Shown here: positions 1 through 64,000 of the stretch, piece after piece
Layout of the letters: the number at the start of each line of letters is the position of its first letter
Numbering within the stretch: position 1 is the first letter of the stretch
Assembly: GCA_016192145.1 (NCBI GenBank)
Contig: JACPUT010000001.1
Coordinates: 1 to 64,000, forward strand
Length of the DNA stretch: 64,000 nucleotides
Reading direction: 5' to 3'
Source: Acidobacteriota bacterium
Lineage (GTDB): Bacteria > Acidobacteriota > Holophagae > Holophagales > Holophagaceae
Translations under genes and position numbers: made by a program
The notes under the pieces: model-generated
The model's database searches: none
What the model was told of the DNA's origin: nothing
Seen by the model: the letters and a program-made list of their open reading frames with translations, nothing else

Positions 1-140
1 TCTTTAGATCCAACCCCTAAAGGCCGAATCCCAAATTATTCTGGTTTTTGTACGAACTTCACAAGATCACCACCCGAAAGTGGATCCCTCGAAAGCTCAA
101 AGGTTCTTCCTATTCTCTATCCGGTTGTCAAAGATGCCTG
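1..140 (-). promoter_or_regulatory. Probable rRNA operon leader with boxA-like antitermination element
   Basis: Read on the minus strand this stretch contains GCATCTTTGACAACCGG (137 down to 121), which resembles the bacterial boxA element (GCTCTTTAACAA type) found in 16S rRNA leaders and in 16S-23S spacers. It is followed by a purine-rich AT-richer leader reading out of the window to the left. Its composition differs clearly from the GC-rich genes around it. No rRNA sequence itself is visible, so the 16S gene would lie left of base 1. The call rests on the motif and composition only. Confidence 0.5.
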
Positions 141-207
141 CTTAGCAACTCAAGGCTTTTCAGCACTTTCGCGCTTTCCGTCGTGGCCTCAACCGCGCCG
201 GACATTC

Positions 208-235
208 AGACTACCACTCTGGTGGTGGAGTGCAA
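208..235 (-). promoter_or_regulatory. Possible promoter for the leftward rRNA-type transcript
   Basis: On the minus strand TTGCAC (235-230) and TAGTCT (213-208) are separated by 16 bases, upstream of the boxA-like element. The -10 match is weak (TA---T). The rest of 1-321 holds no gene; galU starts at 322 on the plus strand without a clear Shine-Dalgarno sequence. Confidence 0.25.
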
Positions 236-321
236 GCACAAATTTTCGCGGGGCCGCCCTGGGGCTGGGTTGACGGTCGATTCTCCGTGATTTCCCAAGG
301 GGTTTTTGCGAACCTACGCCC

Positions 322-1188
322 ATGAGCATCATCCGCAAGGCCGTCATCCCCGTCGCGGGCCTGGGGACCCGCTTCCTCCCCATCACGAAAGCTCAACCCA
401 AGGAAATGTTGCCTTTGGTCGACAAACCCGTGATCCAACACGTGGTGGAGGAGGCCATCCGCGCGGGGGTGGACAGCATCGTGCTCGTCACCGGCCGCGG
501 GAAGCAGGCCATCGAGAATCACTTCGACGTGGCCTATGAACTCGAGGACACCCTGCAGCGGCGCGGGAAGACGGAGGATCTCCAGACGGTACGCGGGGTC
601 ACCGCCCTCAGCCAATTCGCCTACGTTCGACAGGGCGAGCCGCTGGGGCTTGGCCATGCGGTGCTCTGCGCGCGACATGCGGTGGGCAATGAGCCCTTCG
701 CGCTGCTCCTCGGGGATGACGTTTTCGCCGAAGAGCATCCCGCCCTCGAATCCCTGGTGGCCGCCTACGAACGGACGGGCAAAAGCGTGGTGGGCGTACA
801 GGAAGTCCCCCTGGAGCATGTTTCCCGCTACGGCATCGTGAACGCGCCCAAGGATGCCACGACAGTGTGGGACGTCACCCGGATCGTGGAGAAGCCCAAA
901 CCCGCGGATGCCCCCAGTCGCTTCGCGGTGGTGGGCCGCTACATCCTCTCCCCCCGGGTCTTCGAGCATCTGGCGGCCCTGGAGCCCGGGGTCGGCGGCG
1001 AGTATCAACTCACGGATGCCCTCATGGAACTCGCGGAGGAAGGCCAGCTCGTCGCATGCCCCATCCCCGCCAAGCGGTTCGACACGGGCAACAAGCTCGA
1101 TTACCTCAAGGCCAATGTGGAATTCGCCCTCAAGCGGGAGGATCTCGGTGCCGACTTCCTCGCCTACCTGCGTGAAGTCGTGAAGTGA
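322..1188 (+). CDS. galU: UTP--glucose-1-phosphate uridylyltransferase
   Basis: This cytosolic enzyme makes UDP-glucose from UTP and glucose-1-phosphate, feeding glycan and envelope synthesis. The 288-residue length is normal for bacterial GalU. The nucleotide-binding loop AGLGTRFLPITKAQPKEMLP lies near residue 11, followed by the VDKPVIQ segment, a GDDVF metal-site region near residue 130 and VEKP near residue 190. The start ATG has only a weak upstream purine run. It converges with mnmG, the two stop codons being 3 bases apart. UDP-glucose supply fits the large sugar-nucleotide locus further right, but galU is not part of that operon. Confidence 0.95.
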   Translation: MSIIRKAVIPVAGLGTRFLPITKAQPKEMLPLVDKPVIQHVVEEAIRAGVDSIVLVTGRGKQAIENHFDVAYELEDTLQRRGKTEDLQTVRGVTALSQFAYVRQGEPLGLGHAVLCARHAVGNEPFALLLGDDVFAEEHPALESLVAAYERTGKSVVGVQEVPLEHVSRYGIVNAPKDATTVWDVTRIVEKPKPADAPSRFAVVGRYILSPRVFEHLAALEPGVGGEYQLTDALMELAEEGQLVACPIPAKRFDTGNKLDYLKANVEFALKREDLGADFLAYLREVVK

Positions 1189-1191
1189 TCC

Positions 1192-3075
1192 TTAGGCGCT
1201 GCGCCGCTTCTCGATCATCAGATGCAGCAGCGTCACCGCCGCGGGGGTGATGCCGGGGATTCGGCTCGCCTGGCCGAGCGTCTCGGGTCGGTGCAGGAGG
1301 AGTTTCTCCTTCACTTCCCTGCTGAGGCTGGGTAGGGATTCGATCACCATGTCCCCCGGGATGCGGACCGCGTCCCAATCGCGGTGATGTTCCAGGAGCC
1401 GGCTTTCCCGTTCCCGGTATCCGGCGTAACGGAGTTCGAAGAGAAGCAGATCCCTTTCCCAGGTGGGGTCCCAGGCAGGCTGCGGGTCCCGCCACCCCTC
1501 CAGCATCCCCAGGCTTTCGTCGGCATGCTTGGTCGTCATCTGCTGCCGCCGGAAGAGCTCGGAGAGGCTGAGGCCAGCCTTCAGGGAGAGCCCGGCAGCT
1601 TCCGCGACGGGCCCAAACACGCTGCTCTGGGTCACCCAGACTTCATCGCACTGCGCCCGAAGGCGGGCCCGGCGGTGAAGCTTGTCCTCGACCCGGGACA
1701 GTTCCGAGGGCAGCAGCGCCCCGATCGCCCGGGCATGCTCCAGGAGCCGGGCATCCGCCAGATCGCAGGCCAGCCCGAGGCGGTGCTCCGCCCGGGCCGT
1801 GAGCATGCGATAGGGCTCGTCAGTTCCCTTGGTGACGAGATCATCCACCATCACGCCGAGGTAGGCTTCATCCCGCCGGAGGACGAGGGCCTCCTTCTCC
1901 AACAGCCACCGCGCCGCGTTCAGCCCGGCCAGGAACCCCTGCCCGGCCGCCTCCTCGTAGCCGGTGGTGCCGTTGATCTGGCCCGCGAACCAGACGCCCT
2001 CCAATTCCCCCATGCCGAGGTCCCGCCTCAGCTGCAGGGGATCGAAGGCGTCGTACTCGATGGCGTATCCCGGGCGCAGGATCTCCGCCCGCTCAAACCC
2101 TTCGAGGCTGTGGACCATGCCCTCCTGGACATCCGGAGGCATGGAGGTGGAGAGGCCGGAGAGGTAGATCTCCTCCGTCTCCAGGCTCTCGGGTTCCACG
2201 AAGATCTGATGCCGCTCATGATCGGGGAACTTAACGTATTTATCCTCGATGCTCGGGCAATAGCGGGGTCCCACGCCCTCCACATGACCCCCATACATGG
2301 CGGAGCGATGGAGGTTCTCCCGCACGAGGGCCTCGGTCCGGGGGCTCGTGAAGGTGATGTGGCAGTGGACCTGGGGCTGGGGCAGGTGGTCCGTGAAGAA
2401 GCTGAAGGGGCGCGGGGGATCATCCCCAGGCTGGGGCATGAGGCGATCGAAATCGACGGTCGCCTTCGCGATGCGGGGGCTGGTGCCGGTCTTCAGCCGC
2501 CGATGCCGCAACCCCAGGGCCCGCAGCTGCAGGCCCAGGTGGGTGCTGGGGGGTTCGCCCGCCCGCCCCGCCTCATGGCGGCGCTCCCCGATGAGGATCT
2601 GGCCATTGAGGAAGGTCCCCGTGGTCACCACCACGGCATCGCAGGGGAGGATCGAACCGTCCAGCAGCTCCACGCCCTTCAGCCCCTTGGTGCCCGCCTC
2701 CCACAGCAGCTTCGCGGCCATGCCCTGGCGGAGCCGTAAATGGGGCGTGGCCTCGAGCAGGCGCCGCGCCGCGATCCGGTACTTCACCTTGTCCGCCTGG
2801 GCCCGGGGACCTCGAACGGCGAAGCCCCGGCTCTCATTCAGGATGCGGAAGTGGATCCCCGTGGCGTCGATGAGGCGCCCCATGGCCCCCCCCAGGGCGT
2901 CGATCTCGCGAACCATGTGGCCCTTGCCCACCCCGCCGATGGAGGGATTGCAGCTCATTTGGCCGATCTGGTCGAGGTTGAGGGTCAACAGGGTGGTGGG
3001 CACGCCGGACCTGGCCGCGATATGCGCCGCCTCGATCCCAGCGTGGCCTCCACCAATCACGACCAGGTGACGCAC
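1192..3075 (-). CDS. mnmG: tRNA uridine-5-carboxymethylaminomethyl modification enzyme MnmG (GidA)
   Basis: MnmG is the FAD protein that works with MnmE to install cmnm5 at U34 of tRNAs. The 627 residues match the family length. The N-terminal FAD motif GGGHAGIEAA, the signature PSIGGVGKGHMVREIDALGG and the C-terminal EEAAGQGFLAG region are all present. I place the start at the GTG at 3075, preceded by a GGGGGGAA run and beginning directly before the FAD strand (VRHLVVIGGG). An upstream in-frame ATG at 3150 would add 25 unrelated residues and run into the pssA start. It is divergent from pssA with a 65-base gap. Confidence 0.93.
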   Translation of the reverse strand: MRHLVVIGGGHAGIEAAHIAARSGVPTTLLTLNLDQIGQMSCNPSIGGVGKGHMVREIDALGGAMGRLIDATGIHFRILNESRGFAVRGPRAQADKVKYRIAARRLLEATPHLRLRQGMAAKLLWEAGTKGLKGVELLDGSILPCDAVVVTTGTFLNGQILIGERRHEAGRAGEPPSTHLGLQLRALGLRHRRLKTGTSPRIAKATVDFDRLMPQPGDDPPRPFSFFTDHLPQPQVHCHITFTSPRTEALVRENLHRSAMYGGHVEGVGPRYCPSIEDKYVKFPDHERHQIFVEPESLETEEIYLSGLSTSMPPDVQEGMVHSLEGFERAEILRPGYAIEYDAFDPLQLRRDLGMGELEGVWFAGQINGTTGYEEAAGQGFLAGLNAARWLLEKEALVLRRDEAYLGVMVDDLVTKGTDEPYRMLTARAEHRLGLACDLADARLLEHARAIGALLPSELSRVEDKLHRRARLRAQCDEVWVTQSSVFGPVAEAAGLSLKAGLSLSELFRRQQMTTKHADESLGMLEGWRDPQPAWDPTWERDLLLFELRYAGYRERESRLLEHHRDWDAVRIPGDMVIESLPSLSREVKEKLLLHRPETLGQASRIPGITPAAVTLLHLMIEKRRSA

Positions 3076-3140
3076 CCGTTCCCCCCAATCCTCCAGGATA
3101 CCTTGAGGGTTCCGGAGGGCTCCCCATGTAAAATACAGCC

Positions 3141-3974
3141 ATGAGCCCACGACTGAGCCCCGAGGAACGTCGGGAACGCCGCCGCCGCGCGATGCAGCGA
3201 TCCAAGTTCGCCCTTCCTTCCGGCATCACGCTGCTGTCCGTGTTCTGCGGGTTCAGCAGCGTGGTGATGAGCCTCAACGCGGCCTCGGATCACCCGGAGT
3301 ACTACTTCCGCATGGCCGCCCTGTTCCTGGTGCTGGCGGGGTTCTTCGATGGCATGGATGGGCGCGTGGCCCGCATGACCAACACCGCCACGGAGTTCGG
3401 GGTGCAGCTGGACAGCCTGGCCGACGTCGTCAGCTTCGGCATGGCCCCGGCGATCCTCGCCTACCGCTATGGATTCTTCCAACTGGGGTTCAACGACCCC
3501 CAGATCCGGTACGTCGGCTGGGCCGCCAGCTTCTTCTTCATCGCCTGCGGAGCCCTTCGGCTGGCCCGTTTCAACGTGCAGGTGGGCAGCGTGGACAGCC
3601 GCTTCTTCGTGGGCACCCCCATCCCCGTGGGCGCTGCCTGCATCGCCTCCGTGATCCTCTGCTGGCCCGCCAGCCCCCAAACCGCGACCCATGCCTACCT
3701 CTTCGCCGGTGAGCTCTTCCTCGTGGGCCTGCTGATGGTGAGCACCATCCGCTTCCCCAGCTTCAAGAAGAAATCCACCAGCCCCCGGGCCATGACCCGC
3801 ACCTTGGCCATGGTGGCCCTGCTGCTCAGCCTCCTCATCATCTACCGCGAGCGGTTCCTCGTCGGATTCTTCGCCGCCTACATCCTCAGCTCCCTATTGA
3901 TGAACCTCGGCTGGAAACTCGGGTGGCGGGGCGTGGCACCCCCGGTGGACGGCGACGAAGCGACCGTCCACTAG
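3141..3974 (+). CDS. pssA: CDP-diacylglycerol--serine O-phosphatidyltransferase
   Basis: This membrane enzyme makes phosphatidylserine, the precursor of phosphatidylethanolamine, from CDP-diacylglycerol and serine. The CDP-alcohol phosphatidyltransferase signature DG-x2-AR-x8-G-x3-D-x3-D is intact at about residues 70-95 (DGMDGRVAR, then EFGVQLDSLAD). About eight hydrophobic segments follow a basic N-terminus (EERRERRRRAMQRSK). The length of 277 residues suits the Bacillus-type (type II) PssA rather than the E. coli phospholipase-D-like enzyme. The start ATG lacks a strong ribosome binding site; TAAAAT lies just upstream. The first ABC cassette follows 30 bases downstream. Confidence 0.92.
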   Translation: MSPRLSPEERRERRRRAMQRSKFALPSGITLLSVFCGFSSVVMSLNAASDHPEYYFRMAALFLVLAGFFDGMDGRVARMTNTATEFGVQLDSLADVVSFGMAPAILAYRYGFFQLGFNDPQIRYVGWAASFFFIACGALRLARFNVQVGSVDSRFFVGTPIPVGAACIASVILCWPASPQTATHAYLFAGELFLVGLLMVSTIRFPSFKKKSTSPRAMTRTLAMVALLLSLLIIYRERFLVGFFAAYILSSLLMNLGWKLGWRGVAPPVDGDEATVH

Positions 3975-4004
3975 CACCTGGAGCCTAGGCGATTGGAGTC
4001 CCGC

Positions 4005-4697
4005 ATGCGCGTCCTGGAGACCGAAGGCCTCTTCAAGCGGTACGGAGATCGCACCGTGCTGCAGCGGATCACCCTCCGGGTGGGGAAGGGGGAGCGGCTG
4101 GCCCTGTTGGGCCCCAGCGGCTGCGGCAAGACCACCCTGCTGAACATCCTCGGCGGCCTCGATCGCCCGGATAGCGGGTCCGTGAAACTGGAGGGGGAGG
4201 ATCTGAGCCGGGCCACCCCCGAGCGGGTCGCGGAGCTGCGCCGGATGCGCATCGGCACCATCTTCCAGTTCTTCCACCTGATCCCCCACCTCACGGCCCT
4301 GGAAAACGTGATGCTGCCCTTGCAGCTCCTGAACCGGAAACCCATGGAGGCCCGGCGCCGCGCCGAGGATCTGCTCCTGGCCGTGGGCCTGATGGATCGA
4401 ATCTTCGCCTGGCCCCATCAGCTCTCCAGCGGTGAGATGCAGCGGGTGGCCGTGGCCCGGGCCCTCTCCGCCCGGCCAGCGGTGCTCCTGGCCGATGAGC
4501 CCACGGGCAACCTCGACCGCAAGAGCGGCGAAGCCGTGCTGGGCCTCCTTCAGGATTTGACCGACAAGGAGGGCACCGCCCTCGTGATGGTCACCCACAG
4601 CGAGGCCGCGACCAAGGTCTGCCATCGGGTCCTTCGCCTGGAGGACGGGTATTTGGTGGATGACGCGCTCAAGGCCCAGGTCGCGGGGCGGAAATGA
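4005..4697 (+). CDS. ABC transporter ATP-binding protein, LolD/MacB type (cassette 1)
   Basis: This is the ATPase subunit partnering the permease that overlaps its stop codon (ATGA). Of 230 residues, Walker A is GPSGCGKTT near residue 40, followed by the Q-loop region FQFFHL, the signature LSSGEMQRV, Walker [13 protein letters not shown], and the switch histidine in VTHS. These are typical of the LolD/FtsE/MacB/AttE class, which drives lipoprotein or substrate extrusion rather than import. I chose the ATG at 4005 because TTGGAG lies six bases upstream; a TTG at 3993 in frame is part of that site. It is closely similar to the ATPase at 8450-9118. Confidence 0.93.
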
Positions 4698-7261
4698 AGG
4701 GCCCGCTCGGCCGGAACCTGATTGGTCGCGCGCTTCGCTGGGAATGGGGCCGGACCCTGCTCGCCCTCCTCAGCATCGCCTTGGGCGTGGCCGTGTTCCT
4801 CGGCATCCGGCTGGCCAATCGCGCCGCCATCGCCAGCTTCGAGTCCTATGCCCAGGGGGCGGGCCTCGGGGCGACTTGGGTGATCCGCTCCGAATCCGGC
4901 GGGTTCCCCGAGGAAAAGCTCACCACGCTCGAGCCCCTGAGGGCCGCCGCGAAGCTGCACCCGGTTTTGGAGGGCGCCTTCACCCGGCTGGACCGGGAAC
5001 CCTTTCAGTTGCTGGGGTTGGATTTAGTAGAGGAAGGCCCGCGGTTCCTGGGGCGCCGCGCTCCCGCCAAGGACGCCAAGGCACTGGCCCAGGGCCTGGA
5101 TACCCTGCTCGCCCCGATCCAGAACCCGGAAGTCGTCTGGATCACCGAGCGGTTGGCGCGGGAGGAGGGATATCGGCCGGGTAGCCTCATCGAGGGCTGG
5201 GTGGACGATCGGCTCGTGCGTTTCCAGGTGGGGACCTTCATCCCCGAAAGCCCGGAATCCCGGCCCCTCGCCCGGAACGTCATCCTGCTGGACCTCCCCG
5301 CCTTGCAGGCCCACCTGCACCGGGGGGGCCTGATCGATCGCGTCGAGCTCTACGGCCGCCCGGGGATCTCCCCTGATTCCCTCCGGGAGACCGCCCTCCG
5401 TCTGCTTCCACCGGGACTCGCCATCGAGCCCGCGGAACTGCGGATCTCGGCGGGCAGCGGCCTGAGCGAGGCCTACCGCTTCAACCTCACCCTGATGAGC
5501 GTGGTGTCCCTCATCGTGGGGGCCTTCCTCCTCTTCCAGGCTTTCGACGCGGCCGTGTACCGGCGCCGGGAAACCTGGGCCACCCTGCGGGCCCTGGGGG
5601 CCTCCTCCGGCCTGATCCAACGGCTGGTGCTCAAGGAGGCCCTCGTCATCGGCGCCCTGGGCAGCGCCGCCGGCGTCGGCCTGGGTTGGCTCATGGCCCA
5701 GACGGCGGTGCAGGTGGTGAGCCGCACCTTGAGGTTGCACTACGGGCTCAGCAACGCGACCTCCGCGGACCTGCTTCCCGAGGAGACCCTGATCGCCTTC
5801 GGCGTCGGCCTGGCCGCCTGCTTGGTCGCCGCCTGGATTCCCGCGCGCAGGGCCTCCATCACCCCGCCGATTCCCTTGCTCAAGCGGGGTGCCGAGGTGC
5901 TTCCGATCCGCTGGAAACCGCTCGCCCTCGGCGGGGTGATCCTACTCTTGGCCGGATTGTCATTGCCCACCTTCCTCCGCCTGAGCCCGGGCATCTCCTG
6001 GCACGCCTATCTCGGGACGGCCCTCGTCCTGCTGGGTGGAAGCCTGGCCGGCATCGCCATCCTCCCCTGGCTCGGGAGGTCGGGCCGAACGGCGGGCGAT
6101 TGGATCTGGAAGCTCCGCCTCCGCCCCCTCCAATACCCCACCGCCCGCCATGCCTTCACGGTGGCCGCCCTGGCGGTGGCCGTGGGCATGGCCACGGGCG
6201 TGGGCATCATGGTGCGGAGCTTTGAACACACCCTCGATGCCTGGATCGTGGCGAGCCATCAGGCCGATCTCTACGTCACCCCGCTGGGCAGCGCCGGGGC
6301 CAGTGCCCACCGCCTCTCTGCGGAGCGCGTCCGCGCCCTGGCCTCGGATCCCTCCGTGGCCGCCACGGACCCCTTTCAGCGCATTCCGGTTCTGCTGAAC
6401 GGGGACACCAGCTACCTGGGAAGCCATGACTTCGAAGTGCTCGCACCCCGCGGGGCCTTCCTCATGAGCCGCGGGGGATCCCCCCAGGATGTGCTGAACC
6501 GGGTCCACGCCGGTGGCCTCCAGGATTCGGGCGCCCTGATCAGCGAGAGCTTCGCGACCCGGTTCCACACGGACCTCGGACATGAACTGGCCATCCCCAC
6601 CCCCCAGGGGCCCCGCACGGTGAAGGTGCGCGGCGTCTTCAAGGATTACGGCACGGAGCATGGCTCGATCCTCATCGACCGCCCGGTGTTCCAGGCCTGG
6701 TTCCAAGACGACCGTCCCGCGGGGCTCGCCTTGTTCCTCAAGCCCGGGGAGTCCATCCCGGCCCAGGCCCGCCGCCTGGCGCTCGCCAACCCCGGCCTCA
6801 AGGTGCAGACCCAGGCCGAGAACCGTGAACAGGGGCGGGATCTGTTCCGCAAGACCTTCGGAATCACCTACGCGCTGGAATTCATCGCCCTGGTCGTCGC
6901 CCTGGTCGGCCTCATCCAGGCCGTGCTCGGCCTCTCCCTGGCGCGCCGATCCGAGTTGTGGACGCTGCGGGCCCTGGGGGCCACCGAGCGGGAAATCGCC
7001 CGGATCCTCCTGGGCGAGGGCCTCGGTATGGCCTCCGCCGGTTTGGGCGCAGGCCTGCTGCTTGGAAGCCTCATGGCCCACATCCTCGTGAACCAGCTCC
7101 AGCCCATGAAGTTCGGGTGGTCCTTGGACTTCCGGGTGCCCTGGATGCTCTTCGGGGCCTTCTGCATCCTCAGCCTCGGGGTGGCCGCGCTGGCCATCAT
7201 CCCCGCCACCCGGTGGGGCTCGCGGCTCAAGGTCGATCGGGAAGCCGAGGAGGGCGCATGA
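4694..7261 (+). CDS. FtsX-like ABC transporter permease (cassette 1)
   Basis: An 855-residue inner-membrane permease with the two-FtsX-domain layout of the AttF/AttG- and LolC-like families. One membrane segment sits near residues 15-40, then a periplasmic domain. Two four-helix FtsX domains follow, starting near residue 265 (LMSVVSLIVGAFLLFQAFD) and near residue 735, with an inner membrane pair between. The EARRA-like coupling feature AAWIPARRAS is visible near residue 385. It overlaps the ATPase stop by ATGA and the next gene's start by ATGA. It is about as long as, and clearly paralogous to, the permease at 9115-11676. The substrate is not evident. Confidence 0.9.
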   Translation: MKGPLGRNLIGRALRWEWGRTLLALLSIALGVAVFLGIRLANRAAIASFESYAQGAGLGATWVIRSESGGFPEEKLTTLEPLRAAAKLHPVLEGAFTRLDREPFQLLGLDLVEEGPRFLGRRAPAKDAKALAQGLDTLLAPIQNPEVVWITERLAREEGYRPGSLIEGWVDDRLVRFQVGTFIPESPESRPLARNVILLDLPALQAHLHRGGLIDRVELYGRPGISPDSLRETALRLLPPGLAIEPAELRISAGSGLSEAYRFNLTLMSVVSLIVGAFLLFQAFDAAVYRRRETWATLRALGASSGLIQRLVLKEALVIGALGSAAGVGLGWLMAQTAVQVVSRTLRLHYGLSNATSADLLPEETLIAFGVGLAACLVAAWIPARRASITPPIPLLKRGAEVLPIRWKPLALGGVILLLAGLSLPTFLRLSPGISWHAYLGTALVLLGGSLAGIAILPWLGRSGRTAGDWIWKLRLRPLQYPTARHAFTVAALAVAVGMATGVGIMVRSFEHTLDAWIVASHQADLYVTPLGSAGASAHRLSAERVRALASDPSVAATDPFQRIPVLLNGDTSYLGSHDFEVLAPRGAFLMSRGGSPQDVLNRVHAGGLQDSGALISESFATRFHTDLGHELAIPTPQGPRTVKVRGVFKDYGTEHGSILIDRPVFQAWFQDDRPAGLALFLKPGESIPAQARRLALANPGLKVQTQAENREQGRDLFRKTFGITYALEFIALVVALVGLIQAVLGLSLARRSELWTLRALGATEREIARILLGEGLGMASAGLGAGLLLGSLMAHILVNQLQPMKFGWSLDFRVPWMLFGAFCILSLGVAALAIIPATRWGSRLKVDREAEEGA

Positions 7262-8427
7262 AGCGGAATCCGCGGATCTTCCAGTGCCTGGCGCTCGGCT
7301 CCGGGGCCCTGGGCCTGCTCCCCGCCCTGACCGCCCAGGTGACCCCCGGGAAATCCAGTCCATCGCCCGTGATCACCAACTCGAATCTCGAGCAGTTCAA
7401 ACCCTCGGCCGCCACGGGGATGAGCGGAGCCGTGGCATCGGCCTCCAGCCTGCGGTTTTCCGGCCCCCCCCTGGAGCTCCCGGCGGACCGGGGAGCCCAC
7501 CCTTCGGCGATTCGGGAGCGGTGGTCGCTGAAGGGGATCCTCCGGGAACCTTCCGGACGGCGCATCCCCTTCCAGATCACTTTCCAGGCCCGCCGGCAGG
7601 GCAACACCCCGCGTTCCGAGACCTGGAGCCGCACCGAGATCCTCACCGCCCGGGCGGCCCTGCTTCCCGGGGCCGGTTCGCCTCCCCTGAGCGACTCCCG
7701 GATGGCCCGTCTCGGCCCTGGCGCGCGCACCTCGGAGGGCCGCGTCAGCTTGAAATGCGATGGCTGGTCCCTTCTCGATCCTGGAGATGGGCGGCTCCAT
7801 CTCGACCTGCCCCTCCAGGGCGGCCACCTGATCCTGACGCTGGCCTACAAGGGAGAGCCCCTCTCCCTTCCGAGGGTCGCCCCAGGCGATCCGATCCAGC
7901 GGACCCTCAGGCCCCAGCTGGAAGTCCAAGGTCGCCTGGATATGGCCGGACACCGGCCCCTTCCCGTCAAGGGGAGGGGGGCGCTGCTTCAGGAGTGGGG
8001 TCCCGACCTCCCCCCCGCCATGTCCGGTTGGGATACCCTCCTGACCTTCTTCGAGGATGGGCGCAGCCAGCTTTACCTGGGGCTGCGCTCCGCCGCGAAG
8101 TCCGATCCGCCCGCCTCCCTCCTGCTGGAGTTCGACGCCCAGGGATGGCCCAGCCAGCTCAGCCAAGCTGCCCCGCTCCGCCCCCAACGGACCTGGACGA
8201 GCCCCTTCAGCCAGGCGCGCTATTCGATCTCCGTCCAGATCCCAACCCCGCTTCAACCGCTCACCTTCGAGCCCCTGAACGTCGATCAGGAATGGCGCGG
8301 CGAGTGGACGGGCGCCTTGACGCTCTGGAGCGGAGCCGGCCGGATGAAGGATCCCAGGGGCATCATCCTCGGGGACGCCTTCCTGGAACTCGCGGGGAAC
8401 GCCCACCCCGTCCAGGGCCGTTACTGA
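7258..8427 (+). CDS. Divergent AttH/CrtC-like lipocalin-fold exported protein (cassette 1)
   Basis: A 389-residue protein with a signal peptide (MKRNPRIF, hydrophobic core, cut near LTAQ) and its start overlapping the permease stop (ATGA). By eye it matches the AttH protein at 11673-12734 at both ends. Near residue 75, ADRGAHPSAIRERWSLKG aligns with EDHGNHPGFRTEWWYWTG. The C-termini GDAFLELAGNAHPVQGRY and GRAYVELTGYAHSLKGRF also align. The EWWYWTG signature is therefore degraded to ERWSLKG, and the middle is longer and divergent. In AttH families this protein accompanies an ABC exporter; its role here is inferred from context. Loss of the aromatic motif may mean a changed ligand. Confidence 0.75.
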   Translation: MKRNPRIFQCLALGSGALGLLPALTAQVTPGKSSPSPVITNSNLEQFKPSAATGMSGAVASASSLRFSGPPLELPADRGAHPSAIRERWSLKGILREPSGRRIPFQITFQARRQGNTPRSETWSRTEILTARAALLPGAGSPPLSDSRMARLGPGARTSEGRVSLKCDGWSLLDPGDGRLHLDLPLQGGHLILTLAYKGEPLSLPRVAPGDPIQRTLRPQLEVQGRLDMAGHRPLPVKGRGALLQEWGPDLPPAMSGWDTLLTFFEDGRSQLYLGLRSAAKSDPPASLLLEFDAQGWPSQLSQAAPLRPQRTWTSPFSQARYSISVQIPTPLQPLTFEPLNVDQEWRGEWTGALTLWSGAGRMKDPRGIILGDAFLELAGNAHPVQGRY

Positions 8428-8449
8428 ACCTCGGGAGACAGGGGCACGG

Positions 8450-9118
8450 ATGCTGTTGGAGGCGAAGGGCCTGGGCAAGCGCTACGGTACCCGGTGGGTG
8501 CTGAAGGATCTCGATCTGCAGGTGGCCGCCGGAGATCGGGTGGCCCTCCTCGGCCCCAGCGGCTGCGGCAAGAGCACCCTGCTGAATCTCATGGGGGGGC
8601 TCGATCGCGGTGACGAGGGCTCCCTCACCCTCGATGGCGAGGACCTCGGGGCCGTCTCCGCAAAACGGCTCGCCCGGATCCGGCGCGAGCGCCTCGGCAC
8701 CATCTTCCAGTTCTTCCACCTGCTGCCCGCCTTAACGGTGAGGGAGAACGTCGAGCTGCCCCTGCGGATGGCCGGGCGCCCCGCCCGGGAGGCCAGGGCC
8801 CGGGCCGCGGAGCTCCTCGAGGCCGTTGGCCTCATTCCCCGGGCGGAGGCCTGGACCCCGGAGCTCAGCGGGGGCGAGATGCAGCGGGTGGCCGTGGCCC
8901 GCGCCCTGGCCCCGCGCCCGGCCCTGCTCCTGGCCGACGAGCCCACGGGCAACCTGGATCGGGAAAACGGAGAATCCGTGCTGGCCCTCCTGGCCCGCCT
9001 CACCGAGCTGGAAGGCGCGGCCCTCGTCCTCGTCACCCACAGCGAGGCCGCCGCCTCGATCTGCCCGCGGCGCCTCCACCTGCTGGACGGCCGCATCCAG
9101 GAAGGCGCCCGCCCGTGA
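8450..9118 (+). CDS. ABC transporter ATP-binding protein, LolD/MacB type (cassette 2)
   Basis: A 222-residue ATPase with Walker A GPSGCGKST near residue 38, the FQFFHL Q-loop, signature LSGGEMQRV, Walker [13 protein letters not shown] and the switch VTHS. It begins the second cassette 22 bases after the cassette 1 lipocalin gene and has a GGGAGACAGGGG purine run upstream of its ATG. Its stop overlaps the permease start as GTGA. It is the paralogue of the ATPase at 4005-4697, with nearly identical motif spacing, so the two modules arose by tandem duplication. Confidence 0.93.
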   Translation: MLLEAKGLGKRYGTRWVLKDLDLQVAAGDRVALLGPSGCGKSTLLNLMGGLDRGDEGSLTLDGEDLGAVSAKRLARIRRERLGTIFQFFHLLPALTVRENVELPLRMAGRPAREARARAAELLEAVGLIPRAEAWTPELSGGEMQRVAVARALAPRPALLLADEPTGNLDRENGESVLALLARLTELEGAALVLVTHSEAAASICPRRLHLLDGRIQEGARP

Positions 9119-11676
9119 TCTGGCTGGCCTGGCGGGTGGCCCTGAGGGCGCTCCTGCGGGAACCGGGCCGGGCCCTGCTCACCTGCTTCGCCGTGGGCCT
9201 CGGGGTGGCCTCCTTCCTCAGCATCCGCCTCGCCAATCGGGCGGCCGTGGCCAGCTTCGAGCAGTTCACCCGGGGCGTGGGCTCGGGGTCCGACTTCATC
9301 GTGGCGGGCGAGGCGGGCCCCCTCCCCGACGCGGTGATCACGCGCCTCTTGCCCCTGCAGGACGAGGCCTGGACCCGCCCCGTCATCGAAGGCAGCTTCA
9401 ACCGCGCGGGCACTCTGGAGCCCTTCCAACTGCTGGGCGTCGATCTGGTGGGGCTGGGCGCCGCCGCCGGGGAGGCCCCGGCCGAGCCGCAGGCTCAAGC
9501 CCCCCTGCAGACTTCGGATTTCTATGCGGGGCTCCAGGATCCGCTCGCCGTTTTCATCTCGCCGGCCCTGGCCCGCGCCGAGGGACTGGCCGCGGGTTCG
9601 TCGCTGGGGGGCGTGGTGGATGAACGGCCCGTCACCCTTCGGGTGGCCGGGGTGTTGCCCGAGGCCCCAGGGGGGGCGCTGCCCCGCACGCTCCTCGTGA
9701 TGGATCTCCCGGCCGCCCAGGCCCTCCTCGGCCGGCCCGGGGAGCTGGACCGGGTGGACGTGGGCCTGCGCAGCGGCGCCGCCGGCCCCGCGCTCGAGGC
9801 CCGCCTGAGGGAGCTGCTTGGCCCCGGCGAGCTGCTGGAGCTGCCCGAGCAGCGGGCCCAAAGCGGACGCACCATGAGCGCCGCCTTCCGCTTCAACCTG
9901 GGGGTGCTCAGCCTCATCGGCCTCGCGGTGGGGGCCTACCTCCTCTTCCAGGCCTTCGATGCGGCCGTCACGCGGCGGCAGGAGAGTTGGGCCACCCTGC
10001 GCGCCATGGGCCTGGCACCCCTCGCCATCGAGGGCCTGGTGCTGCTGGAGGCGGGCGTCCTCGGGCTCCTGGGCAGTGCCCTCGGCCTGCTCCTGGGCTG
10101 GGGGCTCGCCCAAGGGGCCGTGCGGGCGGTGTCCCGCACCGTGCAGGCCCTCTACGGCCCCGCCGCCGCCGAGCAGGCTCACCTGGCCCGCCCGGAGGCG
10201 TTCCTCGCCATGCTCGTGGGCCTGATCACCTGTCTCGCCGCAGCCTGGATCCCCGCCCGCCGGGCGGGCCAGCTGCCCCCGGTGCAACTCCTCAGTCGGG
10301 GGGCCCAGGCCCGGCCCATGGCCTGGGGCAAGGTCGCGCTGGCGGGGCTGTTCACCCTCTTCGCGGGCCTCGCCCTCGCCTTCCTTCCCCGGCTCCCGCC
10401 CGGCCGGGCCTGGCACGCCTACCTCGGAGCCTTCGCCGTCATGGCGGGGGGCAGCGCCGCCTCGCTGGTCCTGATCCCCCTCGTGGGCCTGATGGGCCGA
10501 CGGGGAACCTGGAAGCTGGAGCTGGCGCTGCGCCCCCTTCAGCGCCCCACGGGCCGCCATGCCTGGGCGGTGGCCGCCCTCGCCGTGGCCGTGGGCATGG
10601 CCTCCGGCATGGGCGTGATGGTGCACAGTTTCGAGCGCACCGTCACCGCCTGGATCGGCACCACCCTCCGGGCGGACCTCTATGTGGCCCCCCTCGGCGC
10701 CACGGGGGCCAACAGCCGGCACCGCCTGGCGCCGGAACTGCCGGGGCTCCTGGCGGCGGACCCCGACGTCACCGTGGTCGACACCTTCCAGCTCCGACCC
10801 ATCCGGTTCCGGGGCCAATCCACCTTCCTGGGCGGGGCGGACATGGCCCTCCACGCCCGCCACGGCGCCCTGGTGATGGCCGCGGGCGGCGATCCCGCCC
10901 AGGTGATGCGCGACGTGGCCGCCCGTGACCTCGCGTCCCCCGCCGCCATCGCCAGCGAGACCTTCAGCCGCCGCTTCGGCCTCCAGGTCGGGGATCTCCT
11001 GGAGCTGCCCAGCCCCTCGGGCCCCGTGACGGTTTTTCTCCGGGGCATCTACGCGGACTACGGGAACGAGCGGGGCAGCCTCCTCGTGGATCGGAAGGTG
11101 TTGGAGGCCCGCTGGGGAGAGGCGCGCTTCGCAAGCCTGGCGATCTACCTGAGGCCGGGCCTGGATCCCGGCGCGGTGGCGGCCCAGTGGCAGAAGCGGT
11201 GGCCCGGCCTCCAGATCCGCTCCAACGCGGGGCTGCGCGCGCAGGTGTCCACCGTCTTCCATCAGACCTTCGCGCTCACCTACGCCCTCGAACTCGTGGG
11301 CCTCGGTGTCGCGGTGGCGGGGCTGGTGCAAGCCCTGCTCGGCCTGACCCTCCAACGGCGCGGGGAGTTGCTGACCCTCCGGGCCCTTGGCGCCACCGAT
11401 GGCGAGATCGCGGGAATCCTCCTGGGGGAGGGGCTCGGGCTCGCCGCGGCGGGGCTGGCCGGCGGCATCGGGCTCGGCCTCGTGCTCGCCCAGATCCTCG
11501 TGCGGGTGCTCAACCCGCAGGTCTTCGGGTGGACCCTCCAGTACGCCGTGGATGGCCCCTTCCTGGGCATCCTGGCGGGAGCCTCCCTTCTCGGGGCCCT
11601 CATCGCCCTCCTCCCCGCCTCTCGCTGGGCCTCTCGGTTGCCGGCCGATCGCGCCGCCGAGGAGGGGGGCGCATGA
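9115..11676 (+). CDS. FtsX-like ABC transporter permease (cassette 2)
   Basis: An 853-residue permease starting at GTG inside the ATPase stop (GTGA). Its layout matches cassette 1: N-terminal anchor, periplasmic domain, first FtsX domain near residue 265 (GVLSLIGLAVGAYLLFQAFD), AAWIPARRAG near residue 380, a second internal membrane pair, and a C-terminal FtsX domain from about residue 720. Its AT-poor coding sequence resembles cassette 1. It most likely powers movement of a lipid, lipoprotein or hydrophobic molecule out of the inner membrane together with the ATPase and AttH. Confidence 0.9.
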   Translation: MIWLAWRVALRALLREPGRALLTCFAVGLGVASFLSIRLANRAAVASFEQFTRGVGSGSDFIVAGEAGPLPDAVITRLLPLQDEAWTRPVIEGSFNRAGTLEPFQLLGVDLVGLGAAAGEAPAEPQAQAPLQTSDFYAGLQDPLAVFISPALARAEGLAAGSSLGGVVDERPVTLRVAGVLPEAPGGALPRTLLVMDLPAAQALLGRPGELDRVDVGLRSGAAGPALEARLRELLGPGELLELPEQRAQSGRTMSAAFRFNLGVLSLIGLAVGAYLLFQAFDAAVTRRQESWATLRAMGLAPLAIEGLVLLEAGVLGLLGSALGLLLGWGLAQGAVRAVSRTVQALYGPAAAEQAHLARPEAFLAMLVGLITCLAAAWIPARRAGQLPPVQLLSRGAQARPMAWGKVALAGLFTLFAGLALAFLPRLPPGRAWHAYLGAFAVMAGGSAASLVLIPLVGLMGRRGTWKLELALRPLQRPTGRHAWAVAALAVAVGMASGMGVMVHSFERTVTAWIGTTLRADLYVAPLGATGANSRHRLAPELPGLLAADPDVTVVDTFQLRPIRFRGQSTFLGGADMALHARHGALVMAAGGDPAQVMRDVAARDLASPAAIASETFSRRFGLQVGDLLELPSPSGPVTVFLRGIYADYGNERGSLLVDRKVLEARWGEARFASLAIYLRPGLDPGAVAAQWQKRWPGLQIRSNAGLRAQVSTVFHQTFALTYALELVGLGVAVAGLVQALLGLTLQRRGELLTLRALGATDGEIAGILLGEGLGLAAAGLAGGIGLGLVLAQILVRVLNPQVFGWTLQYAVDGPFLGILAGASLLGALIALLPASRWASRLPADRAAEEGGA

Positions 11677-12734
11677 GATGGGTGATGCTGCTGGCCCCCT
11701 TGGCCCTCCTCCAGGCCGATCGCACCCCGGATGGCTTCCGAGTGGCGAGGCCGGGCCATGTCTTCCGGTTTCCGGAGGATCACGGCAATCATCCCGGTTT
11801 CCGCACCGAGTGGTGGTATTGGACGGGCCACCTCCAGGATGAGGCGGGACGCGCCTACGGATTCCAGCTCACCTTCTTCCGTCAGGCCTCCCCACCCTCC
11901 CCGTGGAAGGGCAGCGCCGCCTGGCGCAGCGATGAGCTCCACCTCGCCCACGCCGCCCTTACGGATGTCGCGGCGGGCACCTTCCAATTCGAGGAACGGC
12001 TGGATCGCGGGGGACTGATGGCTGGGGCCGCGCCTTCCGGAATCCAGGTCTTTCACGGCAGCTGGTCCGCCGGCGCCGATCGCCTCCGTTTTCAGGTGCG
12101 GGGCCGCAGCTTGGAGCTGGACGTCAAAGCCCTCACCCCGCCCGTGATCTTCGGAGAGGAGGGCGTCAGCCGGAAGGGCTCGGATCCGACGGCCGCCAGC
12201 CACTATGTGACCTACCCCAAGCTGCAGCTGGCGGGCCAGCTCCGCAGCGCCAAGGGCGGTGCCACGCTGGTCACGGGGCTCGGGTGGATGGATCACGAGT
12301 GGAGCAGCAATCAACTCGACAAGGATCAGGTGGGCTGGGACTGGGCCGGTATCCAGCTCCATGACGGCCGGAGCCTCATGGCCTATCGCCTCCGCAAGGG
12401 GGATGGTTCCCAGGATCCCTGGTCCAGCGCCACCCTGGTCGATGCGCGGGGGCAGGTGACGGCCCGCACGCGGGCCTTCCGGATGGCACCCAAGGGCACC
12501 TGGCGGAGCCCCCGTTCCGGGGCCGCCTACCCCCTTCCCCTGGAGGTTTCGGCCTTCGGCGAGACCTGGATCCTGGAGCCCCTGGTGCCGGATCAGGAGC
12601 TGAGCGCCGACCGCCCCGGGGGGATCACCTACTGGGAGGGCGCCTGCCGAGTGCGGGATGCGGCCGGCGTGGAACGCGGCCGGGCCTACGTGGAACTAAC
12701 GGGTTACGCCCACAGCCTGAAGGGCCGCTTTTAA
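11673..12734 (+). CDS. AttH/CrtC family lipocalin-like protein (cassette 2)
   Basis: A 353-residue exported protein with a short signal peptide (MRWVMLLAPLALLQAD). The family signature TEWWYWTGHL is intact near residue 46. The two-lobed lipocalin-like arrangement of AttH and carotenoid 1,2-hydratases is recognisable, ending in RGRAYVELTGYAHSLKGRF. Carotenoid hydratase activity is not implied; most bacterial AttH proteins next to ABC permeases have unknown ligands. The start overlaps the permease stop (ATGA). It is the better conserved paralogue of the protein at 7258-8427. Confidence 0.88.
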   Translation: MRWVMLLAPLALLQADRTPDGFRVARPGHVFRFPEDHGNHPGFRTEWWYWTGHLQDEAGRAYGFQLTFFRQASPPSPWKGSAAWRSDELHLAHAALTDVAAGTFQFEERLDRGGLMAGAAPSGIQVFHGSWSAGADRLRFQVRGRSLELDVKALTPPVIFGEEGVSRKGSDPTAASHYVTYPKLQLAGQLRSAKGGATLVTGLGWMDHEWSSNQLDKDQVGWDWAGIQLHDGRSLMAYRLRKGDGSQDPWSSATLVDARGQVTARTRAFRMAPKGTWRSPRSGAAYPLPLEVSAFGETWILEPLVPDQELSADRPGGITYWEGACRVRDAAGVERGRAYVELTGYAHSLKGRF

Positions 12735-12755
12735 CCGCCAGTCGCCGAAACAGGA

Positions 12756-12807
12756 AGGGGGCGTCCCCCCCGGGCCGCCCCCTCGTTGAGACTCCCCCCC
12801 AGGGGTC
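12756..12807. terminator. Probable bidirectional terminator between convergent genes
   Basis: Between the convergent attH-like gene and the minus-strand secreted protein gene lie two hairpins. The first pairs AGGGGGC (12756-12762) with GCCCCCT (12777-12783). The second pairs GAGAC-T-CCC with GGG-GTCTC around 12788-12807. There is no long U-tract, so intrinsic termination would be modest. Confidence 0.45.
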
Positions 12808-12811
12808 TCCC

Positions 12812-13312
12812 TTAGATCGCGATGCCGCCCTCGGGCACGACCACGCCGGAGAGCATGGCGGCCTTGGGGTTCACGAGCAGCCGTCCGCCGGTGCCGGTAC
12901 CGACCGCCACGACGGCACCCTGCTTCACGCCGGCTTCGGTGGTGGCCACGACGGGCACCTTGGCGCCAGCCATGCGCTGGATGAGGAAGGTGGCGGCGGG
13001 GCTTCCGTCGCCCGCGATGCGGTCCCCAGCGATGAGCACGACCACGTCAGGCTTCTGGCCGGCGAGGGTGCCCAGGGCCTTGCCCATGTCCTGGGGGCCC
13101 TTCACGTCGATGAGGGTGATCTTCATGCCGCTGGCGGCACTGGCGAGCACCTGCACATTGCCTTTGCTCGTGCCCTGATCGCACACGACGGCAACGTTGT
13201 GCTTGTCAGGCCAGGTCTTCTTGACGGCCGCGATGAGCGCGTCGTATTCACCGGCGAACGCGGAAGCGGAGGCCGCGGAAAGCATGAGAACCAGGGAAGC
13301 AAGTCGGCGCAT
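12812..13312 (-). CDS. Small secreted protein of unknown function (tandem paralogue A)
   Basis: A 166-residue protein with a clear signal peptide (MRRLASLVLMLSAASASAFAG). The mature part alternates strand and helix like a Rossmann-type sensor fold: NVAVVCDQGTSKGN, then KPDVVVLIAGDR, then VPVVATTEAGVKQGAVVAVG. The last stretch faintly recalls the C-terminal half of ABC-type substrate-binding proteins (PF04392 style), but it is far shorter, so I do not assign a function. The start at 13312 follows an excellent AAGGAGATTTC ribosome site. An AT-rich 68-base gap with TATATATT separates it from its paralogue, so it may have its own promoter. Confidence 0.8.
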   Translation of the reverse strand: MRRLASLVLMLSAASASAFAGEYDALIAAVKKTWPDKHNVAVVCDQGTSKGNVQVLASAASGMKITLIDVKGPQDMGKALGTLAGQKPDVVVLIAGDRIAGDGSPAATFLIQRMAGAKVPVVATTEAGVKQGAVVAVGTGTGGRLLVNPKAAMLSGVVVPEGGIAI

Positions 13313-13380
13313 GAAATCTCCTTCCCTTCCCTTTTCGGCCGCATGAGCCAAAACTTTACAAATATATATTCTCGTTTTTT

Positions 13381-13875
13381 TCAGATCGGAGTGCCGCCTT
13401 CAGGCACTGCCACGCCCACGGCAGCGGCCGCCTTCGGGTTGACCAGCATCTTGCCGCCGGTGCCAGGTCCCACACCGACCACGGCCCCCTGCTTGACCCC
13501 CGCCTCAGTGGTGGCCGTCACGGGCACCTTGGCCCCCGCCATGCGCTGGATCAGGAAGGTCGCCGCCGGACTGCCATCACCCGCGACCCGATCCCCGGCG
13601 ATGAGCACCACCACGTCGGGCTTCTGGCCGGAGAGGGTGCCCAGGGCCTTGCCCATATCCTGGGGACCCTTCACGTCCACGAGCATGATCTTCATGCCGC
13701 CCGCGGCTCCGGCCAATGCCGCCACGGAGGCCTTGCTGTTCGCCTGATCGCAGACGATGGCGATGTGGATCTTCTCGGGCCAGGCCTTCCGGATGGCCGC
13801 CACCAAGGCGTCATAGTCCCCGGCGAAGGAGGGAAGGGCGGCCAGGAGCAGAACAGGGAGAGACCGAAGACGCAT
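13381..13875 (-). CDS. Small secreted protein of unknown function (tandem paralogue B)
   Basis: A 164-residue signal-peptide protein (MRLRSLPVLLLAALPSFAG) strongly similar along its whole length to the next gene (12812-13312). Shared blocks include DVKGPQDMGKALGTL, KPDVVVLIAGDR, VAGDGSPAATFLIQRMAGAK and TTEAGVKQGAVV. Both have the same size and end, indicating tandem duplication with both copies kept. GGAGGAATTC precedes the ATG. Function unknown; a periplasmic location is expected. It lies downstream of the nucleoside transporter on the same strand with a 73-base gap, so co-transcription is possible but not shown. Confidence 0.82.
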   Translation of the reverse strand: MRLRSLPVLLLAALPSFAGDYDALVAAIRKAWPEKIHIAIVCDQANSKASVAALAGAAGGMKIMLVDVKGPQDMGKALGTLSGQKPDVVVLIAGDRVAGDGSPAATFLIQRMAGAKVPVTATTEAGVKQGAVVGVGPGTGGKMLVNPKAAAAVGVAVPEGGTPI

Positions 13876-13948
13876 GAGAATTCCTCCATGCCTCGTATCG
13901 GCACGAAGAGCCCACCCCTGAATCCGTGGATATCTCCCCGGAATTTGA

Positions 13949-15316
13949 CTAGCTCATGACCCCCGCGATGCAGGCGGAAAGGAAATTCGCGATGGTGCCC
14001 GCCAGCATGGCCCGCAGGCCGAGCCGCGCCAGATCTCCCCGGCGTTCCGGCACGAGGGCTCCGATGCCGCCCACCTGGATGGCGATGGAGCTGAAGTTGG
14101 CGAAGCCGCAGAGGGCGAAGGTGGAGATAAGCTTCGCCTTGGCGCTGAGCTGCGGCATGGCGCCCAGATCCAGGAAGGCCACGAACTCGTTCACCACCAT
14201 GCGCTTGCCGAGCAGCGAGCCGATTTGGCCGGATTCGCTCCAGGGCACGCCCATGATGAAGGCGAAGGGTTTGAAGAGCACCCCCAGGATCGTCTCCAGG
14301 CTGATGCCCAGGGCGCCCGTGAGCACGCCGTTGATCAGGGCCACGAGCGCGATGAAGGCGATGAGCATCACGCCCACGTTGAAGGCCAGCTGTCCGCCCT
14401 CGAAGGCGCCGCGGGCGGCGGCATCCAGGATGTTGGCGTCGTGGTTGGGGATGTCCACGTGGATGGCGCCGCTCGTTTCCGGGGTCCCCGTCTCGGGTTC
14501 CAGGAGCTTCGCCATCATCACGGCGCCGGGGGCCGTCATGATCACGGCCGTGAGCAGGTGGACGATGTCCACGTGGGCCACCTGCACGTAGGCCACCATG
14601 ATGCTGCCGCTCACGTGGGCCATGCCCGCCGTCATGATCACCATGAGTTCGCTGCGGGTCATGCGGGCGAGGAAGGGGCGGATGGTGAGGGGCGCTTCCG
14701 TCTGGCCCATGAGGATGCTGGCCGCCACGGACACGCTCTCGGCACCACTCACCTTGAGGAAGCGGCCCATGGCCCGGGCGGAGGCGCTGACCACCCACTG
14801 CATCACGCCCAGGTAATAGAGGATCGCGAAGAGGCTCGCCACGAAAATGATCGTGGGCAGCACCACGAAGGCGAAGACGAACAGGGCGGGCCCCTTGGGA
14901 TCCGCGAGGCCGCCGAAGACGAAGGAGGCTCCCTTGGCCCCGAAGGCCATCAGGTTCTCCACCACCACCCGCATCCGCTCGAAGGAATGGCCGATCAGGT
15001 TGCCCCGGAGGAGCCCCAGCACGATCAAGCCGAAGAGCGTCCAGTTCAGCCGCTTGTCCTCCACCTTGGCGAAGTGCCTCAGCAGCATGGGGGTGAACAT
15101 CAGCGCCAGCACCACCCATCCGAAGCCCTTGGGGAAGGGGAGGAAGGCGAGGGCGTGGGAGAGCTGATCCCCCTTCAGCACCACCGCCGCGAAGATCCAC
15201 TGGAGTGCGAGTCCCCAGCCGATGGTCTTCCAGTGGATGTCCTTCCGGGAGTTCGAAAGGGCGTAACCGATGAGCAGAAAGGCCCCCATGCCGAGGAGCC
15301 CCATCCAGCGTTCCAT
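13949..15316 (-). CDS. nupC: Concentrative nucleoside transporter (NupC/CNT family)
   Basis: A 455-residue inner-membrane cation-coupled nucleoside importer with about ten hydrophobic segments. The conserved substrate/ion region GQTEAPLTIRPFLARMTRSE lies near residue 205, the SGSIMVAYV stretch follows, and the C-terminal GFANFSSIAIQVGGIG block lies near residue 400. These are the CNT signatures. The ATG at 15316 has AGGAG nine bases upstream; residues further upstream in frame are not conserved. It follows the roadblock protein gene by 8 bases, so the two are probably co-transcribed, although no functional link is obvious. Confidence 0.92.
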   Translation of the reverse strand: MERWMGLLGMGAFLLIGYALSNSRKDIHWKTIGWGLALQWIFAAVVLKGDQLSHALAFLPFPKGFGWVVLALMFTPMLLRHFAKVEDKRLNWTLFGLIVLGLLRGNLIGHSFERMRVVVENLMAFGAKGASFVFGGLADPKGPALFVFAFVVLPTIIFVASLFAILYYLGVMQWVVSASARAMGRFLKVSGAESVSVAASILMGQTEAPLTIRPFLARMTRSELMVIMTAGMAHVSGSIMVAYVQVAHVDIVHLLTAVIMTAPGAVMMAKLLEPETGTPETSGAIHVDIPNHDANILDAAARGAFEGGQLAFNVGVMLIAFIALVALINGVLTGALGISLETILGVLFKPFAFIMGVPWSESGQIGSLLGKRMVVNEFVAFLDLGAMPQLSAKAKLISTFALCGFANFSSIAIQVGGIGALVPERRGDLARLGLRAMLAGTIANFLSACIAGVMS

Positions 15317-15324
15317 GATCTCTC

Positions 15325-15681
15325 CTAGAGTTCGGCGTTGAGGCGTTCGACGGCGGCTTCCATGTGGAAGCGCGCCCGACCCAGGATGCCGTCGCCGGAC
15401 ATCACGAGTACGAGGGTGCACTGTTCCTTGGCGCCCATCATGACGATCCAGTGCTGGTCCGTGGCGAAGCAGAGCTGCTTCACCTCGCCTCGGTCGAATT
15501 CGTCCACCGCCTGTTGCAAGTGACGCTTCACCACGTGCTGGTAGGCGCCCAGGAGCTGCAGGGCCTCGTTGGAGAGCTGCACCGTGCGGCTGGCCACCGC
15601 TTCGCCATCCCGGTCGTTGAACGTGGCGGCAAGGGATTCCGGGATGTGGGAGATCAGATCATCCAGGATCTGCTGGAACAT
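15325..15681 (-). CDS. Roadblock/LC7 domain protein (MglB-like)
   Basis: A 118-residue single-domain protein. The pattern of an N-terminal helix (FQQILDDLISHIPESLAATF), a strand with a DRDG turn, a long helix and paired strands (VKQLCFATDQHWIVMM, CTLVLVMSGDG) fits the roadblock/LC7 fold used by MglB as a GTPase regulator. No MglA-type Ras GTPase is in the window. GGAG five bases upstream supports the ATG at 15681 over a GTG at 15687. It is probably transcribed with the transporter gene that follows. Confidence 0.72.
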   Translation of the reverse strand: MFQQILDDLISHIPESLAATFNDRDGEAVASRTVQLSNEALQLLGAYQHVVKRHLQQAVDEFDRGEVKQLCFATDQHWIVMMGAKEQCTLVLVMSGDGILGRARFHMEAAVERLNAEL

Positions 15682-15724
15682 GCGCACTCCGGGGCTGGTG
15701 GGGTTCAGGATGCCATGGATTGAA

Positions 15725-16108
15725 TTAGATGCCCCTCACAGCTTGGAGCGCCCAGGTGCCCACCAAGAACACGAAGGCCAATCCCCGGGCCCAGGGGGAC
15801 TGGGGCAGCTCCGGGTAGGGCTCGTCCCGGTAGGCCCGGGCCGCATCCCAGAGGGCCGCCACTGGCAGAAGGAATAGCAGCAGGGTGGCGACGGGATGCC
15901 AGTGGATGGCTCCCCGCCAGTCGCCCGCACCCAGGGCCAGGGCCCACCGCGTGAGGCCACAGGTGGCGCAGGGCAGGCCCGTGATCGCCTTCAGCGGGCA
16001 GGCGGGGAGGGGAAGGAAGCCGAGCGCGTGGAGACGCACTCCCCCCCAGCCGAGGGCGAGCCCCAGCCCTCCGGCCACCGCCACCCAGGGAATCCGCCGG
16101 GCCCTCAC
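15725..16108 (-). CDS. DUF2752 family membrane protein
   Basis: A 127-residue membrane protein with three or four hydrophobic segments and the DUF2752 hallmark CPLKAITGLPCATCGLTRW near residues 35-55, a cysteine pair of unknown role. It begins at GTG (16108), overlapping the TGA of the upstream gene, with a GGGGGG run in front. It is the last gene of a four-gene minus-strand membrane block (18292 to 15725). DUF2752 proteins often neighbour YIP1- or TM2-type proteins, which fits. Function unknown. Confidence 0.78.
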   Translation of the reverse strand: MRARRIPWVAVAGGLGLALGWGGVRLHALGFLPLPACPLKAITGLPCATCGLTRWALALGAGDWRGAIHWHPVATLLLFLLPVAALWDAARAYRDEPYPELPQSPWARGLAFVFLVGTWALQAVRGI

Positions 16109-16803
16109 ACGCCCCCCGCCAACGCGGCCATCAGGGTCAACGCGCTGAGCCAGGCGAGGCCCAGCGCGCAGCAGCCCACCAGGGCCAGGTGCAGCCCCGT
16201 GGCAGCCACCCCCTTCCAGGCCGGGCATCCATGGCGCGCGGCCAGGGCGAAGCCCCGCAGGCCCCAGAACCACAGGTTGACCAGGGCCAGAGGCAGGGAG
16301 AGGAGCAGCCCGACCCCGGGGATCAACCCCAGGAGGCCCACCAGCGCGCCCACCGTCCCCACCGTGAGCGCCTCGGCCTCCGCCTCGAGCGAAGCGCGGA
16401 AGCCCCGGTTTGATTTGAGCCCGCCCAGCATCCAGAGGCAGCCGTGGTCCCACACCGCATGGTGGAGCCAGGCGCCCAAGAGCATCAGCGGCGCTGCGAT
16501 CAGCAACCACGGCCAGGCCTGGGCCAAGGAAGGCAGGGCCGGAATCTGGGTCAAGAGCGCCTTCAGATCCGCGGGGTCCAATCCCCGCTCCCGGGCCAGC
16601 GCCTGAAGCGGAGGCTCCATGAGCGCCGGCACCCGTTTCAGGAGCGACCCGAGGGACCACCAGCCCAACAGCCCTTCCACGCAGGCCAGGGGGAGCCGCC
16701 ACCGGAGCATCCGGCCCAACCCCACGCTCAAGGGCGGCGGTGCCGCCGCCCAGCGGGGGAAGGCCTCCCAGGGCCGGAGCGCCGCCGCCAGCAGCTCCCC
16801 CAT
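16105..16803 (-). CDS. Polytopic membrane protein, YIP1-like
   Basis: A 232-residue integral membrane protein. A soluble N-terminus with an amphipathic helix is followed by about five hydrophobic stretches (LLIAAPLMLLGAWLHHAVW, GTVGALVGLLGLIPGVGLLL). The arrangement is that of YIP1-superfamily proteins, as in the adjacent gene, though sequence similarity between the two is weak. The start ATG overlaps the stop of that gene (TGATG) and its own stop overlaps the DUF2752 start, so all three are translationally coupled. Function unknown. Confidence 0.65.
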   Translation of the reverse strand: MGELLAAALRPWEAFPRWAAAPPPLSVGLGRMLRWRLPLACVEGLLGWWSLGSLLKRVPALMEPPLQALARERGLDPADLKALLTQIPALPSLAQAWPWLLIAAPLMLLGAWLHHAVWDHGCLWMLGGLKSNRGFRASLEAEAEALTVGTVGALVGLLGLIPGVGLLLSLPLALVNLWFWGLRGFALAARHGCPAWKGVAATGLHLALVGCCALGLAWLSALTLMAALAGGV

Positions 16804-17582
16804 CAGGAGGCTCCGGGCGCCGCCGCGCCCATCATCACCGGCGCCAGGCAGGCCCCGAGGCAGCAGCCCAGGATCACCCAGGGCAGGAAGATCGCAAGCA
16901 CCCCTTTCCAGGGTTTGAGGCCATGGGCGTGGCCCAGCACCATGCCTTGGAAGGTCAGGATGCCCAGGGCCAGGGCGAAGCCGAACAGCTGGTGGATGGG
17001 GAGGATGCCCTTGGGCAGGAGCACGCCAAAGGCGCTGAGGAAGGCCACCCAGGCGGTGGCTCCTCCCACGTAGAGCAGGGATCGGTAGGTGGTCTCCAGC
17101 CCCCGCTTTTCCTCCAACCCCTTCACCATCCACAGGCCCAGATGGGCCAGCAGTCCGGCGATGAGCATCCCGATGGCGAAGGTGAGGGGGGCCAAGGCCA
17201 CGCCCGCCCACATGATCACCTTGGTGAAGCCCAGCTGCTCCGGAGCCGGCGGCGGGGGGGTCGGAAGGTGGAGGGCCTTGAAAAGCCAGGCGTTGGCGGA
17301 ACCATCCAAGGGTGTGAAGGCCGCCGTCAGGGCCTGAGCCGCCCATTGGAAGGGCAGGCCGGCCAACGCGAAGAAGCCGATGCTCGAGCCGACGGCCTTC
17401 GAGCGGGAGATGCGCCGACCGGCATCCTCCGGATTGGCGAGAATGAGCCGGGCCGTCGCCAGCGCCCGGGCGAAGGCTCCGCCTTGGGTCCGATCCTCCC
17501 AGGGCAGACCCATCCCGGCGGGATCGGGGGCGGGAGGCGCTTCCAGCGGGGCTTCAGGGGCTTGATACGGGTTCTCTTCCAT
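16803..17582 (-). CDS. YIP1 family membrane protein
   Basis: A 259-residue protein with a proline-rich cytoplasmic N-terminus (MEENPYQAPEAPLEAPPAPD) and five to six hydrophobic segments from about residue 65. The NPYQAP opening is often seen before YIP1 or DUF4013-type membrane domains in bacteria. The ATG at 17582 overlaps the preceding TGA as TGATG, with GAGGAAG just upstream. The role is unknown; coupling to the neighbouring membrane proteins suggests a common complex or membrane-organisation task. Confidence 0.7.
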   Translation of the reverse strand: MEENPYQAPEAPLEAPPAPDPAGMGLPWEDRTQGGAFARALATARLILANPEDAGRRISRSKAVGSSIGFFALAGLPFQWAAQALTAAFTPLDGSANAWLFKALHLPTPPPPAPEQLGFTKVIMWAGVALAPLTFAIGMLIAGLLAHLGLWMVKGLEEKRGLETTYRSLLYVGGATAWVAFLSAFGVLLPKGILPIHQLFGFALALGILTFQGMVLGHAHGLKPWKGVLAIFLPWVILGCCLGACLAPVMMGAAAPGAS

Positions 17583-18292
17583 CACTTCCTCATGAATTGC
17601 TGTTCGAATTCCCGCACGGCGACGGCATCGCCTCCCTGGTTCAGGGGACCCACGAAATCCAGCGGCCTGATCTCCGCGAACTCCCCAAAGCCGGCGATGT
17701 TCGAAGTGACGTACTCGATGAACTGCTCTTGCCGCCCCTTGAGGAAGCCGAGAAAGGGCCGTGCCGCGAAACCGAGCAGGGAGGAATCCAGCTGCGTCCA
17801 GCTCTGGAGGTGGCTCACGTAGCGACCCTGTTCCTCCCAGTAGCGGTAGGAGGCGATCATCCGCGCCCGGACATCGAAGGGGTTCTTCAATCGGCCCGAT
17901 TCCACGAGCCCCTCCACGTAGTAAATGCGATGGCCCGGCCGCTGGTAGATGGGCCACAGGGAGGCCTTCAGCCCCCGACCGTCATCCAGGGACCAGGAGC
18001 CATCCTGATGGGTGAAGGCCGAGAAGTCAGGCACGAAGCCACATCCCCGCCACATGGCCACCCCCATCCGCGGGTGGTCGAAGATGCGCTCCATGGTCCC
18101 CACGCGGACCCTCCGGGGCTGGGTCCGCGCCTGGAACGAGAAATGGGCCTTGGCCACCACCTCGCGCGCATCCAGGCGGAACGAGGCCTTCAGCTGGTCG
18201 AAGGGGATCGGTTCGGGGCGGGACTGCGCGAAAAGGGGCGCCGCGAGCAGGAATGCAGGGCCCAGGAATGAGGCGAGGGGACGAAGGGGCAT
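17582..18292 (-). CDS. Secreted protein of unknown function
   Basis: A 236-residue protein with a signal peptide (MPLRPLASFLGPAFLLAAPLFAQ) and a soluble domain rich in aromatic residues (SYRYWEEQGRYVSHLQSWTQ). It has no further membrane segment. The alternating strand pattern with a late long helix could be a START/SRPBCC-type fold, but I see no decisive motif. It is first in the four-gene membrane block and divergent from the HEAT-repeat gene, with a roughly 80-base gap holding both promoters. Confidence 0.65.
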   Translation of the reverse strand: MPLRPLASFLGPAFLLAAPLFAQSRPEPIPFDQLKASFRLDAREVVAKAHFSFQARTQPRRVRVGTMERIFDHPRMGVAMWRGCGFVPDFSAFTHQDGSWSLDDGRGLKASLWPIYQRPGHRIYYVEGLVESGRLKNPFDVRARMIASYRYWEEQGRYVSHLQSWTQLDSSLLGFAARPFLGFLKGRQEQFIEYVTSNIAGFGEFAEIRPLDFVGPLNQGGDAVAVREFEQQFMRK

Positions 18293-18373
18293 ATGTGAAC
18301 GCTAACGAAGGCGGGAGGCTCCTACCAGCCCCGGATTCACACCCGGGCCTCGGTGGACGATGAGTCGGATCGG

Positions 18374-21046
18374 ATGAGCATCCTGGTACAAAATGCGCCC
18401 CTCACCCCGCTGGATGAGCTGCGGGCTCACCTGGCGCGCCATTCCGAAGAGGGGGCCTGGACCGTCCACCTTCATCATCTACTTCAACGATTGCAGCAGA
18501 TGTCGCTTCCGGAGTTGGGTTCCCGATTGCTCAAGCCGACCTCCAGCAAGCCCCTGAAAAAGGCCATACTCGCCCTCACCTCCAAGTTCGATTGGCCGGA
18601 GTGGGTGCCCTTCCTCCACAAGGCCCTGCTGACGGAGCCCGACCTGGGCCTCTTCGACGAGGGCTGCGTCGCCCTGGGACGCATCGCCACCCGGGATGCC
18701 TTCGAGGCCCTGCAGGACATCCAGGAGCACCGCCCCGATCCGGATCGCCGGCTCATCCTCCACCGGGAGCTGGCGGGGCTGGAACCCACCCAACCCCTCT
18801 CCTTCTACCTGGGCCGCCTGGCCGAGGGGGAAGGCAATCCCCGACTCGCCCACCAGGGTGGCCGCTTCCTCTCGGTCCAGGCCAGTCCCGCGGATCTGCC
18901 CGCCCTCGTGGAGGCCTACCAGGCGGGCGACCCCCTTTCCTCCAAGCTCGCCCTCAGGGCCATCGCGGGGCTTCCGGGCGGCGCGGCGGGCGAATTCCTG
19001 GCCCGCCTCTTCGAACAGCTCCAGCGGCACCTCCAGGACTACCTGGATCTGGAAGACCTCATCACGCGGGTTCAACCCCTCCAGCGGACCCATGCCCGGG
19101 AGGAACTCGCCAAGGCCTATACGGATCGCCTCCACGAACGCTGCCCGGAGGAATCCGCCGCCCTGCTCCAGGCCATCGGGGAGGAGAACGCCAACCCGGG
19201 GCAGTTGCTCGATCACATGGCGCCCCATGTCGAAGGCCACCTCGAAGGGTTCCTCGCGGAGGGGCTGCAGGTGCTGGTGGAGGGCAAGGTCGCCCGGTTC
19301 ACGGCCCTGCTCACGGAGCGCCTGGAGGAATCCCACCGCCAGCAGGGCCTCCTCGCCACCAACCTCGATCTCGTCGCCATGGGCCTCCACCGTCAGGTGA
19401 TGGCCGGATACCTCCCCGCCACGCGCGCCGTGCCGCTGCTGGCGGCGGCGCTGCGGCGGTTCTCCCGGCAGGACGGGATCGCCTTCGCCTTCTGTTGGCT
19501 GGTGGAGCCTGCCGACACGGAGTCCCTCGCCTTGGTGAGGGCCGAACAGGATCCCAAACGGCGCATGTTCCTCCTGGACAACCTGGGCACCCGGGAAGAT
19601 GACGATCTCACTCCGTTCTTCCTGCAGATGCTGGAGGATCCCATCGTGGAGGTGGGCCAGCGGGCCATCCACCAGCTGGGAAAGCTGCCTTCCGCCTTCC
19701 CGGTCGTGATGGAGCGCTTCCAATCCGGTCAGCCCGATCAGATCCGCCTCGCCCTGAGGATCTTCGGTGAGAACCGCACCCGAGCGGCCGCGGAGGTGCT
19801 CACCCAGTTCGTCTCCGACGATGAGCGGGATGAACTCCTGATCGAGGCCGTGGAAGCCCTCGGCACCATCCAATACCCCCCAGCCGCCAAGCCGCTGCTG
19901 GAGCTGCTCCACGATGGCAAGCCCGCCCGGCTCCAGCTCGTGCTGGCCCGTTCCCTCGGCGCCATGCACACCCCCGAGGCCGCCCTCGGCCTCCTCGCCA
20001 AGGCCCCGGGACTCAAGCTCCCCCAGGTGCTCATCCTCTGCCTCGAGGGCCTGTTGGCGACCTTCCAGGGCTTCGAAAACCCCGTGCCCGAGGAAGCCCT
20101 TCCCGCTCTGGACCAACTGCTCACCCGCTGCCTGGACGAGCGGGAAGGAGAGGGCATCCAGCTCCGCGCCATCCTCGCCACCCAGGGCCTCTTCTGCTTC
20201 GACCAGGGCCTCTATGCCAAGTGGAAGGATCGCTTCTCGGACGTGCTTTTCGATCTGCGGACCAAGACCAACTGGGATCGCGACACCAACGAGAAGGTGG
20301 CCGCCGTCGTCAAGGAACTGGGCCAGCGCTCCGCCGCCCTGAACCTCATCGCCAGCAAGGAAGAGGCCATGCGGTCGGCCATCCGGGGCATCCCCGAGAA
20401 GGGCCCCTCCCGGGCGGAGATGCTGCTCGCCCTCCGGGAGAAGTTCTCGGATCCCGACCTCATCCTCCGCCCCCAGATGGCGCTGGAAGTGGCCGCTTGG
20501 GTCCACGAAGAGCTCAAGCGCCCAGCCTCGGATTGGCGCGAGGTGGCCAGGCTCTGCGAGATCGGCAGCTACACCCATCAGGATTCCCTCATCGCCCCCA
20601 TCCGCGAGCACCTGCTCTACGCCACGGGCCTGGGCCTTCGCAGCGCCACCCGGGACGCGCTCCTCCGCCTGGGCGTGCCCGAGGAAGACCATCACAAGCA
20701 CCCCCCCTTCCAATCCATCCTCCTCCTGGAGCCCTCCGCTTTTTTCCGGAAGAAGACCCGCGGCTCCCTGGAGCCCACCTGGAAGGTGAGGGAGGCGGGA
20801 GGGCGGGAAGAGGCCGAGGCGCTGCTCAAGGAAGCCTCTGCGGATCTCCTCATCACCGAACTGCAGGACGCGGGAGGGGATCTGCGTCCCTGGATCGAGG
20901 CCCAGTGGGAGACCCGGCGCGTCCGGCAGGTGCTGCTGGCCTGTGCTTCCCGGGATGTCGCCGCCTTCCTGGAACATCCTTGGGTGCTGGGCGTGCTCAA
21001 TAAGCCCTTCAGCCCCGAGGCCCTCCTCAAGGCCCTCGAGCCCTGA
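18374..21046 (+). CDS. HEAT-repeat protein with C-terminal pseudo-receiver domain
   Basis: An 890-residue soluble protein. Most of it (about residues 30-750) is helical HEAT-type repeats, for example EVGQRAIHQLGKLP and EAVEALGTIQYPPAAKPLLE. The last 110 residues look like a CheY-type receiver: ILLLEPSAFFRKK at strand 1, ADLLITELQD at strand 3, VLLACASRD at strand 4 and LNKPFSPEALLKAL at strand 5 and the final helix. The acidic pocket reads E-P, the phospho-acceptor aspartate is Glu (ITE) and only the lysine (KP) is kept, so phosphorylation is unlikely. I prefer the ATG at 18374; an in-frame GTG at 18353 has no better ribosome site. Confidence 0.75.
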   Translation: MSILVQNAPLTPLDELRAHLARHSEEGAWTVHLHHLLQRLQQMSLPELGSRLLKPTSSKPLKKAILALTSKFDWPEWVPFLHKALLTEPDLGLFDEGCVALGRIATRDAFEALQDIQEHRPDPDRRLILHRELAGLEPTQPLSFYLGRLAEGEGNPRLAHQGGRFLSVQASPADLPALVEAYQAGDPLSSKLALRAIAGLPGGAAGEFLARLFEQLQRHLQDYLDLEDLITRVQPLQRTHAREELAKAYTDRLHERCPEESAALLQAIGEENANPGQLLDHMAPHVEGHLEGFLAEGLQVLVEGKVARFTALLTERLEESHRQQGLLATNLDLVAMGLHRQVMAGYLPATRAVPLLAAALRRFSRQDGIAFAFCWLVEPADTESLALVRAEQDPKRRMFLLDNLGTREDDDLTPFFLQMLEDPIVEVGQRAIHQLGKLPSAFPVVMERFQSGQPDQIRLALRIFGENRTRAAAEVLTQFVSDDERDELLIEAVEALGTIQYPPAAKPLLELLHDGKPARLQLVLARSLGAMHTPEAALGLLAKAPGLKLPQVLILCLEGLLATFQGFENPVPEEALPALDQLLTRCLDEREGEGIQLRAILATQGLFCFDQGLYAKWKDRFSDVLFDLRTKTNWDRDTNEKVAAVVKELGQRSAALNLIASKEEAMRSAIRGIPEKGPSRAEMLLALREKFSDPDLILRPQMALEVAAWVHEELKRPASDWREVARLCEIGSYTHQDSLIAPIREHLLYATGLGLRSATRDALLRLGVPEEDHHKHPPFQSILLLEPSAFFRKKTRGSLEPTWKVREAGGREEAEALLKEASADLLITELQDAGGDLRPWIEAQWETRRVRQVLLACASRDVAAFLEHPWVLGVLNKPFSPEALLKALEP

Positions 21047-21097
21047 GAGGGTGGGGCCGAAGTCCGCTATCATCAGCGGCAATCCCATGAGGCCCGC

Positions 21098-22594
21098 ATG
21101 ATCCCCACCCCCGCTCGGCTGCGACTGCCCGCCCTGCTCCTGTGTGCCGCCAGCGCGCAGGCCCCGGCGATGGCATCGATCGAGGTCCCGCCCCAGGATG
21201 GCGAGCTGGCCGAACGCCTCCTTCGGAGCGGGGAACGGGCCTATGTCGCCAAGAGCTACAAAGAGGCCCTGGACACGTGGAATCAGCTCCTCCAGAGCGC
21301 GCCCAAGACCGACCAGGCCGCCCAGGCCCTGCTGCTGCTCGCCCGTCATCAGGTGGTCGTGGAGCTCAAACCGGAGGCCGCCCTTCCCCTCCTGGACCGG
21401 CTGAAGGCCGAGTTCATCAAGAGCAGCGCGGCCCCCGAGGGCCTGGTGCTGCGGGGCGAGATCCTCGCCCGGATGGCCCGCAAACCCAGCGACTTGAAGG
21501 ATGCCATCGCCGAGTTCAACCGCGTGCTGGACCTCTTCCCGGATCACGCCGCCGGTGCGGATGCCCTCGCCGGGCTCGGTCGGGCCGCCCGGGATCAGGG
21601 CCAGTGGGGCCTCGCCCTCGGCCGCTTCACCGAGGCCTACCGCACAGCCCCCGATGGGCCGGGCGCCTGCCGGAGCCTTCTGGAGGCCGCCGAGATCCTG
21701 GACGTGCAAGGCGACCTGAACGGCTGCCTTCGCCTGCTCCAGCGGATCCGCACCACCGCCCCCCAGAGCCCCGAGGCCCAGGAAGCCGCCTGGCGCATCC
21801 TCGTCCGCGTGCGCCACCGCATTCAGAAGCCCCCGCTGAAGCTGGAGGGGCCCTGGCCCGCCGGGAAGGTGAAATGGCTGAAAACCCCCACGCTCCTGGC
21901 CACGACGGCCGAGGGGTTGCCCGTGGTCTTCCAGTACGACCTCGATCGGGCCTTTCTCATCCGCGAGGGTGAGGCCCAGCCCCTCGGCACGGCCCCGGTC
22001 CCCGGAACCCGCGCCATGGCCCTCGGCGCGGATGATTCCCTCGTGCTCGTCTCCACCAAGACGGGTGTCTCCCGCACGGGTGGATCCACCCCCCTGCCCC
22101 CCTTGATCGGCGCTCCCACCGGCGCCTTCCTGGATCGCTGGGGCACCCTCTGGGTTTCGGACGCGAAGAATGCCGGGCTCCTCCTCGTGGGCGCCGATGG
22201 CACCACCCGATCGCTGCCCACGCCCGCGGCGGTGGCCCTCGCGGCCCATCCGGCAGGGGGGGCCGTACTGGCCTCCGACGGCAACCGGGCCCTCCTCGTC
22301 GTGAACCCCGAGGGGCAGACCCTACTCTCCATCCCCTACGGCAAGGACCTCCCGACGGCCTTCAAGAACGTGGTCGCCCTGGCCACCGATGGGGCGGGCC
22401 ACATCGCCGCCCTCGTGGATGGGGGGGATTTCGGGGAGGGCGTCGTGGTCTACGGCCCGGATGGAGCCCTCCTGCGGCAGGCCACCTTCAAAGCCCTGGG
22501 AATCAGCGGCCGGATCACCTCCCTGGCCCTGGATCGGCAGGGCGGCATCCTCATCTGCGACCGCCGCAACGACACCCTCCTCCGGTTGAACTGA
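21098..22594 (+). CDS. Exported TPR and beta-propeller (NHL-like) protein
   Basis: A 498-residue protein with a signal peptide (RLRLPALLLCAASAQA). TPR-like helical repeats span residues 40-235 (ERAYVAKSYKEALDTWNQLL, then AIAEFNRVLDLFPDHAAGADALAGLG). From about residue 265 to the end, propeller blades of the NHL/SMP-30 style recur (RWGTLWVSDAKNAGLLLVGADG, RQGGILICDRRNDTLLRLN). It is probably a periplasmic scaffold. GAGG lies six bases upstream of the ATG. The next gene starts one base after its stop, so the two are an operon with linked function, probably in the envelope. Confidence 0.72.
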   Translation: MIPTPARLRLPALLLCAASAQAPAMASIEVPPQDGELAERLLRSGERAYVAKSYKEALDTWNQLLQSAPKTDQAAQALLLLARHQVVVELKPEAALPLLDRLKAEFIKSSAAPEGLVLRGEILARMARKPSDLKDAIAEFNRVLDLFPDHAAGADALAGLGRAARDQGQWGLALGRFTEAYRTAPDGPGACRSLLEAAEILDVQGDLNGCLRLLQRIRTTAPQSPEAQEAAWRILVRVRHRIQKPPLKLEGPWPAGKVKWLKTPTLLATTAEGLPVVFQYDLDRAFLIREGEAQPLGTAPVPGTRAMALGADDSLVLVSTKTGVSRTGGSTPLPPLIGAPTGAFLDRWGTLWVSDAKNAGLLLVGADGTTRSLPTPAAVALAAHPAGGAVLASDGNRALLVVNPEGQTLLSIPYGKDLPTAFKNVVALATDGAGHIAALVDGGDFGEGVVVYGPDGALLRQATFKALGISGRITSLALDRQGGILICDRRNDTLLRLN

Positions 22595-22595
22595 C

Positions 22596-24647
22596 ATGCG
22601 ATTGCATCCCTTGCGCTGCCTCCCCGCCCTGATCCTCGTCGCCGCTCCCGCCCCGGAAGCCGCCGCTCAGGATCCCGCCCTCAAGGACACCTTCCTCCAG
22701 GCCAAGGCCCTGTGGAGCACCCAGGGCAACCGGGAGGAGGCCGCGGGCCGCTTCGAGAAGGTGATCGAGGCCCTGGCCCCCAAGGCCGCCGCGCTTCCGC
22801 CCGAATGGGTGCAGGTGCTTTCAGAGTCGTACAACTGGCTGGCGGTGCTGGATGACCGCAGCCCCCAGACCCGCTCGCGGGCCCGGGCCCGCTTCGAGGC
22901 CCTCATCGCCTTGAACCCCGACTTCGAGGTGGATCGCGGCATCACCTCCTCGAAGCTCTCGGCGATGTACGACACCCTGAAATCCGAGAAGCTCGCCTCC
23001 CTCAGGCTCTCCTACGCCCCCGAGGGGGGGACCCTGACGGTGGATGGCAGGCCCTCGGCCCTGCTCCCCCGGAAGTTCCTCCCCTACGGAACCCACAAGC
23101 TCAGCTACGCGAAACCGGGCCACGCCTCCTTCGAGACCGTCGTGGAGCTGGGCCCCCGCGAGGCCAAAGCCCTCGAATTCAAGCTCACCCGCACCTCCTC
23201 CACCCTGACGCTGTTCGTGAATCCCAGCGGCGCCGAGGTGCTCCTGGATGGCCGGGCCCTGGGCCACACCAAGGGGGCCGCAGGCCCCGAGTCCACCGCC
23301 CTGGCGGCCAAGGCGAACCTCCGCCCCGAGGATCTGAGCGAGGGCTTCGTCGTGGGGGATCTCAAACCCGGCGAACACACCCTGGAGATCCGCGCCTCCT
23401 GCTTCCGCCCCAAGCTGCTGAAGGTGGGCCGGGAGCTCACGGAACCCATGGCGGATCATCTGCTGGAACCCGTAAAGCTGGAAGCTTCCAAGGGCCTTCT
23501 CACCGTGCAAAGCCCCTGGGAGGGCGGCGAGCTGTTCCTCAACGGCCAGAGCTACGGCAGCCTGCCCGTGGACAAAGCTCCCGTCTGCTCGGGAACCTAC
23601 GACCTGCTCGTTCGATTCCCCAGCGGGGGCTACAGCTCCCGAGTGGAGGTCCTCGAGGGCAAGCCCCTCTCCCTCGAAGCCCGGCCCCGGCCCCGCCTCG
23701 CCTTCGTGGGGCTGGAGGGAACCCAGGATTTTACGGGGAGGGCCCGCCTCCTGAGCCTCCTGTCGAGCCTGGGCGACAAGGTTCACTCCGTGGCCTACCT
23801 TCCCAGCCGGCCCGGTGAATCCGCCAAGGATGCGCTGGCCCGGCTCCGGGCGGGCCGGGAGGCGGAGCTTTTCCTCCTCGCCAGTCCCGTGCCCGACAAG
23901 GTGATCCACCAGGTGGCACTCCAGATCTCCACCTTCGAAGGGGAGGAAGAGCGCCTCGTGGTCAAGCCCCTGGAAGCGGATCCGCTTGGGGGCCTCATCC
24001 AACGGCTGAATGCCCTGCCCCCCCTCTCCGAGCCCAGCCTGGGCATCTCCCTCGTGGATCTCCGTGGGGAAGCCCCCCTGGTGCTCTCCGCTGACCCCAT
24101 GGCCCTGAAGGCTGGTGTCATCGCGGGGCGCAGCCTCACGGCCCTGAACGGCAAGCCGGTGACCGGGGTACTCGCGTTCCGGCAAGCCCTGGCGGAAACG
24201 AAGGCCGACAAGGCGTCGATCACCCAGGGCGCAGCTCCCCTTCCGCTGGGGATTACCCGGGAAGCCCTCGAGATCCCCCTGACCTCCTCCCGATACGTCT
24301 ATCCCTTCCTGCTCAGCCATCTCCGCCTGCAGCTCCTGGGGGCCCGGGGGGAGGAGGCCGCCCAACTGAAGCTGAATCTCGCGCTGGCCCTCATGCATTT
24401 CCGCAAGTTCGACAAGGCCCTCGAGCTCCTCCGAGACACCCGCCTCGCAGCCACGCGAGGGGTGAGCCAGGGCACCTTGGACTACTACACCGGGGTCTGC
24501 TTCCTCAAGCTGGGCGGTGTCTACATCAGCGAGGCCGCCCAGGCCTTCCGCGCCGCCTTGAAGGCCAAGGACGCCACCCTCTTCGGCCCTGACGGGCCCC
24601 TGGTAGCCCCCCTCGCCAAGGCCGCCCTCGACGAACTCAAACTCTGA
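22596..24647 (+). CDS. Exported PEGA-domain, PDZ-like and TPR protein
   Basis: A 683-residue exported protein (signal peptide to about residue 25). Three PEGA-like beta modules are visible near residues 145-190 (GGTLTVDGRPS), 205-280 (LFVNPSGAEVLLDGRALG) and 305-355 (GGELFLNGQSYGSLPV). A PDZ-like segment lies near residues 485-550 (AGVIAGRSLTALNGKPVTGV) and a TPR tail near 580-680 (RKFDKALELLRDTRLAA). PEGA modules bind surface polymers or outer-membrane partners in other proteins. The operon continues with a one-helix protein and a putative porin, suggesting a cell-envelope assembly role. No enzymatic motif seen. Confidence 0.72.
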   Translation: MRLHPLRCLPALILVAAPAPEAAAQDPALKDTFLQAKALWSTQGNREEAAGRFEKVIEALAPKAAALPPEWVQVLSESYNWLAVLDDRSPQTRSRARARFEALIALNPDFEVDRGITSSKLSAMYDTLKSEKLASLRLSYAPEGGTLTVDGRPSALLPRKFLPYGTHKLSYAKPGHASFETVVELGPREAKALEFKLTRTSSTLTLFVNPSGAEVLLDGRALGHTKGAAGPESTALAAKANLRPEDLSEGFVVGDLKPGEHTLEIRASCFRPKLLKVGRELTEPMADHLLEPVKLEASKGLLTVQSPWEGGELFLNGQSYGSLPVDKAPVCSGTYDLLVRFPSGGYSSRVEVLEGKPLSLEARPRPRLAFVGLEGTQDFTGRARLLSLLSSLGDKVHSVAYLPSRPGESAKDALARLRAGREAELFLLASPVPDKVIHQVALQISTFEGEEERLVVKPLEADPLGGLIQRLNALPPLSEPSLGISLVDLRGEAPLVLSADPMALKAGVIAGRSLTALNGKPVTGVLAFRQALAETKADKASITQGAAPLPLGITREALEIPLTSSRYVYPFLLSHLRLQLLGARGEEAAQLKLNLALALMHFRKFDKALELLRDTRLAATRGVSQGTLDYYTGVCFLKLGGVYISEAAQAFRAALKAKDATLFGPDGPLVAPLAKAALDELKL

Positions 24648-24670
24648 TCCCGCCCATTCAAGGAGATCCC

Positions 24671-25066
24671 ATGACCCCGTTCCAGCAGTCCCAGCGCGGT
24701 GAAGGCAAGGTCGGTTGCATCCTCACCTTCCTCGTGATCGCCGTCGTCTGCGCCGTGGCCTTTAAGGTGGCGCCCATCTACTACGCGAACATGGAGCTCC
24801 TCGACAAGGCGGATCTGGTGGCGACGATGGGGAGCCGCGTTCCCGCCGAGCAGGTGGAATCCGAGGTGCGCGCCAAGGCCAAGGAGTTGGATATCCCCGA
24901 GGCCCTGAAGCCCGGTGCCATCAAGGTCACCAAGGTGGTCACGGGGGAATCGGGCGTCTGCAAGATCGTGCTGAACTACAAACGCAAAGTGGACCTCTAC
25001 GGGTTCACCACCATCGAGATCAAGCAGGACAAGGTCATCGAAAAAACCATCTACACCAATTTCTGA
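24671..25066 (+). CDS. Single-pass membrane protein of unknown function (DUF4845-like)
   Basis: A 131-residue protein with one membrane helix near residues 15-38 (VGCILTFLVIAVVCAVAFKV), a PIYY turn and a soluble domain of about 90 residues predicted outside the cytoplasm. Size and layout resemble DUF4845-type small membrane proteins, though identity is not certain. A strong AGGAGATCCC ribosome site precedes the ATG. It lies between the PEGA protein and the porin-like gene, 3 bases from the latter. Confidence 0.68.
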   Translation: MTPFQQSQRGEGKVGCILTFLVIAVVCAVAFKVAPIYYANMELLDKADLVATMGSRVPAEQVESEVRAKAKELDIPEALKPGAIKVTKVVTGESGVCKIVLNYKRKVDLYGFTTIEIKQDKVIEKTIYTNF

Positions 25067-25069
25067 GCC

Positions 25070-26155
25070 ATGCGCCGCACCCTCCTCCTCCTGGGTTTCC
25101 TGGGGGCCCGCCTGGGCGCCCAGGAGGCCCCTTTCCAGGAAGATGAGCCCAGCCCCTGGATCCCGGCCTGGGAGTTCAAGGCCCAGCGGGAGCATTTCCG
25201 CCTCCGCACCGAGGAGATCTGGCGCACCCGGAGCCAGCTCCGGCTGAAGTGGAAGATCGAGGGAGAAGGTCCCTTTTCCCTGGAACTGGGCAGCGCCCAT
25301 GCCCTGGGCACGGATCGCAACGCCACCAACCTCCCCTGGTTCGATGACAGCGCCTCCCGCGGCACCTGGCTCGATGTGGCGGCCCTGCGGTGGAGGCACC
25401 TGGGGTCCTCCACCAAGGCCACCGTGGAGGCGGGCCTCGTGGAAAGCCCCCTGCTGCTCTCCGAAGCCGCCTGGGATCCGATCCTCCGGGTCATCGGAGC
25501 CGGCGGGCAGGTCGCTTGGGTGGGGGACGGGCTCGTCGAGGAGGCCAGCCTCCGCGCGGTGGCGGGCCAAGTCCGCCTCATCGCCGGCGGGCGGGTCGGG
25601 ATCAAGGGGGCCCAAGGCGTCCTTCGCCTGGCCACGGGCCCGATCCAGTGGACCACCTTCCTGGGCGCCCTGGACCTGGAGCCCCGTCAGGCGGACGCCC
25701 CGGGGTTCCTGCGCCAGAATCCAGGTGCGGCCTCCAGCGGCGGCGGTGGGTATGGCACCGGCGCGGGCTATGCCACGCTGACCTTCAAGTACACCTTCTA
25801 TGGCCTCGGGGTGGGCTCACAGGGGCCCTTCCCCTTCGACCTGAAGGCCCAGCGCCTCGTCCACCGGGAGACGAAGCAGGTGGGTGAGGAATTCCAGGCC
25901 TGGGTGGGCAGCCCCCGGCGAACCTGGTGGCCCCAGGCGGGCTACGTGCGTCAGCGCCTGGATCCCTACGGGGCCCTCGCCTCCGTGAACGGGGACCAGT
26001 GGTGGTTCCACGCCAACGCGGACGGCCAGCGTTATGCCCTCGCCCTCAACCTCCCGCGGCGGTGGCGGCTGGAAGCCAGCGTGGTGGACCAAGTCCGGCG
26101 GGGCACGACCTTCGTGGTGAGGCGAGGAGTCCTCGGGGTGCTCAAGCGCTTCTGA
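25070..26155 (+). CDS. Putative outer-membrane beta-barrel (porin-like) protein
   Basis: A 361-residue protein with a signal peptide (MRRTLLLLGFLGARLGAQ). Alternating amphipathic strands follow, many aromatic or charged residues flank short turns, and a C-terminal phenylalanine (GVLGVLKRF) is typical of outer-membrane proteins recognised by BamA. Strand-like segments such as GTWLDVAALRWRHLG, KATVEAGLVES and GYATLTFKYTFYGLGVG support a barrel. It is last in the 21098-26155 operon. The exact porin family is not recognised. Confidence 0.6.
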   Translation: MRRTLLLLGFLGARLGAQEAPFQEDEPSPWIPAWEFKAQREHFRLRTEEIWRTRSQLRLKWKIEGEGPFSLELGSAHALGTDRNATNLPWFDDSASRGTWLDVAALRWRHLGSSTKATVEAGLVESPLLLSEAAWDPILRVIGAGGQVAWVGDGLVEEASLRAVAGQVRLIAGGRVGIKGAQGVLRLATGPIQWTTFLGALDLEPRQADAPGFLRQNPGAASSGGGGYGTGAGYATLTFKYTFYGLGVGSQGPFPFDLKAQRLVHRETKQVGEEFQAWVGSPRRTWWPQAGYVRQRLDPYGALASVNGDQWWFHANADGQRYALALNLPRRWRLEASVVDQVRRGTTFVVRRGVLGVLKRF

Positions 26156-26192
26156 GGCTTGAATCCCATGGCGACCCCATTAGGCTGGGTCC

Positions 26193-27467
26193 ATGCCCCT
26201 GTCACTGCCACGAGACACCCGCTCCGGGTCTCCCCTGCGGTCCATCCCGATTCCGGGTTCCAAGTCCGTCACCAACCGCGCGCTCCTCCTGGCGGGTCTG
26301 GCTCCGGGCCAATCCCGGCTGGCGGGCGGCCTCGAGGCGGAGGACACGCGGTGGATGCGCGAGGCGCTCGTGGCCTGCGGCATCCGGATCACGGAGCAAG
26401 CCGGCGCCTGGGTGGTGGCCGGGGGGTCGCCCCCGGCGCCCTCCCAGCCGCTCTGGCTCGGCGCCTCGGGCACCTCGCTCCGCTTCCTGCTGCCCTGGCT
26501 CGCACTAGCCGCACTAACGCCGGTGGAACTCCACGGCGATGCCCGCCTCTTCGAGCGCCCCCTCGACCCCCTGCTCGACCCCCTCCAAGCCCTCGGGGCT
26601 CGGGTGTCCCGCACCGACCATGGGCTTCGCATCCTGCCCGCCCCGGCTCCCGCGGCCCCGGTCCGCCTCCAGGTGGATGCCTCGCTCAGTAGCCAGTTCC
26701 TCACCGGCCTGGCCCTCGCCCTCGCCGGGTCGCCTCAGGGCGGCACCCTCACCTGGACGGCCACCAGCAGCCCCACCTACTTGGAACTCACGAACACCTG
26801 GCTCCACCGCTTCGGCTGTGACGCCCGCCTGGACGCGACCTCCTGGCAGATCCCCGGGGGGGCGCTGCACCCCCTCCACGCTCGCCTTCCCGGCGACTGG
26901 AGCGGCGCCGCCGCCTTTTACGCCGCGGCCGCCCTCACGGGCCGGGAGATCACGCTGGGGCCCTGGGATCCCGGGGATCCCCAAGGGGACCGGGCCCTCC
27001 TGCAGATCCTCGCCCACGCCGGCGCGCAGGTCGAGGTGCGGAAGGATCCCGCGGGGGACGAGCACATCACGCTGCGGGGCCCGCTGGGGCGCGGACTCAT
27101 CGCCGACCTGGAGGCCTGCCCGGATCTCGGGCCCGTGCTCGCCGCCGTCGCCGCCTGCGCGCCGGGGCCCAGCCTGCTCACGGGCCTCCACACCCTGCCC
27201 CTGAAGGAGTGCGACCGCCTGGACGCCAGCGCCGAGCTGGTGCGGTGGTTCGGGGGCCGGGCCGAGGTGGAGGGCGATCACACCCTGCGGATCACGCCCG
27301 GGAACACCCCGTCCTCCCGCGCACCCTTCGACCCGCGCAACGACCATCGGATGGCCTTTGCCGCCGCCGTGGGCGCCCTCGTCCACGGCGGTGAGCTCCT
27401 GCATCCCGGTTGCGTGGCCAAGACCTTCCCCCACTTCTGGGAATCCTGGGCGGAGATGCTGGGATGA
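26193..27467 (+). CDS. aroA: 3-phosphoshikimate 1-carboxyvinyltransferase (EPSP synthase)
   Basis: AroA transfers the enolpyruvyl group of PEP to shikimate-3-phosphate in chorismate synthesis. The 424 residues contain the N-terminal PGSKSVTNRALLLAG substrate loop near residue 21, GASGTSLRFLLP near 90 (usually GNAGTAMRFL), ERPLDPL, SSQFLTGL, the KECDRLDA motif near 330 and NDHRMAFAAAVGA near 385. All catalytic regions are present. TTGAAT-N16-TAGGCT just upstream may be a promoter. Its stop codon overlaps the start of the sigma-54 activator gene (ATGA), an unusual partnership for a shikimate enzyme. Confidence 0.95.
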   Translation: MPLSLPRDTRSGSPLRSIPIPGSKSVTNRALLLAGLAPGQSRLAGGLEAEDTRWMREALVACGIRITEQAGAWVVAGGSPPAPSQPLWLGASGTSLRFLLPWLALAALTPVELHGDARLFERPLDPLLDPLQALGARVSRTDHGLRILPAPAPAAPVRLQVDASLSSQFLTGLALALAGSPQGGTLTWTATSSPTYLELTNTWLHRFGCDARLDATSWQIPGGALHPLHARLPGDWSGAAAFYAAAALTGREITLGPWDPGDPQGDRALLQILAHAGAQVEVRKDPAGDEHITLRGPLGRGLIADLEACPDLGPVLAAVAACAPGPSLLTGLHTLPLKECDRLDASAELVRWFGGRAEVEGDHTLRITPGNTPSSRAPFDPRNDHRMAFAAAVGALVHGGELLHPGCVAKTFPHFWESWAEMLG

Positions 27468-30400
27468 GGGCCGCCTGGCTCGGCTCCTGGAAGGCCCCCT
27501 GGGGCCTCGGGCGCGGACGCCGCTGGGGGGATCTGCCCTGGGCCCTCTCGGCGCTGGGCCAGGCCTGGCTCATGGGAGGGCAGGAGGGGCGGTGGCCCCG
27601 CGTGGATTGGGAGGCCCGCCTGCCCTTCGGACCGCGGCCCTCCGGGGAGGTCCGAAGCTGGGGGCGCCGCCCCGAGGCCGCCTGGGTGGCCCTGCTGCGC
27701 CATGGCCGCGCCCAGGCCAACCCCCTGGCCGAGGGCGAGGACGACTCCCCTTGCCTGCACCGGGCCTGGGAGGGCCTCCTCGAAGGTGACGCCCTGCCCC
27801 TGCTGTGCCTGGGAACCGCCCTCCTGGATCGCCGCACGCGGGCTGCCTGGATCCCGCTGCTGGGCGCGGTGGAGCCCGACGGGACGCTGCGCCTCCCCCC
27901 CTTCCTCGAGCCCCTCGTGCCCTCCGCATTCCGCCCCCTCCCGCCGGGCTGGTGGGAGGATCTGCTGGGGCGCATGGATTCCGAAGGCCGCCTGCTGCCC
28001 CTGGGTCCACCCCATCCCGCCATCGGACAGATCGACCTCGGGCTTCTGGAGCCCTTCAGTCTTCCGGAGGCGCCAGCCATCCTCGGAGCGCACCCGGGCC
28101 TCGGCCGCCAAGTAGCACCCGGACATTGGATGCTGGCCCCCTTCCTGCGTGGCTGGGGGCGGGGCTGGGGGCCCACCCCCGAGGTGCTGGCCCACCTGGT
28201 ACCGGCCGGGCTGGCCCATGGGGATGCCCCCGAGCCCGGCCTGGACTTGCTGCTTCAGGGCAAGATCCCCTCCGCACCCTGGGAGGGGTGGATGGAAGCC
28301 CTCCATTCCGAGTTCGGCGCCCGGGCCCCCTTCGCCCTGCCGGCCCGCACGGGGCACCCCACCTGGGACCGCCTCCGCGCCTATTGGGGCGGCTCCTTGC
28401 CCAAGGCGGCGACGCCGGGTTATCCCCTCGGCACCGATCCCCACCCCTGCGCGGATCCCTTCCACTGGCTCGCCGCCGGGCAACACCACCTCCGGCTCCA
28501 GGAGCCCGGCCCCGCCCACGATCACTTCGGCCGGGCCCATGCCCACTTCCTCTCGCAGCGCGCCCGCACCTGGGCGGAGCGCGCGGCCCAGCTCGCGGGC
28601 GCTTGTGCCCTGGAGCTCGGCGACCTCGTCACCCATGAGCGGTGGCATCGGCTCTCGGGCAGATCGGCCCCCGCCCAACTCCGCCTGGAAACGGGCCGGG
28701 CCCTCACCCACCCCGAGGGGGCCCCCGGTGCCCTCGAGGCGGCTCGCGCCCTCCTGCGCAAGGACCCCCGCCACCCCCAGGCCTGGGCCTTCCTCGGCGA
28801 TCACGGGTTGGCCTCGCGGGACAGGTCCCTCGTCGAGGAGGCCCTGGCTCAGGTTCGGGATCCTGCCCGGCGGTCCCTCTACGAAGCTTTCCTGTCGGCG
28901 GAGCTGCCGCCCAGCCCCGGCGAGCCCTCCACGCCGGAAACCCGGATCCAGTGGGCCCGCCTCGCCTTCCGCGCCGGCCGGTGGACGGCGGAGCAGGTCT
29001 TCGGGACCTTCGAGGCCTGCGCCAACCGGCTGCTCCATCTGGAGGTGGGGCTGGAGGTGCTGGAGGCGGATCCCGAGGCTCGCACTCCCCAGCGCCTGCT
29101 GCAGCTCCAATCCATCGCCAAGCGGGCCGGGGCCGAGCCCGCCTTCCTGCGGCTCTGCTCCTTCTGGCCCCGGCTCCCTGCTTGGCCCGAGGAGCCCGAA
29201 CCCATCCTGGCCCGGGCCCAGGCGCTCCTGAGGGGCTCCGGGTTGCCCATCCGCGTCATCTGGGGCGAGCTCAGCCCCCAGGTGCTGGGCGCGGGCGAGG
29301 CGCCGCCCGAGGGCCTCATCGAGATGGCCTTCCGGGATCAGGAACTTCCTCCCCTGCAGGTGGGTGGGCGCGTATGGATCTCCCACCGCCTCACCTGGGA
29401 GGGCGCCGCTGTCGGCGTGGTGCTCGTGGGGCTGGACCCGGCCGAAGACCTGCACCTGCCACCGTGGCTACCCCTGCTCGCGCCCTGGGTGGCCCGGCTC
29501 GCGGCCCAACCCGCCGAGGCGGAGGCCACCCGCGTGGAGGGCCAGCTCCTCCTGACGGATGGCAGCGAGCCCATGGCCTCGCTCCTGAAGACCCTCAACC
29601 AGGTGGCGCCCTCCCGGCTTCCGGTCGTGCTGCTGGGCCCCAGCGGCACGGGCAAGGAGCTGGCGGCCCGGGAGATCCACCAGCGCAGCGGCCGCACCGG
29701 GAAATGGGTGCCCGTGAACTGCGCGGCCTACGCCGAGGGCGTGCTCGAAAGCGAGCTCTTCGGCCACGTCAAAGGGGCCTATACGGGCGCCAGCCGGGAT
29801 CGGCAGGGGCAGCTGGAGACCGCCAGCGGCGGCACCCTCTTCCTCGATGAGGTCGCCGACCTCTCGCCCCGATTGCAGAGCCTCCTGTTGAGGGCCCTCC
29901 AGGAAGGCGAGATCCAGCGGGTGGGCTCCGACCGCGTGATCCGCGTGGATCTGCGCATCGTCGCCGCCACCCACAAGGATCTCGAAGGCATGGTCGCCAC
30001 CGGCGCCTTCCGGGCGGACCTCTGGTACCGGCTCCAGGGCTCCGTGCTCCGCATGCCCCCGCTGGCGCACCGCCGCCACGAACTCCCCTGGCTCCTCCCG
30101 CGCATCGCCGCCCAGGTGGCCCGGGAGGGCGGCCTGCCCCTGCCGGAGCTGGCGCCGGGGTTGGCGCGCAGCCTCGCTCAGCTGCCTTGGCCCGGGAACA
30201 TCCGGGAACTCCGCCACGCCCTTCACCGCGCCATGCTTCGCGCCGGCCACGAGCCCCTGGCGCCCCGCCACTTCCCCGAGCTGGAGATCCCCACGTCCGA
30301 AGCGGATTCCTGGGCCTCGGCCACGCGTCGCTTCCAAAGGGAGCTGCTCCTCGATTCGTTGCGGGCTCACGGTCACCAGGTCTCTGAAGTGGCCCGGGCC

Positions 30401-30481
30401 CTGGGGCTCGCGCGCCCCGCTCTCTACGCCACGGCGAAGCGATTGGGCCTCGACCTCTCGGAGCAGCGGCGCCGGAGCTGA
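27464..30481 (+). CDS. Sigma-54-dependent transcriptional activator with very long N-terminal region
   Basis: A 1005-residue bacterial enhancer-binding protein. The AAA+ domain begins near residue 720: Walker A GPSGTGKE, the sigma-54 contact loop as GAYTGA near 771 (usually GAFTGA), Walker B LFLDEVAD near 792, and DLWYRLQ where DLYYRLN is common. A Fis-type helix-turn-helix ends the protein (VSEVARALGLARPALYATAKRLGL). The first 700 residues hold no receiver or clear GAF domain; the centre has TPR-like helices (QAWAFLGDHG, RIQWARLAFRAGRWTAEQV), perhaps a protein-interaction sensor. It starts inside the aroA stop (ATGA). It faces the end of the polysaccharide operon, which it may or may not control. 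Confidence 0.9.
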   Translation: MRAAWLGSWKAPWGLGRGRRWGDLPWALSALGQAWLMGGQEGRWPRVDWEARLPFGPRPSGEVRSWGRRPEAAWVALLRHGRAQANPLAEGEDDSPCLHRAWEGLLEGDALPLLCLGTALLDRRTRAAWIPLLGAVEPDGTLRLPPFLEPLVPSAFRPLPPGWWEDLLGRMDSEGRLLPLGPPHPAIGQIDLGLLEPFSLPEAPAILGAHPGLGRQVAPGHWMLAPFLRGWGRGWGPTPEVLAHLVPAGLAHGDAPEPGLDLLLQGKIPSAPWEGWMEALHSEFGARAPFALPARTGHPTWDRLRAYWGGSLPKAATPGYPLGTDPHPCADPFHWLAAGQHHLRLQEPGPAHDHFGRAHAHFLSQRARTWAERAAQLAGACALELGDLVTHERWHRLSGRSAPAQLRLETGRALTHPEGAPGALEAARALLRKDPRHPQAWAFLGDHGLASRDRSLVEEALAQVRDPARRSLYEAFLSAELPPSPGEPSTPETRIQWARLAFRAGRWTAEQVFGTFEACANRLLHLEVGLEVLEADPEARTPQRLLQLQSIAKRAGAEPAFLRLCSFWPRLPAWPEEPEPILARAQALLRGSGLPIRVIWGELSPQVLGAGEAPPEGLIEMAFRDQELPPLQVGGRVWISHRLTWEGAAVGVVLVGLDPAEDLHLPPWLPLLAPWVARLAAQPAEAEATRVEGQLLLTDGSEPMASLLKTLNQVAPSRLPVVLLGPSGTGKELAAREIHQRSGRTGKWVPVNCAAYAEGVLESELFGHVKGAYTGASRDRQGQLETASGGTLFLDEVADLSPRLQSLLLRALQEGEIQRVGSDRVIRVDLRIVAATHKDLEGMVATGAFRADLWYRLQGSVLRMPPLAHRRHELPWLLPRIAAQVAREGGLPLPELAPGLARSLAQLPWPGNIRELRHALHRAMLRAGHEPLAPRHFPELEIPTSEADSWASATRRFQRELLLDSLRAHGHQVSEVARALGLARPALYATAKRLGLDLSEQRRRS

Positions 30482-30548
30482 AGCCCACTCGCCCGCTATG
30501 CCATGGCCAAGGTCTCGGGGCTGATTTCGCGACGGAACGACGGAGCCG

Positions 30549-31856
30549 CTATACCATCCAGGTCGGCTTGGCCTCGACACCGCCGGGGCTCCTCCTGCTC
30601 CGGTCGCGGACCCAATCCCGGGATTGCCAGATCCGTTCGAATCCGGCGATGAGGACCTCCGCGGTTTCCGCCTGCAGCCCGAAAGCCTGGTGGCCGCGTG
30701 CGAAGGCGTAGCGCAGCTCTCCTTCGCACGTCTCAAGGAGGGCCCCATCGTAGGCCTGCAGGTGAGGCTGCATATCGCAGTTGAAGATGAAGTACGGCTG
30801 GGTGCCGAAGATTGGCAGCGCCGCGGGCCCCGAAGGGGAGCCCAGGTGGAAGGCCGCGCCGTCGATGAGGGCCAGATCCTGGAGGACCGAGGTGTTGGAG
30901 TCCTTGGAGAACACGACGTTGGAACGGCTGCGGAGGGTGTCATCCGCTTCCGAGGAGGCGCAGGTGATGACGAACTGAACCGGGAGCCTCCCCTCGCAGT
31001 GCCGGAACAGGGCGTCCCACGCCGCGAGGTTGGAATTTCGATGGGTGTGAAAATGGGGATTGTTCCGCAGGTTCACCGTGACGGGAACCCGCCCGACTGC
31101 ATGGGTCCGGTAGAAGGACTCTGCCCAGCTCCTCAGGTGGTCGCTGAAGCGGAGTGCCGGGATTCGGCCTTCCCGGGCGTAGAAACGGTGCACGAGCTTG
31201 AAGATGTCGTAGAACATATAGTGCTTTGCCCGTAGCGCTTCCAACGTGGGCCAGATGGGCCGCTCGAGGCCCCGGCGCTCCACGAATCGGTCGAAGGCCT
31301 CCTGGTCCGTGAACACGTGCACCTCCTGCAGGCCAGGCAATAGCTGGATCTGAGGGAGAAAGGTCATCAGGTGGAAGAGGTGGTTATCGGCGGAGACGAG
31401 GCTCGCCATGATGGGGTCCTGGGGCACCTGCTTCGGATCACTGATGAAGCACCAATCGATGCCATCGCAACCGGCCTCCTCCGCGGCCACGAGCGCGCCC
31501 GTCATGTAAATAAGCAGATCCCCGATGTTGTAGGGCTGCACCGCGTAATCCACCACCACCAGGAGGGCGCCCTTCGGTTCGGGGGGGGCTTGCCGCTCGA
31601 AAAAGCGGGTCGCCTGCCTCAGCAGGTCGGGCGCAGGGCCTTCCGGTTCCAGCGTGGCGGCCCGGCCCAGGTGCATCAGTGCCTCGGCCTTCCGGCCCTC
31701 CTGCCAGCAGATGATCCCCAGCTCCCGGTGGGCCACGGCGTCTCCGCCCCCCTCCAACACGGCCAGGCAGGCCCGCTCCGCTCCGAAGAGGTCGCCCTGC
31801 TCACGGAGCTCCTGGGCAGCGGTCCGGAGCCGATTCAGCTCCTCGAATCCCGTCAT
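30549..31856 (-). CDS. TPR-containing protein of unknown function, last gene of polysaccharide operon
   Basis: A 435-residue soluble protein. Residues 5-95 form two or three TPR-like helices (AQELREQGDLFGAERACLAVL, AVAHRELGIICWQEGRKAEA). The rest looks like a two-Rossmann-domain enzyme. It has LVVVDYAVQPYNIGDLLIYM near residue 98, VTVNLRNNPHFHTHRNSN near 265 and an IDGAAFHLGSPSGPAALPIFG stretch near 345. That last stretch recalls the donor-binding end of GT-B glycosyltransferases such as fucosyltransferase-like proteins. I do not assign an activity. It lies 3 bases after the nucleotidyltransferase-coding operon member on its right, so a role in glycan assembly is likely. Confidence 0.6.
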   Translation of the reverse strand: MTGFEELNRLRTAAQELREQGDLFGAERACLAVLEGGGDAVAHRELGIICWQEGRKAEALMHLGRAATLEPEGPAPDLLRQATRFFERQAPPEPKGALLVVVDYAVQPYNIGDLLIYMTGALVAAEEAGCDGIDWCFISDPKQVPQDPIMASLVSADNHLFHLMTFLPQIQLLPGLQEVHVFTDQEAFDRFVERRGLERPIWPTLEALRAKHYMFYDIFKLVHRFYAREGRIPALRFSDHLRSWAESFYRTHAVGRVPVTVNLRNNPHFHTHRNSNLAAWDALFRHCEGRLPVQFVITCASSEADDTLRSRSNVVFSKDSNTSVLQDLALIDGAAFHLGSPSGPAALPIFGTQPYFIFNCDMQPHLQAYDGALLETCEGELRYAFARGHQAFGLQAETAEVLIAGFERIWQSRDWVRDRSRRSPGGVEAKPTWMV

Positions 31857-31859
31857 GGT

Positions 31860-32570
31860 TCAGGCCTCCGGTGCCAGGTAGCGATCGTCGATCTGGGCCT
31901 GAGCGTAACTGGGTGGCGAGCCGATGTCCCGGTGATAGACGTCGTTGAGATAGGTCCCCATGCGACCCACGAGCGCGGGGATCAGCTCCGTGCTCAAGTC
32001 CGGTCTCGGCCCAAACCCCGCCAGGAGATCCAGCACCTCCGGCTCGAAGAGGTAGACGGCCCCATTGGCGAGGCGGCTGCGCGGCTGGCGGGGCTTCTCC
32101 TCGAAGGCACGCACGATCCCCCGCGCATCCACCTCAACGATGCCGCAGGATTCCGGCGCATCCGTCTCGAAGGTCAGCATCGTCGCGAGGCAGCCTCGCG
32201 GCCGCTGCTCATGGGTGTCGATGAAGGCTGCCACGTCGAAGCGGGATAGGTTGTCCGCGTGGATCACCATGCAGGTACCGCCCTCAAGGAAGGCGCGGTT
32301 GCCCAGCACGGTGCCACCCGTTCCCAGGAGCTCCGGCTCATGCACCGTTTGCACGGAGGCTCGGAGCGGATGGGCCGATAGGAAGGCCTCCACCTGGTCC
32401 GCGTGGTGATGCGTGTTCACGAGCAGGGGCCCCACGCCGGCCTCCGTCAGGAGCCGCAGCCAGTAGTCGAGGAGCGGGCGGCCCCGCACGGGCACGAGGC
32501 ACTTGGGCGTGCGATCCGTGAGTGGTCGCAGGCGCGTGCCCAGGCCCGCCGCCAACAGGAGGCCCCTCAT
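31860..32570 (-). CDS. Sugar-1-phosphate nucleotidyltransferase (HddC/GMP-like)
   Basis: A 236-residue nucleotidyltransferase with the N-terminal loop LLLAAGLGTRLRPLTDRTPK and the LVPVRGRPLLDYW segment. The metal-site HADN lies near residue 105 and EKPRQP near 160. Length and motifs match the short mannose/heptose-1-phosphate guanylyltransferases (HddC type) rather than longer RmlA or GalU. Next to a GmhA-like isomerase and an HldE-like protein in the same operon, activation of a heptose-1-phosphate is plausible, but the sugar and nucleotide cannot be read from sequence. GGGAGGG lies upstream of the ATG at 32570. Confidence 0.82.
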   Translation of the reverse strand: MRGLLLAAGLGTRLRPLTDRTPKCLVPVRGRPLLDYWLRLLTEAGVGPLLVNTHHHADQVEAFLSAHPLRASVQTVHEPELLGTGGTVLGNRAFLEGGTCMVIHADNLSRFDVAAFIDTHEQRPRGCLATMLTFETDAPESCGIVEVDARGIVRAFEEKPRQPRSRLANGAVYLFEPEVLDLLAGFGPRPDLSTELIPALVGRMGTYLNDVYHRDIGSPPSYAQAQIDDRYLAPEA

Positions 32571-32595
32571 CCGGCGATCCCTCCCAACGGCGAGC

Positions 32596-34092
32596 TCAAT
32601 GCAGGACCTCCCGGGCGAGCTCCACGTGGGTGAGGGGCACGTTGCCCAGGCGCCCCACCTGGCAGGCGGCGGCGACGGAGCCCAGGTAAGAGGCTTCCCA
32701 GATGTCGGCGCCCACGGCGAGGCCCATGGCCGCACAAGTGAGGAAGGAATCCCCGGCCCCGGCTGGATCCTTGGGAGCCAAGTTTAGGGCCGGCAGACGG
32801 TCCGTCGGCCACTTCTTCGCCTCGTCGAGGCCGGCCTGGATGAGTACCCCCTCCGCCCCGAGGGTGATCACGACATTCTCCGCCCGGGATTTCGCGCGCA
32901 GCTTGTCCGCCAGCACCACGAGGCCCGAATCGAAGTCCTGCAGGGCGAGGCGCGCCTCCCGTTCCGTGGGCGTCACGAGCTTCATCCCCTTGAACCGGGA
33001 AACGTCGCCCATCTGCGAGGAGGACTGGCTGTCCGCGGCCATGAGGACGCCGCGCTTGTTGCAGGCGGTCTGGATGCCCTGGATGAGGGACTGGGGCAGG
33101 CAGCCGTAATTGAAGTCCGCGAAGAGGAGGAGGTCCACGTCCCCCAACACGGCCTTCACGTCCGCCAGGATCCGATCCCGGATCGCCACGGGGATGTCGT
33201 GCTGGCGCAGGTGGCTCACGCGCAACAGCGTTTTTTGGGTGGCCCGGAAGCGCTGCTTCAGCGTGGTTGGGCGGCTGTCGTCCTCGAAGCCGTGGAAGTC
33301 GATGTGGAAGGCCTCCATGCTCTCCCGCACGAAACCCGCCGTGTCGTCGCGCCCAAGCACCGAGAGGAAGTGAACCTGTTTGCCCAGGCTCCTCGCATGG
33401 GCCGCCACGATGCCCGCGCCCCCCACGAAGCGTTCCTGCAAGATGGGCGTCACCACGATGGTGGGGTCCTCCTGGGACATACCCAGGGCGTCGCAGGTGA
33501 TGTACTCGTCCACGATCGTGTCACCCAGGACGCAGACCCGCAGATCCTTCATGCGCTCGAGGATGTCCAGGGCCCGCTCGGAACCGACGCCGTGTCGGGC
33601 GAGGTAATCCTTGGGTTTGCGGATGGTGGTGAGGTTCATCTCCTGGAATTCCTGCCGCATGAGGTCCACGGAGGAGAAGGAGATGTCGCCGGAGCCGAAG
33701 AGCAGTTTTCCACCGTAGCCCGCCACCACCTCCGTCTCATCGTTGACGCCCTGCTCGTGCTCGGCCCCCTTCACGACGAGATCCGGCCGCAGGGCGCTGA
33801 TGAAGCGGGTGGGCTCGTCCCGGAGCACGAAGGCGTGATCCACCCAGTGGATGGCCTGCACGCCCTCAAGGCGCAGCTCTTCCGCCAGATAGGCGCCGCT
33901 GGAGCCGCCGCCCAGGATGCCCACCACGAGGAAGTCGCCGCACTCCCGGGCGAAGCGCAGGAGGCGCAGGTGGCCCGGATGGAGGATGTTGAAATTGCCG
34001 GAGACGAAGACGAGGCGCTGCCCAGGTACGGTGGAGACCCGGATGGCTCGGATGGCCTCCTCGCTGGTGGGATGCAGGGCGGTGCCAGTCAT
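32596..34092 (-). CDS. HldE-like bifunctional protein with reversed domain order (cytidylyltransferase-type domain then PfkB kinase)
   Basis: A 498-residue fusion. Residues 25-165 form a nucleotidyltransferase of the HIGH superfamily (VFVSGNFNILHPGHLRLL; the H-x-G-H is HPGH). Residues 185-498 form a PfkB/ribokinase-type kinase with VLGDTIVDEY, FVGGAGIVAAHARSLG, PTEREARLA and the catalytic DPAGAGDSFLT. In E. coli HldE the kinase comes first, so the order is inverted here. HldE phosphorylates heptose-7-phosphate at O-1 and adenylylates heptose-1-phosphate; similar chemistry is expected, perhaps on another sugar. The start overlaps the stop of the upstream methyltransferase gene (ATGA). Confidence 0.85.
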   Translation of the reverse strand: MTGTALHPTSEEAIRAIRVSTVPGQRLVFVSGNFNILHPGHLRLLRFARECGDFLVVGILGGGSSGAYLAEELRLEGVQAIHWVDHAFVLRDEPTRFISALRPDLVVKGAEHEQGVNDETEVVAGYGGKLLFGSGDISFSSVDLMRQEFQEMNLTTIRKPKDYLARHGVGSERALDILERMKDLRVCVLGDTIVDEYITCDALGMSQEDPTIVVTPILQERFVGGAGIVAAHARSLGKQVHFLSVLGRDDTAGFVRESMEAFHIDFHGFEDDSRPTTLKQRFRATQKTLLRVSHLRQHDIPVAIRDRILADVKAVLGDVDLLLFADFNYGCLPQSLIQGIQTACNKRGVLMAADSQSSSQMGDVSRFKGMKLVTPTEREARLALQDFDSGLVVLADKLRAKSRAENVVITLGAEGVLIQAGLDEAKKWPTDRLPALNLAPKDPAGAGDSFLTCAAMGLAVGADIWEASYLGSVAAACQVGRLGNVPLTHVELAREVLH

Positions 34093-35345
34093 CGGAACTC
34101 CACGCGGGGAAGGGGCACGAGGAAGGCACCACCCAGCTCTCGATAGGCCTGCTGGCGGGTGAGGATGGCGTCCGCATAATTCCAGGCGAGGATCACCACC
34201 ACGTCCGGCCGCCGGATGAGGAGCTGCTCCGTGGGGAGGACGGGGAGGGCCGAGCCGGGGGCGAAGGTGCCGTGCTTCCTCGCGTTGTCATCCACGAGGA
34301 AGTCCAGAAACTCGTGGAGGCCGAAATAGTGCATCAGGGTGGTCACCGTGGCGGAGGCCCCGTAGCCCGCGATCCGCTTCCCCTGGGTTCGGAGTTCCGT
34401 GAGGCGGGCCCGCAATTCCGCGCGCACGGCCTGCAGCTCGGCCGCGAAGGCCTGGTAGGTGGCGAGCCTGCCAATCCCCCTCGCGGCTTCCATGGCCATG
34501 CGCTCGCCCACACTGGGGGCCACGGCCCGGTGCCCTCCGAGGAGCTGGACAACGCCCCGGAAGGAGCCTCCTTTCGTGGGGATGGCGAGGACATCCACCA
34601 GCTCCAGGCCATGGGCTCGGAAGAACTGCGCCATGGGAGCGATGGCGTGGTAGCAGAGGTGCTCGTGGTAGACGGTGTCGAAGAGGCGCCGCTGGAGGAT
34701 GTCCGGCAGGTAGCTCACCTCGAAGGCGAAGAGCCCGTCGGGGGCCAGAAGCGCCGCGATGCCGTCGGCCATGTCCCCCAGGGCATCGCTGTGGGCGAAG
34801 ACGTTGTTGGCCGTCACGAGGTCCGCGGGTCCCTGCTCGTCCCGGATCCGGAGGGCCAGTTCCCGGGTGAAAAAAGCCGCGATGGTCGGGATGCCCGAGG
34901 CCGTCGCCTTCTCCGCGATGCGCTGGGCCGGATCCACACCGAGCACGCGATGGCCTGCCCCCTGGAAGGCCCGCAGGAGGGTGCCATCATTGCTCCCGAT
35001 CTCGACGACGTGGGCTGGGCCCTTCCAACCCGCCAGGGCGGCCACTTCCATGGCGTAGGCCTTGAAGTGGGCCACGAGCCCCAGGGAGACGGAGGTCTCG
35101 TAGGTGTACTGGCGGAAGAGCACCTCCGGATCCACCACGTCACAGAGCTGCACGTGGCCGCAGGCCTCGCAGAGGTAGAGGTCCAGGGGGAAGCGGGGTT
35201 GGTCCGCGGAGGCCTCGGCGGAGTCCAGGTAGGCGTCCGCCACGGGGGTGGGGGGATAGGGCACGGCCAGTACGACCCGCGACGACCCGCAGAGACGGCA
35301 GTCGGTCCGGTGGGTGACCGGCGAGGTGGGCAAGGGCGTCAGCAC
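34089..35345 (-). CDS. Zinc-binding C-methyltransferase (sugar methyltransferase)
   Basis: A 418-residue SAM-dependent enzyme of the sugar C-methyltransferase class (NovU/TylC3 type). It has an N-terminal zinc-binding cluster (CRLCGSS near residue 17 and CEACGHVQLC near 55), SAM motif I VVEIGSNDGTLL near residue 109, a YHEHLCYHAI catalytic-region motif near 200 and a C-terminal Rossmann domain (IAGYGASATVTTLMHYFG). These enzymes add a methyl group at C3 or C5 of a keto-sugar nucleotide. A GTG at 35345 starts just before the zinc domain; no ATG is suitably placed. It follows the SDR gene by 10 bases. Confidence 0.88.
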   Translation of the reverse strand: MLTPLPTSPVTHRTDCRLCGSSRVVLAVPYPPTPVADAYLDSAEASADQPRFPLDLYLCEACGHVQLCDVVDPEVLFRQYTYETSVSLGLVAHFKAYAMEVAALAGWKGPAHVVEIGSNDGTLLRAFQGAGHRVLGVDPAQRIAEKATASGIPTIAAFFTRELALRIRDEQGPADLVTANNVFAHSDALGDMADGIAALLAPDGLFAFEVSYLPDILQRRLFDTVYHEHLCYHAIAPMAQFFRAHGLELVDVLAIPTKGGSFRGVVQLLGGHRAVAPSVGERMAMEAARGIGRLATYQAFAAELQAVRAELRARLTELRTQGKRIAGYGASATVTTLMHYFGLHEFLDFLVDDNARKHGTFAPGSALPVLPTEQLLIRRPDVVVILAWNYADAILTRQQAYRELGGAFLVPLPRVEFR

Positions 35346-35355
35346 GCGGGGACGA

Positions 35356-36078
35356 TTACAACTTCCGTGCCATGGAGGGTGGCGCCTGCAGGGAGATGCC
35401 GCCGTCCACGATGAGATCCTGACCTGTGATGAACGAGGCCCGCTCCCCCGCCAGGAAGAGGATGGCCTCGGCCACTTCCCCGGCAAAGCCCATGCGGGCC
35501 AGGGGCGTGATGCCCGAGAGTCGAGCCGTGAGCTCCGGGTTGTCCGCGTAAAAGGCGGCGCTCTCCTCCTTGATGAACACGCTGGGGGAAACGGTGTTCA
35601 CGCGAATGCCCCGGGCCCCCAGGGTCACGGCGTAGTAGCGGGCCATCTGATTCATGCCTGCCTTCGCCACGTGGTAGCCCACGGGCTGCTCGTCGGCCAC
35701 GAAGTGGCTGACGATGGAGCTCGTTAGCACGATTGAACGGGGACCCGTCGGGTCGAAGTGCGGTGCGGCGGCCTCGATGATCGCCTTGGTGGCGGAGAGG
35801 CTCGTGCGCAGCTCCCCGTCCCAGGCCTCGCCGGGCCCCTTGAAGCGGTGGCAGAAGATGAGGCTGCCCAGGGGCCCGCGCGCGAGGATCTCCGCCAGGG
35901 GGCCCGCGGGATCCGTGGCGAGGTCGCCCGTCCAGTAGCGCACCCCCGCCGCCTCCGCATCCCCCGGCGAGGGGGCCTTGCGCCCCAGCACGGACACGGC
36001 CTCCCCGGTGGCGAGGAGCCGCTTCACCACCTCCCGGCCGATGCCCCGCGTGCCGCCGATGACCAAGTGCTGCCTCAT
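35356..36078 (-). CDS. SDR family oxidoreductase
   Basis: A 240-residue classical short-chain dehydrogenase. It has the NAD(P) loop GGTRGIGREV near residue 7, the active-site serine segment IVLTSSIVSHF near 125, catalytic Y-x3-K as YHVAKAG near 145 and a C-terminal FITGQDLIVDGGISL. Its substrate is probably a keto-sugar nucleotide or a side-chain of one, judged from the operon. GGGGAGG precedes the ATG, and the stop of the cupin gene overlaps that ATG (ATGA). Confidence 0.87.
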   Translation of the reverse strand: MRQHLVIGGTRGIGREVVKRLLATGEAVSVLGRKAPSPGDAEAAGVRYWTGDLATDPAGPLAEILARGPLGSLIFCHRFKGPGEAWDGELRTSLSATKAIIEAAAPHFDPTGPRSIVLTSSIVSHFVADEQPVGYHVAKAGMNQMARYYAVTLGARGIRVNTVSPSVFIKEESAAFYADNPELTARLSGITPLARMGFAGEVAEAILFLAGERASFITGQDLIVDGGISLQAPPSMARKL

Positions 36079-36608
36079 GGCCGACCTCCCCAAACCGCCA
36101 ATGCCTTCGCGATGAATGCCGCCCCGGCGCCCAGGTCCCCCTCGTCCGGGGCCCAGGGGGCCGCCTCCGTCGTGCCGGGATCGAAGGGGCCCCGGGTCGT
36201 CTCCACCACGAGGAGCTGCGGGGAATCCACGATCACCGTGTGGAAGACGGGGTCCTCCATGCGGAAGAAGAAGCTGCGCCCGGAGGCGGCGTCGCCGAGC
36301 TCATGGCAGGCGGTGGGACGGCCGGTCCCGTCGAAGCAGAGCACGCGGGCCCGGCCCTCCAGCACGAGGAAGCTCTCGGGCCGGTTGAGGTGGCGGTGGG
36401 GCCGTACATAGCCGCCCCGCGCGAGCACGATGAACATCTCGTGGAGGTCCGCCTCGGGCCCCGGGTGGGCGCAGAGCCGGGCGCGCCCCTTCGGATGCGC
36501 GCGGGCCGCTTCGAGCACCGGGGCCAGGTCCTCCCGCCGGAGGGCCAGGCCCCGCCCCACCGGATAGAAGACGCCGGGGGCGGCGAGGCGCAGGGGCGGC
36601 AGCGTCAT
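36075..36608 (-). CDS. WbuC-like cupin fold protein
   Basis: A 177-residue cupin. The metal-binding motif region HRHLNRPESFLVLEG near residue 70 and the second half HTVIVDSPQLLVVETTRGPF match the WbuC family, commonly found in O-antigen clusters and often adjacent to sugar methyltransferases. Its biochemical role is not established. ATG at 36608 overlaps the upstream methyltransferase stop, and its own stop overlaps the SDR start, giving strict coupling. Confidence 0.85.
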   Translation of the reverse strand: MTLPPLRLAAPGVFYPVGRGLALRREDLAPVLEAARAHPKGRARLCAHPGPEADLHEMFIVLARGGYVRPHRHLNRPESFLVLEGRARVLCFDGTGRPTACHELGDAASGRSFFFRMEDPVFHTVIVDSPQLLVVETTRGPFDPGTTEAAPWAPDEGDLGAGAAFIAKALAVWGGRP

Positions 36609-37786
36609 TGGTCCGCCGCCGGAAGGGCCAGGGCGCTGGCGGGGAAGATCGAGCGGAAGACCCCGCCCCCCTCCAGGAAGGCCCGGTGCCGATCCAGCAC
36701 CTTCGCCTCATTGAGGGGGTTGAGGCTCAGGAGGCAGGTGGCGATGCCTTCGTCCACCAGTGCCGACGTGGGCCGGATGGGCCGGTGGGAGCCTGGCATG
36801 AAGAGGCCGATGCGGTGGGGGTCGTCGTCCACCACGCAGGCGATGCGATCCCCCAGCTCCATGAGGTTGAGGAAGGTGCACGCCAGATGCCCGCCACCCA
36901 GGAGGGCGATGGGGCCGGGCGCCGCCTCCAGCCACCGGTGGAGGCGGGCTCGGGCCGCGCCCAGCCCCGCGAGGTAGGCGCGCAGCTCAGGCCCGGGGCC
37001 TTGGGCGGGGCCCGCCTCCGGTTCCGCCGCCGTGGCCACCACCGTGAGGGAGTTCTCCAGGACGTAGGGGTAGTTCCGCTGGGCCACCACCCGGAAGCCG
37101 TGGCGGCGCAGCGTCGCGCCGAAGGTCTCCGGCGTGAAGTAGACGAGGTGCTCCTCCCACAGGGGGCTGTAGTCCCCGGTGGCGAACATCGTCGTGGCGT
37201 CCGGCACCTCGAACACGGCGTAGCCCCCCGGGGAGAGCAGCCCGCGCAGGGCGGCCAGGAAGCCCGCCAGATCGTGGGCGTGCTCCAGGATATGGCGCAC
37301 GAGGAGGAGCTCCACGGGCCCCTTCCGGGCCACGAGGGCCTTCGCCCGGGCGGGATCGAGCCGCGCCTGCACCTGCTCCACCTCCGCCCGGGAACCAGGG
37401 AGGTCCAGCTCCGAGGGGGTGAGGCTCCAGGCCTGCGTCACACCCCGACGCACGAGGCGGTGCAGGGTGGTGTCGTCCTTGTAGGTCACGCCCCCCACCC
37501 GGCTCTGGGGGCCGATGCCGGGCAGGCCCAGCAGCGACTCCACCAGGTCGTCGAGGTGCCCTTCCGGTTCGTTGTAGGTGATCCAGTCGAAGGGCGACTT
37601 GATCTCCCCGGCTGGAATGGGGTTCAGCAACTGGGGCAGGCCGCAGCGGGCGCAGACGCCGAGCGTGAGCGCGTAGCGCCGCTCTCGCGCCTCCGGGTCG
37701 GTGAGGAAGCGGTTGCAGATGGGATGCAGGCCCGCCTCCAGGCGCTCGGCGAGGAAGGGCCCCCCGCAGGCCCGGCAGGCACTCAT
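36605..37786 (-). CDS. Methyltransferase-like protein with zinc-binding N-terminus and altered SAM motif
   Basis: A 393-residue relative of the sugar C-methyltransferases. It has zinc ligands CRACGG near residue 4 and CARCGLPQL near 45. A methyltransferase-like core follows (LLVRHILEHAHDLAGFLAAL near 160, VFEVPDATTMFATGDYS near 190, then WEEHLVYFTPETF) and a C-terminal Rossmann-like part (IALLGGGHLACTFLNLMELG). The usual SAM motif I (EIGSNDGTLL in the enzyme at 34089-35345) is replaced by RVGGVTYKDDTTL near residue 95. It may be a non-methylating paralogue or bind a different cofactor. Its start overlaps the stop of the dehydrogenase gene (ATGA). Confidence 0.78.
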   Translation of the reverse strand: MSACRACGGPFLAERLEAGLHPICNRFLTDPEARERRYALTLGVCARCGLPQLLNPIPAGEIKSPFDWITYNEPEGHLDDLVESLLGLPGIGPQSRVGGVTYKDDTTLHRLVRRGVTQAWSLTPSELDLPGSRAEVEQVQARLDPARAKALVARKGPVELLLVRHILEHAHDLAGFLAALRGLLSPGGYAVFEVPDATTMFATGDYSPLWEEHLVYFTPETFGATLRRHGFRVVAQRNYPYVLENSLTVVATAAEPEAGPAQGPGPELRAYLAGLGAARARLHRWLEAAPGPIALLGGGHLACTFLNLMELGDRIACVVDDDPHRIGLFMPGSHRPIRPTSALVDEGIATCLLSLNPLNEAKVLDRHRAFLEGGGVFRSIFPASALALPAADQ

Positions 37787-38850
37787 GGGCGCGCCCCGGC
37801 CCGGAGATCCACGAGGCAGCGCCCGGCGATGGCGCCGGAGCGGAGGCCGTCCAGGGCCTCGTTGATGCGCGCGAGGGGCGTCGTGTGCGTGAGCAGGGGC
37901 GCCAGGGCCAGCTGGCCGGCTTCGTGGAGGCGGAGGTAGCGGGGGATGTCCTCCGTGGGGTCCGTCTCGCCGCCGTGGGAGCCCGTGAGCACCTTGCCGA
38001 AGTGGAGGGGCAGCGAGGGGATGGCGATGGGGTGGCCCTTCGCCGGCACGCCGACGAGGACGGTGCGCCCCCGGGGCTTCGTGAGCTCGTAGCCCAGCTG
38101 GATCATCTCCGGCAGGCCCGTGTTGTCGATGACGACGTCGGCACCCGCGGAGCCCACGATGCCACGCAGGGCCTCCGCGAGGTGTGCCGTGCGGCCGTTG
38201 AGCACGTGGGTGGCGCCCATGACCCGGGCCAGCTCCAGGCGGTTGTCGAAGAGGTCCACCCCCACGATGGGATGGGCCGAGGTGAGGGCCGCCCCCTGGA
38301 TCATGTTCAGTCCCACCCCCCCCGCGCCGAGCACGATGAGGGACTCCCCCATGCGGAGCCGGGCGTTGTTCGAGATGGTGCCCAGCCCCGTGGTGACGGC
38401 GCAGCCGAAGAGCGCGGCGATCCTCGGGTCGAGACTGGCGGGCACGGCCGTCACGCGGTTCTCGCTGACGATGGCGCACTCGTTGAAAGTCGTCACCCAA
38501 CCGGCGTTCAGGGGTCGCCCCTGCCAGGTGTACCGGGCTGGCTCCCCCTCCAGGCCCGCCCCTTTCATCCAATGGAGCACGACGGCATCGCCAGCCTTCA
38601 CCTGGCGCACGCCCTCGCCCACGGCGAGCACGCGGCCGGAGCCCTCATGCCCCAGGAGGTGGGGGAGGTGGGCGTCGGGCCCCTTCACGCCGGCGATCTC
38701 GCCCAACTGCGAGCCGCAGATGCCGCTGTAGTCCAGGCGAACCAGCACCTGCCCGAAGTGCAGGGTCTCCGGGAGGCCCACCTCCGCCACCGTCAGCGGC
38801 GCCCGTTGCTCGGTGAGGATGGCGGCCTGCATGGTGCGGGGGAGGGGCAT
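37783..38850 (-). CDS. Zinc-dependent medium-chain dehydrogenase
   Basis: A 355-residue MDR enzyme. Likely catalytic zinc ligands are the cysteine of SGICGSQLGE near residue 48, GHEGSG near 74 and the cysteine of ALFGCAVTTGLG near 160. The Rossmann motif is LGAGGVGLNMIQGA near 184. The lobe that normally carries four structural-zinc cysteines contains none (HWMKGAGLEGEPARYTWQGR), so only one zinc is expected. The family with this lobe recurs in surface-glycan loci; the substrate is probably a sugar nucleotide hydroxyl. AAAGGG precedes the ATG at 38850. Confidence 0.86.
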   Translation of the reverse strand: MPLPRTMQAAILTEQRAPLTVAEVGLPETLHFGQVLVRLDYSGICGSQLGEIAGVKGPDAHLPHLLGHEGSGRVLAVGEGVRQVKAGDAVVLHWMKGAGLEGEPARYTWQGRPLNAGWVTTFNECAIVSENRVTAVPASLDPRIAALFGCAVTTGLGTISNNARLRMGESLIVLGAGGVGLNMIQGAALTSAHPIVGVDLFDNRLELARVMGATHVLNGRTAHLAEALRGIVGSAGADVVIDNTGLPEMIQLGYELTKPRGRTVLVGVPAKGHPIAIPSLPLHFGKVLTGSHGGETDPTEDIPRYLRLHEAGQLALAPLLTHTTPLARINEALDGLRSGAIAGRCLVDLRAGARP

Positions 38851-38864
38851 CGGATCCCTTTCGC

Positions 38865-39527
38865 TCACTCGAAGAAGATGAAGCCATGATCGCCCGTGTA
38901 GCCCGTCTGGCGGAACCACCAGGCCCACTCCTCCGGGGTATTGAAGGCCTCGCAGGTGAGCTGCCAGTAAAGCAGGTTCGCCTTCTCCACCTCGTTGCGG
39001 TAGGACTCCACGCAGAGGAACTTGCCGCCCCGGCCCACCCGCTCCAGCTCCCGCAGGGCCGCGTCCAGCTCGTAGCAGGGCAGGTTGTGGAGGGTGTTGA
39101 TGGAGAGGACGAAGTCGAAGCTGCGATCCGGGTAGGGCAGCCGGTCCGCCCGGCCCTCCGTGAGGAAGGGGCGCACCTCCTCCTTGGCGTGGGCAAGGGC
39201 GTAGGCGGAGACGTCCAGGCCCGCCACCTCCACGCCCGGCACCACCTGGGTGAACTCGTAGAGGAGGAAGGCCTTCCCGCAACCCACGTCGAGGATGCGA
39301 TCTCCGGCCTTCAGGCCGTAGTGCGCCGCCATGCGCTCGGCCACGATGCGCCAGCGACCGTCGTAGCGGAACCCGCCGTAGCCCACCTTCCGGTCCCCGT
39401 CCCAGTAATCCCGGTCGAAGCGCTTGGCGATGGTGGCCGCCTCGGCCTTGGGGATCTCGTTGACCCGGCCCAGGTAGTCCCGGGTCGTCTGCTTGTGCAC
39501 GAGGGAGATGAAGTCGAGGTGGCTCAT
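38865..39527 (-). CDS. SAM-dependent methyltransferase
   Basis: A 220-residue class I methyltransferase with motif I ILDVGCGKAFLLYEF near residue 78, GLDVSAYAL as the acidic strand 2, and FDFVLSINTLHNLP near 140. N-terminal segment KRFDRDYWDGDRKVGYGGFRYDGRW resembles that of surface-glycan methyltransferases. Probable target is a sugar residue or sugar nucleotide. Its start overlaps the kinase gene stop (ATGA). The dehydrogenase gene follows after a 14-base gap. Confidence 0.85.
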   Translation of the reverse strand: MSHLDFISLVHKQTTRDYLGRVNEIPKAEAATIAKRFDRDYWDGDRKVGYGGFRYDGRWRIVAERMAAHYGLKAGDRILDVGCGKAFLLYEFTQVVPGVEVAGLDVSAYALAHAKEEVRPFLTEGRADRLPYPDRSFDFVLSINTLHNLPCYELDAALRELERVGRGGKFLCVESYRNEVEKANLLYWQLTCEAFNTPEEWAWWFRQTGYTGDHGFIFFE

Positions 39528-40513
39528 GGTTCCGATGGGGCGTGCAGCAGGGCACGGGCCTGGGCGAGTTGAAGGGCCTTGGCTGCCACGGTATCCGGTC
39601 GGGCGAAGGAGCGACGGGCCAGATCCACGGGAAGGAAGGGGTTGAGGAGGATGCAGCACCATTTGAGCCGGTAGAGGGGAAAGAGGCTGTGGATCCGCGC
39701 CCGGGTCGCCCCGGGCTCGGGCCCCAGCTCGGCGACCCCCTGGGCGAACGTCGTGAAGTGGCTGAGTGGCACGGGCACGGCCACCTGGCAGAAGAAATCG
39801 CAGACGAGCTTGGCGGGATCGTCCCACCCCGCGTACTCGAAATCCAGGAAGGCGTACCTGCCCGACTCCGAGCGCAGCGCGTTGTGGAAGCCGAAGTCCG
39901 AGGGCGAGATCACCCGCTCGCCGGGCGGCAGGGGGGTCTCCGAGGCGCCGTCGAAGGTACGTCGGAGGGCCTCCCAGGCGGGCCGCAGCTCCTCCCCTAC
40001 GAAGGCCTGTGCCTCCCAGTCCACCGCCGTGGTGCCCTCCATCCCTTCGAGGCGGGTCATGCGACCCTCCAGCATCCGGACGTGCTCCTCCTGGGAGAAG
40101 CAGGCCTCCGAGGCCGCCGGCAGGGCACTCGCAGCCCTGGAATCCCTTCCCCCTTGCAGGGCCCGAAGGAAGGCCAGGGCCTGGGCGATGGCATCGCCAT
40201 CAATCCCTTCTGAAGTCACTCGCTGCCCAGGCTGGAACGCATAGAGCCCCACGCCCTGGGAGTCGTCGCGGCCCAGGGGCCGGGGGAGGGCCCGGAGTCC
40301 GGACTCCCACGCGTAGGTGCAGAGGCGGAACTCCGCATCGAGGCGGTCGCGGGGATCCGCGGGGTGACGGAAGTAGTGCTTGAGCACGGCGGGGCCCGCC
40401 GCGGAATCCACGCGGTAGAGGCGGTTGTTGCCTCCACCGGGGAGCCTCGTGAGCCGGGCCTCGGTCACCGCCAGCAGGCGCGCCGCCGTCGCCGCCAGGA
40501 GTTCCTCCGTCAT
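39524..40513 (-). CDS. APH-fold phosphotransferase (sugar or choline kinase-like)
   Basis: A 329-residue protein kinase-like fold enzyme of the aminoglycoside phosphotransferase superfamily. The nucleotide loop is RLPGGGNNRLYRV near residue 23 and the invariant lysine is in AVLKHYF near 43. The catalytic loop is ISPSDFGFHNAL near 215 (Asp and Asn kept, the usual HGD histidine replaced by Ser). The metal-binding loop is FLDFEYAGWDDPAK. The substrate is not aminoglycosides; in this operon a sugar or an alcohol side chain is likely. It is coupled on both sides by ATGA overlaps, with the HAD gene before it. Confidence 0.8.
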   Translation of the reverse strand: MTEELLAATAARLLAVTEARLTRLPGGGNNRLYRVDSAAGPAVLKHYFRHPADPRDRLDAEFRLCTYAWESGLRALPRPLGRDDSQGVGLYAFQPGQRVTSEGIDGDAIAQALAFLRALQGGRDSRAASALPAASEACFSQEEHVRMLEGRMTRLEGMEGTTAVDWEAQAFVGEELRPAWEALRRTFDGASETPLPPGERVISPSDFGFHNALRSESGRYAFLDFEYAGWDDPAKLVCDFFCQVAVPVPLSHFTTFAQGVAELGPEPGATRARIHSLFPLYRLKWCCILLNPFLPVDLARRSFARPDTVAAKALQLAQARALLHAPSEP

Positions 40514-41124
40514 GGCCGCTCCCCTGCCATGAAGCCCGCCACGGCCCCCCAGGTAGGCAGGGAACAGAGGTCCCCCCCCCTCGCGCCGTCGCCGCCGAAC
40601 CAGAGGCGCCGCGTGGAAGCGGGAAAAGCCGGAGCCCGGAGGATCTCCGGAAGGTCGTCCAGGAAGTGCGTGCAGCCGGCCTCGGCGATGGCGGCGAGCT
40701 TGCCTTCCTTCGTCTCGCTGAAGGAGACCCGCGACCGGGAGAGGCCCACTCCCGCCGGGGAGAAGACGCCGACGAAGTCGAGCCAGTCCAGGGCGGCCGC
40801 GTGGAGGTCCCAGGCGGGGCCGCGGTAGGGGTGCCGGGTCTTGTGGCTGATGATCCAGACGGGGATGCCTTCGCGCACCCAGGCCCCCATCGTCTCCAGG
40901 GCGCCGGGGAAGGCTTCCGCCTCCCGCAGGCGTCGGCCATAGACCTCGCCCTGCAGCAGGGTCCACTCGTCTTCCCGGCCGATGGCGCGGAGGTGATCCC
41001 GCACGGCCTCCTTGGTCACGGCGAGGGTGGCGGGAATGAGCCCCTGCTCCAGTGCCACGCGGTGGAAGACGACGTCGTAGCGGAGGATCGTGTTGTCGAG
41101 ATCCACACCGATGCAGAGGGTCAT
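40510..41124 (-). CDS. HAD superfamily phosphatase
   Basis: A 204-residue haloacid-dehalogenase hydrolase. Nucleophile motif I is GVDLDNTILRYD at residue 6 (D-x-D-x-T), motif II SHKTRHPYRG near 95, and motif IV HFLDDLPEIL near 155. A helical cap lies between motifs I and II. It probably removes a phosphate from a sugar intermediate; it is not obviously GmhB by sequence. It sits between the transketolase pair and the APH-fold kinase with ATGA overlaps on both sides. Confidence 0.83.
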   Translation of the reverse strand: MTLCIGVDLDNTILRYDVVFHRVALEQGLIPATLAVTKEAVRDHLRAIGREDEWTLLQGEVYGRRLREAEAFPGALETMGAWVREGIPVWIISHKTRHPYRGPAWDLHAAALDWLDFVGVFSPAGVGLSRSRVSFSETKEGKLAAIAEAGCTHFLDDLPEILRAPAFPASTRRLWFGGDGARGGDLCSLPTWGAVAGFMAGERP

Positions 41125-42044
41125 CGGGCCAGGGCCTCGCCCAGCCGGGCGGCGATGCGCTCCGCGGTGAGGCCGTACTGGGCCCGGGCGTACGCCTGGG
41201 TGCCAACCGTCTCGAGATAGCGATCCTCCGTGCCGAAGCGGAGCAGGCGGTAGTCCACGTCCCCCTGGTCCACGACCCACTCCGCCACGGCGCTCCCCAG
41301 GCCGCCGATGAGGCTGTGCTCCTCCACGGTGGCCACCACGGGCATGCTGCCCACGAGGGACCGCAGCAGGTCCCCATCCAGGGGCTTCACCGTGGGCACG
41401 CTCTCCACGCGGATGGAGCGGCCCTCGGCGGCGAGGCGCTCCGCCACCTCCAGGGCGAGGGCCACGGCATTGCCCGTGGCGAGGAGGCAGGCCTCCGTTC
41501 CTGGGCGCATCGTGATGGCCTTGCCGATTCGGAAGTCCGGTTCGCCGACGTGCAGGATCGGTTCCCCCTTCTTGCCCAGGCGCAGGTAGACGGGGCCCTC
41601 GTGCTGCAGGGCGGCCCGGAGGGCGAGCTTCACTTCCGTGGGGTCGCAGGGGCAGAGGATCGTGAGGTTGGGCAGGGTGCGCAGGAGGCCGATGTCCTCG
41701 CAGGAGTGGTGGGTGGGTCCCAGCTCCGTGTAGGAGAGACCGGAACCCGTGCCGACGACCACCACGGGGAGGTTGTGGTAGCAGAGGTCCACCCGGATCT
41801 GTTCGAGGCAGCGCACGGTGGCGAAGGCGGTGATGGTGTAGGTGAGGGGCCGGAAGCCCATGGTGGCGAGGCCCGCGGCCACGCCCGTCATGTTGGCCTC
41901 GGCCACGCCGCAGTTGTGGAAGCGACCCGGGGCGGCCGCCTTGAGGCCGTCGAAGAGCTTGTTGCCGATGTCGCCGGAGAGGAGGACGATGCGCTCGTCC
42001 TCCATGGCGAGCCGGGTGAGTTCCTGGGCGAAGGTGTTCCTCAT
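41121..42044 (-). CDS. Transketolase C-terminal subunit (two-subunit type)
   Basis: A 307-residue protein with the pyrimidine-binding and C-terminal domains of transketolase: LSGDIGNKLFDGL, HNCGVAEANMTGVAAGLA near residue 45 (Glu for TPP activation), GSGLSYTELGPTHHSCEDIG near 100 and the C-terminal VEEHSLIGGLGSAVAEW. It pairs with the N-terminal subunit encoded just upstream. Two-subunit transketolases occur as second copies in secondary and surface-sugar pathways; here a C2 transfer to or from a sugar is inferred. ATGA overlaps link both neighbours. Confidence 0.92.
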   Translation of the reverse strand: MRNTFAQELTRLAMEDERIVLLSGDIGNKLFDGLKAAAPGRFHNCGVAEANMTGVAAGLATMGFRPLTYTITAFATVRCLEQIRVDLCYHNLPVVVVGTGSGLSYTELGPTHHSCEDIGLLRTLPNLTILCPCDPTEVKLALRAALQHEGPVYLRLGKKGEPILHVGEPDFRIGKAITMRPGTEACLLATGNAVALALEVAERLAAEGRSIRVESVPTVKPLDGDLLRSLVGSMPVVATVEEHSLIGGLGSAVAEWVVDQGDVDYRLLRFGTEDRYLETVGTQAYARAQYGLTAERIAARLGEALAR

Positions 42045-42871
42045 GGGAGCAGCCCCAGTTCCCGGTGGGCGGCCGCGATCTCATCCGGGCTCGGCGTACG
42101 GTAGTGCCAGTTGTTGTCGTCCTCCATGAAGGAGACGCCCTTGCCCTTCACCGTGTGGGCGATGATCGCCAGGGGCCGCCCCTGGCCCATGCGATCCCGG
42201 CTGAGGGCGGCGGCGAGGGCCTCCAGATCGTGGCCATCCAGCTCGACCGTCTCCCAGCCGAAGGCCCGCCACTTCTCCGCCAAGGGGGCCAGGGCGAGCA
42301 CCTCCTCGCTGCGCCCCGTGGCCTGCCACTTATTGAAGTCAACGATCGCCGTGAGCGACTCCAGCTGCTGGACCGCGCCCATGAGGGCCGCCTCCCACAC
42401 GGAGCCCTCGTTGCACTCGCCGTCGCTGAGGAGGACGAAGGTGCGGTTGGGGATCCCCTTCAGCCGGGCGCCCAGGGCCATGCCCACGCCCATGGGCAGG
42501 CCGTGGCCCAGGGAGCCCGTGGCCGCCTCCACGCCGGGAACACCGTGGGCGGGGGGATGCTCGCCGAAGAGGCTGCCGTCATCGCCGTAGCCCTCCAGCC
42601 AGGCCTCGGGGAAGAAACCCCGCCAGGCGAGCACCTGGAAGAGGGCCGGGGCCGCGTGGCCCTTGCTGAGGATGAAGCGGTCCCGCTCCGGGGCCTTCGG
42701 GGCCGCTGGATCGATGCGCAGGATGCGCCCGTAGAGCACGGCGAGCATGTCCAGGCAGGAGAGGCAGGAGCCCAGGTGGGGCACCTGGGCCCGGCCCGAG
42801 ACCTCGATGACCCTGCCCCGCAGGCGGGCGGCCTCGCGGGCCAGGGTGTCCAGGGAGGCGGTGGGGGTCAT
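42041..42871 (-). CDS. Transketolase N-terminal subunit (two-subunit type)
   Basis: A 276-residue TPP-binding half of transketolase. HLGSCLSCLDMLAVLY near residue 31, FILSKGHAAPALFQVLA near 68, GSLGHGLPMGVGMALG near 115 and the TPP/metal motif LLSDGECNEGSVWEAAL to VDFNKWQATG (about 145-185) are all visible. It overlaps the C-terminal subunit gene by ATGA and the epimerase gene before it by ATGA, so both halves are made together. Confidence 0.92.
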   Translation of the reverse strand: MTPTASLDTLAREAARLRGRVIEVSGRAQVPHLGSCLSCLDMLAVLYGRILRIDPAAPKAPERDRFILSKGHAAPALFQVLAWRGFFPEAWLEGYGDDGSLFGEHPPAHGVPGVEAATGSLGHGLPMGVGMALGARLKGIPNRTFVLLSDGECNEGSVWEAALMGAVQQLESLTAIVDFNKWQATGRSEEVLALAPLAEKWRAFGWETVELDGHDLEALAAALSRDRMGQGRPLAIIAHTVKGKGVSFMEDDNNWHYRTPSPDEIAAAHRELGLLP

Positions 42872-43806
42872 AGGGCGAGCTGCTTCATGGTGGCCACGTT
42901 GTAGCACTGGTCGCTCACCTGCAGACTCCCCGCGCGGTAGGCCGCCACCACTTCCTCGATGGCATCGGCCACCCGGAACCGGGGGGCGAAGCCCGTGGCG
43001 AGGAGCTTGTCGGAGTTCAGGCGGTAGGAGCGGGGATCGTTGGAGGGCTGGACCTCGATCTCCGCGGGCACGACGGCCGTGACCATCCGCGCGATGGCGA
43101 GGATGGAGAGGTTCTCGAAGCCCGCGTTGAAGATGCCGGGGGCCCGATCGCCCAGGGCGAGGAAATGCTGGTACACGCGCACCATGTCCTTGAGGGTGAT
43201 GTTGGGCCGCACCTGGGCCCCGCCCAGGACCGTGATGTGGCCCTTCGTCAGGGCCTGGATGGTGAGCATGTTCACGGAGAGGTCCAGCCGCATCCGGGGG
43301 GAGACGCCACATACCGTGGCGGGGCGGATGCACTGGAGGGTGATGCGATCCCGGTAGCTGAGGAGGATGCGCTCGCTCACCATCTTCGTCTTGTTGTAGT
43401 CGGAGATGGGCAGGAGGGGCAGCTCCTCCGTGACTTGCGGTTCCTCGCTCACGCCGTACACGCTTCCCGAGCTGGCGTAGATGAACTGGGGCACGCGGGC
43501 CGCGATGGCCGCCTCCACGAGGCCCATGGTGGCGAGGGCGTTCACCTCCCAGGAGAGTTTGGGATTGAGGTCGCTGCAGGGATCGTTGGCCACATTGGCC
43601 AGGTGCAGCACCGCATCCTGGCTCGCGAAGGGCAGGGAGCCCGCGTCCCGCACGTCAGCCTGGATCACCGTGAGTGCCGGGTGGGGCTGCAGGTGGTTGC
43701 CGAACCACTGGGCGTCCACCACCGTCACCCGGTGGCCGTCGGCCAGCAGGGCCTCCGTGAGCCTGCTGCCGATGTAGCCGCACCCGCCGGTCAATAGGAT
43801 CTTCAT
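42868..43806 (-). CDS. NAD-dependent sugar epimerase/dehydratase
   Basis: A 312-residue extended SDR. NAD motif GGCGYIGSRL lies at residue 7, ASSGSVYG near 115 and catalytic Y-x3-K as YNKTKMVSE near 140. Substrate-binding segment PRSYRLNSDKL lies near 260. It probably epimerises or oxidises a nucleotide sugar. I choose the ATG at 43806 (GAGG six bases upstream); an ATG at 43818 overlapping the preceding stop as ATGA is an alternative that adds four residues. Its stop overlaps the transketolase N-subunit start. Confidence 0.88.
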   Translation of the reverse strand: MKILLTGGCGYIGSRLTEALLADGHRVTVVDAQWFGNHLQPHPALTVIQADVRDAGSLPFASQDAVLHLANVANDPCSDLNPKLSWEVNALATMGLVEAAIAARVPQFIYASSGSVYGVSEEPQVTEELPLLPISDYNKTKMVSERILLSYRDRITLQCIRPATVCGVSPRMRLDLSVNMLTIQALTKGHITVLGGAQVRPNITLKDMVRVYQHFLALGDRAPGIFNAGFENLSILAIARMVTAVVPAEIEVQPSNDPRSYRLNSDKLLATGFAPRFRVADAIEEVVAAYRAGSLQVSDQCYNVATMKQLAL

Positions 43807-43814
43807 GGGGGGCC

Positions 43815-44813
43815 TCATGGCTTGTGAACGTAGTCGAAGGGCTGACGGAGGATCTCATCCCGGTGGGTGGTGACCCAGTCCAGGGTCTCCTGGAGGCCCT
43901 GCTCCAGGGAGAGGTGGGCCTCCCAGCCCAGCTCCGCCTTGGCCTTGCGGCTGTCCAGGAGGTAGGCCGAGTCCTTGCCCGGGCGCTCGGGAGCCACGTC
44001 CACGGCCTCGGCGAAGGGGATGCCCATGCGCTCCGCGAGGCGCTCCACGAGGGACCGCACGGTGATGTTCTCCGGCGTGGAGAGGTGGAAGATGTCGCCG
44101 GGCCGGCCCTGGCGCATGGCCCGGAGGGTGCCCTCGGCCACGTCCCGGATGTGGATGAAGGAGCGCACGGAGACGCCGCCCCCGTGCAGCTGCAGGCGCC
44201 GGCCCGTGAGGAAGAAGAGGATCGTGCGGGGGATGATGCGGTAGAGCTGCTGGCCCGGGCCATAGACGTTGGCGGCCCGCGTGAACACGACGGGGAAGCC
44301 GTGGGTCCGCACGTAGGTCATGAGGCTTAAGTCCGCCGCCGCCCGGGAGACGGCGTAAGGCGTGCTGGGGTCGTAGACGGTGCGCTCCGCGATGAGGCCC
44401 TCGCAGCTGCCGTAGACCTCTGGCGTGGAGACGTGCAGGTACTTCTTGAGGAAGTCGCAGCGCCGCAGGCCCTCGTGGAGGCGGACGTTGGCCACGAGGT
44501 TCGTCTGCATCCAATGATCCGGATTGGCCCAGCTCTCGGCCACCATGCTCTGGGCCGCGAAGTTCACCACGTAGTCGGGCTTGAAGTCGTGGACGAGCTC
44601 CAGGATGGCGGGTAGATCCGTGTTCAGGTCCAGCTGGTGGAAGGCGAAGCTCCCGGTGCGGGGAGCTCCCTCCCAGGCATAGGACCGGAAGACGGGGTGC
44701 ACCTCCGGAGAGCGGCTGACCCCCACGACCGCGCAGCCCTCGGCCCGGGCCCGCGCCACGAAGTGGGTGCCGGAGAACGAGTTGCTGCCGATGATGAGGA
44801 TCTTGTCGGGCAT
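43815..44813 (-). CDS. NAD-dependent sugar dehydratase/epimerase, GDP-mannose 4,6-dehydratase-like
   Basis: A 332-residue extended SDR with NAD motif IGSNSFSGTHFV near residue 7 (altered spacing), NFAAQSMVAESW near 80, STPEVYGSCEG near 115, then YAVSRAAAD where the catalytic lysine of Y-x3-K is Arg. C-terminal SFIHIRDVAEG and RPGKDSAYLLDSRKAKAELGW are typical of 4,6-dehydratases. Lys-to-Arg at the active site may alter activity or reflect a natural family variant. The gene is coupled to the following epimerase and lies 14 bases after the SIS isomerase gene. Confidence 0.82.
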   Translation of the reverse strand: MPDKILIIGSNSFSGTHFVARARAEGCAVVGVSRSPEVHPVFRSYAWEGAPRTGSFAFHQLDLNTDLPAILELVHDFKPDYVVNFAAQSMVAESWANPDHWMQTNLVANVRLHEGLRRCDFLKKYLHVSTPEVYGSCEGLIAERTVYDPSTPYAVSRAAADLSLMTYVRTHGFPVVFTRAANVYGPGQQLYRIIPRTILFFLTGRRLQLHGGGVSVRSFIHIRDVAEGTLRAMRQGRPGDIFHLSTPENITVRSLVERLAERMGIPFAEAVDVAPERPGKDSAYLLDSRKAKAELGWEAHLSLEQGLQETLDWVTTHRDEILRQPFDYVHKP

Positions 44814-44827
44814 CGAAGTTTCGGGAT

Positions 44828-45397
44828 TCAAACGTTGGCCACGAGGGGAGGGTGGGCCTTGAGCCACTGCATGAGCATGTGCCCGATGGTGAGCTGGGCG
44901 TCCTCGCAGATCTGCATGTCATCGATGGCGACGTGGATGGCGTGGTCCGCAAGCTGGAGGCACTTGCCACCGGAGTAGCCCAGGATGGCGTAAGAACCCA
45001 GGCCCATGCGCTTGCCCGTCTCCAGGGCCCGCACGATGTTGGGGGAGTTCCCGCTGCCAGATAGGACGATGAGGACGTCTCCCGGCCGGGCCAGCACTTC
45101 CAGTTGCTTGGAGAAGATGGCCTCATAGGAGACGTCGTTGGCCAGGCAGGTCATTACGGCCTGGTTGGCGGAGAGGGCCTGCACCCGCATGCCCCCGAGG
45201 CCCGGGGAAATGCCGTAGAAGAGGTCGTTGGCGAGGTGAATGGCGTTGGCGGCGCTTCCGCCGTTACCGCAGATGAACACCTGGCGGCCCTCCACCCAGG
45301 CCTGACGCAGCACGTGGCCGAGCCGCTGCACCTCGTCCAGATTCAGGGCGTCGAGGGCCTTCCGGCTGTTGGCGAGGTACTGCTCGAAAGGTCCCAT
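44828..45397 (-). CDS. SIS domain sugar-phosphate isomerase, phosphoheptose isomerase (GmhA)-like
   Basis: A 189-residue SIS protein close in length to GmhA (about 192). The phosphate-binding CGNGGSAANAIHLANDLF near residue 42, the LSGSGNSPNIVRAL loop near 115 and the terminal TIGHML with the conserved histidine are present. The glutamate four residues after the first active-site histidine in GmhA is Asp here (HLAND). GmhA converts sedoheptulose-7-phosphate to heptose-7-phosphate; the same or a related ketose-aldose step is inferred. AAGGAG precedes the ATG at 45397. Confidence 0.83.
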   Translation of the reverse strand: MGPFEQYLANSRKALDALNLDEVQRLGHVLRQAWVEGRQVFICGNGGSAANAIHLANDLFYGISPGLGGMRVQALSANQAVMTCLANDVSYEAIFSKQLEVLARPGDVLIVLSGSGNSPNIVRALETGKRMGLGSYAILGYSGGKCLQLADHAIHVAIDDMQICEDAQLTIGHMLMQWLKAHPPLVANV

Positions 45398-45444
45398 GCG
45401 TGCTCCTTCGGGAATCAGGTGGGAAAGGGCGGAATCACCTGGGG

Positions 45445-47475
45445 TCAGGATGGGCCGGGGGCCACGCTGCGGTAGATGAGCTTGAGGTTCGAGCGCTGCA
45501 GCAGGCGGCCCATGCCCGTGGGTGTGTTCGCGTAGAGCTTGATCTGGTTCGCGATGTGACGCTTCTGGCCCTCGCTGTGGAAGAAGCGCCACTCGCCCGC
45601 CTGGGTGGCTAGGGGGAGGGTGTCGGGGTCCACCTTGAACCCCGCCGCCCGGATGGCCTCGAAATCGAACCGGAAGGACGCGTACCGTTCCCCCTCGGTG
45701 TCGGTGACGCAGTCCTCCTTGCGGAGCAGCGTGTAGGTCTTCAATTCCAGCAGGTAGGCCTCCACCCGGGGGGTGAGGCGCCCATTCACCTCCAATGTGG
45801 CGCGGATGGCTGTGAAGAGGAGGTCGCATAGGTCCCGGAACTCCCCGAGGAGGAGGGTCTTGTGCACGAGCAGTTCGTTGATGCCCAACTCACCGTCGAT
45901 GTAGCGCCCCACCACCTCCGGCGTGAGGACGAAACCCTTGGCCTCCTCGAAGGTGGCGAAGAGGTCCGAACCCGTCTGCTGGAGAAAGCCGTCGATGATG
46001 GCCGCGATTCGCCCCGTGCGCAGCTCCGGGTGGCCCTTCGTGTAGAGGAGGCAGTCGTAAACCGATACTTCCAGGGCCCGGCAAAGGGCGAAGACTTCCT
46101 CGAAGAGGGCGTTGTTGTAAAAGGTCTCCACCAGGAGGTTCATCTCCCGGCACTCCAGGTAGTCCGCGAAGCTCAGGGTGGCGTTGCCCACGATGATCTC
46201 CTCGATCTCCGAAACGGGGGTCGGCTCCCCCATGAGGTCGTAGATCCCCACGCAGCCAGGGATCACGCGGAATTGGGTGGCCAAACCGTACTGCGCCCGG
46301 GTGGGGCCCGAGGCCATCTCCGTGCCGCGGAGCAGCATGGCCTGGAACATCCGCATGTGGGTGACCCCCTGCTCCACGCCGAAGCGGAGGGACTCGAAGT
46401 GCTTGTCCCGGGAATCCCCGGGCAGGCCGAGGATGATCTCTGAGTGGGTCTTGCTGTTTTCCATGGTGTTGCCGTAGGTGACCAGATCCCGGTAGGCCTC
46501 GCGGCTGATGTTCTGGCGTTTGATGGCCTTGAGCACGTCCGGATCCGTGGACTGGAGGGAGGCGCCCAAGGTCCAAGCCCCATTGAGAATGCGGGCCACC
46601 TCGATGGTGCGCTCGGGGCGGTTCTTTCCGGCGGAGGCCGAGATGAGGAGGGGCCAGCCCGTCTCCCGCTTCACCTGGGCGATCTCGTCCGCCGTGCGCA
46701 GGTCCTCCGTGTACATGGCGAAATTGAGGTCCGTGATGATGAGCTCGTCCACGTTTTTCACGTGGCTGGCGATGTAGCGGATCTCCGCCCGGGTGCGCTC
46801 GGGGTCGAAGCGGGCGATCTTGTTCTTGGAAGTCAGCCCGTCCGCGCAAAAGGTGCAGGAAAAGGGACAGCCCCGGGTCGTCTCCAGCAGCGGCTGCAGG
46901 GGCTGGTCGAAGAAGGGGTCCAGCAGGCCTGTGAGGTAGGGGGAGGGGATACGGTTCACGTCGACGATGCGGGCGATCTCCCCGGAGATGAGGGCGCCCT
47001 GCTCCAAGTAGGTCGTGTTCGCCATGCGCCGGCCTTCGGATTTGAGGCGCCTGGCGTCGAAGCCCACCTCCTCCAGGTTTTGCACCAGGTCCACGAGACC
47101 CAGCTCGCCCTCCAGCTCGATGTAGAAGTCCATGGCGGGGCGGCCCGCGAGGAACTCCGCCTTCTCCGAGGCGAGGGTGGGGAAGTTGGGACCGCCAAAG
47201 ACGGTGACCACCCGGGGATCCAGGGCCTTGGCCCGGCGGGCGAAGGCGTAAGCCAGCTCGAAGTTCCAGCTGTAGTTGGAGAAGCAGAGGACCGTGGGCC
47301 GTTCGCGGGTGAGCACCTCGCTTAGCTCCTCCGGGAACTTGCACAGGCGGTAGGTAAAGGCGTCGCCCAGCTCCTGACGGGCGTAGGCCATGACGAAGCT
47401 CACGCCCAGGGGGAAGGTGGGGGCCCCGATGCCCTGGGCCGTGTGGGTGAGATCGGCGAAGACGAGGCTCCGCAT
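45445..47475 (-). CDS. Radical SAM protein with B12-binding-type N-terminus
   Basis: A 676-residue protein. Residues 15-150 have a B12-binding-domain-like Rossmann pattern (PTVLCFSNYSWNFELA, VVTVFGGPNFP). The radical SAM core follows with CPFSCTFC (C-x3-C-x2-C) near residue 202 and DLNFAMYTED and LQSTDPDVLKAIKRQN strands. An extended C-terminal domain of about 250 residues is unlike common families. No histidine of a D-x-H-x-x-G cobalamin motif is evident, so B12 may not be bound base-off. Possible roles are C-methylation or rearrangement of a sugar. GGAAGGAGGACG precedes the ATG. Confidence 0.85.
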   Translation of the reverse strand: MRSLVFADLTHTAQGIGAPTFPLGVSFVMAYARQELGDAFTYRLCKFPEELSEVLTRERPTVLCFSNYSWNFELAYAFARRAKALDPRVVTVFGGPNFPTLASEKAEFLAGRPAMDFYIELEGELGLVDLVQNLEEVGFDARRLKSEGRRMANTTYLEQGALISGEIARIVDVNRIPSPYLTGLLDPFFDQPLQPLLETTRGCPFSCTFCADGLTSKNKIARFDPERTRAEIRYIASHVKNVDELIITDLNFAMYTEDLRTADEIAQVKRETGWPLLISASAGKNRPERTIEVARILNGAWTLGASLQSTDPDVLKAIKRQNISREAYRDLVTYGNTMENSKTHSEIILGLPGDSRDKHFESLRFGVEQGVTHMRMFQAMLLRGTEMASGPTRAQYGLATQFRVIPGCVGIYDLMGEPTPVSEIEEIIVGNATLSFADYLECREMNLLVETFYNNALFEEVFALCRALEVSVYDCLLYTKGHPELRTGRIAAIIDGFLQQTGSDLFATFEEAKGFVLTPEVVGRYIDGELGINELLVHKTLLLGEFRDLCDLLFTAIRATLEVNGRLTPRVEAYLLELKTYTLLRKEDCVTDTEGERYASFRFDFEAIRAAGFKVDPDTLPLATQAGEWRFFHSEGQKRHIANQIKLYANTPTGMGRLLQRSNLKLIYRSVAPGPS

Positions 47476-47490
47476 GGCGTCCTCCTTCCG

Positions 47491-48387
47491 CTAGACCTTC
47501 GTGACGGGTTGGGTGATCCCCCGGCCGATGTGGTCGACGAGGATGGGGAGCTTGTCCCGCACGAGGATGCGGGGTTCCCACCCCGTGCACCGCCGAGCCT
47601 TGGTGTTATCGAAGGCGAAGCCGAAGTCCCCCCCGGGGGCGGATTCGATGGGGGCCTGGGGGTTGGCCCGCTGCACGAACTCCAGGAGCGAGATCAGGTT
47701 GGCCTCTCCTCCGCCAGCGTGGAATTTCTGGCCGAAGGCGCGCTTGGCCACGATGCCCTCCATGAGGCGGCCCAAGTCGTCGATATGGAGGGGATCCCGA
47801 AACTGGAGGCCGCCGTTCGTGAGGGTGAGGGGTCTGCCTTGGGTGGCCGAGCGCACGAGTGACACCATCCAGTTGCCCCCGGGGTGATCGAAGTCCGTGT
47901 AGCAGGTGGTGAGGCGGATGACGGCGCTCTCCGGGTGGGATTCGGAGATGAACTCCGCCACGATCTTCGATTTCCCGTAAAAGTTGAAGGGCGCGTAGGG
48001 GGCCGTCTCGTCCACGAGGAAGCGGGGGCGCAGGCCGTGCGGCGTCTCCAGCACGTCCTCCTCGCGGTAGACGGGGCCCAACACTTCCCGGGTGGACATC
48101 TGAATCCAGGGGATGCCGCTTCCCTTGAGGATGCGGGCCAAGTGCCGCGCCCCGCCCACATTGATTTCATCCGTGGGCTCCCCCATGAGGAAGACGGCCG
48201 ACTTGCGATCCGCCATCACCGAGAGGTTGATGAGCAGCTCGACCCCCGAGCGGGCGAGGAAGTGCGCGTCCAGCGTGAACAGGTCCTCGGCCCGGTCCCA
48301 GCCGATGACCGCGTGCCCTTGGGAGGCCAGGTAGGCGTGGAGGCCCCGCCCCAGGTACCCCTCGTGTCCGATGAGCAGGATCTTCAT
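47491..48387 (-). CDS. NAD-dependent epimerase/reductase (sugar nucleotide)
   Basis: A 298-residue extended SDR with GHEGYLGRGL near residue 7, STREVLGPVY near 98, catalytic Y-x3-K as YGKSKIVAE near 138 and FRDPLHIDDLGRLMEG near 205. The short length and RmlD-like features suggest reduction or epimerisation of a keto-sugar. The ATG overlaps the stop of the SDR gene before it (TGATG). Confidence 0.86.
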   Translation of the reverse strand: MKILLIGHEGYLGRGLHAYLASQGHAVIGWDRAEDLFTLDAHFLARSGVELLINLSVMADRKSAVFLMGEPTDEINVGGARHLARILKGSGIPWIQMSTREVLGPVYREEDVLETPHGLRPRFLVDETAPYAPFNFYGKSKIVAEFISESHPESAVIRLTTCYTDFDHPGGNWMVSLVRSATQGRPLTLTNGGLQFRDPLHIDDLGRLMEGIVAKRAFGQKFHAGGGEANLISLLEFVQRANPQAPIESAPGGDFGFAFDNTKARRCTGWEPRILVRDKLPILVDHIGRGITQPVTKV

Positions 48388-49145
48388 CACATGCCTCCGC
48401 CATCCACGCCGACGATGGCGCCAGCCATGAACGCCGCGTAGTCCGAGCAGAGGAAGGCCACCACGGGGCCGATGTCCGAAGGCTGCCCCAGCCGTTGGAT
48501 GGGCAGGTGCTCCTTGTAGTAGGCATCCAGGGCCGCAGGATCCTCTTGTGCCAGCTTCGCGAAGTGCCGCCCCTCGGAGAAGATGGCGCCGGGCGCCACG
48601 GCGGTGAGCACCACGTTGTGCCGTGACACGTCGCGGTTCACGGATTTCACGTAGCCATCGAGCGCGCACTTGGCGGAGACGTAGGGGGCGTAGCCGTTGT
48701 GGGTGCGAGTGGAGAGGGTGCTGAGGTGCACGACCCGGCCCCACTTGGCAGCCACCATGGCGGGGAGGAAGATGCGATTCAGCTCGTGGGCGATGCCCAC
48801 GTTGAACTGCCACACCTTCCGCCAATCCTCCGAGGAGGCCATGGCCTGGAAAACGCCGTGGGAGCCGCCCAGGTTGTGCACGAGGATGGGCGGGTCGCCC
48901 GCCTCTGCCTGAATGCCCGTGACTAGGTCGGAAATGCCACCCTCGGCCGTGAGGTCCAGGGCGAAGCAGCGGTGGGCGTCGGCGCCACCGGGCAATTCCG
49001 CCCGCACCGCCTCGAGGGCCTCCCGGTTTCGGGCCACGAGGAGGACCCTCGCCCCCTCGGCCGCCAAGGCCTGCGCGATCCCCTTCCCGATGCCCCGGCT
49101 CGCGCCGGTCACCAGGGCCCATCTGCCTCGGATTCCCAAATCCAT
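48387..49145 (-). CDS. SDR family oxidoreductase
   Basis: A 252-residue classical SDR with the cofactor loop TGASRGIGKGIA near residue 13, NLGGSHG near 88, the active-site serine in VVHLSTLSTRTHNG near 140, Y-x3-K as YVSAKCALDGY near 153, and C-terminal FMAGAIVGVDGG. Substrate unknown; the operon suggests a keto intermediate of a sugar or its acyl side chain. GGGGAGG lies upstream. It follows the giant glycosyltransferase gene by 2 bases. Confidence 0.87.
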   Translation of the reverse strand: MDLGIRGRWALVTGASRGIGKGIAQALAAEGARVLLVARNREALEAVRAELPGGADAHRCFALDLTAEGGISDLVTGIQAEAGDPPILVHNLGGSHGVFQAMASSEDWRKVWQFNVGIAHELNRIFLPAMVAAKWGRVVHLSTLSTRTHNGYAPYVSAKCALDGYVKSVNRDVSRHNVVLTAVAPGAIFSEGRHFAKLAQEDPAALDAYYKEHLPIQRLGQPSDIGPVVAFLCSDYAAFMAGAIVGVDGGGM

Positions 49146-49147
49146 CG

Positions 49148-52100
49148 TCACGGCCTCCCCATCGAAGTCGTCCCGCTTTGAGCAAGTTCCGGGCCCGAGC
49201 CCGGGAGGGCCTCCAACCGGGCCTGGCACCACGCCCGCAGCCCCGCCCGACGCACGGATGCGCACGAAGGGCCCCTGAACAGGTCCACCGTCACGCCGGG
49301 CACGTGCAGGATGGGCCCTCGGGCCGCCAGACGGGCGACGAAGGCGCGGTCCTCCAGCAGGGGAAGTTCCTCATCGAAGCGCTCTCCCAGTTCCCGGTGG
49401 TGGATCAGGGCCGAGAGGGGCGGGGTTTCCACCGGCTCCGGAATGGGGTCCGAACCAACCTGGAGGGCCGTGTCCGCATAACCGACCCGGTGACCGGAGC
49501 CCGAGAGGGCGACCGTTAGCCGCGCGAGGTGGTCGGGTCGCCAAAGGTCGTCGTCGTCGAGGTAGGCGATCCACCGGCCCCGGGCCTGGGCGAGGCCCCG
49601 GTTGCGGGCGGCGCCTTGGCCCCGGGGGTGCTCCAGCTCGATGAGGTGGACGGGCAGCCCCGCGAGCGCAGCCGCAGCGACGACGGGCTCGGCCTGGCCC
49701 CCGCCATCGTCCACGACGATCACCTCCAGGGGGGGCAAGGTCTGCTGGCGGATGGATTCCAAGGCGCGGGCAAGGGCCTCGGGGCGCCGGTAGGTGGGCA
49801 CGATGACAGAGACGTTCGGGGCCGCGACGGCAGCCATGGGCTGCCCCCAAGAGGGCTCTGGGCTCGCCGGGGGTGGGACCTCCGTCCAGCCGCCGAGCCG
49901 CGACCGGGCGTCCATGAGGCGCTGCCCGTTGGGACCCACGAGGTTCCAGGCCGCACGCGATCCGGGGATCCACTGGAGGGTGGTGCAGGGGCGCAGGAGC
50001 TCCACCCAGTCCTCGGCCCGATCCACGAGGGCCACGTCCGGGAAGGCCTCTCGCCCCGTGCGTTCCACGACTTCCAGCACTCGGGCCTGGGCCTCCTCGA
50101 CGGAGAGACCCCCAGCGGCCTTCGGGTCCAGTGCCAGGGCCAGGCAAACGGGATCGCCGGGGGCGAAGGCCTCCAGATAGGCGAGGAGAACTTCCACCCA
50201 GGCCGCGCCCGTCCAAACGGGCTCGTGGAGGAACATCTCCCGCAGGCCTGGGCGGGGCGCCGCCTCGGCGGCGAGGAGATCTGCCACTTTGGCCGCGATG
50301 CGCTGTCGGCACTCGGGGAAGAGGTCCCGCCTCTCGAAGGTGATGTTGGCGCCGCTGCTGCGCCACCGCACCTCCGCCGTGGCTTTGGGGATGTGGAGGA
50401 AGTCCCAGCGCCGGGACAGGCGGATCCAGTACTCCCAATCCTCCAGCACGGGCAGGGACTCGTCGTGGGGCCCCACCGCCTCCCAGCAGGCGCGGGCGTG
50501 CATCACGTTGTTCACCGGCGTGAGGTTGTCGCGCAGGAAGTGCTCCCGGTCGAAGGCGTTGGACATGGCCAGTTCCCGGCTGAGCACCACCCATTCGCCC
50601 TTCCGGAGTTCTTCCACGGCCCGCATGGAATCCGTGTAGGCCACCTGGGCACCGGTCCGTTCCAGCGCTTCGGTGAGCACCTGAAGGTGGTCCGGATAGT
50701 AGAGATCGTCGTCATCCAGGTACGCGATCCAGCGCCCCCGCGCCGCCCGGATCCCCGTGTTGCGGGAGCCCGCCTGCCCGCGGGGGCGCGGGTGTTGGAG
50801 GAGCGTGATTTCCAGGCCCTTGGCCCGGGCGGCCGCCACCACCGCCGCCGGGTCCCCGCCTCCGTCGTTGACGACCACCACCTCGAAGGAACGGAAGGTT
50901 TGCGGGGCCAGGGAGTCCAGGGCCCGGGCCAGGAACTCGGGCCGGTCCTTGGTGGGCATGATCACGGACACCGCGGGCGCCGGGCGGGGCGGAAGCACCT
51001 CCGCGGGCAGCACGGGGCGCAACAACCCGGTGAGGGCCCGATCGGCCATGAGCTGGAAGCCCCGCTCCCCCACCCGATGGCGGCGTTCCGGGTCACCCAC
51101 GGCGGAGCGGCAGGCTTCCACGAGCCCGTCGTAAGTGGCGAGGATCAACCCCTCCCGCAGGCTGGGCTCCACCTCGGTGGCGGCATGGCATTCGGCCACC
51201 ACGGCCTTGCGGTTGGCCAGCAGGTAGGACACGCGCACCAGCTCGAAGATGCTGCTGTCGAAGAAGTGGAGGTTGAGCACCACCTTGGATCGCGCGATGA
51301 GGGCGTCCCGCTCCGCGCCGTAGACGTTGAAGGCCCGGTGGACCTTGAGCCCCGCGGCCTGGAGCGCTTCCAGGATCTGGATGCGGCGGGGATTCGTGGA
51401 GCCGTAAAAGAGCACATCGATATCCTGCTCCTGCGCCTCCGGGATCCGGGTGAGCACCGGATCGTAGCCGATGGGCAGCAGCCGGGGCTCGCCCTGCATC
51501 CCGGCCTTGGCCAGGATCTCAAGGTTGCGGGCGCTGTAGTCCCAGATCTCCAGGGTCGCGGAGCGCCGCACGAGGCGCTCCCGCAACTCGCGGTTCCGCT
51601 CGTCCATCTGCTCCAGGTTGTAGAGGACGGTGCCCTTGGGCAGCTTGGCCAAGCCCTGCTCGTCCATCAGATGCCAGCCCAGGAGCACGTTCAGGGCCCC
51701 CGCCTTCAGTTCGTTCTCCGCCAGATCCGTCGGCACGCCCAGGGACTTCAGGGCCGACTCCAGGCTCTGGGCCACTTCCCGGAAGGCCTCGGAATGGGCA
51801 TAGCCTTCGGGCCGGATGAGGACGATGCGGACGGGGGTCCGCGCGGCGCTGATGGCGGGCTTCGGAGAGGCTGCGGGCCCTTCCACGGGTCGGGCTGCTT
51901 CCAGGGTGCGGCCCACCACGTTCACCAGATAGCGACGGAGTTCCCCGGAGATGCGGGTCTCACCCCCGGCCTCCAGACGGCGCAGCACCTCCTCCATCCG
52001 GAGCAGGGGATCCTGGGGGATGAACGGGGTCTGCGCCCCGGTACCCAGGCGGGCCCCCCACTCCTTCAAGAAACCGGGCACGTCGGACACCTGCGTGAAG

Positions 52101-54175
52101 GAGCGCTTCACCCCGTCCACCACCGGCTTCCGATATTCCTCCGGGCACTGCGATTCGACCCATTCCAGGAGGCGGTCCAGCAGGGCCGTGTTCGGGCCCA
52201 CGCCGTGGTAGAGGAAGGCGTTCAAATTGGAAGCCACCTGGAACACGCTGTTGATGGTGCTGATGATCTCGGGCTGGAACCGCAGATCCGCCCAGGGGAA
52301 GAGCTCCTCGAAACGGTGGGTGTTGAGGAACTCGTGGCCCGCGCGGGCGGAATCGAAGAATCCGGCCATGGGGAAGGTCTGGGTTCCCTGGGCGCCGTGG
52401 ACGCGGGTCACCGCCGTGCGGTGATCCAGGTAGTGGAGCCGCGTCTGCACGCTCAGGCGCAGCCAGAGATCCAGATCCTGCGCGTACTTCAGCTCGGGCT
52501 TCCAGCCGCCGGAGGCCTGGAGCAGGGACCGCTGGATGCAGATGGTGATGCCGTTGATGTAGTTGGCCTCCAGGAGGGCCAGGGTCTGCACCTCGAAGGT
52601 GGGCAGCGAGACCTGCCGCCGCTCGGGCATGGGCCGCTTCTCCCCCGTCTCCTCGAAGAGCTGGGAGAAGTTGCTGTAGAAGAACCGGGCCTTGGGCAGC
52701 TCCGCGATGGCCGAGGCGAAGGTCTCCAGCGCATCGGGTTCGAAGAGGTCGTCGGAGGAGAGCCAGCACACCCAATCGCCCGTGGCCTGCGCCAGCGCGG
52801 CGTTGAGGGCCGAACCCACGCCCCCGTTGGCCTGGTGGAAGGCCCGGATGCGGGGATCCCGGGCGGCATAGCCCTCCAGCACCTCCCGGGTGCCATCCGT
52901 GGAGCCATCGTTGACCACCACGGCCTCCCAGTTTTCATAGGTCTGGGCCCGCAGGCTATCCAGGGTGGCGGGCAGGAAGTGGGCCTGATTGTAGGTGGGC
53001 ACGAGCACCGTGAATTTCGGGCCTTGGCCCGGCTCCTTCCCGTTCCCGACCGCCCCCCGTGCGCTCGTTTCCAGGCGGGGCAGCAGGCTCTTGGCCAGGC
53101 GATCCAGGATGGTGCCCACGGTGCCGCAGGTCGCATGATCGATGAGGTTGTTGTACTTCTGGGTGAGGCTGGAACCCGCGTACCAGTGGATGCCGATGCA
53201 TCCCTCCGGCAGCGAGGCGGGATCCCCCGGCTCGTGGATCTTGTGGATCTCCCGCCAATCGAAGGGGTAGACGAGCTCCATGGGGAGGTTGTGCACCGGC
53301 ATGGCCGGATGGGCCTTCCGGATGGCCGCGACATCGGGGTAGAGGCGGTTGAGGAGGTGGGAACCGATGCTCTGGTAGTCGGACATGTCCAGGGCCGCGA
53401 TGGCCTTCTCTTTCACCGCCTCGAAGAGGGGCGCGCCGGGGGCCGAGAAGTAGAACCCGATGATGTGGTGCCCTTCATGGATGCATACCCCGGCCTCGAG
53501 ATCCCGGTGCTTCGCCACGTTCACGGGCGCCGCCCGCAGCGGCTTGCAGAAGAGGATGTCCGTGTCGCAGTAGGCGCCGCCTTCCCTCGTGAGGATGTGC
53601 CATCGGAAGAAGTCGGACTTGTAGGTCTCGGGCGCCCCCTCGATCTCCGGGAAGGCGGAGAAATCCACCTCCCGCACGCGGATGCCCGGCAGCTGGTAGA
53701 GCAGGGCGGAGTAGTCCCGCCCGTGGTAGGAGGTTCCCTCGTAGGCCTCCCCGGCCACCCAGGCGGCCTCTCCCTGGTGCACCGCCGAAGGCACGTAGAG
53801 GTTCACTTCCCAATCGGGGTTGAAGAGCCGGAAGGAGGCGATGCTGAGGTAGCGGAGGAAGGAGGTGCGCTCGTTCCCCCAGTAGAAGTGCGCCTTCCGG
53901 GGGATCTTCGCGAGGTGCCAGGGGCGCTCCCAGCCCGCTTGAGCGAGTACCTCCCGCGGCTTCCCCGCCCGAAGCATCGTTTCCAGCTCCAACAGCTTGG
54001 GGTGGGTGGGAAAGTGCATCCTCCCTCGCCCGGTGGCCTGGCGGGCCCCCTCCAGATCCCCGGACCGCAACGCCGCTTCGATGGCTTGGAGCAGGCGCTC
54101 AGGATAGAGGGGCTCCACCCGCAGGCCCTGGGGGCGGGGCATGGGCGAGGCGGGGGCGGTTTTTCGGGAGGCCAT
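49148..54175 (-). CDS. Giant multi-module glycosyltransferase (GT32-like, three GT2-like and a CgeB-like module)
   Basis: A 1675-residue cytoplasmic fusion. Residues 85-365 look like a GT32/capsular-synthesis enzyme (KAHFYWGN; DXD as YCDTDILF near 205). GT2 module A spans about 386-620 (FTVLVPTYNQ, NDGSTDGT, WLSSDDLFEPDA). Residues 780-1050 resemble the CgeB/GT1 family (DVLFYGSTNPRR, VVLNLHFFDSS). GT2 module B starts near 1067 (VSVIMPTKDRPEF; AYLDDDDLYYPDH). A helical block of about 110 residues shared with the next GT protein follows near 1340. GT2 module C starts near 1450 (VSVIVPTYRRPEA; AYLDDDDLWRPDH). Such fusion suggests stepwise assembly of a repeat unit. AGGA lies upstream of the ATG at 54175. 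Confidence 0.88.
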   Translation of the reverse strand: MASRKTAPASPMPRPQGLRVEPLYPERLLQAIEAALRSGDLEGARQATGRGRMHFPTHPKLLELETMLRAGKPREVLAQAGWERPWHLAKIPRKAHFYWGNERTSFLRYLSIASFRLFNPDWEVNLYVPSAVHQGEAAWVAGEAYEGTSYHGRDYSALLYQLPGIRVREVDFSAFPEIEGAPETYKSDFFRWHILTREGGAYCDTDILFCKPLRAAPVNVAKHRDLEAGVCIHEGHHIIGFYFSAPGAPLFEAVKEKAIAALDMSDYQSIGSHLLNRLYPDVAAIRKAHPAMPVHNLPMELVYPFDWREIHKIHEPGDPASLPEGCIGIHWYAGSSLTQKYNNLIDHATCGTVGTILDRLAKSLLPRLETSARGAVGNGKEPGQGPKFTVLVPTYNQAHFLPATLDSLRAQTYENWEAVVVNDGSTDGTREVLEGYAARDPRIRAFHQANGGVGSALNAALAQATGDWVCWLSSDDLFEPDALETFASAIAELPKARFFYSNFSQLFEETGEKRPMPERRQVSLPTFEVQTLALLEANYINGITICIQRSLLQASGGWKPELKYAQDLDLWLRLSVQTRLHYLDHRTAVTRVHGAQGTQTFPMAGFFDSARAGHEFLNTHRFEELFPWADLRFQPEIISTINSVFQVASNLNAFLYHGVGPNTALLDRLLEWVESQCPEEYRKPVVDGVKRSFTQVSDVPGFLKEWGARLGTGAQTPFIPQDPLLRMEEVLRRLEAGGETRISGELRRYLVNVVGRTLEAARPVEGPAASPKPAISAARTPVRIVLIRPEGYAHSEAFREVAQSLESALKSLGVPTDLAENELKAGALNVLLGWHLMDEQGLAKLPKGTVLYNLEQMDERNRELRERLVRRSATLEIWDYSARNLEILAKAGMQGEPRLLPIGYDPVLTRIPEAQEQDIDVLFYGSTNPRRIQILEALQAAGLKVHRAFNVYGAERDALIARSKVVLNLHFFDSSIFELVRVSYLLANRKAVVAECHAATEVEPSLREGLILATYDGLVEACRSAVGDPERRHRVGERGFQLMADRALTGLLRPVLPAEVLPPRPAPAVSVIMPTKDRPEFLARALDSLAPQTFRSFEVVVVNDGGGDPAAVVAAARAKGLEITLLQHPRPRGQAGSRNTGIRAARGRWIAYLDDDDLYYPDHLQVLTEALERTGAQVAYTDSMRAVEELRKGEWVVLSRELAMSNAFDREHFLRDNLTPVNNVMHARACWEAVGPHDESLPVLEDWEYWIRLSRRWDFLHIPKATAEVRWRSSGANITFERRDLFPECRQRIAAKVADLLAAEAAPRPGLREMFLHEPVWTGAAWVEVLLAYLEAFAPGDPVCLALALDPKAAGGLSVEEAQARVLEVVERTGREAFPDVALVDRAEDWVELLRPCTTLQWIPGSRAAWNLVGPNGQRLMDARSRLGGWTEVPPPASPEPSWGQPMAAVAAPNVSVIVPTYRRPEALARALESIRQQTLPPLEVIVVDDGGGQAEPVVAAAALAGLPVHLIELEHPRGQGAARNRGLAQARGRWIAYLDDDDLWRPDHLARLTVALSGSGHRVGYADTALQVGSDPIPEPVETPPLSALIHHRELGERFDEELPLLEDRAFVARLAARGPILHVPGVTVDLFRGPSCASVRRAGLRAWCQARLEALPGSGPELAQSGTTSMGRP

Positions 54176-54183
54176 GGGAATTC

Positions 54184-55680
54184 CTAGGAGGCCAGTCGAC
54201 GGGCGAGGCGGAGGGAGGCCGGGGTTTCCGTGCCGGGGCGGGCCCCGGGAAAGGGCAGGCGATGGATGCGGTGGAAGGCACGTAGGTGGGGCAGCAGTTG
54301 GTCGGCCTCGTCCACGAGCAGGACGTCCGGGAAGGCCTCCAGGCCCATCCGCTGGGCGAGGTCGACCACGGCGGCCCCCACCTCGTCGGAGGAGGGGGCC
54401 CCTTCCAAGGTGGGATCCAAGAGGAGGATGAGGCCCACTGGGTCCCCGGCGCGGAAGGCCGTGAGGTAGCCGAGGAGGAGCTCCGCCCAAGCCTCGCCGC
54501 CGAAATCCGGTTCCAGGAGGAAGGCCTCGCGCAAGGCTACGGGAGCCTCCGGGGCGGGCGTCGGAGACCCCAGCCGCAGGTACCGATCCAGCAATCCGGC
54601 GCTGTGAGCGTCCCCCGCGGTGGCCGCCGCCGCCCGGCGGGCGGCCATGAGGGCGCGGGCGTCCCGGGGATGGTAGGGGCGCGCCTCTCGGCGGGCCATG
54701 GCACCCACGGCGTTCCGCAGTGAGGCCGGGGCCGCACCCAGCTGGGCCTCCAGGGCCTGAAGCCCCGCCACGAGGGAATCCCGATAGACCACCGGGCAAC
54801 CCGTGAGGAGCCACTCGCCCAGGCGCTCCAAAAGGGCCGGCTCCGGGCCCACGCCGGCGTACATGGCGGCATTGAGATTCAGGGCCGCGCCCAGGGCCGA
54901 TTGCAGGGCCTCCGTGATGCCATCGCCCGTCGTGAGATCCAGGTGGGGGAAGAGGGCCTCGAAGGGATGGGTGTTGAGGAAGTCAAGGCAGGCCCGGGCG
55001 GAGTCGAACAGGCCCGCCTCTGGAAAGCCCAGGGTGCCCTGCCCCGTGTGGATGCGGGTGATGCAGGTGCGATGGTCCAGATAGCGCAGCTCCGTGAGGG
55101 CGCTCATGCGGAACCACATGTCCATGTCCTGGGCGTAGCGCAGCTCCTGCTTGAATGCGCCCGCGCGATCGAAGAGCCGCTTGCGTACGCAGATGCTGAT
55201 GCCGTGGATCATGTTGCCGTGCAGGAAGGCCACCGTCTGCTGGCCCTTGGGGGGCAGGGTCTCGGCGCGCCCCGGCGGGCCCGGGCGCCGCTCCCCCGTC
55301 TCGTGCACGAGCTCCGTGAAATCGCTGTGGAAGAAGGCCACCTCGGGTGCTGCCGCCATGGCCGCCGCGAACACCTGGAGGGCATCCGGTTCGTAGAGGT
55401 CATCGGAGGAGAGCCAGCCCACCCATTCGCCCCGCGCCTCCCCCAAGGCCGCGTTGAGGGCCGTGGCCACACCCCCGTTGGGTTTGTGGAAGGGGAGGAT
55501 CCGTGGATCCCGGGCCGCGAAGTCCGCCAGCACCGCGCGGGTGCCGTCGGTTGAGCCGTCGTCGACCACGACCGCTTCCCAGTCGTCGAAGGTCTGGGCC
55601 CGGAGGCTCTCCAGGCACTCGGGCAGGTAACCGGACTGGTTGTAGGTGGGGACGAGGATGGAGAAGCGGGGGGCGCTCAT
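54184..55680 (-). CDS. GT2 family glycosyltransferase with extra C-terminal module
   Basis: A 498-residue enzyme. The GT-A domain (residues 5-240) has FSILVPTYNQ, VDDGSTDGT, NGGVATALNAALG, the metal site in WLSSDDLYEPDA near 95 and MWFRMS near 195. The remaining half contains a helical region and, near 395-485, a module (REAFLLEPDFGGEAWAELLL, GLEAFPDVLLVDEAD) matching one in the giant neighbour (49148-54175). The GT2 half is also similar to module A of that protein. Overlapping ATGA with the 2-epimerase gene. Confidence 0.88.
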   Translation of the reverse strand: MSAPRFSILVPTYNQSGYLPECLESLRAQTFDDWEAVVVDDGSTDGTRAVLADFAARDPRILPFHKPNGGVATALNAALGEARGEWVGWLSSDDLYEPDALQVFAAAMAAAPEVAFFHSDFTELVHETGERRPGPPGRAETLPPKGQQTVAFLHGNMIHGISICVRKRLFDRAGAFKQELRYAQDMDMWFRMSALTELRYLDHRTCITRIHTGQGTLGFPEAGLFDSARACLDFLNTHPFEALFPHLDLTTGDGITEALQSALGAALNLNAAMYAGVGPEPALLERLGEWLLTGCPVVYRDSLVAGLQALEAQLGAAPASLRNAVGAMARREARPYHPRDARALMAARRAAAATAGDAHSAGLLDRYLRLGSPTPAPEAPVALREAFLLEPDFGGEAWAELLLGYLTAFRAGDPVGLILLLDPTLEGAPSSDEVGAAVVDLAQRMGLEAFPDVLLVDEADQLLPHLRAFHRIHRLPFPGARPGTETPASLRLARRLAS

Positions 55681-56780
55681 GCCTCCTCCCGGCCTGGCGC
55701 GCCAGGGCGATGACCCGTGAGGATCCGCACCACCGTCTCGCTCACGTTCCTGCGGAGGTACTCCACGGGGGGCTCCCAGTCCCGATCGGATTCCAGGGCC
55801 AGGCGCACGCAGGCCTGGATGTGCCCGGGGTCGGAGCCGCTGATGAGGTTGCTGCCGCACTCCACGGTCTCGGGCCGCTCGGTGACGTCGCGCAGGGTGA
55901 CGTTGGGCACCTTGAGCAGGCAGCACTCCTCCTGCACGGTGCCGCTATCGCTGAGCACGCACGCCGCGTGGGTCTCCAGGGCCAGGAAGTCGAAGAAGCC
56001 GAAGGGGGGCAGGAAGCGGAGGTCCGCCCCGCCCGTGTCGGTGCCGAAGGCCTCCAGCCGCGCCTTGGTGCGGGGGTGGGTGCTGATGATGACGGGCAGG
56101 CCGTATTCGCGTTGCACCCGGACGAGGGCCTCCGTGAAACGGGCCAGCCGCGCGGGCTCATCCACGTTCTCCGCCCGGTGCAGGGTCACGAGGAAATACC
56201 CATTCCTCGAAAGCCGCAGGTTTTCGAGGATGCCCGACGCCTCGATCCGCGCCTGGTGATGCCGGATCACCTCCCAGATGGGATTGCCCGTCACCAGGAC
56301 CCGGGCTCCGGGGATCCCTTCGCCCAGGAGGTTCCGGCGGCTGTTCTCCGTGTAGGGCAGGAGCACGTCGCTGCTGTGGTCGATGATGCGGCGGTTCACC
56401 TCCTCCGGCACGCGATCGTCGTAGCAGCGGTTGCCCGCCTCCATGTGGTAGACGGGGATGCCCATGCGCTTGGCGACGATGGCGCCGAGGCCGCTGGTGG
56501 TGTCGCCCAGGATGAGGATTCGATCCGGCCGGTGCTCCGCGAAGAGGCGCTCGCACGCGGAGAGGATGGTGCCCACCTGCTCCCCGAAGGAACCCGTGGC
56601 GCCCAGGTAGGCGTCCGGCTGGCGCACGCCCAGCTCTTCGAAGAAGAGGTCCTTGAGGCGGGGATCGTAGTTCTGGCCCGTGTGCACGAGGACGTGCTCA
56701 CAGACGGCGTCCAGCCTCGCGATGACGAGGCTGAGGCGGATGATCTCGGGGCGCGTGCCGAGGAGCGTGAGGATCTTCAT
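55677..56780 (-). CDS. wecB: Non-hydrolysing UDP-N-acetylhexosamine 2-epimerase (WbjD/CapG-like)
   Basis: A 367-residue epimerase with GTRPEIIRLS near residue 8, TGQNYDPRL, GDTTSGLGAIVAKRMG, MEAGNRCYDDRVPEEVNRRI near 115, THPRTK and SDSGTVQEECCLL near 285. The MEAGNRCYDDRVPEE version of the active-site motif is typical of the FucNAc/QuiNAc-type 2-epimerases (WbjD, CapG, WbvD) rather than of classical WecB. With the two genes upstream it completes a UDP-N-acetyl-6-deoxy-L-hexosamine pathway. AGGAGG precedes the ATG at 56780. A 127-base gap with hairpins separates it from the dehydratase gene. Confidence 0.9.
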   Translation of the reverse strand: MKILTLLGTRPEIIRLSLVIARLDAVCEHVLVHTGQNYDPRLKDLFFEELGVRQPDAYLGATGSFGEQVGTILSACERLFAEHRPDRILILGDTTSGLGAIVAKRMGIPVYHMEAGNRCYDDRVPEEVNRRIIDHSSDVLLPYTENSRRNLLGEGIPGARVLVTGNPIWEVIRHHQARIEASGILENLRLSRNGYFLVTLHRAENVDEPARLARFTEALVRVQREYGLPVIISTHPRTKARLEAFGTDTGGADLRFLPPFGFFDFLALETHAACVLSDSGTVQEECCLLKVPNVTLRDVTERPETVECGSNLISGSDPGHIQACVRLALESDRDWEPPVEYLRRNVSETVVRILTGHRPGAPGREEA

Positions 56781-56907
56781 GGGGCCCCTCCTGGGCCCCA
56801 CCCCTTCGGGGCCGTGCTTTGCTTGGTGGGCCTTCGCTCCATCGAACGGGCGCATTGCGCCCTCCCGCTCGCGGGGCTCGCGGAGATGGAGCCTCCCTGC
56901 TTCGGCC
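56781..56907. other. Intergenic segment with hairpins inside the polysaccharide operon
   Basis: This is the only gap above 100 bases within the long minus-strand operon. It contains GGGCGCA-T-TGCGCCC (56848-56862, a perfect 7-base-arm palindrome) and GGCCCC/GGGGCC arms around 56794-56814. It may attenuate or process the transcript between the dehydratase and epimerase genes. There is no U-tract or recognised riboswitch. Confidence 0.4.
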
Positions 56908-57981
56908 TCATGCGAGCAGCTCGTTGCCTTCCACCAGCACGGCTTCGCCGGGCATCAGGTGGTGTTTCTTGAGGAGGTCGATGGTGCCCTGGAGATCCAC
57001 CACGTCGTCGCCGGAGGAGTACTCCTTCAGCAGCGTGGTGCCCTTGCCCTGGGCGGCCATCTTGTTGTGGAGCTCGGGCAACACGGGAAGGATCACGTAG
57101 AACTCGCCGCGGGCCACGGTGCGGTGGCACTCCTCCTCCGAGACGAGGATCTCGTCCATCTTCTCGCCGGGGCGGATGCCCGTGACCTGGATGGGGATAC
57201 CGCGGTCGCCCACGAGGGCCTGGGCGATGTTCATCACCGTGGCCGCCGGGGCCCGGGGGATGTAGGTCTCACCGGGGTGGCCGCCTTGCAGCGCCGCGAA
57301 GACCGTGTCCACGGCGTGGTTGAGGCTCAGGAGGAAGCGGGTCATCTCCGGCACGGTGACGGTGACGGGGCCGCCGCTGGCGATCTGATCATGGAAGAGG
57401 GGCACCACGGAGCCGCGGGATGCCAGGACGTTGCCGTAGCGCACGCAGACGAAGCGGGTGTGGGGCACCTCCACGTTCGCGCTCGTGAAGATGCGCTCCT
57501 GCAGGGCCTTGGTCATGCCCATCACGTTCACGGGCTTGCAGGCCTTGTCGGTGCTCACGCCGATGACGGATTGCACGGGATAGGCGTGCTCCTTGAGGGC
57601 CCGCACGATGTTGGCGGGGCCCACGCAGTTGGTGAGCAGGGCCTGCTCGGGGAAGTACTCGCAGATGGGCACCTGCTTGAGGGCCGCGGCGTTGAACACC
57701 ACGTCCGCATCCCGCAGGGCGGCGCAGACGTCGGCGTAGCTGCGCACGTCGCCGATGCGGAAGGCGAGGCTGCGCTGGAAGTTGGAGTAGATCACCTCGT
57801 CCGTGGTCACCTTGCGGTTGAGGTAGGAGATGCGCATGGCGTGCTGCTTGGCCTCGTCGCGGCTCATGACCGTGACGCGCCGGGGGTTGCCCAGTTCACC
57901 CGCGAGGATGCGCCGGACCAACGTCTTGCCGAGCGACCCGGTGCCGCCGGTGATGAGGACGCTCTTGTTTTCGAGAATCAT
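56908..57981 (-). CDS. UDP-GlcNAc 4,6-dehydratase/5-epimerase (WbjB/CapE/WbvB-like)
   Basis: A 357-residue extended SDR of the inverting 4,6-dehydratase group. It has GGTGSLGKTLVRRI near residue 12, VMSRDEAKQHAMR near 38, NAAALKQVPICEYFP near 97, STDKACKPVNVMGMTKAL near 143 and GEKMDEILVSEEE near 275. Met takes the place of the usual catalytic Tyr in the M-x3-K (MGMTK), a trait of the CapE/WbjB branch. It converts UDP-GlcNAc to 4-keto-6-deoxy intermediates including L-sugar forms. Its ATG overlaps the reductase stop (ATGA). Confidence 0.9.
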   Translation of the reverse strand: MILENKSVLITGGTGSLGKTLVRRILAGELGNPRRVTVMSRDEAKQHAMRISYLNRKVTTDEVIYSNFQRSLAFRIGDVRSYADVCAALRDADVVFNAAALKQVPICEYFPEQALLTNCVGPANIVRALKEHAYPVQSVIGVSTDKACKPVNVMGMTKALQERIFTSANVEVPHTRFVCVRYGNVLASRGSVVPLFHDQIASGGPVTVTVPEMTRFLLSLNHAVDTVFAALQGGHPGETYIPRAPAATVMNIAQALVGDRGIPIQVTGIRPGEKMDEILVSEEECHRTVARGEFYVILPVLPELHNKMAAQGKGTTLLKEYSSGDDVVDLQGTIDLLKKHHLMPGEAVLVEGNELLA

Positions 57982-58862
57982 GGCCTTGCCTCCCGGCCGC
58001 GGATCTCCGCGGCGAGTTCATCCAGGGACGCCTCCCAGCTGGGGGGGCGATAGGTGGTGCGGGCGAAGAGGGCCGAGGCATCCAGGCTGCGGTCGCAGCT
58101 GAAAGCGTCGTCCCTTTCGATGTCGAGGGCCAGCCCCAGGCGGGCCTTGAGGCCCATGAGGAGGTCGAATTTGCTGATGGGCGCCATGGCCAGGTGCCAG
58201 CGGCCCTCCACGGGCTCGGGCTGCGTCACCAGGTGCTCGATGGCCCGAGCCAGCTCCGCCGTGATGAAGCCCGTGAAGATGGCGCGGGTGAACCCCCTCA
58301 CCGGGCCCTTCTGGGCCAGGAACCACTCCACGAGGCTCGATTTGCGGCCCAGCTCCAGGCCGATCATGGAGGTGCGCAGCGTGAGGCAGCCCGGGGCCTC
58401 CACCTCGCCCAGCAGCTTGGAGCGGCCGTAGAGGTCCGGCGGATCCGGGAGGTCTTGCTCCGTGTAGTTCCCCTTGCGACCGGAGAAGACGCAATCGGTG
58501 CTGAGGTGCACCAGACGGGCCCCGCCGAGGCGGCAGAGCTGGGCCAGGCGGTGGGGGTAGATGCTGTTGATGGCGAGGCTGGGCAGGGCGTCGTGGGCCT
58601 CGGCGCGCTGCTTCACGATGCCGGCGGCGTTCACCACCAGATCGGGGCGAAGCTCCGCCAGCAGATCCGTGAGGGGTTCCAGGGCGGTCAGGTCCAGCCC
58701 GTAGCGGGCGGCGGCGGCCAGATCCCGGGGGAGGCCCGCATAGGCCCCCCGCTCCCGGCGCAGGGTGGGGATCACGTCGTGATGCCCCTTCCAGCTTTCG
58801 AAGAGGCGGTGGCCGAGCATGCCGTCCCCTCCGATGACGAGGATCTTCAGCTTCGGCCGCAT
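57978..58862 (-). CDS. RmlD-like sugar nucleotide reductase (WbvR-like)
   Basis: A 294-residue reductase of the RmlD superfamily with GGDGMLGHRLFE near residue 11, NAAGIVKQRAEAH near 78, STDCVFSGRKGNY near 120 and Y-x3-K as YGRSKLLGE near 145. It lacks the C-terminal cupin of WbjC/CapF, so it matches the WbvR type, which reduces the 4-keto group on the route to UDP-N-acetyl-L-quinovosamine. First gene of the long minus-strand operon. GGCAGGAGGGG lies upstream of the ATG. Confidence 0.88.
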   Translation of the reverse strand: MRPKLKILVIGGDGMLGHRLFESWKGHHDVIPTLRRERGAYAGLPRDLAAAARYGLDLTALEPLTDLLAELRPDLVVNAAGIVKQRAEAHDALPSLAINSIYPHRLAQLCRLGGARLVHLSTDCVFSGRKGNYTEQDLPDPPDLYGRSKLLGEVEAPGCLTLRTSMIGLELGRKSSLVEWFLAQKGPVRGFTRAIFTGFITAELARAIEHLVTQPEPVEGRWHLAMAPISKFDLLMGLKARLGLALDIERDDAFSCDRSLDASALFARTTYRPPSWEASLDELAAEIRGREARP

Positions 58863-59109
58863 GGGCAGGGCCCCTCCTGCCTGGAAATTGCCATGGGTTC
58901 GACTCCGTGGGATGAGGTCCTCTTCGGCTGGAAGACCCCGGGGACCTTAAATATGGGCAAATTCGGCCTTGAAGCCGTAGCCGCCCCCGGTCTTCCTGCC
59001 CCCGGCATGACCCCTCCCTGGATGCAATGGAAGGACATAGGAAAAAGGGTGCCAGGATCGCGGGGCGGGTCCTGCCCCCCATCACCCCGTCTTCGGCCAC
59101 CCTGGGAGG
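58863..59109. promoter_or_regulatory. Divergent promoter region of the polysaccharide operon and lhgO
   Basis: This 247-base gap separates the start of the minus-strand polysaccharide operon from lhgO and must hold both promoters. On the minus strand TGGCACCCTTTTTCCT (59054-59039) resembles a sigma-54 -24/-12 element (TGGCAC-N5-TTGCW) but has CC instead of GC at -12. An AT-rich TTGCCCATATTTAAGG (around 58973-58948) could alternatively be a sigma-70 element. The lhgO start has GGGAGG directly against its ATG, unusually close. Confidence 0.35.
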
Positions 59110-60297
59110 ATGACCTCTCCCACCTGCGTGATCGGCGGCGGCCTCGTCGGATTGGCCACCGCCTGGGCCCTCCGCCGCCGCCACCCCGAACTCCCCCTCC
59201 TCCTTTTGGAGAAGGAGGCCGAGGTCGGCACCCACCAGACGGGTCGGAATTCCGGCGTGGTGCACTCCGGCATCTACTACTCCCCGGGCAGCCTCCGGGC
59301 CCGCCTCTGCCGGGAGGGCGCCGAGCGCATGGCCGCCTTTTGCGAAGCCGAGGGCCTGCCCTTCCGGCGCTGCGGCAAGGTGATCGTGGCTACCCGCCCG
59401 GAGGAGCTGCCCCGCCTGGAGGCCCTGGCCGCCCGGGCTCAGGCCAACGGCATCGAGGCCCACCGCCTCGGCCCTGAGGGGCTGGCGGAACACGAGCCCC
59501 ACGCCACGGGCCTCGCCGCCCTGCGCCTGCCCGCCACGGGCATCACCGACTATGGCGCCGTGGCCCGGCGCCTCAAGGCCAAGCTGCTGGACGCGGGCGT
59601 GGCCATCCACCTGGGCCGTGAAGCCACCGGCCTCCAGCCCCGCGGCGAGGGCGTGCTCGTCCGCTGGCGCGGTGGCGAGATCTTCGCCGACCGCGTCATC
59701 ACCTGCGCGGGGCTCCACGCCGACCGCGTCCACGGCCTCCAATCCCCGCCTCCCGCGCGCATCATCCCCTTCCGCGGCGAGTACCACCTCCTCTCCCCCG
59801 AAGGCGCCGCCCTCGTGAAGGGTCTCATTTACCCCGTGCCCGATCCGGCCCTTCCCTTCCTGGGCGTTCACCTCACCCGCGGCATCCACGGCGAGGTGGA
59901 CGCGGGCCCGAACGCCGTGCTGGCCCTGGCGCGGGAGGGCTATACCTGGAGCACCCTCTCGGCCCGGGATCTGGCGGAGGTCCTCACCTATCCCGGCTTC
60001 TGGCGGCTGGTGCGGAAACAGGTCCGCACGGGCGCCTATGAAGTGGCCCGATCCCTATCGAAACAGCTCCTGCTGAGGGACCTGCGACGGTTGGTGCCAG
60101 CGCTGCAGGCGGACCACCTCCTGCCCGGCCCTGCCGGCGTTCGCGCCCAGGCGGTGCTGCCCAACGGCCTCCTCGCCGATGATTTCCTGGTGGCCCGGGT
60201 GGGTCGTTGCCTGCATGTGCTCAACGCGCCCAGCCCCGCCGCCACGGCCTCCCTGGCCATCGGGGAATTCCTGGCCGATCGGATGGCGGAGGGGTAG
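59110..60297 (+). CDS. lhgO: L-2-hydroxyglutarate oxidase
   Basis: A 395-residue FAD-dependent oxidoreductase of the DAO fold oxidising L-2-hydroxyglutarate to 2-oxoglutarate. FAD motif IGGGLVGLATAWAL lies near residue 8, and TGRNSGVVHSGIYYSPGS near 43 is the LhgO signature. HLTRGIHGEVDAGPNAVLAL near 255 and the C-terminal VLNAPSPAATASLAIGEFLADR are typical. The start is the first ATG of the frame (59110) despite the tight spacing of GGGAGG; a later start would break the FAD motif. It stands alone, divergent from the polysaccharide operon. Confidence 0.93.
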   Translation: MTSPTCVIGGGLVGLATAWALRRRHPELPLLLLEKEAEVGTHQTGRNSGVVHSGIYYSPGSLRARLCREGAERMAAFCEAEGLPFRRCGKVIVATRPEELPRLEALAARAQANGIEAHRLGPEGLAEHEPHATGLAALRLPATGITDYGAVARRLKAKLLDAGVAIHLGREATGLQPRGEGVLVRWRGGEIFADRVITCAGLHADRVHGLQSPPPARIIPFRGEYHLLSPEGAALVKGLIYPVPDPALPFLGVHLTRGIHGEVDAGPNAVLALAREGYTWSTLSARDLAEVLTYPGFWRLVRKQVRTGAYEVARSLSKQLLLRDLRRLVPALQADHLLPGPAGVRAQAVLPNGLLADDFLVARVGRCLHVLNAPSPAATASLAIGEFLADRMAEG

Positions 60298-60317
60298 TCC
60301 CATTCGGGGGTGATTGG

Positions 60318-60368
60318 AACCAGGATGGACAGGATATACAAGATGGCATTCATCCTGTTCATCCGGTT
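60318..60368. repeat. Imperfect palindromic intergenic repeat
   Basis: GGATGGACAGGAT (60323-60335) and ATCCTGTTCATCC (60352-60364) are inverted repeats with 12 of 13 positions matching. Arms extend to AACC/GGTT with one bulge, around a 16-base AT-richer spacer. It lies 20 bases after the lhgO stop, so it may act as terminator or be a scattered REP-like element. The ACAGGAT-type sequence is much less GC-rich than its surroundings. Confidence 0.6.
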
Positions 60369-60530
60369 GAACCCACTCAGGCCATTCCATAGCACCAAAG
60401 ACAGAGCAAGGCTCACCATGAAACCCCGTGAATTGGTCCAAGCAGGGGTGACCGCATTCAATTGGGATAAGCTGTCGTTCCTTCGCTCCCAAGGGCACCC
60501 GGTTCCCTCCACCTTCGAAGAGCCGAATCC

Positions 60531-60749
60531 ATGAGCGCCAAGATCGCAGCCTTGCCGGATTGGAGGAGTGACACCCTGGACAAGGTGCGGGCCCTCATCC
60601 GGGAGGCCGACCCCGAGGCCGTGGAAGAGGTCAAGTGGATGGGAACTCCGGCCTGGTCCCATGACGGGGGCATCTGCACTGGGGAGTCCTACCAAGCGGC
60701 CGTCGCGCTCAACACATCCATTGGAAGAAAGTCCAAGAAGCGCTCCTGA
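60531..60749 (+). pseudogene. Truncated DUF1801 (YdhG/iron-chaperone-like) gene
   Basis: The 72 encoded residues match the N-terminal half of DUF1801 proteins: MSAKIAALPDWRSDTLDKVR, VEEVKWMGTPAWSHDGGICT, then GESYQAAVALNTS. Normal members continue with a lysine-rich strand and another 60-70 residues. Here the reading frame breaks off into SIGRKSKKRS and stops against the mutL end, so the C-terminal half is lost. Upstream DNA (60369-60530) carries no recognisable gene. Probably a non-functional remnant, or less likely a shortened gene. Confidence 0.65.
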
Positions 60750-60750
60750 T

Positions 60751-62532
60751 CTAGACCCGCCGCCCGAAGCTCCGCTCCAGATCCCCCAGCGTGAGCTTCT
60801 TGATGATGGGCCGCCCGTGCGGGCAGGTGTGGGGCACCTCGCAGGCCATGAGATCCATCACCAGGCGCAGGGCCAAGTCGCTGGGCAGGCGGTGGTGCTT
60901 CTTGATGGCGGCGCGGCAGGCCAGCTCGGCGTTGAGGTCGCGGCGGAAGGTGCCGAGGTCGGGCTTGCCCCCGGCCTCCATGCGGGCGAGCAGGTCCTCC
61001 AGCAGGGCCTGGGGATCGCGCTCCGCGAGGAAGTCGGGGAGCGCCCGCACCACCACGGCGTCGGTGCCGAAGGCCTCGCACTCCACGCCCACGGCGTTGA
61101 GCTCCTCGAGGAAGGGGCTGAGGCGGCTAAGGGCGGCCGGCCCCAGCGTCACCACCTTGGGGGGCATGAGGGGCTGGAGGGCCGGGGCGTGGCGGCGCAG
61201 GAAGAGCCGCTCGAAGAGCACGCGCTCGTGGGCCACGTGCTGATCCACGATCCAAAGCTCAGGTTCCTTCTCCGTGGGAACTTCCACCAGCAGGTAGGTG
61301 TGCTCGAAGGCGCCGAGGTAGCGGGGGCCACCATCCGCCTCCTCCGCGGCGCCCATGCGCGGAGCGACGAGGTCGTAGCTGCGGTCCAGATCCGAAGCAC
61401 CGAAGGCCGCTTGCAGGCTGGCCCAGGCGGGCTCCGCCGTGGCGGAATCCCAAAGGCGGGGATGGGCCCCGGGGGCGCGGCGGGCCTCCAGCTCGAATTC
61501 CGCCTCGTTGGGTTTGGGGGGCAGCTCCAGCACCGAGGCGAGGTCGCCGCCCAGGGCGGCCCAGGCCTCGCGGGTGGCGCGGGCCACCCAGGGGAAGATG
61601 CGGTGGGACTCGCGGAAGCGCACCTCGGCCTTGGTGGGGTGCACGTTCACGTCCACGGCCTCGGGCGGCACCTCCAGGAAGAGCACGGCCGCGGGGTAGG
61701 CCCCCTTGGCGAAGCGCCCCTCCCAGCCTTCGGAGAGGGCCGCCAGCAGGAGGCGATCCCGCACGGCGCGGCCGTTGACGAAGAGGTAGAGGTGGTTGCG
61801 ATCCCGGAAGCTCAGCGAGGGCGGACTCAGGAAGCCCTGGAGCACCCAGGGCGCCTCGCCATCCCTGAAGGGCACGAGGCTCCGGAACTTGTCGCCCAGC
61901 AGCGGGCCGAGCCGTTCGCCGGGGTGCGCCACGGGGGGTAGGATCAGCTCACCGCCGCGATCGGGGCGCAGCGTCCAGTGCACTTCCGGCGTGGCGAGGA
62001 TGAGCCGCGTCAGCGCCCCCCAGAGCTGGGCGTGCTCCGTGTCCGTGGACTTGAGGAAGCGGCGCCGGGCCGGCAGCTGGGCGAAGAGATCCTTCACGGT
62101 GACGGTGGTGCCCTTGGAGCGGGGCGCGGGCTCCGTGCCCTTCACGATGCCGAACTCGGCGCGCAAGCGGTGCCCCTCGCCCTCGGCCTCGGCGCTGTGC
62201 AGCTCCAGCCGCGCGACGCTGGCGATGCTGGGCAGGGCCTCGCCCCGGAAGCCGTAGGAGGCCAGGTGCTGGAGGTCGTCCGCCGTGCGCACCTTGGAGG
62301 TGGCGTGGCGCTCCAGGGCGAGGAAGAGGTCGTCGCGCCCCATGCCCGAGCCGTCGTCCGCGATGGAGAGCAGCTTCTTTCCGCCCTCCTCCCAGGCGAC
62401 TTCGATGCGGGTGGCCCCGGCATCCAGGGCGTTCTCCACCAATTCCTTGAGGACGCTGGCGGGCCGCTCGACAACCTCGCCTGCCGCGATCTGATTCGCA
62501 ACCTGGTCGGAGAGCACCCGGATCTTGGCCAT
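60751..62532 (-). CDS. mutL: DNA mismatch repair protein MutL (endonuclease type)
   Basis: A 593-residue mismatch-repair ATPase. GHKL motifs: ELVENALDAGAT near residue 32, DDGSGMG near 59, the ATSKV segment and YGFRGEALPSIAS near 93; GTTVTVKDLF near 140. The C-terminal dimerisation/endonuclease domain keeps DQHVAHERVLFE near residue 428, ACRAAIKKHH and CPHGRPIIKKL near the end, so metal-dependent nicking activity is expected, as in species without MutH. The ATG at 62532 begins MAKIRVLSDQVANQIAAGEV. No mutS is present in the window. It is convergent with the DUF1801 remnant. Confidence 0.94.
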   Translation of the reverse strand: MAKIRVLSDQVANQIAAGEVVERPASVLKELVENALDAGATRIEVAWEEGGKKLLSIADDGSGMGRDDLFLALERHATSKVRTADDLQHLASYGFRGEALPSIASVARLELHSAEAEGEGHRLRAEFGIVKGTEPAPRSKGTTVTVKDLFAQLPARRRFLKSTDTEHAQLWGALTRLILATPEVHWTLRPDRGGELILPPVAHPGERLGPLLGDKFRSLVPFRDGEAPWVLQGFLSPPSLSFRDRNHLYLFVNGRAVRDRLLLAALSEGWEGRFAKGAYPAAVLFLEVPPEAVDVNVHPTKAEVRFRESHRIFPWVARATREAWAALGGDLASVLELPPKPNEAEFELEARRAPGAHPRLWDSATAEPAWASLQAAFGASDLDRSYDLVAPRMGAAEEADGGPRYLGAFEHTYLLVEVPTEKEPELWIVDQHVAHERVLFERLFLRRHAPALQPLMPPKVVTLGPAALSRLSPFLEELNAVGVECEAFGTDAVVVRALPDFLAERDPQALLEDLLARMEAGGKPDLGTFRRDLNAELACRAAIKKHHRLPSDLALRLVMDLMACEVPHTCPHGRPIIKKLTLGDLERSFGRRV

Positions 62533-62590
62533 TCGGTCAGTCTAAGGCCTGGGCCGGCAGGCGGGTTGTCATCTGGCCGCCCGCGAACGC

Positions 62591-62607
62591 AGGCTCCACT
62601 GGAGCCT
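62591..62607. repeat. Short perfect palindrome upstream of mutL
   Basis: AGGCTCCA-C-TGGAGCCT is a perfect inverted repeat with 8-base arms, 59 bases upstream of the mutL start. It may be an operator or simply a secondary-structure element. Confidence 0.4.
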
Positions 62608-62658
62608 GCTCCTGCTCCCGCTACGCCTTCGGCTTGCGATCGCAGAGCGGGTCCCCCC

Positions 62659-62715
62659 CTCGCCTGCCGCGATCTGATTCGCGACGTGGTCGGGTAGGAC
62701 TCGAATCTTCGCCAT
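62659..62715 (-). pseudogene. 19-codon remnant of a second mutL 5' end
   Basis: Reading on the minus strand this segment encodes MAKIRVLPDHVANQIAAGE, matching the start of MutL (62476-62532) at 17 of 19 residues. At DNA level 49 of 57 bases match: the last 24 bases of the mutL-like fragment are identical and six of the eight differences are silent. Homology ends abruptly after the GAG codon. It is a fragment of another mutL copy or allele rather than a functional gene. Confidence 0.8.
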
Positions 62716-62789
62716 GCCTTCAGTGGATGGGCTGGGCGGGCCGAGGGCCGACTGGGCGCGTTGGGCTGGATCGGGGGGGGGGTAGGGAG

Positions 62790-62831
62790 TTGACAGGGAT
62801 TCGAAATTACTTATTCTGAGACTCAGTCTCT
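62790..62831 (+). promoter_or_regulatory. Promoter overlapped by a Fur-like operator, upstream of the HemS-like gene
   Basis: TTGACA (62790-62795) and TATTCT (62812-62817) are spaced by 16 bases. The inverted repeat TGAGACT-C-AGTCTCT (62817-62831) starts at the -10 element and matches the 7-1-7 architecture of Fur boxes (13 of 14 arm positions symmetric). This fits iron repression of the haem gene 13 bases downstream. The consensus match to E. coli Fur sites is partial. Confidence 0.6.
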
Positions 62832-62844
62832 TAATTGAGGTCTT

Positions 62845-63771
62845 ATGTCTCCCCTTGCCCTTGACCCCCTCGCTCTCGACCCCCTCGCCCAGGCCCTTCG
62901 CCCGGAGTGGGTGCCCCTGCTTCAATCCCTCACGGCCCTGGGGCCCTTGGCCGTGGAGGTGCCCAGCCACGCCTCCGGGGCGGAGATTCGGGTGCTGCCC
63001 TTCGGATTCCGCTGGGAGGAGGGGCAGGCCCGATTCCAGACCGCCGGTTCCGAAGTACGCCTTTTCCCACACACCTGGGCCACGGCCATGGCCCGACCTG
63101 GATCCCCCTCCCGCTTGGAGTGCTTCGACTGGAACGGGGATGTGGTGCTGCGCGTGGACCTGCCCATCCGCCCCGAGGGCCTGGAGGACGCCGAGAGCTT
63201 TCTGGAGGCCTGGGCCCAAGATTCGGGCGCCGATCGGCGCGCCCTCAATCGTCCGCGGGTGCTCTCCTCGGCGACCTCCATTGATCGCTCCCAATTCCTC
63301 CGTGCCTGGGAGGAGTTGCCCGATCCTCAGGCCTTCCCCTTCCTGCTGGCCCGCTTCGGCCTGAAGCGCCGGGACGCCCTCCGCCTGGCCGAGGGCCGGT
63401 TCACGGAGCCCCTGCCCCGCGCTGACGCCCTTCTGTTCCTGGAGATGGCCCAGGCCCGTCGCCTCTCCCTGGAAGTGCTCGTGGGGAACCGGGGCTGTCT
63501 CCTTTGCACCTCCGGCCCCGTGGAGGCCTTCCGGAGGGAGGGCGCCCGGGCCTATGCCACGGTGGCTGATACCCGGCTCCGGCTGGAGCTGGACCGCCTC
63601 GACCGCGCCTGGCTCGTCCTCAAACCCGGCCCCCGCGGGCCCGTCACCAGCCTGGAAGTCTTCGATCGCCACGGGGATCTCGCCCTGCAGTGCATCGGCG
63701 GGCGGAACGCTCCCGCCTCGGGGAGGGTGGCCTGGCGCCTCCTTTTTCAGGATCTGGGGTGCCGCCTTTGA
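62845..63771 (+). CDS. HemS/ChuS-like hemin-degrading or haem-binding protein
   Basis: A 308-residue cytosolic protein with the duplicated HemS layout, shorter than the usual 340-350. The first repeat holds EVRLFPHTWATAM near residue 68 and RLECFDWNGDVVLRVDLP near 90. The second holds LSLEVLVGNRGCLLCTSGPV near 210, DRAWLVLKPGPRGPVTSLEVF near 255 and DRHGDLALQCIGGR near 275. HemS proteins accept or degrade haem after import. The GAGG ribosome site and a promoter overlapped by a Fur-like box support iron control. The haem uptake genes would lie to the right of the window. Confidence 0.78.
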   Translation: MSPLALDPLALDPLAQALRPEWVPLLQSLTALGPLAVEVPSHASGAEIRVLPFGFRWEEGQARFQTAGSEVRLFPHTWATAMARPGSPSRLECFDWNGDVVLRVDLPIRPEGLEDAESFLEAWAQDSGADRRALNRPRVLSSATSIDRSQFLRAWEELPDPQAFPFLLARFGLKRRDALRLAEGRFTEPLPRADALLFLEMAQARRLSLEVLVGNRGCLLCTSGPVEAFRREGARAYATVADTRLRLELDRLDRAWLVLKPGPRGPVTSLEVFDRHGDLALQCIGGRNAPASGRVAWRLLFQDLGCRL

Positions 63772-64000
63772 TGCGTTCCCCCTTCGAACCTCTCACGGAA
63801 AGGAGGATCCCGCCGCCGGTTATGCGCCGCGCTCCATGCGCGCGCACCCCCGCGGCCGGCCAGGCTGCCGCAGACGCCTGATTTCCCCCTTTTCCCTTCC
63901 AGGCGGCGAAGGGCCGTCTCCCCTCGTCGCCTGGCGCCTTCCTCGCCGGGCTCGTGGAGCTCAAACCGGCAAACGCGTCCCTCCTCAATCAGCTACGGGG
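63772..64000. other. No gene recognised at right edge
   Basis: The last 229 bases follow the HemS-like gene and hold no convincing reading frame. CCAGGCGGCG (63899-63908) can pair with CGTCGCCTGG (9 of 10 bases), forming a hairpin that may be a terminator or a leader structure of a gene beyond the window. An AAAGGAGG stretch at about 63798 has no start codon at usual spacing. Confidence 0.4.

Follow-up and report, generated by a model that had tools for sequence, protein, structure and literature searches.

The window, by which we mean the whole 64,000-nucleotide stretch of Acidobacteriota DNA analysed here, encodes a transketolase divided between two adjacent genes of a sugar operon, TKN and TKC. 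The sequences confirm that the pair is transketolase-like and belongs to a clade in which the catalytic residues are kept and the residues that recognise phosphorylated alpha-hydroxyaldehydes are replaced. The chances appear evenly balanced that TKN/TKC would transfer a hydroxyacetyl group to the ketone of a nucleotide-activated sugar, yielding a C-branched surface sugar. We infer this reaction, with its donor, acceptor and product, from the observed gene order, family, clade, pocket changes and conserved neighbourhood.

The split transketolase and its operon

Both proteins are intact halves on separate chains and carry transketolase family signatures: in profile searches TKN (276 aa) matches Transketolase_N at 127.9 bits, and TKC (307 aa) matches Transket_pyr at 119.5 bits and Transketolase_C at 81.9 bits. 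Among solved structures both come closest to the split transketolase of Carboxydothermus hydrogenoformans, TKN to one of its chains (6yak, E 6.9e-75) and TKC to the other (6yaj, E 1.7e-57), and that enzyme has the same two-chain architecture. ATGA stop/start overlaps join the SDR to TKN (42868-42871), TKN to TKC, and TKC to the HAD gene (41121-41124), and since they occur at all three junctions the four genes are probably translationally coupled; the gap between TKN and TKC is -4 nt in most of the 64 loci that have both halves. A preliminary description of this DNA had placed two ATGA-coupled transketolase halves at 41121-42871, and this is borne out by the sequence and by the profile and structure matches. 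The neighbours that it named are likewise present, namely a GmhA-like SIS isomerase, two NDP-sugar SDRs, a HAD protein, an APH-fold kinase and methyltransferases (Table 1).

Table 1. Genes of the sugar operon in the window, with the matches on which their descriptions rest
Feature	Coordinates	Strand	Matches and remarks
Sugar-1-phosphate nucleotidyltransferase	31860..32570	-	PF00483 121.8 bits
HldE-like, nucleotidyltransferase then PfkB kinase (reversed order)	32596..34092	-	TIGR02198, TIGR02199
Zinc-dependent (MDR) alcohol dehydrogenase (ADH), candidate branch reductase/oxidase	37783..38850	-	PF00107/PF08240
Class I SAM methyltransferase, well conserved in cassette	38865..39527	-	
APH-fold kinase, cassette type	39530..40513	-	PF01636 46.8 bits; model pLDDT 96.1
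HAD-superfamily phosphatase, cassette type	40510..41124	-	weak PF12710; AlphaFold model pLDDT 96.6
TKC, C-terminal half (Pyr + C domains)	41121..42044	-	PF02779/PF02780; PDB 6yaj
TKN, N-terminal (ThDP-pyrophosphate domain) half	42041..42871	-	PF00456; PDB 6yak chain AAA
Epi2, Cj1427-like NAD-dependent SDR, candidate NDP-(4-)keto-sugar maker	42868..43818	-	PDB 6vo6; ATGA overlap with TKN
RmlB/GMD-like SDR	43815..44813	-	STPEVYG and YxxxR replace usual motifs
SIS-domain GmhA-like isomerase	44828..45391	-	TIGR00441 116.7 bits

The SIS protein scores below the GmhA equivalog cut-off of 209.45 bits, and the HldE-like protein, with its domains in reversed order, falls below the cut-offs of both of its models (TIGR02198, 174.4 bits over 178-495; TIGR02199, 59.9 bits over 24-132), as does the separate nucleotidyltransferase for the HddC model NF049965 (62.4 bits). 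Fold searches, which for the HAD and APH models point to broad families only, place the HAD model nearest to deoxyribonucleotidases and phosphoglycolate phosphatase, and the APH model nearest to AmiN, corramycin phosphotransferase, and methylthioribose and choline kinases; the search of solved structures gave no match for the APH kinase. RmlB-type 4,6-dehydratases normally have Asp at the motif position where the RmlB-like SDR has Pro (STPEVYG), and dehydration by this protein is therefore doubtful.

The same genome (3.80 Mb, 98% complete) encodes a full-length transketolase (E 1.3e-145, 685-aa frame) and a DXS-like protein, both on contig C7. The possibility, raised in the preliminary description, that the pair is the genome's sole transketolase falls with this second, full-length enzyme, on account of which a housekeeping role in the pentose phosphate pathway is rejected. 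A second GmhA-like protein and a match to the kinase part of the HldE-like protein also lie on C7, with a match to the nucleotidyltransferase part on contig C1; because these exist elsewhere in the genome, the operon copies look like a dedicated second set.

The acceptor pocket and the clade

Pocket columns were read from an alignment against the genome's own full-length transketolase, using residue numbers that we take to be those of Escherichia coli TktA. The window pair retains the equivalents of the ThDP and catalytic residues H26, H66, H100, D155, N185, H261, E411 and H473. In transketolase the phosphate is bound by H461, R520 and nearby residues, and the acceptor's 2-hydroxyl by D469. 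These residues, with which the pentose phosphate enzyme recognises phosphorylated 2-hydroxyaldehydes, are not kept in the window, where TKC has G, L and K in place of H461, D469 and R520, and Ile at the position of F434. The pocket stretch reads GTGSGLSYTELGPTH in the window and ATHAGLTVGEDGASH, of the canonical type, in the Carboxydothermus enzyme. Residues of the H461/D469/R520 type normally also help to bind phosphorylated donors. Their loss could also fit an unphosphorylated aldehyde acceptor, which counts against the branching reading.

The altered pocket recurs in other split transketolases. Among 75 aligned rows with Gly at position 461 (the residue by which the rows were chosen), every row retains the equivalents of E411 and H473 and none has D469; at the position of R520, 64 rows have K and 11 have R, and the F434 position is Ile in 71. 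The canonical-pocket rows, many of them non-independent members of a single genus, keep H461, D469 and R520 in 34/34 (H and D define this set) and have Phe at 434 in 33/34. A quick maximum-likelihood tree was built from 104 rows, among them the window and a random draw of 14 subclade A and 9 subclade B cassette rows, with the misaligned locus L196 excluded. It places the 46 Gly-type rows in a single group (SH-aLRT 99) whose inner forks are partly resolved. Four members linked to rfbF and rfbG fall near the window clade in this tree (group support 90, drawn open). Altered pockets with Ser rather than Gly occur on one Rhizobium plasmid and one Streptomyces plasmid beside sugar kinases, in loci that look catabolic (the unannotated Streptomyces locus was read by eye). 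Streptomyces plasmid relatives were also considered as sugar-branching loci and set aside, their contexts being carrier-protein or sugar-kinase genes instead.

Conserved neighbourhoods and sister operons

The preliminary description proposed a search for the same neighbourhood elsewhere, and such a search recovers a conserved cassette (HldE-like, SIS, SDR, TKN, TKC, ADH, HAD, APH and methyltransferase genes) on at least 51 distinct contigs. Genome contigs were scanned with a methyltransferase alignment and the best 80 of 440 relatives were used as loci; among these 80, many of them on short contigs, TKC is present in 57, TKN in 53, HAD in 54, APH in 54, the HldE-like gene in 42, ADH in 44 and SIS in 17. 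Where the same best 80 of 440 extend 8 kb or more upstream and 5 kb or more downstream, TKN and TKC are found together in 31/43 loci, and TKN, TKC, HAD and APH in 28/43. About a quarter of these 43 loci are without the transketolase, so the methyltransferase is not absolutely tied to it, and one cassette found by way of its transketolase (L142) is without the methyltransferase.

The usual gene order is HldE-(SIS)-Epi2-(GMD)-TKN-TKC-(ADH)-HAD-APH-(GMD)-MT. At least 52 cassette loci were chosen for the presence of MT, HAD and both transketolase halves, and because of this preselection only the counts for ADH, Epi2, HldE, GMD and SIS are informative. Contig ends cut off many loci, and two loci that share the same TKC on contigs of equal length (L041 and L103) were both kept in the locus, pocket-row and Epi2-distance counts. 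Among the matches listed, ADH is present in 42 of the 58 clustered loci and SIS in 19, and HAD and APH form a single open frame in 10 of the 57 loci that have both. The contig titles name Verrucomicrobia, Planctomycetes, Alpha- and Gammaproteobacteria, Elusimicrobia, Acidobacteria, Chlamydiae, a cyanobacterium and others; the carriers are mostly metagenome-assembled genomes, whose binning, and hence phylum assignment, may err. Cultured carriers include Azospirillum halopraeferens DSM 3675 (L129) and Solidesulfovibrio carbinolicus DSM 3852 (L133). The gene set is widespread and apparently undescribed.

Within the phylum, a transketolase or DXS match was found in all 297 genomes searched, and among the matches listed for these genomes only the window and one other genome (G057) have a TKC above 50% identity, which suggests horizontal spread. 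Neighbourhoods were compared in 72 regions, 60 of them hand-picked around split-type TKCs (split-size frames, best E-values) and 12 others, some from genomes outside the 297. A marker of NDP-sugar synthesis (nucleotidyltransferase, extended SDR, DegT, RmlC or GT2) lies within 8 kb in 13 of the 32 regions that have neither H461 nor D469 and in none of the other 40 (Fisher p 4.9e-6). With a split chosen after the data had been seen, markers lie near 13 of the 18 Gly-type and 0 of the 54 other split transketolases (p 1.2e-10); L196, misaligned through a frame problem, was counted as without H and D in the former comparison and belongs to the 54 in the latter. Homologues of the cassette HAD show the same division (6/18 Gly-type regions, 0/54 of the rest). 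The five Gly-type regions that gave no marker count against the branching reading; four of them span less than 11 kb.

That the clade works on nucleotide sugars is supported most strongly by yersiniose-type operons and by a gene fusion. Genes for rfbF, rfbG, rfbH, an SDR, TKN and TKC co-occur in three loci (L137, L138 and L140), and a fourth (L150) has rfbF, rfbG, SDR, TKN and TKC with no rfbH match adjoining; the order on the Methylovirgula plasmid pHY1 is rfbF-rfbG-SDR-rfbH-TKN-TKC. All three rfbH proteins contain PAHHITMGEGG, in which His stands for the PLP lysine, where the PseC control reads PVKHITTGEGG, and we take this His to be a feature of 3-dehydrases. The rfbF/rfbG/rfbH/SDR set is presumably the yersiniose gene set, with the split transketolase standing in the place of YerE. 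In Paenibacillus cellulosilyticus an SDR and TKN form one fused protein of 635 aa, encoded beside rfbF-rfbG.

Likely acceptor, alternatives and precedents

The best PDB match of Epi2 is 6vo6 (E 2.9e-33 over residues 5-296; next structure 3e-22), whose record is named 'putative sugar-nucleotide epimerase/dehydratase' and which we take to be Cj1427. The two proteins are similar over their full length and share ATVxGxSPRMRLDL, and Epi2 carries the Tyr/Lys dyad in YNKTK, as expected of a Cj1427-type sequence; most cassette Epi2 proteins among the matches listed have the form G[YFV]SPRxR[LF]D. Cj1427 is described in the available text of PMC10680097 as a C4-dehydrogenase that converts GDP-D-glycero-manno-heptose to GDP-4-keto-heptose in vitro. 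Among the matches listed, the end of Epi2 lies no more than 300 nt upstream of TKN in 15/33 loci of subclade A, to which the window belongs, and no more than 4 kb upstream in 29/33; the corresponding figures for subclade B, in which L133 is counted, are 0/16 and 6/16. This distance in most of subclade B, like the missing Asp of the RmlB-like SDR, counts against branching.

Given a Cj1427-like Epi2 together with SIS, PfkB, HAD and nucleotidyltransferase genes, the likeliest acceptor here is an NDP-4-keto-heptose, which would lead to a branched nine-carbon sugar. NDP-heptose would be made by the SIS isomerase, PfkB kinase, HAD phosphatase and nucleotidyltransferase and oxidised at C4 by the Cj1427-like SDR. 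The two-subunit ThDP enzyme would then take a hydroxyacetyl group (a two-carbon ketol) from a ketose or hydroxypyruvate and add it to the ketone of the NDP-sugar, probably this NDP-4-keto-heptose, giving a tertiary-alcohol sugar for surface polysaccharide, which the ADH or an SDR and the methyltransferase would finish. With SIS in only 19/58 clustered loci among the matches listed, this source of heptose may be limited to part of the loci. A more tentative and somewhat doubtful extension is that the clade, across many phyla, would join hydroxyacetyl to NDP-4-keto-heptoses or, in the sister operons, to CDP-3,6-dideoxy-4-keto-hexoses, forming branched C9 and C8 sugars and adding a third enzymatic route to those of YerE and the E1-like enzymes.

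Other readings of the operon draw on some of the same genes. It is rather unlikely that the pair uses an aldehyde without a phosphate, which the ADH may supply, to form a long-chain ketose that the APH kinase would phosphorylate, the SIS protein isomerise, and the PfkB, HAD and nucleotidyltransferase proteins activate; lincomycin octose synthesis follows a comparable route with a transaldolase rather than a transketolase. This would account for the APH, HAD, SIS and HldE-like genes in one cassette and for the lost phosphate-site residues, and split transketolases beside LysW-type carrier genes (L134 and L135), which presumably use a carrier-bound aldehyde, fall near the clade in the quick tree. 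However, the scarcity of SIS among the clustered loci (19/58 of the matches listed) speaks against it, and the Cj1427-like SDR beside TKN and the sister rfbH-type operons are left unexplained. That the pair supplies the GmhA-like enzyme with sedoheptulose-7-phosphate, the alternative offered in the preliminary description and here set within a pathway to NDP-heptose, agrees with the SIS, HldE-like, HAD and nucleotidyltransferase genes of the operon but is improbable: the genome already has a full-length transketolase, the residues for phosphorylated aldehydes are replaced, and all 33 sampled split transketolases with a canonical pocket are without NDP-sugar markers within 8 kb. There is a slim chance that the pair makes a polysaccharide substituent that is not a sugar, in the form of a small ketol that the APH kinase would phosphorylate and the cytidylyltransferase-like domain activate; a choline-kinase-like fold among the APH matches and the CTP_transf_like domain fit this, and the SDR fusion and the NDP-sugar dehydratase neighbours of related members do not.

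The preliminary description had also likened the pair to AviB-type enzymes. AviB1/AviB2 of avilamycin biosynthesis is a two-component ThDP enzyme of the PDH-E1 type that is presumed to add a C2 unit to a sugar. A two-component ThDP enzyme inside a sugar operon would suit such an enzyme adding acetyl from pyruvate, but transketolase models far outscore E1 models for both halves (TKN 127.9 and 35.2 bits, TKC 172.2 and 52.5 bits) and the transketolase-type His residues are retained; membership of the E1 family is rejected on these scores, and this reading is very improbable. C2 branching of a surface sugar, in contrast, emerges better supported than the sedoheptulose reading by the pocket, the neighbourhood, the operons with the pair in the place of YerE, and the SDR-TKN fusion.

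A better precedent than AviB is the split-gene transketolase proposed, although unproven, for keto-sugar branching in miharamycin and amipurimycin (section 2.3 of PMC12247030, a 2025 review). That review gives 13 further candidates, all from Streptomycetes, and states that ketol-to-ketone addition is not yet characterised in vitro for any of the transketolases that it proposes. A candidate keto-sugar maker close by, one feature of a miharamycin-type system, is found in the window as the Cj1427-like SDR that overlaps TKN by ATGA. Compared by description with the same text, the miharamycin and amipurimycin enzymes belong to Streptomyces natural-product clusters, whereas the window type lies in surface-polysaccharide operons on contigs ascribed to many phyla, where it is accompanied by a Cj1427-like SDR and the HAD/APH/MT cassette. 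Counting against the branching reading, the review assigns branching of LPS sugars, in the text available, to YerE-like decarboxylases. The sister members with rfbF, rfbG, rfbH and SDR resemble the YerE/YerF system, in which a C2 branch is placed on a CDP-4-keto O-antigen sugar; by its description in the same portion of PMC12247030, YerE is set apart as a member of the decarboxylase family with pyruvate as donor, whereas the window has a two-subunit transketolase. PMC8533242, consulted for the order of the yersiniose genes, does not mention yerE in its available text. The Campylobacter pathways of GDP-heptose modification share with the window a homologue of their 4-dehydrogenase Cj1427, here directly upstream of TKN, but unlike the window operon they come with no mention of a transketolase in the available text of PMC10680097.

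If the branching reading is true, transketolases would be general formers of C-C bonds in bacterial surface-sugar synthesis, beyond central metabolism and antibiotic tailoring; the signature (Gly for His461, loss of Asp469) and the gene cassette would predict branched surface sugars from genomes, and many candidate transketolases that add ketols to ketones would be at hand. The use of split transketolases for surface polysaccharides across many phyla looks new, since in the open-licence literature, as far as its available text extends, no report of such a pathway, cassette or clade was found beyond PMC12247030 and PMC13390465. The available text of the latter mentions, descriptively, an EPS cluster of Actinoplanes in which MT accompanies TKN and TKC.

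Composition of the cassettes

Relatives of the HldE-like fusion of the window are carried by most of the cassettes, and a single reading frame encodes both the HAD phosphatase and the APH kinase in ten loci from other genomes or plasmids (L044, L051, L052, L054, L064, L066, L076, L084, L085 and L132); this fusion suggests that the two enzymes work in successive steps. An additional gene pair, coding for a dioxygenase-like protein (judged by eye) and a second, short protein, recurs in 10 of the 58 clustered loci, seven of which belong to subclade B.

The window operon containing the split transketolase genes also includes a radical SAM gene, and just 7 of the 80 loci of the cassette scan (the best 80 of 440 methyltransferase relatives) have a homologue of it. 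The UDP-GlcNAc 2-epimerase, polysaccharide-synthesis SDR and RmlD-like genes just upstream fit a surface polysaccharide locus.

Features of the window and of other loci
Feature	Locus	Position	Strand	Remarks
HldE-like fusion	window	32596-34092	-	domain order reversed: nucleotidyltransferase, then PfkB kinase
B12-binding radical SAM protein	window	45445-47475	-	KedN5-type C-methyltransferase-like; 156.7 bits, under cut-off
Single very long protein	window	49148-54112	-	~1650 aa; three GT2 glycosyltransferase stretches
UDP-GlcNAc 2-epimerase, polysaccharide-synthesis SDR and RmlD-like genes	window	55677-58862	-	just upstream
Extra gene pair (example)	L121	8409-9996		subclade B cassette
Split transketolase	L133	87-1855
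Split transketolase	L133	11021-12651

Split transketolases of other types

Split transketolases with Ser at position 461 (E. coli numbering) form a distinct group (L143, L144, L146, L152, L170 and L172), and a scan of 72 regions found no NDP-sugar markers within 8 kb of its members. Sugar kinases adjoin similar split transketolases on Rhizobium and Streptomyces plasmids, the Streptomyces locus having been read by eye.

Plasmid pDCAR1 of Solidesulfovibrio carbinolicus (L133) has two split transketolases in one cluster, one retaining His461 and Asp469 and the other of the Gly type, which adjoins the cassette methyltransferase and APH genes. The split transketolases of two Streptomyces plasmids (L134 and L135) retain His461, have Tyr in place of Asp469, and are accompanied by LysW, ArgC and kinase genes and a DegT aminotransferase, gene sets resembling amino-group-carrier pathways such as that of vazabitide.

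Follow-up and report, generated by a model that had tools for sequence, protein, structure and literature searches.

A single gene on the minus strand of the 64,000-nucleotide Acidobacteriota sequence analysed here (family Holophagaceae; hereafter the window) encodes a 1675-residue protein with five glycosyltransferase (GT)-like modules from three families, which we consider most likely to be a soluble, non-processive multi-step transferase, attaching a series of different sugars one after another to a single acceptor. The gene belongs to a 24-gene sugar operon, and the entire operon occupies a variable slot, bounded in Holophagaceae by a sigma-54 activator gene and mutL (Table 1). GTs that combine two or three modules are already well known (PMC11231755, PMC5207161, PMC7826918), and the protein described here, which we call the giant, is an unusually large example of this polymodular kind. 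Least expected are the union of modules from three families in a single protein and the recurrence of the slot, the slot being the more novel part compared with the fusion itself. The genome that contains the window is 3.8 Mb long and 98% complete.

Table 1. Coordinates in the window of the giant gene, its modules, the surrounding operon and the flanks of the slot.
Feature	Residues	Position	Strand	Basis
Sigma-54 activator gene, left flank		27464..30481	+	kept in filled and empty slots alike
Rest of operon, sugar genes and TPR protein		30549..49112	-	
Polymodular glycosyltransferase gene, 1675 aa	1-1675	49148..54175	-	stop-free frame, Pfam, codon model
Short TPR-like helical N-terminus	1-90	53906..54175	-	helices 24-79 in a low-to-middling-confidence AlphaFold model; sequence reading
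GT32-type module	91-370	53066..53905	-	Pfam Gly_transf_sug above cut-off; motif positions
GT2a	384-610	52346..53026	-	SSDD 473-476, base D567; Pfam; AlphaFold model
Helical segment B2	611-768	51872..52345	-	comparison with adjacent gene; AlphaFold model
CgeB-like GT-B module	775-1058	51002..51853	-	predicted GT-B fold; relatives at 45-55% identity
GT2b	1066-1296	50288..50980	-	DDDD 1154-1157, ED 1245-1246; AvpGT sequence and fold matches
Segment D2	1300-1430	49886..50278	-	recurs C-terminally in other Holophagaceae GT proteins
GT2c	1452-1655	49211..49822	-	DDDD 1540-1543, ED 1608-1609; AvpGT match, model, tree
Adjacent paralogous gene, GT2 + B2 + D2		54184..55680	-	identity comparison, tree
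Trio of FnlC-like (WecB-type epimerase), FnlA/PseB-type dehydratase and RmlD-type reductase genes		55677..58862	-	
mutL, right flank		60751..62532	-	sequence start MAKIRVLSDQVANQIAAGEVVERPA typical of MutL

Reading frame, modules and active-site signatures

The giant had been described in the initial annotation as one uninterrupted frame, and this is confirmed: translation from 54175 to 49148 yields 1675 residues with zero stops, and a codon model trained on the window's other genes, with the giant left out, ranks this frame highest of the six in each 100-residue block. The start ATG at 54175 has AGGA ahead of it and follows the stop of the upstream gene by 8 bp; the longest formal open reading frame begins farther upstream, at 54814, and both codon score and ribosome-binding site support 54175 as the start. 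A sequencing or assembly artefact that joined separate genes is a conceivable source of so long a frame, and one delta-proteobacterial MAG (L012) does have its CgeB-like and GT2 genes separate and adjacent. We nevertheless regard such an artefact as extremely improbable, given that a single codon-supported frame crosses every module junction and that Geothrix rubra and several MAGs have other giant fusions, which start with the same CgeB-like module.

From N- to C-terminus the protein comprises a TPR-like segment, a GT32-type module, GT2a, B2, the CgeB-like module, GT2b, D2 and GT2c. The original count of five GT-like modules stands, with B2 and D2 as further segments missing from it. The proposed GT32-like enzyme is upheld by a Pfam match to Gly_transf_sug, DXD included, at residues 184-213 and above cut-off (E = 4.5e-5 within the whole protein and 6.7e-6 for the module alone); the DXD lies in YCDTDILF (202-209), and GIHWYAGS (328-335) provides a C-terminal HxW-like motif. 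Relatives of this module are scarce: besides itself, one marginal match was found in 247 genomes of the phylum and none among plasmids, and none of four pattern matches in viral contigs was confirmed. The three GT2-like domains that had been proposed are likewise recovered by Pfam (PF00535, E = 6e-95), carry DXD and base motifs and have confident models. In GT2a, D475 and D567 are invariant across 22 aligned sequences, while GT2b and GT2c match AvpGT (9jma) by sequence (E = 2e-24 and 3e-22, respectively) and both retain DDDD and ED when aligned to it, the distance from DXD to base being shorter in GT2c than in GT2b. DXD-type motifs are thus intact in all four GT-A modules and the catalytic-base Asp in all three GT2 modules, and by these signatures four of the five modules look intact. 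Intact DXD or metal-binding residues in at least four modules had been named in advance as support for a processive multi-enzyme, and four of five is the number found, judged from sequence alone.

AlphaFold gave confident models of GT2a (pLDDT 68-98 by block), the CgeB-like module, GT2b (about 93) and GT2c (about 85), and poor ones of D2 and of the GT32 module, whose low-confidence model, built from one sequence, has pLDDT below 50 over most of its length. The fold matches of GT2b in VIA-align include AvpGT (Z = 27.1, range 26-27), K4CP (Z = 26.2) and similar GT-A enzymes, and the predicted structures place the GT2 modules near K4CP, heparosan synthase and AvpGT in fold; fold likeness to known enzymes does not prove function.

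The remaining module had been assigned as CgeB/GT1-like. Its match to Glyco_trans_1_2 (PF13524) reaches E = 0.014 and 15.8 bits against a cut-off of 25, and its predicted fold is a two-Rossmann GT-B fold: VIA-align placed residues 15-296 of the second AlphaFold model on GT-B enzymes, with PimA (2gej) at Z = 20.2 over 273 residues and TarM at Z = 20.0. The module is better stated as nearer, in the model, to GT4-type GT-B enzymes such as these two than to GT1. The GT4 motif EX7E was not found in the module, either in its sequence (FELVRVSYLLANRKAVVAE) or in the alignment with its relatives: a single conserved Glu lies in FELVRVSY, with no second Glu eight residues on. By the EX7E criterion the module would not be filed under GT4, and it could be inactive or acceptor-binding.

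This non-canonical motif, the shortening of GT2c and the nature of B2 and D2, in neither of which Pfam detects a catalytic signature, are what might be expected of a partly decayed fusion, with two or three working modules and the others turned into binding or scaffold domains. We consider such decay unlikely, as the complete set of DXD motifs and base Asp residues in the GT-A modules argues against it, as do the conserved residues of the CgeB-like module, which are common to its relatives. B2 and D2 would most likely serve as structural or acceptor-binding segments. The sequence pattern of D2 had suggested a truncated GT-B half, an assignment that we did not adopt given an empty Pfam search and a poor model.

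A probable sugar-supply operon and the proposed reaction

The operon runs from 58862 to 30549, with all 24 genes in the same direction, gaps of at most 127 bp and 4-bp overlaps at about half of the gene junctions. Its genes look like sugar supply. The FnlC-, FnlA- and RmlD-like trio at its head we take, from knowledge of these families, to be a possible source of UDP-L-FucNAc. Downstream of the giant are SDRs, epimerases, a B12 radical-SAM C-methyltransferase, a GmhA-like isomerase, a split transketolase, a kinase, two NDP-sugar C-methyltransferases, an HldE-like protein, a nucleotidyltransferase and a TPR protein, among which the GmhA-, HldE- and nucleotidyltransferase-like genes are compatible with activated heptose synthesis. 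Three of these genes merit separate description. The radical-SAM enzyme (45445-47475), encoded alongside the two NDP-sugar C-methyltransferases, is B12-dependent and KedN5-like; the HldE-like protein (32596-34092) has its domains reversed, nucleotidyltransferase first and PfkB kinase second; and the last gene of the operon (30549-31856) encodes N-terminal TPRs and a C-terminal part, its searches against Pfam, NCBIfam and the PDB returning weak matches to TPRs only; its product may be another transferase or may serve to recognise the acceptor.

The only recognisable GT genes of the operon are the giant and its adjacent paralogue. Because four of the giant's five GT-like modules have an intact DXD, and because the operon offers no other recognisable GT besides the adjacent gene, it plausibly does the work of several transferases; the earlier suggestion that it substitutes for several absent enzymes is plausible to that extent. 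Under the multi-step reading, each catalytic module would add about one sugar, giving up to five from the giant, and the adjacent GT2 gene would contribute a sixth. The surrounding operon would supply the nucleotide sugars, L-FucNAc, a heptose and C-methylated sugars probably among them. We infer, in this scheme, that all modules are active, that they share one growing oligosaccharide, and what the sugars and their order may be.

Known enzymes provide partial precedents. In the Fap1 glycosylation cluster of Streptococcus parasanguinis, the two GT domains of dGT1 act sequentially on a protein-linked glycan (PMC5207161), and a companion paper describes a helical binding domain (PMC5063993), which B2 of the giant may parallel; dGT1 differs in having two domains (DUF1792 and GT-A) and a known acceptor, where the giant has five modules. 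The chlorovirus PBCV-1 protein A111/114R has three consecutive GT domains of about 300 residues, proposed to add three different sugars (PMC7826918); unlike the giant, it is viral, has three domains and uses a different acceptor. The O-antigen enzymes WbdA, WbbB and WbbM of Klebsiella and E. coli are polymodular, with one GT module per linkage type (PMC11231755), and share with the giant the placing of multiple GT modules on one polypeptide, although theirs are two or three polymerising modules as against five; they work alongside an ABC exporter and in many cases a coiled-coil ruler, and the giant's operon shows neither.

The initial annotation had envisaged a processive multi-enzyme, and we see no sign of polymerisation. 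A processive polymerase would use its modules in alternation to extend one chain into a long polysaccharide of repeat units, in the manner of WbdA and the chondroitin and heparosan synthases, and this reading has in its favour that polymodular polymerases are known (PMC11231755) and that the fold of the GT2 modules resembles that of K4CP, heparosan synthase and AvpGT. The common GT-A fold is, however, uninformative on processivity, and a set of five modules drawn from three families points to a heterogeneous oligosaccharide. Within the operon we found no flippase, polymerase, ABC transporter or priming transferase, and no recognisable chain-length ruler, terminator or multi-span membrane protein; membrane-like stretches among its products amount to one borderline segment, in an SDR. 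The lack of a recognisable ruler, terminating enzyme, ABC transporter or Wzx/Wzy pair weighs further against polymerisation, and we judge a processive polymerase to be distinctly improbable.

For the multi-step transferase that we favour, candidate acceptors would be a protein that receives its glycan in the cytoplasm, ahead of export, or a lipid-linked core begun elsewhere. An operon free of export genes is compatible with cytoplasmic protein glycosylation, as in Fap1, and equally compatible with export genes elsewhere in the genome, which a lipid-linked acceptor would require. Only one priming-type transferase was detected in the genome, and it sits on another contig. Flagellin was considered as the acceptor and set aside for want of positional support, the three flagellin-like genes of this genome all lying on other contigs. 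In Geothrix-group loci, a flagellin gene does stand no more than about 2 kb from D2-bearing giants (L132:2507-8780, with three GT4 domains, and L133:7011-13284), with fliD close by, which suggests flagellin glycosylation there.

Proposed assembly of the fusion and the slot beside mutL

The adjacent gene is related to the giant along its length, its GT2 being 60% identical to GT2a, its B2 38% and its D2 49%; among all loci fetched, B2 is present outside the giant in this gene only. A tree of 150 GT2 domains joins GT2a to the GT2 of the adjacent gene (support 1.0) and makes GT2b and GT2c sisters (0.975), the next relative of that pair, with weak support (0.595), being the GT2 gene of the delta-proteobacterial MAG that directly adjoins a separate CgeB-like gene. 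Since GT2a is sister to the adjacent gene and GT2b and GT2c are duplicates, the giant looks to have been assembled in place. In the simplest reading, a gene with the GT2-B2-D2 layout of the adjacent gene would have been duplicated, a CgeB-GT2b cassette inserted between B2 and D2, GT2b duplicated to give GT2c, and the GT32 module added at the front. The reverse, in which the adjacent gene derives from the giant by loss of its middle part, is possible.

We compared the slot across the 44 Holophagaceae genomes in which a single contig carries both flanks. The flanks are less than 1 kb apart in 30 of the 44 (26 within 300 bp and 4 within 1 kb) and 2.5-36 kb apart in the other 14, proportions that are estimates, as the genomes are a sample of the family and draft contigs restrict the count. 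The cargo is glycan-related in most of the 14 filled slots; that of G292 extends over 36 kb and has many sugar genes in common with the giant's operon, and at least one filled slot, that of G008, and possibly also that of G294, has cargo without recognised glycan genes (L148, L153). A CgeB-like gene near a mutL-like gene also occurs in G152 (L126:1749-6428), a genome assigned to a different family of the phylum; this may reflect an older slot or a misassigned G152 bin.

Long fusions of this type had been called rare, which needs qualifying, as giant fusions of GT modules, with or without methyltransferases, recur in the same slot of relatives. One of 1209 residues carries GT2, GT4 and D2, and a shorter one of 757 residues carries a CgeB-like module, a methyltransferase and TylF. 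The 1631-residue protein of Geothrix rubra (L010; CgeB-like, GT2, GT4, methyltransferase, GT2, methyltransferase) and a 2416-residue MAG protein (L011; CgeB-like, GT2, GT4, methyltransferases, GT9, WbsX) share with the giant the position beside mutL and a CgeB-like module, 53-56% identical, followed by GT2; they differ in that this module is N-terminal and in having GT4 and methyltransferase modules (with GT9 and WbsX in L011) and neither GT32 nor D2. Outside the slot, a gammaproteobacterial MAG encodes a 1488-residue protein with four GT2-like stretches, and a Bacteroidetes MAG a 1538-residue protein (L072:3197-7810) in which a methyltransferase and two GT2 domains are joined to PF01973 (MptE-like, with the fold of the Maf flagellin transferase). 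A literature search on narrow terms for proteins with four or five GT domains brought up exostosin papers only.

If all five modules share one acceptor, the giant would be a one-polypeptide multi-step oligosaccharide synthase, useful in enzymatic synthesis, and would allow a clean test of module order as a predictor of sugar order. More tentatively, and short of calling it likely, we suggest that Holophagaceae may swap whole glycan-assembly lines at the junction of the sigma-54 activator gene and mutL, with module-shuffled giant polypeptides of GT, methyltransferase and linker parts setting a heterogeneous surface or protein glycan, and with the five-module protein a complete one-polypeptide oligosaccharide synthase. 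A slot with many empty sites provides a natural before-and-after comparison for the exchange of glycan genes as whole sets between bacteria, in a phylum with a little-studied glycobiology, and hints that Holophagaceae change their glycans by swapping such cassettes.
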